IMG/VR virus record: IMGVR_UViG_3300037502_002838
Location: 1 to 28,540 of that record
Length of the DNA stretch: 28,540 bases
Source of the DNA: a virus
Reading direction: 5' to 3' (one strand)
In this document: positions 1 to 28,540 of the stretch, one piece after another
Numbering within the stretch: the first letter of the stretch is position 1
Layout: the number at the start of each line of letters is the position of its first letter
Made by a program: the position numbers and the translations under genes
Notes under the pieces: model-generated
What the model saw: the letters and a program-made list of their open reading frames with translations, nothing else
Database searches by the model: none
Told to the model about the DNA's origin: nothing

Positions 1-438
1 TCTGTGAAATTTACTTACTGCAGGGCAATATTCTTCTTTATGCCATTTTAAACTACGACTCATATTTGTAGTCATATGCACACTAGTATAATTTGTATTT
101 TCAACATCATTGTTTAAATGCTGTAGTATATCAATATACCCTGGATGAAATGTTGGCTCGCCGCCGCTAAGACTAAAATGAAAACTATTGAATCCTCTTT
201 CTCTAGCCTGACGTTTTATTTCATCTATAGTTAATAAACATAATTCAGTGGGTCTATGATCCTTTTTATCACTACGAGCATATGGCCAACAGTAACTACA
301 CTTATAATTACAGAATCTACCCAATAACCAACTTACCGTAAAAAGGTCACGATATAACATTGTGCGTTGTCCAACACGTACAATATCATCATATGGTATT
401 TGTGTAAAGTCATAAGCTGATTTTGCTAAATCACTCAT
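1..438 (-). CDS. Radical SAM protein, GGEPT type (partial, runs off the window)
   Basis: The first 146 codons are present and the gene continues beyond base 1. The translation starts MSDLAKSAYDF. It carries the radical-SAM motif CX3CX2C at C43, C47 and C50 (FCNYKCSYC), followed by SGGEPTFHPGY, the SAM-binding GGEP strand. This should be an enzyme that cleaves S-adenosylmethionine with a [4Fe-4S] cluster; the substrate is unknown. Its nearest relative in the window is the 236-aa protein at 4296-5006 (LGRRCNYDCSYC, TGGEPT), so the missing part may include a cysteine-rich C-terminal domain like the one at 3856-4299. The ATG at 436-438 overlaps the upstream stop by 8 nt, the same overlap seen at several other junctions of this operon. 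The family call is firm; the role is not known. Confidence 0.9.
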   Translation of the reverse strand, partial: MSDLAKSAYDFTQIPYDDIVRVGQRTMLYRDLFTVSWLLGRFCNYKCSYCWPYARSDKKDHRPTELCLLTIDEIKRQARERGFNSFHFSLSGGEPTFHPGYIDILQHLNNDVENTNYTSVHMTTNMSRSLKWHKEEYCPAVSKFHR

Positions 439-742
439 AATAAGTTTTCACCATTTCGTAAAGTTCTGGATTTATATATGCCCAATTTTCATTTCTAATA
501 TCGTTTATCTTTTTATCATTTTTTATAAAAATATTAAAATCACCAGTTTTTGATAACTCATCTTCTAATATTTTCAAAAAAGGCACTGCGGTATGTTTAG
601 TCCATAATTCAAATAATTTTTTAATTTCTATCTTAGCATTTTCAGGCAAGTGTCGTGGACGCATCCAATCTGGACCATCTACTAAAACATATTCATGACG
701 AATTTTAGGAAAATTATCTTTTAAAAAATTTGAAAGTTTATC
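431..742 (-). pseudogene. Orphaned C-terminal part of the interrupted N-twitch radical SAM gene
   Basis: This stretch continues the frame of the gene at 743-1543 directly after its TAA stop (743-745) and stays open for 103 codons to a TGA at 431-433. It looks like the missing C-terminus of that protein. It contains DGPDWMRPRHLP, resembling HLNVRVLP/HLNVKVLP in the intact paralogues. It ends in a segment (DIRNENWAYINPELYEM) matching paralogue ends such as DKIRDEKLLEVEPKFKDY. An internal ATG at 662-664 could start a 77-aa protein, but no convincing ribosome binding site precedes it. Readthrough of the TAA, a genuine nonsense mutation, or a sequencing error (TTA to TAA is one base) would each explain it. 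Confidence 0.75.
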
Positions 743-1543
743 TTAATGATTAATATTGTATATACTAGCAACAGAATGAACTTTAATATCTTCTTTAAAA
801 TTTTCAGTAAACCAATTAATATTTTCTAAAACGTTATCCCATTTACTTCCTTTTCTCAGAAAATTATTCAACTCACCATAAGCATCAATACTTAAATTAA
901 TGTGACATTCTTTACATTCTTTTAAAAGATCAAATAATTCTTGATTGGGTTTCAAGGTAGTATTTGTTGTTAAAAGGACTCTTAGGTTCTTTCTGTTGCA
1001 TCTTTTTAAAACATTGATAAATTTTGGCTGTTCCATTAAAGGTTCCCCGCCAATTAATTTCATTAAAGTGAGCTCCGAAAGATCATACCCATCTAGCACT
1101 GTTTCCTGATTTAAAATACCTTTATAAATTGGCATCCCTAATGCTTTCGCATCAGCATACCAGCTTGTACTTAATTCTGGATTACACATTCTACATTTGT
1201 TATTACATGTGTTACTAAGAGCTAAATCTAAGTATTTTATTTTTGATTCTTTGATAGGCTTAGTTGGTATATTAAAATTTTCTGCGTTATTAAGAAAAAA
1301 CATTCTAGTACTGTGACCTGTTTTTTCCTCATTAGTATAACATTTATTGCACCCAGGAACTGATTCATTATTTCTCATCTTTTCCCGAATATCCTGCATA
1401 AACGGGTGATTAAAAACATCAGGATGATTTAAATCTAAATCATCAGGGACATGCTCCCAATCAAAAATACAACAAGGATATACTTTTCCGTTAGGACGAA
1501 CTGCCAAATGACTAAATGGTAGAGGACAAAAACTATTATTCAC
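743..1543 (-). CDS. N-twitch radical SAM protein, interrupted by in-frame TAA
   Basis: The first 266 residues carry an N-terminal twitch/SPASM-like cysteine domain (C6, C24, C25, C65, C68) and then the radical-SAM motif CX3CX2C (C113, C117, C120), followed by IGGEPL. This is the 'twitch domain first' arrangement known for a family of radical SAM proteins in bacteria and phages. Paralogues here are 420-470 aa. This one stops after SIYNINH, just where they continue (for example TAYNVNHMIDF), and the same frame stays open after the stop to position 431. As read, it lacks the end of the barrel and the C-terminal tail. The start codon overlaps the upstream gene by 8 nt. It may be inactive, or may be rescued by readthrough. 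Confidence 0.85.
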   Translation of the reverse strand: MNNSFCPLPFSHLAVRPNGKVYPCCIFDWEHVPDDLDLNHPDVFNHPFMQDIREKMRNNESVPGCNKCYTNEEKTGHSTRMFFLNNAENFNIPTKPIKESKIKYLDLALSNTCNNKCRMCNPELSTSWYADAKALGMPIYKGILNQETVLDGYDLSELTLMKLIGGEPLMEQPKFINVLKRCNRKNLRVLLTTNTTLKPNQELFDLLKECKECHINLSIDAYGELNNFLRKGSKWDNVLENINWFTENFKEDIKVHSVASIYNINH

Positions 1544-2801
1544 TGTCGAGCCATTCCACTAATATTGGATCTAAATAATCTCTAAAATTTTGATTTCGTG
1601 CCATATCAAAAAGCTCACACTCATCTTTTACTTTTTGTCTGTTTTCATTGTTATTTTTGATAGCATCATCTATTTGTAATAAAAGATTAACTACGTCTCC
1701 GTCCTCTAGACCGTTGTCTCTAAACCTGTGTTTGTTTATTCTTTGTTTAGCTAACTCTAAAAGTTCTTTTGATAGATGTTTTATTGCTATACCTCTGTCT
1801 CGACTGTACACTTCTGAAAATTGACAACAAACTCCAGGGTATAACTTTTTAGCCCAGGTTAAATATTCATCTAAATTTAAAATATTATGGGCAGTTACCA
1901 CTGTTACAAAATTTAAAATCGGATCATAATTACGTACATTTTCTATATAATTTTTTACACTAATTTCGAGATCTGAAAATTTACTAGGAAATCTAATAAA
2001 TTCATAAACTTTTTCGATTCCATCAATACTAAAAGTATGCTTGTTTTTTTTAAAATTATTAATTAGACTTATATTATTATCATCAAATTGTGTTGCATTG
2101 GTATGAAAGATTAGTGTAGTATTTTTAGCATCGTCATTACGTACATATTGATATAATAATTGTATAACTTTATTATCATAAAATGGTTCTCCACCTGATG
2201 CCTTTAATACTTTAATTTTGTCAGTATTCTGTAACAGCCATTCCCATTGAAATGATTTTGTGGCTTCAATTGATACCGGTTTACTTTTTCCATCTACAAT
2301 AAATTCTATTCTACCCCACCGATCTGTAACTTTTGAAACTTTGTCTAATAGATTATTTTTATCAAAATATTGATGATCAGCCATCAACTGATGACTGGCT
2401 GTAGGCGTACACATCCTGCATCTTAAATTACAAACATTTGATGCTGTGATATCAATTACAGATAGCCCATCGTCATCATATCCAAAATTCTCATCACTAT
2501 ACAGTCTAAAGGAGTTCAGTCCTCTGTCTTCTTGATCCCAACAAACTTTACAGGCTTCATCTCTTATGCCTTTAGATAAATTATCTCTAAGTTGTTGCAT
2601 CCTAGGATGATCGTACATTTCTTGAGGTGTTAAATTAGTTGGATCAATTTCTAATGGATTTATATACTTTGGATTTTTATGAGTGTAATTTCCCATCATA
2701 CAGCAAGGCCAAAATGCTAGTAATTTTTTCCCTCGCCATTCTTTAATGGCGATTTCTCTAAAAGGATGTTTACAGTAAGTATTATTTTTTTCTGGTTTCA
2801 T
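1536..2801 (-). CDS. N-twitch radical SAM protein
   Basis: This 421-aa protein has an N-terminal auxiliary Fe-S domain (C10, C33, C34, C84, C87), then CX3CX2C at C124, C128 and C131 (VCNLRCRMC), then SGGEPF and a C-terminal tail ending near LDPILVEWLD. It is expected to be a SAM-dependent radical enzyme with one catalytic and one auxiliary cluster; the substrate is unknown. I chose the ATG at 2799-2801. It lies 1 nt after the upstream stop and puts the YCKHPF motif near the N-terminus as in the paralogues. A start at 2855 is open but would overlap the upstream gene by 53 nt. The gene overlaps the next one by 8 nt. Confidence 0.92.
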   Translation of the reverse strand: MKPEKNNTYCKHPFREIAIKEWRGKKLLAFWPCCMMGNYTHKNPKYINPLEIDPTNLTPQEMYDHPRMQQLRDNLSKGIRDEACKVCWDQEDRGLNSFRLYSDENFGYDDDGLSVIDITASNVCNLRCRMCTPTASHQLMADHQYFDKNNLLDKVSKVTDRWGRIEFIVDGKSKPVSIEATKSFQWEWLLQNTDKIKVLKASGGEPFYDNKVIQLLYQYVRNDDAKNTTLIFHTNATQFDDNNISLINNFKKNKHTFSIDGIEKVYEFIRFPSKFSDLEISVKNYIENVRNYDPILNFVTVVTAHNILNLDEYLTWAKKLYPGVCCQFSEVYSRDRGIAIKHLSKELLELAKQRINKHRFRDNGLEDGDVVNLLLQIDDAIKNNNENRQKVKDECELFDMARNQNFRDYLDPILVEWLDSE

Positions 2802-2802
2802 A

Positions 2803-3135
2803 TTAATGTCTTTCTTCGGGCCAATCATCTCTGCCTGCCATGTGTTTTTCTTCAATTCCTACACCACAAACATTTTTACATCTTTGTGGGCAATTACCAG
2901 AATTAAAATTATCAACATTTAATATAGTAAACATAGTTTTCTTAATAGTTTCCATATCGTGTTTTTTTAAGTCGTTCCAATCGGGTGTCAGAGCTTTAAA
3001 TCTCTCATCATCCCATGGGTTTACTTCATAATTCGCATGGTACGCACAGCAGGGATACACTTTCAATGTTGCTGACACATCTAATTCGTCCCATCTATCT
3101 GATGCATAATCATATGCTGAACATCTTACTTGCAT
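2803..3135 (-). CDS. Stand-alone SPASM/twitch-like cysteine domain (partner of the preceding radical SAM core)
   Basis: This 110-aa protein has no radical-SAM core but carries the cysteine pattern of an auxiliary Fe-S domain: C5, then YPCC (C29, C30), then CPQRCKNVC (C82, C86, C90). The same order (C, PCC, C-x3-C near the end) forms the C-termini of the radical SAM proteins at 9883-10935 and 10932-12098. The upstream gene at 3138-3815 is a 225-aa radical SAM core lacking this part, so the two look like one enzyme encoded in two pieces. I chose the ATG at 3133-3135, 2 nt after the upstream stop; a TTG at 3148-3150 is also open. The two genes are in different frames. A natural split or a frameshift in a fused gene would both fit. 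Confidence 0.82.
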   Translation of the reverse strand: MQVRCSAYDYASDRWDELDVSATLKVYPCCAYHANYEVNPWDDERFKALTPDWNDLKKHDMETIKKTMFTILNVDNFNSGNCPQRCKNVCGVGIEEKHMAGRDDWPEERH

Positions 3136-3137
3136 AA

Positions 3138-3815
3138 TTAATTCACCCAAAAAGTATCAAAAATAATACGATACGAAGTATTTTTATATTTTTTTGAAAT
3201 ATTTACATACTCGTCATAATCACTTTTTGTAATTCTATTAACCCCAAAACGACTTGGTCTCAAATTACATCTCAAATTCAATAGTAAATTGTGCTGTGCT
3301 GCTAACTTGATTACATCTTCTATTTCATGTTTATTATGTTCAAAAATAGTATAGTCCCATATAGCCTTATTATGTTTAGCCATTGAAAACATATTTTTAA
3401 ATGCTAACTCTGTGTTTACATTAATTCTATATTTGTTATTAATTTCATGAGTCAACCCATCAATACCAAATCGTATAGTTATAGAATTGTTAGTTTCAGC
3501 AACATATTTGAAAAACTCATCCCTTTTTACTCCACCATTGGAATATATTGTAAGCTGTTTAAAACTGTTATTGGCAATCTCTGCAAACTCTTTTATTTTA
3601 GGGTGCATTAGGGGATCACCAAATTCACCGCAGAAATAACAAATATAATTCTTATATATTTCCTTATCTCTTTCTACGATACGTTTAAACTCTTCAAAAT
3701 CCATATGTGTAAGTTTGAGCCCGTTTGTTAATTCAAGATATTTGTCTTGATCGAATCTTTTACACGTTGGACATTTAGCATTACAATAGTTTGTTATATT
3801 AAAATCTATTATCAT
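3138..3815 (-). CDS. Radical SAM core protein, GDP type, lacking its C-terminal cysteine domain
   Basis: This 225-aa protein has CX3CX2C at C11, C15 and C18 (YCNAKCPTC) and FCGEFGDPLMHP in place of the usual GGEP strand. That variant is shared with the proteins at 9883-10935 and 10932-12098. The barrel continues through IRFGIDGLTHEINNKYR, which parallels the SIDG/CVDG...YR region of those two. It ends at DTFWVN, where the relatives run on into an auxiliary cluster domain; here that domain is the separate gene at 2803-3135. The size is close to QueE, but QueE does not carry this motif set. A 40-nt gap, one of the few in the operon, precedes the start, with A/T-rich sequence that contains no promoter I would trust. 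Confidence 0.9.
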   Translation of the reverse strand: MIIDFNITNYCNAKCPTCKRFDQDKYLELTNGLKLTHMDFEEFKRIVERDKEIYKNYICYFCGEFGDPLMHPKIKEFAEIANNSFKQLTIYSNGGVKRDEFFKYVAETNNSITIRFGIDGLTHEINNKYRINVNTELAFKNMFSMAKHNKAIWDYTIFEHNKHEIEDVIKLAAQHNLLLNLRCNLRPSRFGVNRITKSDYDEYVNISKKYKNTSYRIIFDTFWVN

Positions 3816-3855
3816 AAATTATCTTTTTAAAATTTTTTATAGTATGCTCACATCT

Positions 3856-4299
3856 TCATTTTATTTCTTTAAGAAAAATAGGTTTAAGTACAGAAGTATC
3901 AAAATGATTTTTAACTACATCTAAATAATTTTCTTGATACTTACTTTTAGGTGCACAAAGTCCACACCCACAAGTATGTTTGGGGCAAACTATAGTTGGC
4001 ATGGTTCCATTTTTTAAATTGCGTTCTAATTCTTCAAGAATCTTATCACCTTCACTTAGTTTTCCTATAGGTCCGCGTGTTTCACCAAACTGTGCTTGAC
4101 ATGTTTGATGATGAAATACACTATCAGTCTGTTGCTCGATATGCATGAAAAACCAATTGACGCTACAGTACCAACCTTTAAATTCTCTGTAGTCAACAAA
4201 TTTACTTTTTCTGGATTCACCTTCGTTGTAGAGACACATGGTTCTACTACCACAACACGGCCTTCCAATTTTTAGTGCTAATTCTTTTTCGTCACTCAT
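3856..4299 (-). CDS. Cysteine-rich SPASM-like auxiliary domain protein
   Basis: This 147-aa protein has nine cysteines: PCCGSRTMC at residues 14-22, C45, C67, and a C-terminal cluster CPKHTCGCGLC at 105-115. It has no radical-SAM core. The ATG overlaps the stop of the radical SAM gene at 4296-5006 in an ATGA, giving translational coupling. The likely role is to hold one or two auxiliary Fe-S clusters for that core, as the C-terminal domain of a SPASM-type enzyme would. It could also be read as the second half of a fused gene broken by a one-base shift at the ATGA. The cysteine pattern is clear; the partnership is inferred from position. Confidence 0.82.
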   Translation of the reverse strand: MSDEKELALKIGRPCCGSRTMCLYNEGESRKSKFVDYREFKGWYCSVNWFFMHIEQQTDSVFHHQTCQAQFGETRGPIGKLSEGDKILEELERNLKNGTMPTIVCPKHTCGCGLCAPKSKYQENYLDVVKNHFDTSVLKPIFLKEIK

Positions 4300-5006
4300 G
4301 CTTCTTGAACCTTCTTTGTATTATTGGTCCAATAGTCTTTAAACCATTGTGTCTGTTCCTTAGTATACATATGTGCAAAATTACTTTTACTATCTGGTTC
4401 TTCACCAATAATTCTGGGAACATATTTAATATCATGTTCATCTAAAAACTCACATACCTTAATACACTCACCAAAATAACCTGCATGAAACATGACGTTG
4501 ATACTCATAGTGCATTTATGCTGTGGGCCATATGTATGAAATTGTACCATACGATCTTTTACTTGATTTTTCAATCTGTCATCAGCTTCGGCGTGATAAC
4601 TTATTGTTATATGATCTAAATTTTCCATTACCTGTGTGGCCATTTTTTCACTCATTGCTCCATTGCTTGTTAATGCAAAACTACATTCATAACGATGTTT
4701 GTATTTTTCATTATAGGTATCTTTTAGATACTTAATAAATGGAATAAAATTAGGATTAACTGTAGGCTCCCCACCAGTAAAACTTATACTAGCTCTTTTG
4801 TAATCCCTATATGTCATATACAAATCTATATACTTCAAGACAAAATCACTATTTTTTATCAAATCTTCCAAGCTGGCGTGTGGACTAAAATTATCATGTC
4901 TATGTGCCGGACAATAACTGCAATCATAATTGCACCTGCGCCCAAGATCCCAAGTGACTTGAAATACATTTCCATCAAGTAAATCTACAGTATCAAAACT
5001 AGCCAT
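4296..5006 (-). CDS. Radical SAM core protein, GGEPT type
   Basis: This 236-aa protein has CX3CX2C at C25, C29 and C32 (RRCNYDCSYC), then FTGGEPTVNPNF for SAM binding and SYHAEADDRLKNQVKDR in the later barrel. It is short for a SPASM-type enzyme, and the cysteine-rich domain expected after it is encoded by the overlapping gene at 3856-4299. It resembles the partial protein at 1-438 in spacing and motif. The start overlaps the upstream gene by 8 nt. The substrate is unknown. Confidence 0.92.
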   Translation of the reverse strand: MASFDTVDLLDGNVFQVTWDLGRRCNYDCSYCPAHRHDNFSPHASLEDLIKNSDFVLKYIDLYMTYRDYKRASISFTGGEPTVNPNFIPFIKYLKDTYNEKYKHRYECSFALTSNGAMSEKMATQVMENLDHITISYHAEADDRLKNQVKDRMVQFHTYGPQHKCTMSINVMFHAGYFGECIKVCEFLDEHDIKYVPRIIGEEPDSKSNFAHMYTKEQTQWFKDYWTNNTKKVQEA

Positions 5007-6303
5007 TTATATAATCCTTAAACTTGGGTTCTACTTCAAGTAATTTTTCATCACGTATTTTATCAAGATCCATTGTATATTTGACAAATTCGTTCCAATG
5101 AGTAGCATAATAACTTTCACTATTCATATAACTAGCCACACCTTTAGCAATATCAGTAGCCTGTTTAATTACATGTTCATTATAATTGTTATTCTTAACC
5201 CACTGAACAAAATCTTGTAATCGTTGCGTGACTTCTTTTTTGTATTGATCAGGTAATACCCTAACATTCAAATGCTTAGGGTGGTGTGCCACATGATGTG
5301 TTATAATCGGACGTTTATTTGTAAAATTTATTTTCCTAAAATTAGCATCTTTTAACTTCCACATCATAAAATCAATCATATGGTTGACATTGTAAGCCGT
5401 AACTGTAAACGCTAACCATCCAAAAATGTTATCAGGCAACTGATCTATTTTACGTAAATTGTTTAAAGTTTTTTCCCACTTAGCTGGGCTTCGTTGATAC
5501 TCTTGCATACTGCCCATACCATCAACACTTGCCCCAACACGTACTTGCTTAAAATGCTTCCACAATTCAGTAACTCTTGTAGGTAGTGTACTCATATTTG
5601 TGTTGTATTCTACAATTATATTTTTAGCCGCATCTTTTTCTACACAACGTTCTAAAAAATCATAGTGTCTTTCTATCAGCATTGGTTCACCACCAGCAAA
5701 ATATACATGTTGGATATTATGAATATTTGCTTCTAATTGTTCCCAAAAAGGTTCATATTCTGGCCAATTAAACGCTGGAACATTTCCGTCTACAATTTCC
5801 ATTACTCCGCTAGTATCTTTAAATCTATTACTGCCAGTTAATTTAATCCAATCTTCATACCATGCGTTGCTGTCTGTTGGACCACACATACGACATTTTA
5901 AATTACAAAAATTACCAAATCGCAAATCGTAATATACTACAGGAAAATCATCTGGATTAATGCTTCCATCAGATTTAGTTTTTTGTCTAACTTCATCAAT
6001 GTTCATTTGCCATTGTTCATTTTCATATGTACGTCTACTAATTAATCCGGCTGCTTCTTCATTTCTACAACGACCACATTCATCGTTCCATACACCGTTT
6101 AACATATTAAGACGTATAGTTTTCATCATTGTGTTATTACGTGCATCTAACAATGAGTCTTTTCCAGCATTATAAGCAACACCGTCAGCTTTGCGTATTA
6201 CTCCTTGATTCTTAGTTACGTTAGCTTGACAACAGACTCTAAGATCCCCATTAGCTCTGATAGCTTGAAAGTTCCAGGGGATAGGACAAAAAGTATTAGA
6301 CAT
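4999..6303 (-). CDS. N-twitch radical SAM protein
   Basis: This 434-aa protein starts MSNTFCPIPW, with N-domain cysteines C6, C24, C25, C76 and C79, followed by the radical-SAM motif C133, C137, C140 (FCNLKCRMC) and FAGGEPM. It has the fuller form of the family: a SVDGM segment, TAYNVNH in the late barrel, HLNVRVLP, and the tail DKIRDEKLLEVEPKFKDY. It is the closest paralogue in layout to the protein at 8483-9886. It overlaps the QueC-like gene upstream and the radical SAM gene downstream by 8 nt each. It should be a radical enzyme with an auxiliary cluster; the substrate is unknown. Confidence 0.94.
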   Translation of the reverse strand: MSNTFCPIPWNFQAIRANGDLRVCCQANVTKNQGVIRKADGVAYNAGKDSLLDARNNTMMKTIRLNMLNGVWNDECGRCRNEEAAGLISRRTYENEQWQMNIDEVRQKTKSDGSINPDDFPVVYYDLRFGNFCNLKCRMCGPTDSNAWYEDWIKLTGSNRFKDTSGVMEIVDGNVPAFNWPEYEPFWEQLEANIHNIQHVYFAGGEPMLIERHYDFLERCVEKDAAKNIIVEYNTNMSTLPTRVTELWKHFKQVRVGASVDGMGSMQEYQRSPAKWEKTLNNLRKIDQLPDNIFGWLAFTVTAYNVNHMIDFMMWKLKDANFRKINFTNKRPIITHHVAHHPKHLNVRVLPDQYKKEVTQRLQDFVQWVKNNNYNEHVIKQATDIAKGVASYMNSESYYATHWNEFVKYTMDLDKIRDEKLLEVEPKFKDYING

Positions 6304-7162
6304 TTGTTATCTTTTCCAAAGTCTCATCTAACTTTGATAGTGCCCAATTACGTTCTAAACACCAAAAACAAGTTTCACATTCTGGAATAGCCATTCCAGG
6401 TGTATAATCTTTATAACTAGGGACTACATCCTTAATATTTTTATGTGTTATATCGCCTTCACAACTTCTAGTTAAATTAAACAAATCAATAATATCAAAG
6501 TAATAATACTGAGCGACGATCCAAGATTTATCAACGAACCTGAATGGATGGCATAAAAATTTACCATCTGAGTGTATTATCAAGTCAACCAGTGTTCCTG
6601 CACTTGCCGGTTTTTCTCGTTCTTTCATTTTTTTAGGAAAATCTGTTCCAGGTGGATTTGCACTTGTCCCATTAAATACTGCATTAAAATTGTATTTAAA
6701 TGTAGTATACAAATTAAAACCAGACACTTGTAATTGATCACCACTTCGATCTTCGTTATAAACTGGGTCCTTATAGATATATCCTGAAACACCATGTTCA
6801 ATTTCTGGAGTTATAAAATTTTCGTGTCGTTCATTAATGATGTTGGGAAACATATTTTTTAACTTATTATAAACACTTATGCCTATTGATCCTTGCCAAG
6901 GTCTGGTAGTCCAACATCTCACATGAGATATAAAATCAATTTTGCAATCAAAGTCATTATCAGTAATTATTTTGCAAAGAAGATAAGTTAGACATGCACT
7001 ATCGGCACCACCCGATACATTTACAGCAATGCGTTTCCATTTATCTGAAAAGGGAATGTCAAGTCCGTTTATTCTAAATAACGAAATTCCATGATTTAAC
7101 GCAATTGATTGCTGTGCTGATGTTGTTGTACTATATATTTTATTTGACTCAGTAAACATCAT
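6296..7162 (-). CDS. QueC-like PP-loop ATPase (ATP pyrophosphatase)
   Basis: This 288-aa protein has the PP-loop SGGADS at residues 50-55, which binds ATP for adenylation chemistry. Near the C-terminus it has C234 (TRSCEGD) followed by CETCFWCLER (C262, C265, C268). This SC...CxxCxxCxER arrangement is the zinc-site pattern of QueC, 7-cyano-7-deazaguanine synthase, and HPFRFVDKSWIV sits where QueC proteins have their conserved PL...TK segment. The middle is unlike ordinary QueC and about 50 residues longer than usual. The gene lies between two N-twitch radical SAM genes and overlaps both. No GTP cyclohydrolase, QueD, recognisable QueE or DpdA gene is in the window, so amidation or thiolation of another substrate is as likely as 7-deazaguanine synthesis. 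Confidence 0.82.
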   Translation of the reverse strand: MMFTESNKIYSTTTSAQQSIALNHGISLFRINGLDIPFSDKWKRIAVNVSGGADSACLTYLLCKIITDNDFDCKIDFISHVRCWTTRPWQGSIGISVYNKLKNMFPNIINERHENFITPEIEHGVSGYIYKDPVYNEDRSGDQLQVSGFNLYTTFKYNFNAVFNGTSANPPGTDFPKKMKEREKPASAGTLVDLIIHSDGKFLCHPFRFVDKSWIVAQYYYFDIIDLFNLTRSCEGDITHKNIKDVVPSYKDYTPGMAIPECETCFWCLERNWALSKLDETLEKITNV

Positions 7163-8490
7163 TCTACTCGCTCTATTCTATCATGAACAAATTTGTATTT
7201 TTTCATATGATCGTTAAAATTTTGTTGCCAAATAGCATCCGATTTTCTTATATAAACTAAGAATGCTTCCCATTCACTGTCCTTACAATCGTGATTGAAA
7301 ACGTAATGTTCAATTTCTTTTAATGCCTTTAAAGCAGTTCTAATATCGGAAAATTCACGCAAGTTTGGATTATAAGATTTTCTGTGCTTATGAATATCTA
7401 AATTATTCAACCTTTTAGTATTTTCATCATTTATAATTTTGTAAGTTTTTTGAATGTCATTAAAAACTTGTTCTTTAAAATGTTTCGCCATTAATGCAGG
7501 ATTCATATATCTAGGCGTATATACTATGGATGATTCTATATAATCCACATCAAGTGTAAGAAAAGATTCAAATACATTTTCGATATCCATTATTTGATAG
7601 GCGCTAGTTGTACAAACTACACCCAACTTACAGTTTTTATTAGCTGCTCTAAATTTCTCTAAATTAGATTTAAGTATATGCCAATTTCCTGTTCTAAAAT
7701 AAGGATAGATATTGGTGCCTGCATCTAAACTAATGTGTATTAGGCTATTACCAAATTTGTCTAATAAATCAGATAACTCTATAGGATCAAACTTTGTGTT
7801 AAAATTACTGTGAAAAGTTAAGCTGATATTTTTAGCATTAGGATGATTAGACAATAATTTTAAGCAAGGAAAAAACTGTTTCTGATAAAGAACTTCTCCT
7901 CCTGCAAAATCAACTTTTCTTAAATTAGGAAAATATACGATTAAGTCGTTAACAATCGTTTCCATTTCTTCAATAGATATTGACATAGATAAATCTTCAT
8001 CTGGTGTCAATTTATGAAATGTTCTTGTTAATTGTACTAATTTGTGTTTACGATCTTCTTCATCAGGTTGATAATGTTTTAGCTTACTAACCCAACCACT
8101 TGAATAAACATCGCTGCAATGTAAACAAGCCATATTACAAGCATTACTAAAACGTAATTCAATGTGCTGAATCAGATTTAAATCAACTTCGCCTGTTTCT
8201 GAATTATAATGTTCTAAATCTTCTTTATTCACTGGGAAATCTTGACGCATCGATGGACTACCAATTTGTTCTGCTTCTTTACAAAGGTGACAGCCTTTTG
8301 GCCAAATTCCTGACATCAAATCTTGTCTGTGTTTTTTAAAATTTTCCGAATTAATAATTTCAGATGGTTTTATTACATTTGAATTTTTATAGACATGAAG
8401 TTGGTCACTCTGCTGCGGGCAACTGGTGACAAAGCCATTTTTATAATTAATAGCTCCTAGAGAATAGGGACATAATATTTGATTAGCCAT
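7159..8490 (-). CDS. N-twitch radical SAM protein (divergent)
   Basis: This 443-aa protein has a radical-SAM motif at C118, C122 and C125 (ACNMACLHC). The SAM-binding strand reads FAGGEVLY, with Val instead of Pro. Its N-terminal domain has just four cysteines (C7, C24, C67, C70), the minimum to ligate one [4Fe-4S] cluster; the CC pair of the paralogues is reduced to one Cys followed by Pro. The tail (QQNFNDHMKKYKFVHDR) is divergent from the other four copies. It overlaps its upstream neighbour by 8 nt and the QueC-like gene by 4 nt. It is the most diverged N-twitch member here, so it probably acts on a different substrate. Confidence 0.92.
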   Translation of the reverse strand: MANQILCPYSLGAINYKNGFVTSCPQQSDQLHVYKNSNVIKPSEIINSENFKKHRQDLMSGIWPKGCHLCKEAEQIGSPSMRQDFPVNKEDLEHYNSETGEVDLNLIQHIELRFSNACNMACLHCSDVYSSGWVSKLKHYQPDEEDRKHKLVQLTRTFHKLTPDEDLSMSISIEEMETIVNDLIVYFPNLRKVDFAGGEVLYQKQFFPCLKLLSNHPNAKNISLTFHSNFNTKFDPIELSDLLDKFGNSLIHISLDAGTNIYPYFRTGNWHILKSNLEKFRAANKNCKLGVVCTTSAYQIMDIENVFESFLTLDVDYIESSIVYTPRYMNPALMAKHFKEQVFNDIQKTYKIINDENTKRLNNLDIHKHRKSYNPNLREFSDIRTALKALKEIEHYVFNHDCKDSEWEAFLVYIRKSDAIWQQNFNDHMKKYKFVHDRIERVE

Positions 8491-9886
8491 TAAATATGTT
8501 CTTCATGTCAGGAAATGTTTCTGCAAAACTAATACCACGTTGTGCATCACATAAATCTAAAAATTCTTTCATTTCTGGTAATCGAACACTCCAATCTTCG
8601 CTTTCCATAAATTTAAGCATGCCTTCTAATCTATCAATACCATAACCTGCATTACGCCATTGCTCATAAGTGACTTTGTCTTTGTGCCATTCTGGTATAC
8701 CTTTTTCCCAGTTAGTTTCCCACCAAGGATAAAAATCTTCGTATTTTTGTCTGCATTTTTCTTTGAACCACTTGGGTAATACTTTTACATTTAAATGCGG
8801 TGGATGATATACAAAATGATAATTTACACCGCCTGCACCAAATGGCCACATATTGACTTTCTTGAATCCCTGCTGTAATTTCCACTTGATAAAATCAGGA
8901 ATATAATATATGTTTAGAGCCTGTACAGCACAGGCCACAGTTACCTCTGTGTTATTGGGTGTTTGCGTATCTAATATATGAAACACTTCTGCTGTACGAC
9001 TCCATTTGCTAGGATAGCGTATATAATCATTCATCTCGTGTATGCTATCAACACTGTAATGAAAACGAACTAGTTTGAAGTGTTTCCACAAATCAAACAA
9101 ATCTTCTCGCCACTCTACCCCGTTACTATTATAGCGTAATTCTAAATTTTTTGCATGTCCTTGACGTATACATTCTTCCAAAATTTCGTAATGTTCTTCA
9201 ATAATAAGACTTTCACCACCAGCAAAATATAACTGTTGCATATTTGGTATTTGATCATAGAACTGTTGCCAAAACACTGGATTATTCTTATGCCAATTGT
9301 AACTGCTACCATTAGTAGATCCTTTGTTGGCCCACATAGTAGTTTGTTTTAGTGTTGGATTTTCTATCTGTGGATGTATAGCTTGCCAATCTTTGATCCA
9401 TCCGCTGCTATCATGCGGACTACACATTACACAAGCCAATTGACATTTAGTTCCGAATCTTAGATCAATGTAACTCAACTTGGGCGGTATTGATCCGTCA
9501 GGTGCTGTATCAGCAATTAACTGAGCTAAGTCTACACGATCCATCCAATAGGCAGTTTCCCACATTCTTTTGCTTTTGTGTCCGGCTGCTTCTTCTTTAT
9601 AGCATTTAGTACAACTAGGTGGCTGTTCTCCAGTAAGCATCTGCTTACGTACATTCTTCATATAATTGCTGTTCCAACTGCTTAAAAAGTCACTTACATT
9701 TAAATTACTAGGCTTTCCCTCGTCTGTTTTTAATATGCCTACCATTCCACCGTGTTTTTTATCGTTAGTAGGTCCCACGCTGCTGGCGTTTGCTGTACAG
9801 CAAACACGCATACTACCATCAGGTCGTGTACTTAAATGTACCCATGGTAAAATGCAAAATGTTTCAGATGGTATTTTAGTGGTCAT
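8483..9886 (-). CDS. N-twitch radical SAM protein (longest copy)
   Basis: This 467-aa protein has an N-domain with FCILPW (C11), RVCC (C29, C30) and CTKC (C92, C95), then radical-SAM C148, C152, C155 (KCQLACVMC) and FAGGESL, with Ser replacing Pro. The late barrel includes SVDSIHEMNDYIRYP. The region HPPHLNVKVLP and the end GISFAETFPDMKNIF match the family tail. It shares layout and length with the protein at 4999-6303, including the W-rich N-to-core linker. It overlaps the upstream gene by an ATGA and the downstream one by 8 nt. It is expected to be a radical enzyme of unknown substrate. Confidence 0.94.
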   Translation of the reverse strand: MTTKIPSETFCILPWVHLSTRPDGSMRVCCTANASSVGPTNDKKHGGMVGILKTDEGKPSNLNVSDFLSSWNSNYMKNVRKQMLTGEQPPSCTKCYKEEAAGHKSKRMWETAYWMDRVDLAQLIADTAPDGSIPPKLSYIDLRFGTKCQLACVMCSPHDSSGWIKDWQAIHPQIENPTLKQTTMWANKGSTNGSSYNWHKNNPVFWQQFYDQIPNMQQLYFAGGESLIIEEHYEILEECIRQGHAKNLELRYNSNGVEWREDLFDLWKHFKLVRFHYSVDSIHEMNDYIRYPSKWSRTAEVFHILDTQTPNNTEVTVACAVQALNIYYIPDFIKWKLQQGFKKVNMWPFGAGGVNYHFVYHPPHLNVKVLPKWFKEKCRQKYEDFYPWWETNWEKGIPEWHKDKVTYEQWRNAGYGIDRLEGMLKFMESEDWSVRLPEMKEFLDLCDAQRGISFAETFPDMKNIFNG

Positions 9887-10935
9887 TTAAATTTAATCTC
9901 ATTTTGATATGCTTTGTTTTTTGCGCATGTACGAATACATCTATCTAGATGTTTGCTGTGTGCTGGATCCCAACTAAGAGCAAGTACTTCGTCAAACCAT
10001 ATATTTTGTAAAACATCATTTATAGATTTGGTTGTTAAACAATTCCAGCCTTGCTCATATTCTTCAAGTTTTTCTCTAATATTTTCTTTGTTTTTAAAAT
10101 AACTGTCCCATAAAAAACAACAAGGCCACATAGTTTGATCAGCTGCAATAAAAATTTCGCCTTCGTGAACTAATTTACAAACGATTGAATTTAATATTTC
10201 TTGTGTTTGTTCTTGTTTCGGATTTTCAATAAATTTTTGTAATTCAATCACTTCCTGTTTTTTACTATGTTCTTTTTCACCAGTAGTAGTAATTACAACT
10301 TCTTCCTTTACAACACGTTTTTTTACACCGTCTTTTTTACGTACAACTGCTATCCAATCATGTATACTATTTCTCATGCCGGTTCTAGTAGCAAATTTAA
10401 ATCCTAAACGTTTGGCATGCTCTTCTGCTAATGGCAATTCATATTCGTTGTGATCAAAAACTATAAACATCCAAGTACCAGTCCCACCAGCTCTTGCATA
10501 GGATTCCATGTTACGTTCTATAACATCAAATACTGTGTTTACTCTGTAGATATGATTAGTTTCTCTGTATCCATCAACACAAAATACCACATCAACTTTT
10601 CTTGTTCTATTGCTTAGTGCGCCTAGACGATGCCACCAGTCAGCAGTCTGTATTCCACCATTAGTGCTAAGTTGACAATATCCGCCAAACGATGTTAGAT
10701 ACTCCACCATATCAATACATTCGTTGTTAAAAGCCGGATCACCCAATACTCCACAAAATTTAAATTGTTTGTCTTTAATGTGTTTAGGCGTGGGAAATAT
10801 TCGTTTTATATCATCTAAAGTGATACTGTGTATTTCTAATATGTCAGGATTTTGTGTTCTAGCACATCCGGGACAGGCAGCATTACAATTACTTGTAATT
10901 TCTAATTCAATTTTTTTAATGTTATCAATATTCAT
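9883..10935 (-). CDS. Radical SAM protein, GDP type, with C-terminal auxiliary cysteine domain
   Basis: This 350-aa protein has CX3CX2C at C17, C21 and C24 (NCNAACPGC), FCGVLGDPAF as the SAM strand and CVDGYRETNHIYR in the barrel. The C-terminal domain carries VCKLVHEGEIFIAA, then MWPCCF, then CIRTC, a SPASM/twitch-like cysteine pattern. Between core and C-domain lies a charged linker (about residues 195-235) rich in Lys, Glu and Val. The core resembles the protein at 10932-12098, its immediate upstream neighbour, and the two probably arose by tandem duplication. The ATGA overlaps on both sides suggest coupled translation. Confidence 0.93.
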   Translation of the reverse strand: MNIDNIKKIELEITSNCNAACPGCARTQNPDILEIHSITLDDIKRIFPTPKHIKDKQFKFCGVLGDPAFNNECIDMVEYLTSFGGYCQLSTNGGIQTADWWHRLGALSNRTRKVDVVFCVDGYRETNHIYRVNTVFDVIERNMESYARAGGTGTWMFIVFDHNEYELPLAEEHAKRLGFKFATRTGMRNSIHDWIAVVRKKDGVKKRVVKEEVVITTTGEKEHSKKQEVIELQKFIENPKQEQTQEILNSIVCKLVHEGEIFIAADQTMWPCCFLWDSYFKNKENIREKLEEYEQGWNCLTTKSINDVLQNIWFDEVLALSWDPAHSKHLDRCIRTCAKNKAYQNEIKFK

Positions 10936-12098
10936 TTAAATTGTCCCGCAAAAGCATCGTATTTGGACCCGCAAACTTTGGCGCAAACTGCTAATTTTCC
11001 ATCCGCACAACTGGGTTTGTCCCAGCTTTCGGGAATAACTTTTTGAAAATATACACCATCGACGATTCGTTCTAAATTGTTTATTTTTGCGTTAATATTA
11101 TCTTTTCCTACTTGATCAATAGCTTGCCAAATTTGAGATGCTTCTGGTTTATAATACCAAACATACATCTGACCTGCTGTCCAACAACAGGGTTGAACAA
11201 TGCCTTCAGCACTAATATATAGCGATTTCTCCTCCGCTACCTTGCATTTTATGACAGCAGAATCCAATTCTTTTTCTAAATTAGATTTATTTTCTGGATT
11301 TAAATTAAATTTTTGAATACCTTGAACTGCAAGTGCGTCTGATTGCTTAGAAGGTAAAAACTTGATTGTTTCTTCTTTACCGACAACTTTGCTTATTTGA
11401 TCTAGAACACTGTTTCGATATTTTGGGTTTGTGGGTGCTTGTAAAAGTGTCGATGTGCCTTTTCTGTTCATAGCTTGGTGCATTTCTTTGGTCACACCGC
11501 TAGCATTACTGAAAAATCTTGCACTTTTTTTGTATTGAAACTTTTCAAAACCCATAGACTTACTCAGTGCTTCTGCTTCTTCAACTTGATGTTCGTTATG
11601 TGCAAAAACGATATAGTCCCATCGGGCTCTTCCGCCAGCGTTGATGAAGGCTTTTGCGTTTTCCATTATTTTAAGCCATATAGTATTTTGTCTATACAAG
11701 TGATTGGTATCTTCTAATCCATCAATACTAAAAACTACATATGCGTTTTTACCTAAAATTTGCGCCAATTTTTTCCACCATTCGGGACGTTTAGCACTGC
11801 CATTGGTATACATAGTCAAATTCATTTTAGAATTGTTTGCTCTAAAATATTCAAATACTTCTAATGTATCTGCGGCGGCGACTGGGTCTCCATAATTGCC
11901 GCACATATACATTCTATCCAGCTGTTGTATAAATTCAGGGAGAAAAATTCTTTTGCAATCTTCTAATGTAAGTTCATTATCTTTCAAATAGGGATTATCT
12001 TCACCGCCGTTAATATTTCTAGCACACATAGGACAACTAGCATTACATCTTTCAGTAATTTCTAAATGCACTGTTCTAATATCTTTGTACTGATACAT
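10932..12098 (-). CDS. Radical SAM protein, GDP type, with C-terminal auxiliary cysteine domain
   Basis: This 388-aa protein has CX3CX2C at C18, C22 and C25 (RCNASCPMC), MCGNYGDPVAA as the SAM strand and SIDGLEDTNHLYRQN in the barrel. Its C-terminal domain includes IKCKVAEEKSLYIS, QPCCW, and CADGKLAVCAKVC. It is the first radical SAM gene in the transcription order. It directly follows the 74-aa gene, whose stop overlaps its ATG by one base. The combination of core and auxiliary domain is that of enzymes that modify peptides or small molecules by radical chemistry; nothing here shows which. Confidence 0.93.
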   Translation of the reverse strand: MYQYKDIRTVHLEITERCNASCPMCARNINGGEDNPYLKDNELTLEDCKRIFLPEFIQQLDRMYMCGNYGDPVAAADTLEVFEYFRANNSKMNLTMYTNGSAKRPEWWKKLAQILGKNAYVVFSIDGLEDTNHLYRQNTIWLKIMENAKAFINAGGRARWDYIVFAHNEHQVEEAEALSKSMGFEKFQYKKSARFFSNASGVTKEMHQAMNRKGTSTLLQAPTNPKYRNSVLDQISKVVGKEETIKFLPSKQSDALAVQGIQKFNLNPENKSNLEKELDSAVIKCKVAEEKSLYISAEGIVQPCCWTAGQMYVWYYKPEASQIWQAIDQVGKDNINAKINNLERIVDGVYFQKVIPESWDKPSCADGKLAVCAKVCGSKYDAFAGQFK

Positions 12099-12322
12099 TA
12101 TTTTAAAATTAAATTTATGTCCCTACCTGGACCAACTTGACTGGGTAATCCACCATATTCGTTCATATACCATTTAATAACTGCTTTGTACCAATTTTGA
12201 CTATTATGATGTGCTTCCTTATTAAAACGGCTGATATTATTATTCGTGGCCTCCATAGTGGCCAAAGCTCTAGCACTTTCTTTTTGTAACTCGCGCATTT
12301 CCATATTATCCAGATCAATCAT
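12098..12322 (-). CDS. Small hypothetical protein (74 aa), possible partner or substrate of the radical SAM enzymes
   Basis: I do not recognise a known domain. The sequence is charged and probably helical over its first two thirds (RELQKESARALATMEATN...), then turns into W/Y-rich WYKAVIKWYMNEYGG and a Gly/Pro tail ending GPGRDINLILK. It has no cysteine, signal peptide or membrane segment. It is locked between the methyltransferase-like gene (ATGA overlap) and the first radical SAM gene (TAATG overlap), so it is a real translated unit. The length and the position beside a radical SAM gene would suit a modified peptide or a peptide-binding helper, but that is inference only. Confidence 0.75.
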   Translation of the reverse strand: MIDLDNMEMRELQKESARALATMEATNNNISRFNKEAHHNSQNWYKAVIKWYMNEYGGLPSQVGPGRDINLILK

Positions 12323-13266
12323 GGTTTACCTATTAGCATAACACGTTTATATCCTGAAAGTTGCAGTTCCCCTTCAAATAATATTTCTTTCATAGGAAAC
12401 TTTTTTTTCATATGATCTATACTATGTACACAATTAACATGTTCAGGAATATCAAATAAATTATTACTTTGTATAGCAACTATAGGCGGAGAATCCATGC
12501 TCTTATGTCTTATCCTATTAAACCAATCTTCTGTCATATGTTCAGAACTTGAATTTATAACTAAGTTAGGTAAAAATTTTTCAGTAAATGTTGCCCCTGT
12601 TTTAAAATTTTCTATAGGCAACTCATATCCGTTTTTATGTAATACAGTTTCATTAATATCGGAAACTACAGATTTTACTGAATATTCTGCAAGTTTATCA
12701 TAATTAAAAAACGTATCACTGACTTGGCAAGCTGTTTTATCTATATCTAATAAACGAATTTTTTTATATCCGATATCATCAAGTATATCATCAAAATAAA
12801 AAACTATTTGCCCATACCAACTACCAATAACTAAAATATTATCAAAAAAGATATTAATTTTTCTTAATTCTTTAGTCATCCATATTTTACTTTGTACTTG
12901 ACCTCTACTAAATGCATCACAAATTTCTAAATTTTCTATTGTTCCATTATAACACTTATTAATTGTTTTAAAAAGTTTATAATCAGCAAAAATTTTGCTC
13001 AATGTAGAACTAATCTCTTTAAGTTTTAAATTATCGTTAGAATTAGCAGTATGAGCATAAAAATTTATTAGATGCTGTACATCATCTCTATTAAAGTTAT
13101 TGGGTAATGCCTCCATAAAGACATTTTTTAAACTGTGTCCTTTATTTTCTGAATAAAGAACTTTTAAAAATCTAGCGCAGTGATCCGCCACTTGATGCTG
13201 TTGTTTAAATCTAAAATAATCTTCTAGACCGTGTAGCCAACTAACACTGTTTACATTACTTTCCAT
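12319..13266 (-). CDS. Class I SAM-dependent methyltransferase-like protein
   Basis: In this 315-aa protein the segment at residues 143-153 (NILVIGSWYGQ) has the shape of motif I of a Rossmann methyltransferase, with Ser-Trp-Tyr inside the glycine loop. It is followed by RLLDIDKTAC, where the acidic residue at the end of strand 2 (D174 or D176) would bind the SAM ribose. Later LVINSSSEHM (residues 235-244) fits the catalytic-loop region. The N-terminal 130 residues are helical and of unknown role. It overlaps the glycosyltransferase-like gene upstream by 1 nt and the 74-aa gene downstream by 4 nt. The fold call is good; the methyl acceptor is unknown. Confidence 0.78.
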   Translation of the reverse strand: MESNVNSVSWLHGLEDYFRFKQQHQVADHCARFLKVLYSENKGHSLKNVFMEALPNNFNRDDVQHLINFYAHTANSNDNLKLKEISSTLSKIFADYKLFKTINKCYNGTIENLEICDAFSRGQVQSKIWMTKELRKINIFFDNILVIGSWYGQIVFYFDDILDDIGYKKIRLLDIDKTACQVSDTFFNYDKLAEYSVKSVVSDINETVLHKNGYELPIENFKTGATFTEKFLPNLVINSSSEHMTEDWFNRIRHKSMDSPPIVAIQSNNLFDIPEHVNCVHSIDHMKKKFPMKEILFEGELQLSGYKRVMLIGKP

Positions 13267-13940
13267 TATTCGCCTTTATCAAATTTATTTTTGAGCCACT
13301 CAAAGTCATTAATTTTTTTAAGCTCAGAAAAATTATTTTTATTACTAATACCAAATTCCACACCGGCTCGAGCACCAAGAACTGCGAATTTGCCATAGTC
13401 TTTATCTTCCCCAACGGTGGTCCAAATACGTAGTCTAATATCAGTTTCGTCATTCTTTTGCCTATCAATAACTTTACTAGATAATTTAACACACTCCCTA
13501 AATGCGCTTTTCCATGTATTAAAGGGATCAGTATTAAATGCAGTGATGTTACTAATTTGTGGCATCGGTTTAAAATGATTACTAATACTTGTAGTCATAT
13601 CTGGTTTAGATGTATCCATATTAATTGTTGCTAATCTAGGAAACAATTTGACTCCGCCATAGCCATATTCCAAAGCATTGATGGGATTTTTACTTCTCCA
13701 AACATAGACAAAATCCTCTCTATCTGCAATAAAATCAAAATTAAAACTGTCAAGAATAACGGCGTCACCATCAACGACCCATATCATATTAGTAAAGCAT
13801 TGTTTAGCGGCATGGATATGCGCCTGATGTATTCCTTTGATTCCATGTACACGTTTAGCCATAGGAAATCTAGATTTCAATGCTAACCAATTTTTATCAG
13901 CATTGGGTTCATTATAACTAATAAAAATTATATCGTACAT
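13266..13940 (-). CDS. GT-A-like glycosyltransferase-family protein (short copy)
   Basis: This 224-aa protein opens with IIFISYNEPNADKNW, continues with AKRVHGIKGIHQAHIHAA and reaches WVVDGDAVI, with DGD at residues 57-59 as the metal/nucleotide-sugar motif of GT-A folds. The same opening (YLSYDEPNAEENY, KRVHGI, IVDGD) is found in the upstream neighbour at 13940-14866, so the two are tandem paralogues. This one lacks the long C-terminal extension. It should transfer a sugar from a nucleotide donor; the acceptor is unknown. It is joined to its neighbours by TAATG overlaps. Confidence 0.8.
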   Translation of the reverse strand: MYDIIFISYNEPNADKNWLALKSRFPMAKRVHGIKGIHQAHIHAAKQCFTNMIWVVDGDAVILDSFNFDFIADREDFVYVWRSKNPINALEYGYGGVKLFPRLATINMDTSKPDMTTSISNHFKPMPQISNITAFNTDPFNTWKSAFRECVKLSSKVIDRQKNDETDIRLRIWTTVGEDKDYGKFAVLGARAGVEFGISNKNNFSELKKINDFEWLKNKFDKGE

Positions 13941-14866
13941 TAATTACTCACGACTGCATTATTTTTCATCCTAGGAGGATTAGTATACATAGCTTTAAAC
14001 ATTTTACTCTGCGCTGAAGTAAAAACATCAGCCATATCTAAACCGATACCAGACTTTAATTTTTCCCCGAGTTTCTCAACCTCTATCATTAAGTTGTTTT
14101 CATCTTGATTTACGTATTGTTTCCAATATTCATTAAGCCACTTGAAATCCCTGACGTTTAAAAGATCCCAATCGGTACAATTAGTTAGATAACAGCCTTG
14201 TCTTGCACCATACATTGCCCATAGCCCATTATCAACGTCATTGCCTATGTGCATCCATATCATCAATCTATGAAAATTTTTCCAATGAATTAATTTTGCT
14301 AGTTGCCCTGAATCTGCCAACTTGGACCCCTCAAGCAAACTCATTTTGACACCTTCACGAAATCCTGCACGCCAGGCTTGCTGTGGACTAGCATTATTAT
14401 AGACATCGCTCATACACTCATCTATTTGAATATAATTAATATCCCAACAAAAATCAACTTGTGTTTTTGGATTATTAGGGTCAGCATTTTCATGAGTTTT
14501 CATATCTAATATAAGTTGAGTTGGCCAGCATTTAATCCCACCATTGCCATATATCAAACCATTGATAATGTTCTTTGCTCCCCAACTAATTACTACTTTG
14601 TTCATATCAACTGTATCATCTTTAAAAGAAACACGTTGTTCTATCAAATTAGGTTTAACAATGTTATCGCCATCAACAATGACTACTCGTTCAGTATCGG
14701 CAATTTTTGCACAGGCTTTGTGAGCAGCATCACTCCCGTATATACCATGAACACGTTTAGCCCACGGCACTTTAGTCACCAAGTCTGCATAGTTTTCTTC
14801 TGCATTAGGTTCATCATAGCTGAGATAAATCACATCACAATCTATAATTTTAATAGTTTTACTCAT
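13940..14866 (-). CDS. GT-A-like glycosyltransferase-family protein (long copy)
   Basis: This 308-aa protein starts with DVIYLSYDEPNAEENYADL, then AKRVHGIYGSDAAHKA and VVIVDGDNIV, with D65-G-D67 as the DXD-type motif. Conserved blocks YGNGGIKCWP and AWRAGFREGVKMSL have counterparts in the 224-aa paralogue (YGYGGVKLFP, TWKSAFRECVKLSS). A C-terminal region of about 60 residues is extra and carries no motif I recognise. The paralogous pair may act in sequence on one acceptor. It has an ATGA overlap with the upstream gene. Confidence 0.8.
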   Translation of the reverse strand: MSKTIKIIDCDVIYLSYDEPNAEENYADLVTKVPWAKRVHGIYGSDAAHKACAKIADTERVVIVDGDNIVKPNLIEQRVSFKDDTVDMNKVVISWGAKNIINGLIYGNGGIKCWPTQLILDMKTHENADPNNPKTQVDFCWDINYIQIDECMSDVYNNASPQQAWRAGFREGVKMSLLEGSKLADSGQLAKLIHWKNFHRLMIWMHIGNDVDNGLWAMYGARQGCYLTNCTDWDLLNVRDFKWLNEYWKQYVNQDENNLMIEVEKLGEKLKSGIGLDMADVFTSAQSKMFKAMYTNPPRMKNNAVVSN

Positions 14867-15435
14867 TTTAAAATCACACCATAAGAATTGAAGACCGGTA
14901 TTGTATAGATACTAAACTTTTCTGGTAATTGTTCAATATCAAAAAAAGAATTTGCTAATAATTTTTCACCAGACATGAGAAATTCATTATATAAAAAATG
15001 TTGATTATTCTTCTTAGTAAAATAAAATTTATAAGTATCTGTTAAATTTCTAGAAAAAATTTCTTTTTTGGCTTGATCTGTTAATAAAAATCTTAATTGT
15101 TTTTTATTTTTATCAATTAAAATTTTACAGTCTACATTGTCTTCAAATGTAGAGGGAATCATATAAAGAACATTGGCATTGATACTCTTTTTATCTGCAT
15201 TAATAACTTCTTTATCAAACTTAAAATAATCATAAGTTAGCCCAGTAAAATCTTTTTTTCCTAACATAAAAGATTCGACCCTTTTAGCCGGAACTTCATA
15301 ATATCTATCTGAAAATGTTTTACTATTTGAAATGGCAACAACTTGACCATTCTCATCGTAATGCACATACATAGAATTTACTATATAAGGCTGTTGAGCT
15401 TTTTTCACTGCTTCTTCACTAAGGCGATCAGTCAT
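14863..15435 (-). CDS. Hypothetical protein (190 aa)
   Basis: I do not recognise a domain. The sequence is K-, F- and N-rich, with alternating strands from about residue 20 (VNSMYVHYDENGQVVAIS) to the end, and no cysteine motif, signal peptide or membrane helix. It lies in the middle of four glycosyltransferase-like genes and overlaps the neighbours by 4 and 8 nt. A structural or adaptor role in the same pathway is possible but not shown. Confidence 0.8.
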   Translation of the reverse strand: MTDRLSEEAVKKAQQPYIVNSMYVHYDENGQVVAISNSKTFSDRYYEVPAKRVESFMLGKKDFTGLTYDYFKFDKEVINADKKSINANVLYMIPSTFEDNVDCKILIDKNKKQLRFLLTDQAKKEIFSRNLTDTYKFYFTKKNNQHFLYNEFLMSGEKLLANSFFDIEQLPEKFSIYTIPVFNSYGVILK

Positions 15436-16258
15436 TATACGACTCCACGATTGCCTTTACTATTTCTGAATTTAAAAAGTCATCTTCTGTATAATGAAAT
15501 ATTCCCGTTTGTAGATAATTACCTATAATTAAGTTATCATCATAGCTGGTCATTAATATATCTTGCCATTTATGCGGAGTTTTTGCCCAGCCCTGCACTG
15601 CTGGTTTCATGTGTGTAAAGCTGGGAATAGATCCACTAATCAAAAATTGTTCTTCTGCGCCCATAAATTTGACAGCTAATGCGGCATTTATGTCCATGCT
15701 ACAAAATTTTTGTTTTGATTTTATCAAAAATTTATCATAAAATTCATTATAATTGTTTGTGATAATTTCTAACCATTTATAAAACTCATATGATTGTCGA
15801 TTCTTTTTAAAATAGTGAACGCCCATATAAACATTGGGCAAATTGTTATCAGTAAATGCTTTTCTATAAAAGTCACTTGTTACTATTTTATCTCTATATG
15901 TACGAACTTCACTAGTAAGAACAACATCTTTGTTAGCTAAGAAATCCCACCAATGATCATTTGATGACATCAGTAACATATCAGTATCATAAACTAGATT
16001 CTCTTTAAAAGGCGAAACATGGATGATCTTCCAACGATTTTCAATTTTCCATTCGTTGTTTTCTGCAGAATCATTCCAAGGAATCTCAATGATGTTGTCA
16101 AATACGTGCTTGTACCTATCTGGAACTGCATCGTTAGTTATTAAACATGTCTGATTATGCCTTTTATTATGTTTTTTTATCGTTAAGGCAAGCATATATG
16201 CTTGAAATACATAATCAGTTTTAGAATTTTGTGCTAAAAAAACATGACCTTTAGACAT
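15428..16258 (-). CDS. GT-A-like glycosyltransferase-family protein
   Basis: This 276-aa protein begins HVFLAQNSKTDYVFQAYMLA and has the strand LVYDTDMLL with D91-T-D93, the likely DXD motif that binds the metal and the sugar nucleotide. Further blocks are VYMGVHYFKKN and FCSMDINAALA, and a late SFTHMKPAVQGW, fitting a GT8-like fold. It is related in layout to the next upstream gene at 16251-17072, which has IDSDFI at the same place. It overlaps both neighbours by 8 nt. Fold assignment is from motif order only, and donor and acceptor are unknown. Confidence 0.8.
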   Translation of the reverse strand: MSKGHVFLAQNSKTDYVFQAYMLALTIKKHNKRHNQTCLITNDAVPDRYKHVFDNIIEIPWNDSAENNEWKIENRWKIIHVSPFKENLVYDTDMLLMSSNDHWWDFLANKDVVLTSEVRTYRDKIVTSDFYRKAFTDNNLPNVYMGVHYFKKNRQSYEFYKWLEIITNNYNEFYDKFLIKSKQKFCSMDINAALAVKFMGAEEQFLISGSIPSFTHMKPAVQGWAKTPHKWQDILMTSYDDNLIIGNYLQTGIFHYTEDDFLNSEIVKAIVESYND

Positions 16259-17072
16259 TGATTACTCTCATTAAACTAAATTTATTCATAACATGAATGT
16301 CTTTTTTATTAATGGCCACTGGGATATATCGTCTATCTTTAGATTGTATTAAAAATGTCATTCTTGTGTTTGAATATTCCAATAAAATATCCTTATCAGT
16401 AATAAACCATAATTTGTTAGGCATAGATGTTGCAAAATCTCCCTCAGTCAATCCATTCATCATATGAATAGCCATACTAAATGCAAAATCATTTCTAAAT
16501 TTTTTAGTTGGGAGGTAAAACACTTTAGAATAATAGTTCCAATTTTCTTTAATCTTTCCTAAAAGATGAAAAAACAATTTTATCCTTTCAGTTTTTCTAA
16601 AAAAGAAAACTGTAGCCCAATAAAATGGAATGCCTAAATCACTGATAAATGTAAACTCAGATGTTTCTCTACTACTAGATAAATCAAAGGAATCTTTGTA
16701 AATTAAAAAATCATTTTTTTGAGTCCAACAATACCTTAAAAAATTCGAGTTGATGATAAAATCAGAATCTATGACCAAGGTCTCATCATAAGGTGTCAAG
16801 TCATAAGCATTATTTCTAGTATAGTTTTTCCAGTTAAGTAATTTGAAATCAGAATCGCCATCATAAAATCTTTTATTTTGATTACTGTTATCTGTAACAA
16901 CAATGATCTTTTCAAATACAGATATTACATCTTCAGATGTTATATCTGTGTCTGTAATTAGAGTAACTGGGAGATTTAAGTGTTCAGTAGCACGCCTGGC
17001 AGCAAAAACTGCCATCTTTACATAATCAATTTCTTGATTGTTGTAGGCAAAAATTAGTATACCACGATTCAT
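16251..17072 (-). CDS. GT-A-like glycosyltransferase-family protein
   Basis: This 273-aa protein opens with GILIFAYNNQEIDYVKMA, which reads as the first strand of a nucleotide-sugar binding domain. It has VTLITDTDI and then LVIDSDFII with D102-S-D104 as the probable DXD motif. Later PFYWATVFFFRK and NDFAFSMAIHMM parallel blocks of the neighbouring 276-aa protein. It probably transfers a sugar; the target is unknown. It is the second gene of the operon that begins at 17416 and overlaps the first by 4 nt. Confidence 0.8.
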   Translation of the reverse strand: MNRGILIFAYNNQEIDYVKMAVFAARRATEHLNLPVTLITDTDITSEDVISVFEKIIVVTDNSNQNKRFYDGDSDFKLLNWKNYTRNNAYDLTPYDETLVIDSDFIINSNFLRYCWTQKNDFLIYKDSFDLSSSRETSEFTFISDLGIPFYWATVFFFRKTERIKLFFHLLGKIKENWNYYSKVFYLPTKKFRNDFAFSMAIHMMNGLTEGDFATSMPNKLWFITDKDILLEYSNTRMTFLIQSKDRRYIPVAINKKDIHVMNKFSLMRVINV

Positions 17073-17416
17073 ATATCTAATAAACTTTCTACCGATCTGC
17101 TAGATTTTAATTTTTGAAACTTAGTATTATATGCGTTTGCTGCAAAGAAATACTTGTCGAGCAATTCTTGTAGAAATTTCTTTGGATTTTGTATATCTAC
17201 CGGTGTGTTGTTGTTATCAATAAGGACAAACGAATCTTGCCCTAAGTCAATCAAAGTTTTAACAAAATTGATAAGCTCTTTATCAACTTTAAACACTGTG
17301 CCATTGAAAAAATATATGGAATTTTGATGGTACTCTTCTAAGAGTACTCTTTTTTGCTCTGCTAATGCAGACATAAAATTAGATATTTCGAATGCTTTTT
17401 TTACTGTGTCGTCCAT
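17069..17416 (-). CDS. Hypothetical protein (115 aa), first gene of the modification operon
   Basis: I do not recognise a domain. The protein is mainly helical by eye, opening with KKAFEISNFMSALAEQK, with a beta-like middle (NSIYFFNGTVFKVDKELI) and a K/R-rich end. The ATG at 17414-17416 follows AGGA (17423-17426) after a 6-T spacer, a good ribosome binding site that is also part of the terminator stem. It is therefore the gene whose expression the hairpin/promoter element most directly controls. It has a 4-nt overlap with the downstream glycosyltransferase gene. Confidence 0.8.
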   Translation of the reverse strand: MDDTVKKAFEISNFMSALAEQKRVLLEEYHQNSIYFFNGTVFKVDKELINFVKTLIDLGQDSFVLIDNNNTPVDIQNPKKFLQELLDKYFFAANAYNTKFQKLKSSRSVESLLDI

Positions 17417-17459
17417 AAAAAATCCTGAAAGGTATAGTAAACTATATAATCTTTCAGGA
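17417..17459 (-). terminator. Rho-independent terminator of the structural gene block
   Basis: On the minus strand a 9-bp perfect stem (arms 17451-17459 and 17423-17431, TCCTGAAAG/CTTTCAGGA) with an inner 5-bp stem (17442-17446 with 17433-17437, 4-base loop) is followed at once by six T (17417-17422) and then the ATG of the next gene. It lies 28 nt past the stop of the 331-aa gene. The T run is only on the minus-strand side, so the terminator is directional. The right arm includes the Shine-Dalgarno AGGA, so the same fold would also hide the ribosome binding site of the next gene in readthrough RNA. Confidence 0.8.
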
Positions 17460-17469
17460 CAAATGTCAA
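17434..17469 (-). promoter_or_regulatory. Sigma70-type promoter of the modification operon, nested in the terminator
   Basis: TTGACA at 17464-17469 and TATAGT at 17441-17446 are separated by exactly 17 bp, giving one mismatch to the host sigma70 consensus over 12 positions. The expected start is near 17434, about 18 nt before the ATG. The upstream arm of the hairpin falls in the spacer and so is absent from RNA made here, leaving AGGA free for ribosomes. This is the only strong host-type promoter I found in the window. Confidence 0.78.
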
Positions 17470-17487
17470 TGAATTTTTAGATTTTGA

Positions 17488-18483
17488 TTAATTAAAACCT
17501 GTATTATTGATTGTTGCAGGAGGTAGTGGTAAGTCGACGTTAGACCCTGTGGGTACAAGAGCCTTAATTGAACTAGTCAGTGTTCCTTTGACTGGCTCAT
17601 CAACGCCGCCAGGTGCAGCACCTTTTGGTAACGGCAAGATTGGTGGATCCCCGCTGTCATCATCTCTAAATTGTATCGTAACTGTAAGAATTCGACCATT
17701 TGCAACACTAACATCATCTTTACTTACAGAAATATTATAATCGTTTTCGGCATACACACCTGCAACTGCTGGTTTTATGAAAATTGTTTGAGGAGTTGTC
17801 GTTATAGTGTACCAACCTAAATCTGTTTTTGGATATCCTCCGGCTGCGCCAGTTCCAGAATATGTTGTTCCAGTAGAACCGAAAGATATTGTTGCCATAT
17901 CATTGAGAAGATCTTTCCATCTTTCGGTTTTATTGTAAGACGGATCAGACGGAGGAAGACTGTGAACTAATGATGCACTAAATCTTATTTGACCGCCTGC
18001 ATTGAAAAAATGTCGAGCAGCGTCGCCTGTCGGAAATGTAACAGTAAGAACTTGCGTCAACGTACCACTCCAATTGGTTGCCCTAATGCTAGGAGAAACT
18101 AAATTCTGTTCAGTTCCTTGATTAAATGCAATAGTCAATCTATTGACTTGACATGTTGTTGCAAATGTTTTATATTGGTTAACAAATTCATTAGTGATCA
18201 ATGTACTATCAGATGGAATATCTAAATTTGGACCTTCATCTACTCCTGTCTGGTGCTGACGAACTTTAAGTAAATCATTTCGTAAACTGTTCCATTGGGC
18301 AACTGTAATTAAGTCTGGAGCTGGTTGTCCGGATACAATTGCTGATGATACTACTTGGCCGTATCCAGCATCTGATAATCCAGTACCTAATAGAAATTCA
18401 GCAGTGTTCTGAATATTGTTATAGTCTTCTGCATATATGGTGTTGCCATCAATTTTTGGAAAAATACCTGGTGATCCTGACAT
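17488..18483 (-). CDS. Virion structural protein (331 aa)
   Basis: It opens with FPKIDGNTIYAEDYNNIQ and has GLSDAGYGQVVSS and VAQWNSLRNDLLKVRQHQTG, a pattern I associate with tail structural proteins of marine T4-like phages. A later TGDAARHFFNAGGQIRFSAS is also typical of phage tail proteins. It is beta-rich and Gly/Thr/Pro-rich, without cysteine motifs, signal peptide or membrane segment. It is the last gene of the structural block before the terminator. A late-promoter-like motif at 18505-18511 lies 21 nt before the ATG. The precise position in the particle is not known. Confidence 0.82.
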   Translation of the reverse strand: MSGSPGIFPKIDGNTIYAEDYNNIQNTAEFLLGTGLSDAGYGQVVSSAIVSGQPAPDLITVAQWNSLRNDLLKVRQHQTGVDEGPNLDIPSDSTLITNEFVNQYKTFATTCQVNRLTIAFNQGTEQNLVSPSIRATNWSGTLTQVLTVTFPTGDAARHFFNAGGQIRFSASLVHSLPPSDPSYNKTERWKDLLNDMATISFGSTGTTYSGTGAAGGYPKTDLGWYTITTTPQTIFIKPAVAGVYAENDYNISVSKDDVSVANGRILTVTIQFRDDDSGDPPILPLPKGAAPGGVDEPVKGTLTSSIKALVPTGSNVDLPLPPATINNTGFN

Positions 18484-18504
18484 AACGTTCTCTTTATTTT
18501 GTGT

Positions 18505-18511
18505 TATTTAG
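18505..18511 (-). promoter_or_regulatory. Late-promoter-like motif (CTAAATA)
   Basis: CTAAATA on the minus strand lies in the 28-nt gap before the 331-aa gene and abuts the stop codon of the gene at 18512-19987. It matches the variant of the T4 late motif (TATAAATA, read by gp55/gp33) reported for cyanophages. Its distance of 21 nt to the ATG is suitable. Confidence 0.5.
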
Positions 18512-19987
18512 TTATAGAACGATTGCTTCTACTAACTTTATTCCAACATCATTGTTTGTTTCCAATGCTATGGCAAACACATCTTGATATTGATGAAACC
18601 CTGCATGAACGGCACAACCATTATCGGCTGCAATTAATCTATCTCCCTTTTTAATAGCTCCAGTAACTTTTACTGGTACTCGGCCTTTTAAGGCCACAGC
18701 CTGACCATTGGATGCACTATTCATAAGATAGGCCGGGTGAGCTGAAATGACCCCAATCGCTCTATCTCCAAATATTGCTGCCCTAACTTCGGCTTCGCCA
18801 CCAACTGTTACTACAGTGCCGACATCATAGTCTGCATCTGTTAGATATTTTTCAGCAAGGTCAGCATATTCTGCTTCAGCAGCAGTTCCTTCAAAACGAT
18901 TTGCATATATATCACCAGAACTATCTCTTGCTGCGATAGTTGATGGTGTAGCTGTTAAACTAGCAGACACGTATGACCCGCCAAGATTAAGTGTATCTGC
19001 CTGCGTGGCTACTCCATTAAAAGATGTTGCAAAAACTGTTGCAAACTTGAATGAGCTAGAACCTAAATTACTTACATTGTTACTGCCCGGCAATGTGTTA
19101 GCACCTATAATTTTTAAAGGAGTTTGAACTGTACCTGTATTTGTTTTAAAAACAATAGTGTCACTTAGGACGTTTTGTATTGTTGGAGTTGTTCCATCAA
19201 TAAACACAGACAAATCATCGTCGTTACCTACAGTAAAACCTAAATCACTGAATCTTATAGCAACTGTTGGCAATGAAGAGATATCATTTCTAACAAACTT
19301 GGTTGCATCTACGCCGCCCAATTTTAAAGCGTTTGATGATGTTCCCCAAAATCTATGATCTGTGGACGTTACACCTTCGACATCTGGCCCAAGCGTAACA
19401 CTCGGTGTATTGACTAAGGTAATGCCCTTTTTAATTACGCTGTATCCTGTAATAGGATTGATTGCTGCATTAAGAGTAAATTCATCCGAAGAAATAATAT
19501 AAACAACTACGCCATTAACCACTGCTTCAACAATAGCGTGTGTGGCGCTGGTAGTATCTACAACACTTCTAGATCTTAATTGTGTGGTTTCAGCATTGGC
19601 CACTGCTTGTGGACCAACTAATATAAATTCCGATCCACTCCAAGCATATAATTGATTGGTATTTGTATTATACCAAAAATCACCAGTAGTCAACCCCACT
19701 GGCTCGGAAGCACCTATTTCGGCGCCGCCAGTTGTTCTAAATTTAGTACCATCATAGAACTTTAGTTTTTTAGTTCCGCTATCATACCAAATCTGACCAG
19801 AAATCTTTCTAGTTGGTTCAGAGGTTCCAGCGAAATTTTCTAGAAGATGTACAAAGTTCTCATTCTGAACTTCACCATATCCTGCATAATTTTTTCCAAT
19901 TAGCTTGATATCAAGCGTATTATCGACGGTCCCATCTTCAACTACGCTGACTAGTGTTCCGTTATATCTATTAATGTTATAAGGCAT
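18512..19987 (-). CDS. Tail-fibre-like protein with shared N-terminal module (491 aa)
   Basis: The N-terminal 130 residues hold the module shared with the two genes upstream: IGKNYAGYGEVQNENFVHLL, GQIWYD, LKFYDG, GDFWYN, then a GP. The middle is beta-rich with a triple-helix-like repeat character. The C-terminal 120 residues (370-491) form a distinct domain beginning EYADLAEKYLTDADYDVGT and containing PAYLMN and ALKGRVPVKV, a C-terminal type seen on phage fibres. It is probably a tail fibre or fibre adaptor subunit. It lies downstream of a late-promoter-like motif in the 26-nt gap at its 5' end. Confidence 0.85.
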   Translation of the reverse strand: MPYNINRYNGTLVSVVEDGTVDNTLDIKLIGKNYAGYGEVQNENFVHLLENFAGTSEPTRKISGQIWYDSGTKKLKFYDGTKFRTTGGAEIGASEPVGLTTGDFWYNTNTNQLYAWSGSEFILVGPQAVANAETTQLRSRSVVDTTSATHAIVEAVVNGVVVYIISSDEFTLNAAINPITGYSVIKKGITLVNTPSVTLGPDVEGVTSTDHRFWGTSSNALKLGGVDATKFVRNDISSLPTVAIRFSDLGFTVGNDDDLSVFIDGTTPTIQNVLSDTIVFKTNTGTVQTPLKIIGANTLPGSNNVSNLGSSSFKFATVFATSFNGVATQADTLNLGGSYVSASLTATPSTIAARDSSGDIYANRFEGTAAEAEYADLAEKYLTDADYDVGTVVTVGGEAEVRAAIFGDRAIGVISAHPAYLMNSASNGQAVALKGRVPVKVTGAIKKGDRLIAADNGCAVHAGFHQYQDVFAIALETNNDVGIKLVEAIVL

Positions 19988-20006
19988 TCCCTAAACCCCT
20001 TTTCTA

Positions 20007-20014
20007 TATTTATT
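20007..20014 (-). promoter_or_regulatory. Late-promoter-like motif (AATAAATA)
   Basis: AATAAATA on the minus strand lies at the end of the 428-aa gene, 19 nt before the ATG of the 491-aa gene. It fits the NATAAATA late motif of T4-like phages. A GGGG stretch between it and the ATG can serve as the ribosome binding site. The A/T-rich setting makes chance matches likely, so this is moderate evidence. Confidence 0.45.
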
Positions 20015-21300
20015 TAAACTGGTACATTATCATATGCCCAGCCTCTATTTGTTCCTGTATAAACCAATGTAAACGCAGCAGCTTCCGTAGATACTACGAC
20101 ATTTGATGCGGCTCCGTTGATTTTTTGACCGTTTCTATCAATAGTTACTGGATTAAAATCCAAACCCTGAATTGAAGCGTCAATAAATGATACAAAATCC
20201 CCTATTACCGGACTTGCTGGCAGTGTTATTGTAAACGGTGAAACATCTGCAGCCAATAATATTTTTTCATTAGGTTGAGCTGTATAATTTGCTGACTTAG
20301 AAATCCAAGATGATTTTACAGTTCCTGTAACTTCTAAATTTCCAGAAATTTTAGCAGAACCGCCAACATGAAGGGTTTGTTCTGGATTACTATTGAAAAT
20401 TCCTATCCTAGAAGTAGTGGTCTTTACAGTTATCGCTTCAACCTCAACTGTTGCATTTCTTACAATTAGTTTAAAATCTTGCCCTGATCTATTACTAGCT
20501 ATGGCAAATGTTAAATTGTCTATCCTAAATTCATTATTTTGTGTCGGGCCAAGAACTAACGGCACTGCGTTCTGTATTCTTATTTGTCCAATAGTAGTGG
20601 AATCAGTTTCTGTACTTAAAAAACTACTAACACCCTTTAAATTCCCCAATCCATCAAGCAATGCATCGGCTTTAGATGCAGTGACATAAAATTTTATTTG
20701 ACTGTCATTAGCTTGGGTGAATCCCTTTCTAATAACACCAGTAAATCCTTCACTAGTCAAATCTAGTGCGTCTCTAGTGGACGGAGTGAATTCATCTTTA
20801 CTAAAAATTCCTAATAAACTTTGGCCTGCCCAAAGTTTTACAATCGATCTTAAATTTCCGCTGACGTCGGATACACTGACAACTTCAGGACCAGATATAC
20901 CTTGTTCAGCAGTATATAAAGGCCCAGCTAGTACTGTATCTTGTCCATCATAAAAAAACATTTGATTAGATGCATTATTAATCCATATGTCACCTTGAAC
21001 AAGTGTAGTCGGTCTACTTGATGCAATTATAGGACCACCACTAGTTTTAAACTGTGTGCCATCATATATCTTTAATCTATTTTCATTAGAGTCGTACCAT
21101 ATCTGTCCTCTGATAGGAAAATTTGGCGGAGTCGAACTGGCAAAATTTTCTAATAACTTGATAAAATTTTCATTTAGTAATTCACCATAATTACTGGTAT
21201 TTTTACCAACTAGCGTGAGATCAGTGCTAGTTTGATCTATAGTATTATCAAGTAGTTCGGTTAATTCTGAACCATCAGTTTTATTAATAATGTATGCCAT
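20014..21300 (-). CDS. Tail-fibre-like protein with shared N-terminal module (428 aa)
   Basis: The N-terminal 130 residues match the shared module (VGKNTSNYGELLNENFIKLL, GQIWYD, LKIYDG, GDIWIN, GP). A middle region contains VIRKGFTQAND like its paralogues and an EQTLHVGGSAKISGNLEVTG segment typical of phage fibre shafts. The C-terminus (FTITLPASPVIGDFVSFID...) ends GWAYDNVPV and looks like a beta-sandwich tip. It is the middle member of a tandem set of three. It overlaps the upstream 704-aa gene by one base (TAATG), with AGGA 8 nt before the ATG. Confidence 0.85.
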   Translation of the reverse strand: MAYIINKTDGSELTELLDNTIDQTSTDLTLVGKNTSNYGELLNENFIKLLENFASSTPPNFPIRGQIWYDSNENRLKIYDGTQFKTSGGPIIASSRPTTLVQGDIWINNASNQMFFYDGQDTVLAGPLYTAEQGISGPEVVSVSDVSGNLRSIVKLWAGQSLLGIFSKDEFTPSTRDALDLTSEGFTGVIRKGFTQANDSQIKFYVTASKADALLDGLGNLKGVSSFLSTETDSTTIGQIRIQNAVPLVLGPTQNNEFRIDNLTFAIASNRSGQDFKLIVRNATVEVEAITVKTTTSRIGIFNSNPEQTLHVGGSAKISGNLEVTGTVKSSWISKSANYTAQPNEKILLAADVSPFTITLPASPVIGDFVSFIDASIQGLDFNPVTIDRNGQKINGAASNVVVSTEAAAFTLVYTGTNRGWAYDNVPV

Positions 21301-23414
21301 TAAGCTATCCTACCTGTAAATATGATATAATTAATTGTTTGATAATTATTTGTGATAGAAAAAGGCACTGCTAAGGAACTTGATGGCAAGTCGTCCATGA
21401 ATATGCCACCACTGTCTACCATAAGTTGACCTTGTCCAGTTGCAGTGAGGCCATTTGACCCTTCTGCGTTCGTATCCGGGGGTGTACCTGTCGCTGGTTT
21501 AAACGCATAAAATTGGCTTCCTGCATTTCCTTTTAAATCATGTACGTGTTGTGGCAAATTATTACGTGTCAATTGTATTTCTGCAACACCACCTACACCG
21601 CCCAATTCATCAGCTGCAACATCTGGAACCCTATTAGGTCCTGGGGTTGCGCCCGAATTCGACATGTTATCTTTACCAAGAGGAAATCTTCCTCTCAAAT
21701 CCGGTAATCCGAAAGTGGCAACTCCTGTTAAGAGACTCAATGGTTTATATCTGTACTCGATGACTGCGAATAATTCCGGGTATGAGGCAATAAGTTGCTC
21801 ACTACCATCGCAAAGCAAATATCCGATAGGAACTACTGCACCGGCAAAGGGAAAAATTGCCCCCGTAGGTACTAAAGGAACATTTCTAAGAATAGTTGCT
21901 TTACTTACTCTGCTTAAAACCCCAGCTCGACTTGTTAAAAATTCATCACTTGCCTGAGAATCTGTCGCTTGTGGCTTATTTGTTATAAATGACGGGCTAA
22001 TAATTCCAGTTAATGTCACAGTGTTGGTCGATGTTGATCCATTAAAATTAACCCCTGTACTAACAATATCACTTGCTTGTAATACAGAACCAAACGAATC
22101 AACCCGATCACCAAGACTAAACACTGTAGTCGATGTTAGTCCCGAAGCAGTTCCAGAAATATTACCAGTTAAAAATCCATTGAAATTGCCAAAAAATGTT
22201 GTAGCAGGTTTTCCTGCTAGTTCGCTTTCTGGTTGCCCGACCCTATTAGCAAAAATGTTATTCCACCTAACTGCGGCTGATCCTAAATTAAAAGAGTTAT
22301 CAGTTTTTGGTAAAATTGTTTTAAGGTTTGAATTCCCATCGACTTCTAAATTTTCACCAACAAATAATCTTTTATTAATACTTGCACCACCAGTAGTCAT
22401 TATTGATCCGGTGTTTATTCCGGTAGAGTTTTCAGTATTGGCTACAATAAGTTTTCCGTTTGTTTTTATATTTCCAACTACATCTAAACTTTCATCGGGG
22501 TTTGTTTTATTAATTCCTACTTTTTGACTGCTGTCAATTCTTAATACTGTTGGAGTACCAGATGAAGATTTGAGTTTAAAATCTATACTTGATCCAGAAA
22601 TTTTATTAAAGATCAAAGCCGAATTACTATCAATAGCTATACTTAACGAAGAGTCTCCTCCGATATTGATACCGGCATTGTTTCTAACACTTAGACCAAA
22701 ATTAGTTACGCTTGGTTGATCTGATCTTAGAAAGTTTGATGCTGCAACTGTAGAAGATCCTATTACTAGCGCATCTGCTTTTTCAGCAACACCCCAAAAT
22801 TTATTACCTAACGTTGTACTGTTAAAGTTTTTAGATGATAAATTAATACCCTGTTTTAGTGTAGTAAATCCCTCTATTGCTGATTTCGGTGTGAACTGTC
22901 TTTCACTGATTATTGCTACTCTTTCATCCTTTACAAACAAGGTTACAACCGGTCTAACTTCATTACCTAACGTGTCAGATATTAATTCTACTTCTGCACC
23001 TGTCCTTTGACCTGTACTATATTGTGGACCAACTAGTACCCATGTAGATCCGTTGTAAAGAAAAAGTTGTTGATTATCTGTATCAACCCATAGATCACCA
23101 ATTACAGATGTTACTGGTGATGTTGTTGCTTTTTTAACGTTACCTGCTGCTACCCATCTTGAACCATCAAACAATTTTAACTGATTATTTTCACCTACAG
23201 TAGTATCATACCACAGTTGTCCAGTTACTGGATTTGTCGGTTCAGTACTTTTTGCGAAATTTTCTAAAAGATGTAAAAAATTTTCAGCAATCGCCTGACT
23301 GTATCCAGCATAATTTTTTCCAATAAATGCAACACTTCTATCTTGATTAAGAGTCTGATCGTTAACTGTTATTGGCGTTTTTGTTGTGTCGCTAAACTTA
23401 ACTTGATAACTCAT
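21300..23414 (-). CDS. Tail-fibre protein with tail-collar/gp12-like C-terminus (704 aa)
   Basis: Residues 1-135 form the shared module (IGKNYAGYSQAIAENFLHLL, GQLWYD, LKLFDG, GDLWVD, GP). The shaft has an ESLDVVGNIKTNGKLIV repeat-like region. The last 190 residues are a phage tail-collar domain, starting VPTGAIFPFAGAVVPIGYLL near residue 515 and passing through CDGSEQLI and FGLPDLRGRFPLG. The HVH of LPQHVHD recalls the HxH metal site of T4 gp12. It likely binds the host surface as the receptor-binding tip. GGAG lies 7 nt before the ATG. It is the first and longest of the three tandem fibre genes. Confidence 0.9.
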   Translation of the reverse strand: MSYQVKFSDTTKTPITVNDQTLNQDRSVAFIGKNYAGYSQAIAENFLHLLENFAKSTEPTNPVTGQLWYDTTVGENNQLKLFDGSRWVAAGNVKKATTSPVTSVIGDLWVDTDNQQLFLYNGSTWVLVGPQYSTGQRTGAEVELISDTLGNEVRPVVTLFVKDERVAIISERQFTPKSAIEGFTTLKQGINLSSKNFNSTTLGNKFWGVAEKADALVIGSSTVAASNFLRSDQPSVTNFGLSVRNNAGINIGGDSSLSIAIDSNSALIFNKISGSSIDFKLKSSSGTPTVLRIDSSQKVGINKTNPDESLDVVGNIKTNGKLIVANTENSTGINTGSIMTTGGASINKRLFVGENLEVDGNSNLKTILPKTDNSFNLGSAAVRWNNIFANRVGQPESELAGKPATTFFGNFNGFLTGNISGTASGLTSTTVFSLGDRVDSFGSVLQASDIVSTGVNFNGSTSTNTVTLTGIISPSFITNKPQATDSQASDEFLTSRAGVLSRVSKATILRNVPLVPTGAIFPFAGAVVPIGYLLCDGSEQLIASYPELFAVIEYRYKPLSLLTGVATFGLPDLRGRFPLGKDNMSNSGATPGPNRVPDVAADELGGVGGVAEIQLTRNNLPQHVHDLKGNAGSQFYAFKPATGTPPDTNAEGSNGLTATGQGQLMVDSGGIFMDDLPSSSLAVPFSITNNYQTINYIIFTGRIA

Positions 23415-23415
23415 A

Positions 23416-24024
23416 TTATGCTCCGTTCAATCCAGTTAAACTCTGTATTCTAACTGTATAGTCTATTTGAATTAATCTATTCAAAGATTTTTGCACTGGG
23501 TGAAAAATTACATGAGTTAATAATTTACTGTTTCCTGAAGAACTATAAGATTTAAGACCCAACTCATCAAAAACAAAATTTCCTTCATTGCTATTTGAAT
23601 TATCAAATGCTTGTTGCCCTGCAGCATCGCCATAATCTAAAAGACATGTAATGAAAACATCTGTATAGTTAGTGCCAGTTACGTGCCTAGATTCGATAAA
23701 ATTCCTAGTTGGGTCTACGTTTGATATTGATCTGTCATCAACAACTTTGGCATAACGTTCATTATAAAGACTGGCATTAATACCAGTGCTGTTTGGTGTA
23801 AGGTACGTGATGATACCTGTAGGATCGACCGCTGTTCCTCCATTACCAAATGCCATCTCATATATAAACCCTTGACCAGAATTTGAAATACTTTCGGCAA
23901 GAGCTATACTCATATTTTCATAATGGATTGCATTTCGTTTATTAACATATATTTTCTGGGACTCGGGATCCCAAATTTTTATATGCCCTTCTACATGTAT
24001 TCCGGTTAAATCTCTATTTTGCAT
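23416..24024 (-). CDS. Virion structural protein (202 aa)
   Basis: It opens RDLTGIHVEGHIKIWDPES and has FIYEMAFGNGGTAVDPTG, a pattern I associate with conserved structural proteins of marine T4-like phages. The C-terminal half holds FDELGLKS and LLTHVIFHPVQKSLNR. It has no signal, membrane segment or enzyme motif. It sits between the subtilisin-like gene and the fibre set, and is probably a baseplate-associated or fibre-attachment protein. A late motif at 24046-24053 is 21 nt before the ATG. Confidence 0.82.
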   Translation of the reverse strand: MQNRDLTGIHVEGHIKIWDPESQKIYVNKRNAIHYENMSIALAESISNSGQGFIYEMAFGNGGTAVDPTGIITYLTPNSTGINASLYNERYAKVVDDRSISNVDPTRNFIESRHVTGTNYTDVFITCLLDYGDAAGQQAFDNSNSNEGNFVFDELGLKSYSSSGNSKLLTHVIFHPVQKSLNRLIQIDYTVRIQSLTGLNGA

Positions 24025-24045
24025 GGTTATCTCGCATTATTTTAT

Positions 24046-24053
24046 TATTTATC
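24046..24053 (-). promoter_or_regulatory. Late-promoter motif (GATAAATA)
   Basis: GATAAATA on the minus strand lies in a 69-nt gene-free gap (24025-24093) and agrees with the T4 late consensus TATAAATA in seven of eight positions. It ends 21 nt before the ATG of the 202-aa gene. It is the best-placed late promoter in the window because it lies in true intergenic sequence; I see no hairpin terminator in the gap. Confidence 0.6.
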
Positions 24054-24093
24054 TGCTTTCATAATGTGTTAGTTTTATGATTTGAATGGTTTT

Positions 24094-26772
24094 TCAAGAA
24101 CGTCTAATGCGTGTTCTAGGGAACACAGCACCAGATGATGGTCTCGAACTTACATTTATTTTAGGAAATACATTTCCCTCAAATCTTCTTTCAACATAAT
24201 AATACAGATACTTGTTTGGTGCTCCTTGCAAGTCTCGTCCATCAGTAGGGCCGCCGTTTGTAGTAGTAAGTTGCCCAGTCTTTGAATATCCTAAAATATA
24301 CTGTTTAGCTTGTTCTTGCCTCATTGTTGGGTATGTTTCCAAGGCACATGCTAATACTCCACAAACTTGTGGACTTGCCATGCTAGTTCCAGAATTTTTA
24401 TTAATTCTAAAGGAAGAATTCCTGGGGTCAGGAGCTCCGCCTGAAGGAACTGCGCTTAAAATATGTGTTCCTGGAGCAAAAATATCAACACCAGGACCAC
24501 AATCACTAAACGTTACTTTTTGATCTAGTTGAATAGAATCAACGGCACCAACACAGATATTAGGAATATCATAGTCACCATTAACCGTATCATCATTAGC
24601 TGTGGGGCTTGTTCCTCTCATGTAATAATAAGGTTGAGCTACACTACCTGGATATCGAATAGCCATTTCAAAAGTATTATCCCAATCTGGGCCGCCCGGT
24701 ATATCGTGTTTCCATCGGCCGTTCCCTGCGGCTCCAACAAAAAGTATTCCTTCATCAATAGCATCTTCTAAATCTGCATCTAACGGACCTACACGAACTG
24801 GTATTCTTTGATTAGCTATGAACCCCCATTGATTGAGTTGATTTGAACTAAACCCACCACCCACAATTGTTTTTCTATTATTTTGTGCAATGCTAATGTC
24901 AATCCTTGCAGGATATGCTTCATAAAATGTATATTGATATCGCATGTTTGGGCTACCTAATGTCCCACTTGTATTTGCATTTCCTTCTACTATCACTCTA
25001 TAAGTTCTATTTGGTGCGATGCCTTCAACTCCATGATATATTCTTTGAACAGAATTGTCAGCAGAGCTAATCATAATCTTCGGTAACGGGGGATTAGACG
25101 CTGATAATCCTGAATAATTTGCAGAACCCGAACCAAAAGTCAAATATGTATTAGTGCCCACATAAACTGCTGTATAATCCACAGACAAGTATGTAACATT
25201 GAATGGTAAATTTATTTGCCAGAATCCATCGTCATTTGAACCTGATGAAGGTGTTGTCGAGGACGTTAATCCAGAAGTAGTTCCGATGGATGCACCAATT
25301 AAACTCTCAACTGTGGCGCTGGCGTTTCCGCCTGTAGATTTGCTAATCAAACTCATTAGCGATGCAAAAACTGGATCAGTTGACGATTGCAAATCCACTG
25401 TTGTAGTATAAGTGACTGTGTATTGTCCAGTAACCGTCAATGATACTGTTTCTTCAATGAGCGTTTCAATTTGACTTCCAAAAATTGTATCCGTATATGT
25501 TGTAACAACACTGTTGGGATCTGTTATTGTTACTTCAGAAGTCAAAATTATTGGCCCAGTTGTTGAACCCACAGCCACATTGCTTAAAATTTCGAAACTA
25601 ACTGGTTGTGTTATAGAAAATGTTAGTTGATAAGTTGTGTTCGGCTGGACAAAAGAATTAAAATAGCATTGGGCACCTTCTTGTACCCAAGTCCCAGGAA
25701 TTGAATTAAATGTAACTGTGTTAGGTGTTCCTGCTTGTGAACCAGTTGTAATGATTCTTTGAGATATATTTTCAGGATCATTAGTGAAAAAAGACAGTAA
25801 AGAATTAGAACTATATACTCCAGATAGCCCTGTATAATTTGTAGTTCCACCAGGAGCTTCATATCTAGTTCCTCGATACGTCACAGCAGTTATATCGGCA
25901 AAACTCCATTCTCCAGGAAAAATACTCATGCCCCAACTGTTGTTACAAATAGTTGGATTTTTTCTACCAGTAGCCGGGTTCACTGTCTTAGTTCTATGAA
26001 ATTCTCTTACATAGTCCATAACATAGGGAAAAAGTGCATTTCCTTCATCACCAGCATAATAGTAAATGTTGTATATATTAGCTGCTCTTGCCCAGCCTTG
26101 AGTATTACCTGCTACTGTTCCAGCAACGTGTGTAGCATGGTCACTAGTAGAATAAACGTAATTTCCTGGTGGCAGACCCCTAACCACAGGATCGTGTTGA
26201 AGCCAATTGTATTGCACTGCCCTAGAGCCACCAGTTCCATTTGAATTTACTGCATATTCTGGATGATTAAAGGTAATGCCATTTCCATCAATGATGACTA
26301 CATCAACATTTTTTCCTGTTTGAGCAAGTTTTATTGTTCCAGATGCAATTGGATTACCAGTTCCAGTTCCATCAAATCCTAGTCCTCCCCAATTGGCTCT
26401 TTGAGATCCCTCAACGCATCGTAACAAGCCCCAATTGTTCATGTCTGTGGCACTACTTCCACTTTTATTCCAGTTAGTGCTTGTTTGCGATATTGAAAAT
26501 TCACCTGCAGAAATTCCTAATTCGCTAGGAATTAGTTCGATATTTTTTACTCTAGTATCTTTTTTTAACTCTTCAACCTCCCATGCTGTAAGCATAAATT
26601 CAGAATTTCTACTGACTGGGCGTTTGTTTACACAGATAACTGCTCTAAGTATGTCAGTTCCAGGAGGCGCAATGCCATCAGTTTCGAGATCGTTATGCAA
26701 ACTTTCCATCATCTCAAAATCATGGAGTGTCACAATATATCTTTTTACACCTACATAATCGATCATTGACAT
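24094..26772 (-). CDS. Subtilisin-like serine protease (S8 family), phage structural-block member
   Basis: This 892-aa protein has a full S8 catalytic set: Asp162 in VVIIDGNGI, His212 in HATHVAGTV, the oxyanion Asn278 in NNSWG, and Ser797 in GTSMASPQVCG. Residues about 300-660 are an insertion between Asn and Ser, including a Ser/Thr-rich stretch and a beta domain (DGFWQINLPF, YVGTNTYLTFG, NPPLPKI, IYHGVEG). No secretion signal is visible at the N-terminus. Its place inside the fibre/baseplate genes suggests a virion-borne protease that matures tail proteins or cuts host surface protein; that is inference. A C-terminal tail of about 40 residues rich in Arg and Ser follows the catalytic domain. 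GAGG precedes the ATG. Confidence 0.92.
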   Translation of the reverse strand: MSMIDYVGVKRYIVTLHDFEMMESLHNDLETDGIAPPGTDILRAVICVNKRPVSRNSEFMLTAWEVEELKKDTRVKNIELIPSELGISAGEFSISQTSTNWNKSGSSATDMNNWGLLRCVEGSQRANWGGLGFDGTGTGNPIASGTIKLAQTGKNVDVVIIDGNGITFNHPEYAVNSNGTGGSRAVQYNWLQHDPVVRGLPPGNYVYSTSDHATHVAGTVAGNTQGWARAANIYNIYYYAGDEGNALFPYVMDYVREFHRTKTVNPATGRKNPTICNNSWGMSIFPGEWSFADITAVTYRGTRYEAPGGTTNYTGLSGVYSSNSLLSFFTNDPENISQRIITTGSQAGTPNTVTFNSIPGTWVQEGAQCYFNSFVQPNTTYQLTFSITQPVSFEILSNVAVGSTTGPIILTSEVTITDPNSVVTTYTDTIFGSQIETLIEETVSLTVTGQYTVTYTTTVDLQSSTDPVFASLMSLISKSTGGNASATVESLIGASIGTTSGLTSSTTPSSGSNDDGFWQINLPFNVTYLSVDYTAVYVGTNTYLTFGSGSANYSGLSASNPPLPKIMISSADNSVQRIYHGVEGIAPNRTYRVIVEGNANTSGTLGSPNMRYQYTFYEAYPARIDISIAQNNRKTIVGGGFSSNQLNQWGFIANQRIPVRVGPLDADLEDAIDEGILFVGAAGNGRWKHDIPGGPDWDNTFEMAIRYPGSVAQPYYYMRGTSPTANDDTVNGDYDIPNICVGAVDSIQLDQKVTFSDCGPGVDIFAPGTHILSAVPSGGAPDPRNSSFRINKNSGTSMASPQVCGVLACALETYPTMRQEQAKQYILGYSKTGQLTTTNGGPTDGRDLQGAPNKYLYYYVERRFEGNVFPKINVSSRPSSGAVFPRTRIRRS

Positions 26773-26776
26773 ATTA

Positions 26777-28225
26777 TTAATCCTCTAGTTGTACAATTGT
26801 AAGAGTAACTGTTATTGTTGTACTAATGGCACCTTTGTTTGTAACTGCCAATTGAATATCTGTGGTGGGAACTGTTTCATTATTAAAACCAAAAACAGCA
26901 GGTGTCATTAAAATTGTTTGGCTACCGGTCGTGATAACTTCAGCAATAACTCCAGATCCGGGTGCTGGATCTGTGCCTTCAGATCTACTAATGTCACTAG
27001 TTCTTGCAGAACTGCTAGAATAAATCCTTACCCATGCAGCATCAGATGTAGAAACTTTATATAACACATAACCTTTGAATCCTGTAATTGTTATATTTGC
27101 TGTTGCTCCGGCTGCAATGTTTGAAGTTGTGGCTTGAGCATCAACTCTTGATCCTAATCCAGTTCCGGATCCGCCAGTAGCTGTAGAATTGATAGTAATT
27201 TCGTCACCGACTCTATCTAAAGTTACATTTGTGCCTGCAACAAGTGTAACATCATCATTTCCACTACCACTGCCACCGGCAGTTAGCCGTATAATTTTCT
27301 TGCCAGCAGTACCATCAGCAGCACTTATCGTGTAAGTTGTATTTGTATCTACATTTATTTCATCACTTCTTGCAATGCTTACCCAATTGCCATCAGATGA
27401 ATAAAATAATCTATTATCAGCATCACTAAATGCTAGGGTTCCTTCATAAGTCGAAGCATTTGGAAAGGCTGTTTGATCTGCATAATAGAAAGGAATTATA
27501 TTTCCAACAACCGGTGCAGTTATCAATCCTACATCACTAACTGTGACTAAACTATTTTTAATAAGTTTTCCTGTAGTATTGTCGTATCTTGCAATAGAAT
27601 TTGATGTTGCCGAACTAGGTCCTTTAACATAGTCTGTAGAAACACTAATAACTTGATTTGTAATAGTTATACTAGTCCCGTCGACCTTAACGCCACCTAA
27701 TACAGTAGTAGTTGCAACTGGAATTATTGGTTCATCGGCACTTAATATTCCGTTAGGATCTATAGTTAATCTTGCACCTACCCTGATTCCACCTAAAGTA
27801 GAAACCGTTGCTGTAGGTAACACATACTGGGCCGCAGATAATACTCCCGACCCATTAATGGATAAATTTGCCCCAACCTTAACGCCACCCAACACAGTTT
27901 CACTTGCTGTAGGGAGTGTATAGTTTCCTGGATTAGCTGATAATACTCCTTCTGAACTTATTGTTAAATTATTACCGACTTTAATTACACCGAAACGTGT
28001 CGGCGATGCTATTACACCAGTGATCGTCACATTACCAGTTTCGGAATCCACAGCAACGCCATTAGCTGCTGTAATACCACTAACTAAACTTAATCGGCCA
28101 CTGGTTGAACCTAAGGCCGTATATAGTTCAGTAAAATTGTCATTAATTTTGTTACCTGCTGATCTCAGCGAATCGCCGGTACCATCATTAGGTATTTGGC
28201 CAACATTAATAATTTGTATTGCCAT
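26777..28225 (-). CDS. Tail-fibre/structural protein with GGVKVG repeats (482 aa)
   Basis: It opens with QIINVGQIPNDGTGDSLRSA and KINDNFTELYTALG, a start common in phage fibre proteins. Residues 74-195 hold about four repeats of roughly 35 residues around VLGGVKVGANLSINGSGVLS. A middle FYYADQTAFPNASTYEGTLA with a following RLFYSSDGNWVSIA is a small tip-like module. The C-terminal 120 residues (SNIAAGATANITITGFKGY to the end) are a beta domain. It is probably a fibre or fibre-attachment subunit. It is separated from the upstream gene by 5 nt, so they are cotranscribed. Confidence 0.85.
   Translation of the reverse strand: MAIQIINVGQIPNDGTGDSLRSAGNKINDNFTELYTALGSTSGRLSLVSGITAANGVAVDSETGNVTITGVIASPTRFGVIKVGNNLTISSEGVLSANPGNYTLPTASETVLGGVKVGANLSINGSGVLSAAQYVLPTATVSTLGGIRVGARLTIDPNGILSADEPIIPVATTTVLGGVKVDGTSITITNQVISVSTDYVKGPSSATSNSIARYDNTTGKLIKNSLVTVSDVGLITAPVVGNIIPFYYADQTAFPNASTYEGTLAFSDADNRLFYSSDGNWVSIARSDEINVDTNTTYTISAADGTAGKKIIRLTAGGSGSGNDDVTLVAGTNVTLDRVGDEITINSTATGGSGTGLGSRVDAQATTSNIAAGATANITITGFKGYVLYKVSTSDAAWVRIYSSSSARTSDISRSEGTDPAPGSGVIAEVITTGSQTILMTPAVFGFNNETVPTTDIQLAVTNKGAISTTITVTLTIVQLED
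27641..28006 (-). repeat. Degenerate tandem repeats in the 482-aa fibre gene
   Basis: This stretch encodes four repeats of about 35 residues: RFGVIKVGNNLTISSEGVLS, VLGGVKVGANLSINGSGVLS, TLGGIRVGARLTIDPNGILS and VLGGVKVDGTSITITNQVIS, with linkers such as YVLPTATVS. The protein repeat is clear; the DNA has diverged. Repeats of this kind are sites of fibre length change by recombination in phages. Confidence 0.75.
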
Positions 28226-28230
28226 TTTTC

Positions 28231-28540
28231 TTATCCTTTATCAAATGTTAAATCACCTGAGTCAAAAGTCAGCGATTCGTTATCAAAACTTGTATCAATT
28301 AAATTTAAATTAGATTTCTTTGTGATCGGTATTGCCCCTTCTTCAGCAAGTAAGAAGTTAACAATAGCATTGTTAGAGTTTGCTAGGTCACTACCAGGAT
28401 CATTCCAAATCTTGCCAATCTTTTTAATAGTTATTATTTTTGTTCCTGTTGATAAACTGTTGGTTAATCTAACAGCGGCTGTTGTACCATTGACTGAAAA
28501 ATCTGCTTCAAACTCTACATCACCTTCAGGACTTTCATAG
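28231..28540 (-). CDS. Structural protein, C-terminal end (partial, enters from beyond the window)
   Basis: Reading the minus strand from 28539, 102 codons stay open to a TAA at 28231-28233. The end reads SLTFDSGDLTFDKG and earlier DVEFEADFSVNGTTAAVRL. It is a beta-rich segment without an enzyme motif, consistent with a fibre or structural protein like its neighbours, but too little is present to name it. It is followed after 5 nt by the 482-aa gene. Confidence 0.7.
   Translation of the reverse strand, partial: YESPEGDVEFEADFSVNGTTAAVRLTNSLSTGTKIITIKKIGKIWNDPGSDLANSNNAIVNFLLAEEGAIPITKKSNLNLIDTSFDNESLTFDSGDLTFDKG

Follow-up and report, generated by a model that had tools for sequence, protein, structure and literature searches.

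Ten radical-SAM genes in a T4-type marine phage: a possible sugar- or glycan-tailoring pathway with a core triad also found in Bdellovibrionota

Introduction

What use does a phage make of ten radical-SAM genes of three types, packed into 12 kb? The window analyzed here, i.e., the whole 28,540-nucleotide stretch of IMG/VR record IMGVR_UViG_3300037502_002838, raises this question. The sequence-only reading of this DNA saw in it a virus-borne multi-enzyme radical pathway, and considered so many radical SAM enzymes unheard of. This claim of a unique number is rejected, as published T4-type phages already hold 11–12 such genes: the Campylobacter phages CP220 and CPt10 carry 11 and 12, with an interchangeable five-gene module (PMC2853527), and a T4-like TARA genome is reported with 12 (PMC5332604). 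The number alone is, thus, not new. In pelagimyophages, radical-SAM cassettes are found within a host recognition cluster (PMC7029224). The gene context suggests, with a probability of roughly 0.5, a phage-encoded sugar- or glycan-tailoring pathway located in a host-recognition island.

Ten radical-SAM genes of three types

All ten CX3CX2C cores are found where they had been proposed, on the minus strand. Pfam Radical_SAM matches the ten proteins (E 1e-5 to 2e-12), eight of them above the gathering score, and a genome scan recovers the family at the same ten places. When each protein is shuffled, chance yields 0.05 motif-bearing proteins per ten. The proposed division into N-twitch (T1–T5), GDP (D1–D3), and GGEPT (G1, G2) types is borne out. 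The five N-twitch genes score about 214–414 bits against NCBIfam NF033640 (N_Twi_rSAM; curated cut-off 170 bits, full-protein score), a cut-off passed by none of 14 model genomes, whereas neither the GDP nor the GGEPT type attains any NCBIfam cut-off. The positions of the cores hold, but the gene limits of T5, G1, D3, G2, and T4 need correction. The features are as follows.

1–438, minus: G2, core GGEPT-type radical SAM, cut by the window end (Pfam Radical_SAM 1.9e-12)
431–664, minus: C-terminal end of T5, beyond an in-frame TAA (same frame as 743–1543)
743–1543, minus: T5, N-twitch radical SAM, interrupted copy (NF033640 218.7 bits)
1536–2801, minus: T4, N-twitch radical SAM (NF033640 213.6 bits)
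2803–3150, minus: d3t, cysteine-rich ORF, probable auxiliary-cluster half of D3 (cysteine pattern, overlap with D3)
3138–3815, minus: D3, GDP-type radical SAM, core half only (Pfam 5.3e-11)
3856–4299, minus: g1t, cysteine-rich auxiliary half of G1 (adjoins G1)
4296–5006, minus: G1, GGEPT-type radical SAM, accessory module (Pfam 2.2e-11)
4999–6303, minus: T3, N-twitch radical SAM (NF033640 386 bits)
6296–7162, minus: PPl, QueC-like PP-loop ATP pyrophosphatase with four invariant Cys (motifs, model)
7159–8490, minus: T2, N-twitch radical SAM, accessory module (NF033640 215 bits)
8483–9886, minus: T1, core N-twitch radical SAM (NF033640 414 bits)
9883–10935, minus: D2, GDP-type radical SAM, accessory module (Pfam 1.4e-5, under the gathering score)
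10932–12098, minus: D1, core GDP-type radical SAM with C-terminal auxiliary-cluster cysteines (Pfam 4.7e-9)
12098–12322, minus: s15, conserved 74-aa protein, phage-specific partner (conservation, linkage)
12200–12230, no strand: approximate edge of an exchanged block (sliding identity versus L085/L004 and L087)
12319–13266, minus: MT, methyltransferase-like protein (assigned by reading only)
13266–13940, minus: gt13, GT-A fold glycosyltransferase with invariant DxD (model and Foldseek)
13940–14866, minus: gt12, related glycosyltransferase (aligns with gt13)
15428–17072, minus: GTa and GTb, two glycosyltransferase-like genes (assigned by reading only)

The start of T4 at 2801 is an internal ATG, and its open frame extends to 2855. 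The NF033640 match crosses the T5 stop, reaching 251 bits when one TAA is read through; since the frame continues past this codon and the relatives of T5 are uninterrupted (367–406 aa), either a nonsense codon or a sequence error breaks up the copy seen here. The truncated G2 is close to intact viral relatives, which are mostly 370–393 aa long. G1 is a single 370–430 aa ORF in most other relatives; the split is kept in the clade of the window, g1t being a separate ORF beside G1 in eight distinct sequences. For d3t, the Pfam search gave no family match, and the pair that it forms with D3 is kept in one related locus (L075). Both ORFs are taken as auxiliary Fe-S halves, of G1 and, probably, of D3.

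Auxiliary-cluster cysteines, a trait of SPASM/twitch enzymes, are invariant in T1 and D1, the invariant positions being C11/C29/C30/C92/C95 in T1 and C285/C304/C305/C372/C376 in D1, where C18/C22/C25 are also invariant. Among the ten proteins, T5 alone passes the Pfam SPASM cut-off, and D2 matches a PHROG radical SAM family (1.1e-14). None of the radical-SAM genes reaches an NCBIfam functional subfamily cut-off, and the subfamily models, thus, give no core a housekeeping assignment. Viperin-like defence is rejected for the GGEPT type (NF038283, best score 48.9 bits, for G1, versus a cut-off of 180), as are MoaA and QueE identities, with scores far under cut-off. Weak matches of D1 to NifB, and of G2 to sulfatase maturase or viperin, in PDB sequence searches are read as a shared barrel only.

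A conserved and exchangeable block in related phages

Among the viral relatives found in IMG/VR, the genes follow the order gt13-MT-s15-D1-(D2)-T1-(T2-PPl-T3-G1-T5)-G2, and that of GTa and GTb is kept upstream of s15. Related phages have set and order in common, and neither of the two outcomes that would have refuted the sequence-only reading (housekeeping subfamilies, or relatives with no common order) is seen. The large viral records hold 6–20 radical-SAM genes each, and a Gp23 T4-type capsid is found in 11 of 14 large relatives. The virus-borne module therefore stands, in a T4-type phage and linked with glycosyltransferases and a methyltransferase-like protein, but the idea of one single pathway is too simple, as co-occurrence separates a core triad (D1, T1, and G2) from an accessory module. 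The triad is co-inherited (phage-only distance-matrix r of 0.56–0.84, 0 of 999 permutations). D2-T2-PPl-G1-T5, centred on the QueC-like enzyme, are for the most part present or absent together, as a second module would be (co-occurrence phi of 0.90 for G1-PPl and 0.85 for D2-PPl, phage values being inflated by relatedness).

The block is under purifying selection, with a dN/dS of 0.03–0.09 for the core. T1 is the most constrained gene (median 0.03), with 72–94% identity across 80 viral loci. DNA identity to two near-identical relatives falls from about 99% to about 80% at ~12,200; recombination swaps the radical-SAM block, and the interchangeable multi-radical-SAM block characteristic of CP220-type phages is, thus, also seen here. 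In this marine T4-type phage, the block adjoins the tail-fibre genes. Other phages have genes for a carbamoyltransferase, an AMP-binding ligase, a nitroreductase, a fatty-acid desaturase, and a beta-hydroxylase close to the cluster, and the pelagiphage Mosig (locus L084) has a similar island with a UDP-Ara4N aminotransferase. Vibrio phages K566 and F86, also cultured, have a related island as well.

Proteins encoded beside the radical-SAM genes

PPl resembles QueC (7-cyano-7-deazaguanine synthase) by its PP-loop and four-Cys layout: SGGADS and C234/C262/C265/C268, the latter corresponding to the four-Cys zinc motif of QueC, are invariant in 25 sequences. Its predicted model (pLDDT 88.9) has QueC 2pg3 as its best PDB fold match (E 8.6e-7). 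However, the residues of the two proteins that align structurally are only about 16% identical, PPl misses the gathering score of Pfam QueC PF06508 (the only Pfam match is PF01171, 14.8 bits), and the large relatives have no TGT. PF06508 is over cut-off in none of the large viral records.

The gt13 model (pLDDT 92.3) contains an invariant D57/D59 (DxD), and Foldseek retrieves WrtF, RmlT, and polypeptide GalNAc-transferases, with E about 1e-4 and a modest TM of about 0.4. Pfam gives PF13641 for gt12 under cut-off (15.5 bits) and no match for GTa, GTb, or MT; MT also has no usable PDB match. No usable hit came from PDB sequence searches with T1, gt13, MT, PPl, or s15, no relative was found in cultured phages searched with s15 and gt13, and no nucleotide-sugar biosynthesis gene was identified within the window.

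The core triad in Bdellovibrionota

D1, T1, and G2 are also found together in Bdellovibrionota chromosomes, usually beside homologues of gt12/gt13 or MT. Phage T1 is 58–62% identical to these counterparts. G2 is present in 22 of 369 Bdellovibrionota genomes and in all 20 genomes that have T1, and one T1-G2-gt13 locus lies on a 1.6 Mb contig. Two triad loci lie within polysaccharide gene clusters, one with UDP-GlcNAc 2-epimerase, an initiating sugar transferase, and a CapD-type protein, the other with an epimerase and an AT3 acyltransferase. Glycosyltransferase family 2 accounts for 6 of 100 proteins neighbouring the bacterial loci, while a control set of 100 proteins from these genomes does not have it among its 25 leading families; QueC-family matches also occur among the neighbours. 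Several loci sit among housekeeping genes, and the polysaccharide context is, therefore, only partial. The shared triad points to a common pathway in phage and predatory bacteria, most likely building or decorating a surface sugar.

Proposed pathway and alternatives

In the proposed pathway, D1, T1, and G2 would work one after another on a single sugar or cyclitol unit, through dehydrogenation, epimerisation, or deoxygenation steps like those of known twitch/SPASM and related enzymes. PPl may convert a carboxylate to an amide or nitrile, and in other phages carbamoyl, acyl, hydroxyl, or reduced groups may be introduced. The glycosyltransferases would link the product either to the virion or to the surface polysaccharide of the host. 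The phage would likely profit from a receptor or surface antigen changed in the course of infection, in keeping with a hypervariable host-recognition island. This glycan reading is supported by the glycosyltransferase genes flanking the cluster in fixed order, including the GT-A fold of gt13, by the bacterial triad with its neighbours, by the tailoring-type genes of other phages and the island of Mosig, and by the block swap and low core dN/dS. Against it stand the partial polysaccharide context of the bacterial loci, the lack of an identified nucleotide-sugar biosynthesis gene in the window, the co-occurrence values inflated by phage relatedness, the functional subfamily cut-offs that no enzyme passes, the assignment of GTa, GTb, and the methyltransferase by reading only, and s15, which is nearly always nearby in phages and is given no role. 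A broader version is put forward tentatively, as somewhat doubtful: a biosynthetic pathway not described before, with an obligatory core of three radical-SAM kinds and dedicated glycosyltransferases, would be common to predatory bacteria and marine T4-type phages. The latter would vary a single surface- or s15-borne product by adding radical-SAM modules that can be interchanged, with up to about 20 enzymes in a genome.

The main rival is protein modification, which is judged unlikely: the radical-SAM enzymes would modify s15 or a tail protein, then glycosylated by the glycosyltransferases, in a RiPP-like or virion-decorating scheme. Peptides are common substrates of twitch/SPASM enzymes, the locus adjoins tail-fibre genes, and s15, present in 446 viral contigs and at most four genes from D1 in 70 of the 80 loci examined, has a mean column identity of 77% with invariant W, Y, H, and N residues. 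It is a candidate substrate or carrier, and a candidate small precursor peptide by linkage only. Nevertheless, s15 is conserved over its full length, without a variable core, no homologue was found beside the bacterial triad, and Pfam reports PqqD/RRE in none of the ten radical-SAM proteins, so that standard RRE-route ribosomal-peptide maturation is rejected.

Two further alternatives are given little credence. The enzymes may make a modified phage base, with a QueC-like step as in 7-deazaguanine pathways; radical-SAM steps are known in thymidine hypermodification, the nearest fold of PPl is QueC, and QueD-like (PTPS) genes occur in 6 of 14 large relatives. Yet the other eight have no QueD and none of the 14 has a TGT/DpdA-type gene (some of these records being fragments), PPl misses the Pfam QueC model, and the locus lies in the tail-fibre region next to glycosyltransferases, which makes such nucleotide hypermodification improbable; deazaguanine DNA modification is rejected, TGT being absent from the 14 records. 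Equally improbable is general metabolic support by unrelated auxiliary genes: the diversity of radical-SAM enzymes agrees with it, and a boost of host metabolism was proposed for Campylobacter phages (PMC2853527), but the fixed order, the co-inherited triad, the largely all-or-none accessory module, and the absence of housekeeping subfamily matches argue against it.

Relation to known systems

As far as searched, the one-of-each-type core triad common to phages and Bdellovibrionota chromosomes, the largely all-or-none second module, and the block exchange at ~12,200 are new. No relevant paper emerged from literature searches on radical SAM combined with glycosyltransferase and either jumbo phage or Bdellovibrio, or combined with SPASM and capsular polysaccharide. 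The old puzzle of a dozen radical-SAM genes in some T4-type phages becomes testable via the minimal three-enzyme bacterial core. The glycan reading, if true, would mean sugar chemistry that is new and a way for phages to change surfaces rapidly; s15, if the substrate, would be the first of a class of phage proteins with heavy modification.

CP220/CPt10 (Firehammervirus) are likewise T4-related, and nucleotide-sugar transferase-like genes also adjoin their module. However, D1 similarity is only about 26%, they have an amidinotransferase, and no match was found for s15 in CP220/CPt10 or for T3 in CP220. TARA_ERS488813_N000010 (Nishimura 2017), T4-like and marine, is likely the same phage kind; in the part of that source consulted, its genes are reported as Fe-S auxiliary genes, and cluster order, triad, and bacterial counterpart go unmentioned. 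In pelagimyophages (HTVC008M/Mosig group), a hypervariable island with glycosyltransferases likewise lies next to the tail fibres, but radical-SAM genes are few, and the D1-like match reaches only 24.6% over 44% of the query. NF033640, a family that carries no stated function, includes five of the window proteins; unlike this family alone, the window joins five diverged copies to two other radical-SAM types.

Radical-SAM Genes of the Window

The ten CX3CX2C cores reported by the sequence-only reading were all recovered at the positions it gave, on the minus strand of the viral record, whose 28,540 bases are the window itself. Each is enclosed by a Pfam Radical_SAM match, and shuffling at the same composition gives a chance expectation of 0.05 for the ten proteins. 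The division into three types was also upheld: T1–T5 belong to the N-terminal twitch radical SAM family NF033640 (NCBIfam), all above its 170-bit cut-off, and the GDP (D1–D3) and GGEPT (G1, G2) types match the superfamily, without reaching NCBIfam subfamily cut-offs. Four gene models had to be corrected:

431-1543, minus strand: T5, broken by an in-frame TAA stop; 431-664 is the remaining part of the gene
2803-3150: separate cysteine-rich ORF, following the minus-strand core half of D3
3856-4299: separate cysteine-rich ORF, following the minus-strand core half of G1
Window end, minus strand: G2, incomplete, cut by the end

T5 is intact in relatives; the stop in the window reflects decay of this copy or else an error in the sequence. 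The G1 split is kept in the window's clade; in most other relatives G1 is a single longer ORF.

Recurrence, Constraint, and Co-Inheritance

A T1-only scan of IMG/VR gave 87 matching stretches, of which the 80 best loci were examined further (T1 identity 72-94%). These loci share a skeleton: tail-fibre genes, small genes, the glycosyltransferase-like genes GTa-GTb, gt12, and gt13, the methyltransferase-like MT (so named by reading only), the 74-aa protein s15, D1, (D2), T1, (T2-PPl-T3-G1-T5), and G2, PPl being a QueC-like PP-loop protein. Gene strings reveal differing insertions within it, and as many as 13 CX3CX2C ORFs fit in a locus of ~21 kb. Counted over fourteen whole records, Radical_SAM matches number 5-20 per record, or 6-20 in the records of 79-382 kb that are left once a 15 kb fragment is set aside. 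A second, overlapping set also comprises fourteen large records: Gp23, the major capsid protein of the T4 type, is found in 11, and N-twitch genes above the cut-off in all 14, versus none of 14 model organisms. The large Vibrio phages K566 and F86 (L081, L082) each carry several radical-SAM genes, F86 additionally a QueC-like gene and a nicotinamide phosphoribosyl transferase, and are possible laboratory models.

Among the radical-SAM genes, constraint is strongest on T1, G2, and D1 (median dN/dS 0.03, 0.05, and 0.09; others 0.11-0.18; crude pairwise estimates on unsaturated pairs). The distances of this triad correlate among phages (r 0.56-0.84; 0/999 permutations), and phage T1 sequences form one clade (support 100/100), separate from bacterial T1. 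D2, T2, PPl, G1, and T5 constitute an accessory module, co-occurring strongly (phi 0.64-0.95, uncorrected values inflated by relatedness) in the 41 distinct phage loci whose sequence extends far enough downstream, where T3 and an SDR-like gene are more weakly associated with it. A ~185-aa SDR-like protein occurs in 33 phage loci (e.g., L009:15443-16003), in many relatives between G1 and T5, and is absent from the window; a similar protein occurs in some bacterial triad loci.

Radical-SAM-rich phages have been described before (PMC2853527, PMC3322345, PMC5332604, PMC7029224). A search of open-access papers, a set with few subscription journals and no preprints, found no description of the core of three types, of its counterpart in bacteria, of the accessory module, or of the swap point, which are new within that scope.

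The Core Triad in Bacteria

Across genome contigs representing 84,980 species of bacteria and archaea, the T1 alignment had 15 matches. Bdellovibrionota-type assemblies account for ten of them (58-62% identity; one assembly titled only 'bacterium'), most adjoined by homologues of D1, G2, gt12/gt13, or MT. Of 369 genomes whose record titles name this phylum, 20 have T1 and 22 have G2; every genome with T1 also has G2, the two usually lying on one contig a few kb apart. Gene order varies, and linkage is retained. One contig reaches 1.62 Mb, which places the triad loci on chromosomes.

In two Bacteriovorax-type genomes, D1 has a ~368-aa PP-loop protein nearby (L213:12255-13361, L214:13719-14828), which is probably the source of the two QueC Pfam matches among bacterial neighbours. 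Two MAG contigs, labelled Chloroflexi (L174, 161 kb) and Acidimicrobiaceae (L175, 80 kb), with G+C 0.27-0.31, 12-13 CX3CX2C ORFs in 21 kb, and T1 at 51-52%, may be phages that were misbinned or may represent a second lineage of bacteria. Short Neisseriaceae (L162) and Planctomycetota (L163) MAG contigs bear phage-like radical-SAM clusters; the former is probably a misbinned phage contig, since s15 is present.

Exchange of the Block

Two close relatives (L004 and L085, which are one contig, and L087) are ~99% identical to the window from the tail-fibre genes to ~12,200, inside s15. Identity then drops to ~80% and stays at 64-87% across the radical-SAM genes, indicating a block with one sharp recombination edge; a second edge, if any, is outside the window. 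A similar replacement, of a five-gene module, distinguishes CPt10 and CP220 (PMC2853527).

Proposed Function and Partner Genes

We give roughly even odds (about 0.5) to the cluster being a sugar- or glycan-tailoring pathway. Gene linkage, co-inheritance, purifying selection, exchange, and the predicted folds of two partners are observed; its substrate, step order, chemistry, and benefit are inferred. Two bacterial triad loci lie within clear polysaccharide clusters, and glycosyltransferase family 2 accounts for 6 of 100 bacterial neighbour proteins, being outside the leading 25 families of 100 same-genome controls. Several other loci have housekeeping neighbours, so this context is support rather than proof. 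Protein modification, with s15 as candidate, is the main rival, at a clearly lower probability. The s15 gene is present in 446 contigs, and D1 lies within four genes of it in 70 of 80 examined, missing without an excuse (such as a short flank, an ORF left uncalled, or D1 lying just beyond that distance) only in L088 and L127. DNA modification and loose metabolic support are less likely still.

Among the partner proteins, PPl carries an SGGADS loop together with four fully conserved cysteines; sequence models gave no QueC assignment, and its predicted structure (pLDDT 88.9) is nearest to QueC 2pg3 (E 8.6e-7; TM 0.60 on target, 0.48 on query). The gt13 model (pLDDT 92.3), with an invariant DxD, suggests a GT-A glycosyltransferase at a modest TM of ~0.4. 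Other phages' loci add a carbamoyltransferase, AMP-binding ligase, nitroreductase, fatty-acid desaturase, and beta-hydroxylase. An AMP-binding ligase with a TSGTTGNPK motif (L029:1115-2104, opposite strand) lies upstream of the radical-SAM block, and its cluster spans 17 phage loci. At window 24094-26772, an 892-aa protein adjoining the tail-fibre genes matches the protease phrog_3677 and is possibly a tail-associated or self-processing protease.

Follow-up and report, generated by a model that had tools for sequence, protein, structure and literature searches.

Radical SAM enzymes of the SPASM/Twitch type whose structures have been solved carry their auxiliary domain in one chain with the core. 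In the virus record analysed here (28.5 kb; the whole stretch of 28,540 nucleotides is called the window below), the two parts appear to lie on two adjoining genes, and a sequence-only reading of this DNA had proposed that they make up a two-subunit radical SAM enzyme, a rare form. The locus raises the question whether the small cysteine-rich gene really is the missing auxiliary domain, whether the separation is genuine, and whether both products belong to one enzyme.

The radical SAM locus of the window

Read from 28 kb downward, the window contains tail-type genes (T4 gp9/10-like N-terminus, subtilase, tail collar), then unassigned genes and finally, at 12.1-0.7 kb, a radical SAM cluster whose genes all lie on the minus strand. 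The features are as follows.

743..12098, minus strand: radical SAM gene cluster, by profile matches; holds the split pair, a second split, two fused paralogues, N_Twi_rSAM genes and a PP-loop protein
3138..3815, minus strand: radical SAM core, putative core subunit of the split pair, 225 aa; CxxxCxxC at C11/C15/C18, Pfam Radical_SAM match, split clade in the tree
3136..3137, minus strand: 2-nt gap from the core stop to the auxiliary ATG; the frame differs
2803..3135, minus strand: SPASM/Twitch-like auxiliary Fe-S domain, putative subunit, 110 aa; C5, P28-C29-C30, C86 and C90, homology to fused C-terminal tails
4296..5006, minus strand: core half of the second split radical SAM protein, 236 aa; aligned to the N-terminal region of unsplit proteins in the relatives L004 and L005
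3856..4299, minus strand: cysteine-rich half of the second split, 147 aa (GRPCCGSR..CGCGLCAPKS); aligned to the C-terminal region of these L004/L005 proteins
743-1543, 1536-2855, 4999-6303, 7159-8490 and 8483-9886, minus strand: five N_Twi_rSAM (NF033640) genes, over the cut-off
6296-7162, minus strand: PP-loop protein within the cluster
9883..10935, minus strand: fused paralogue, core plus C-terminal auxiliary domain, 350 aa; core and auxiliary profiles both match
10932..12098, minus strand: fused paralogue of the same build, 388 aa; core and auxiliary profiles both match

L numbers denote loci of relatives on other viral contigs. The 225-aa core at 3138-3815 and the 110-aa gene 2 nt downstream in another frame are both present, as the sequence-only reading had it; they lie on the minus strand. 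The auxiliary frame is open from a TTG at 3150, but the start common to the relatives is the ATG at 3135.

A core without tail and a tail without core

The window core passes the Pfam Radical_SAM profile (PF04055, E=5e-11, 43.4 bits against a cut-off of 29.5) and ends right after the barrel. Its CxxxCxxC motif is invariant in 24 and in 71 aligned rows, and 32 residues are invariant across 24 split cores. The protein would thus bind the SAM-cleaving [4Fe-4S] cluster, a prediction that takes the motif from the sequence and the chemistry from the family. With 25.8 bits against 170, it stays below the cut-off of NF033640, the family with a twitch domain N-terminal to the radical SAM core, whose members are found in the same phage clusters, are fused and are larger than the split core. 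Its best matches among isolate phages (CP220, F379 and Pelagibacter phage Mosig) are none of them close. Of 78 candidates that a pattern-based scan of 84,980 prokaryotic genomes drew with the core alignment, none was confirmed, which leaves room for cellular homologues; the auxiliary alignment varied too much to be used in this way.

In the small protein, C5, C29, C30, C86 and C90 are invariant across 23 separate auxiliary proteins; over 66 rows of fused and separate forms, four cysteines are invariant and the fifth is nearly so, which is enough for one cluster. MAFFT set the auxiliary rows on the CxxxCxxC region when core-only fragments were included, and the alignment was thus limited to fused and auxiliary rows. 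Compared profile to profile, the separate auxiliary proteins match both the C-terminal tails of fused relatives (98.8% probability, E=1e-16) and the heads at the N-terminus of L079/L082 (99.1%). The N-terminal Twitch domains of the N_Twi_rSAM proteins in the window are distant homologues and match less well (85%, E=6e-6); core controls gave 0.1-0.5%. The separate-auxiliary profile also matches the C-termini of the two fused paralogues in the window (E=6e-16 and 1e-13), bearing out the earlier observation that the proteins at 9883-10935 and 10932-12098 continue into a C..PCC..CxxxC domain.

The assignment to a named family is looser. The window protein gives no hit to the Pfam SPASM profile, which weakly matches 15 of 23 auxiliary relatives (best E=6.6e-4). 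The literal motif CX9-15GX4C occurs in 9/11 C-fused against 10/55 separate forms and is absent from the window protein, where no such G lies between C5 and C29. Because the motif is mostly lost in the separate forms, we use the label SPASM/Twitch-like and do not speak of a textbook member. Searches of PDB sequences with the auxiliary profile returned nothing meaningful, and 50,697 isolate phage records held no match to the auxiliary protein. Profile comparison, the four invariant cysteines and the fold modelled for a fused relative together identify the small protein as an auxiliary Fe-S domain of SPASM/Twitch-like type, and it presumably binds one [4Fe-4S] cluster via these cysteines.

One auxiliary gene for each core

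Wider scans brought together more than 70 viral loci. Profile classification distinguished 70 split cores, five of them truncated at a contig end; an auxiliary gene lies close by in 64 of the 65 complete ones, and the remaining core is 93 nt from the end of its contig. To avoid bias from fetched flanks, both profiles were also run over 39 complete viral records totalling 2.85 Mb. In 34 of them, 50 short cores stand against 50 separate auxiliary genes and the counts match in each record, whereas the other five (5/39) have fused forms alone. Many records are near-copies of each other, and the distinct set comprises 44 single pairs and 10 double loci. Over the 44 single pairs, core and auxiliary distances correlate with r 0.87 (permutation maximum 0.23), a value inflated by shared genome history. 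Both genes are under purifying selection in most pairs, nonsynonymous change being well below synonymous change in each; comparisons involving the window are near saturation.

What the sequence-only reading called a rare form is thus the rule in this phage family, while its two-gene interpretation gains from pairing and homology. Some relatives show further arrangements. Three distinct core/auxiliary pairs stand in tandem at L049:1842-5037 and L064:1840-5004, with a radical SAM/SPASM fusion gene after them. At L046:3332-4714 and L055:3332-4666 the split core has an added N-terminal domain (in L046 a 2OG-Fe(II) oxygenase, PF13640, E=1e-4) and the auxiliary gene still is separate. The radical SAM load can be very high, with 17 matches in L052 (46.5-kb contig) and 16 in L019 (151-kb contig).

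Junctions, gene orders and fusions

Junctions between adjacent partners range from -40 to +244 nt, many being overlaps of 4 to 17 nt, and both other frames are used (26 vs 23). The one in-frame case is L052, in which two consecutive TAA codons separate core and auxiliary gene. The closest relatives of the window pair are split as well, with a 1-nt gap in L004, a 4-nt overlap in L005 and, in L006, two cores ahead of a pair of small genes; since these junctions and frames differ, no single indel, such as one restoring a common frame in the window, explains the split.

The order of the genes varies, too. The auxiliary gene precedes the core in L017-L020, and ten double loci read core1-core2-auxA-auxB. 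By comparison with the single pairs, core1 of these loci tracks auxB, two genes off (r 0.80-0.92), over the nearer auxA (0.32-0.67). In L017, close relatives of core1 and auxB of L015 (distances 0.15 and 0.13) lie side by side in swapped order.

A search for homologues covering both genes found the auxiliary domain fused C-terminally in 11 distinct proteins and N-terminally in the L079-L083 group. Reversed fusions, auxiliary domain before core, lie at L079:4952-5956 and L082:4950-5876, immediately after an ordinary split pair. Far from all relatives being fused, 58 of 58 split cores fall in one part of a tree of 71 cores and the 11 C-fused proteins in another (100/98), the root position not being fixed; the two N-fused proteins branch among the split cores, next to that of L079. 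Given this grouping, the fission (or C-fusion) requires one event and the reversed re-fusion a second, later one. Occurring separate, C-fused, N-fused and reordered, the auxiliary domain shows itself to be a mobile module.

Structure models of a relative

Evidence on the fold comes from the relative L052, which was modelled. Its natural fusion (312 aa; pLDDT 79, pTM 0.80) aligns over most of its length with SuiB, BlsE, SkfB, anSMEcpe, MoaA, PqqE and BtrN at Z 16-19. The separate pair of L052 was modelled as one artificial chain with the two TAA codons read as Gly, which gave pLDDT 84 and pTM 0.70, most of the auxiliary region lying at 85-97; no estimate of inter-domain error accompanies this model. 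This joined chain aligns with BlsE over residues 1-350 (Z 15.4, 245 residues, most of them core) and with anSMEcpe, ChlB and PqqE over 1-351, strong matches to radical SAM structures that fit a partial TIM barrel. The joined model agrees with a SPASM/Twitch-like docking but is no more than suggestive of it.

A probable two-subunit enzyme and the alternatives

We consider it likely that the two genes encode two subunits, presumably obligate ones, of a single Twitch-type radical SAM enzyme. Core and auxiliary gene would be expressed from one operon, their stop and start codons often overlapping, and the 110-aa chain would hold one [4Fe-4S] cluster and close off the core's open barrel in a physical complex, as the fused domain does in relatives. 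The nearest competitor is a dedicated but transient partner, transferring electrons or presenting the substrate and docking at turnover like an exchangeable ferredoxin. A separate chain and the moderate confidence of the docking in the joined model suit such a partner, and PapB offers a precedent for intermolecular electron transfer (PMC10470005); the strict 1:1 gene counts and the fusions in both orders, however, favour a fixed subunit, and we regard transient docking as unlikely. Less likely still is that the auxiliary chains are exchangeable, one core serving more than one auxiliary chain in phages with two or three pairs. If true, a few genes would yield several enzymes, and the split would allow the auxiliary cluster to be swapped or reloaded.

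Programmed frameshifting could join core and auxiliary domain into one long protein, and the many overlaps of 4 to 17 nt would invite it, but overlap lengths and frames differ, L052 is in frame across two TAA codons, and the partners cannot be joined at all where the order is auxiliary-core or core-core-auxiliary-auxiliary. A single frameshift product was rejected, as frames and gene orders vary between loci, and we hold frameshifting to be very improbable. Equally slight is the chance that the core acts on the small protein as its peptide substrate: a small cysteine-rich gene adjoining a radical SAM gene is reminiscent of ribosomal peptide pathways, yet this domain matches SPASM/Twitch domains and occurs as a fusion to either end of cores, and all four key cysteines are invariant. 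An assembly or sequencing error within one intact gene could be suspected in a metagenomic contig, the more so as the window gene at 743-1543 has an in-frame stop; with 58 tree cores split on independent contigs and at different junctions, its probability is close to nil.

Relation to known systems

Like BlsE, BtrN, SuiB, SkfB, anSMEcpe, PqqE and MoaA, the pair combines a CxxxCxxC core with a cysteine-rich auxiliary domain after it; it differs from the structurally solved SPASM/Twitch enzymes in the separate gene, the variable order and the wider cysteine spacing. Separate accessory proteins of radical SAM enzymes are familiar from maturases with discrete or fused RRE/PqqD partners, but the RRE binds the peptide and carries no cluster. 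The bacterial GeoRSP system has a stand-alone SPASM protein, and its radical SAM enzyme has a SPASM domain of its own.

The window belongs to the same type of island in tailed phages as the radical SAM clusters of T4-like phages. Twelve radical SAM genes are described in marine viral genomes (PMC5332604), 11-12 in the Campylobacter phages CP220 and CPt10 (PMC2853527), and others in the host-recognition cluster cassettes of pelagimyophages (PMC7029224); the available sections of these three papers do not mention a two-gene core/auxiliary arrangement. A literature search, with preprints and subscription papers mostly outside its scope, retrieved no radical SAM enzyme described as split, two-subunit or heterodimeric. 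T4-like phages are already known to carry radical SAM islands; of a separate, obligately paired auxiliary cluster gene we found no account in this search. In this family of bacterial viruses, what normally is a single enzyme would consistently be made as a matched core and iron-sulfur partner. The role of the auxiliary clusters in SPASM/Twitch enzymes has been called largely enigmatic, and PapB indicates that radical SAM enzymes with auxiliary clusters can require intermolecular electron transfer (PMC10470005). A natural enzyme with this cluster on its own protein would permit loading, reduction, removal or exchange of one cluster independently of the other, and would make the role of the auxiliary cluster directly testable.

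Neighbouring genes and possible function

An amidinotransferase resembling the inosamine-phosphate amidinotransferase StrB1 (E=2e-84) adjoins a split pair at L021:6726-7739, and a second amidinotransferase lies beside the pair at L019:4687-5703 (E=3e-14). The L021 gene falls into PHROG 25854, annotated as of unknown function, although its product closely resembles the streptomycin-biosynthesis enzyme StrB1. As far as the available text reports, the radical SAM clusters of CP220 contain amidinotransferases as well (PMC2853527). Further genes near pairs in relatives encode a nucleotidyltransferase (NTP_transferase), a UDP-glucose/GDP-mannose dehydrogenase (UDPG_MGDP_dh) and a 2OG-Fe oxygenase of the sporadic carbohydrate cluster (SpoChoClust). 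These sugar-pathway neighbours, genes of other phages, lead to the guess of a sugar or sugar-nucleotide substrate, on which the pair might perform a dehydrogenation, an epimerisation or another radical step; in the window itself, the identified neighbour is the PP-loop protein and the rest are unassigned. Tailoring of sugars or aminocyclitols is a tentative proposal, to which we give somewhat less than even chances. It would point to a little-studied, possibly sugar-directed chemistry in phages with up to 17 radical SAM genes per contig. The neighbours c7, c8 and c13 look glycosyltransferase-like or SGNH-like by eye, and a PDB search returned no relatives of them.

A second split and other genes of the window

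Besides the conservation of the split in relatives, a second split radical SAM protein in the window goes beyond the sequence-only reading. Its halves (5006-4296 and 4299-3856) overlap by ATGA, and their counterparts in L004 and L005 are single proteins of 388/397 aa, with a linker longer than that of the window. Apparently, this is a recent fission, given fused relatives; it may also be an assembly error.

The N_Twi_rSAM gene at 743-1543 (minus strand) stops at an in-frame TAA (..SIYNINH, stop, DKLSNF..) that is not present in relatives, of which L004, L005 and L008 have intact homologues of 371-404 aa. Past the TAA, this frame has no further stop until about 437 and its sequence still matches (431-740, minus strand); the stop may be a nonsense mutation, an error or a case of recoding. 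The PP-loop ATPase-like protein (SGGxDS; 6296-7162, minus strand) recurs in these clusters (L005:927-1814, L007:703-1536); it has a cysteine-rich end in relatives, and its matches to TilS/ATP_bind_3 are weak. Three mutually related genes at 12319-14866 (minus strand) are also present in L046, L047, L055 and L087; a PDB search found no relative of them, and their consensus AHK..A..VD.D suggests a glycosyltransferase.
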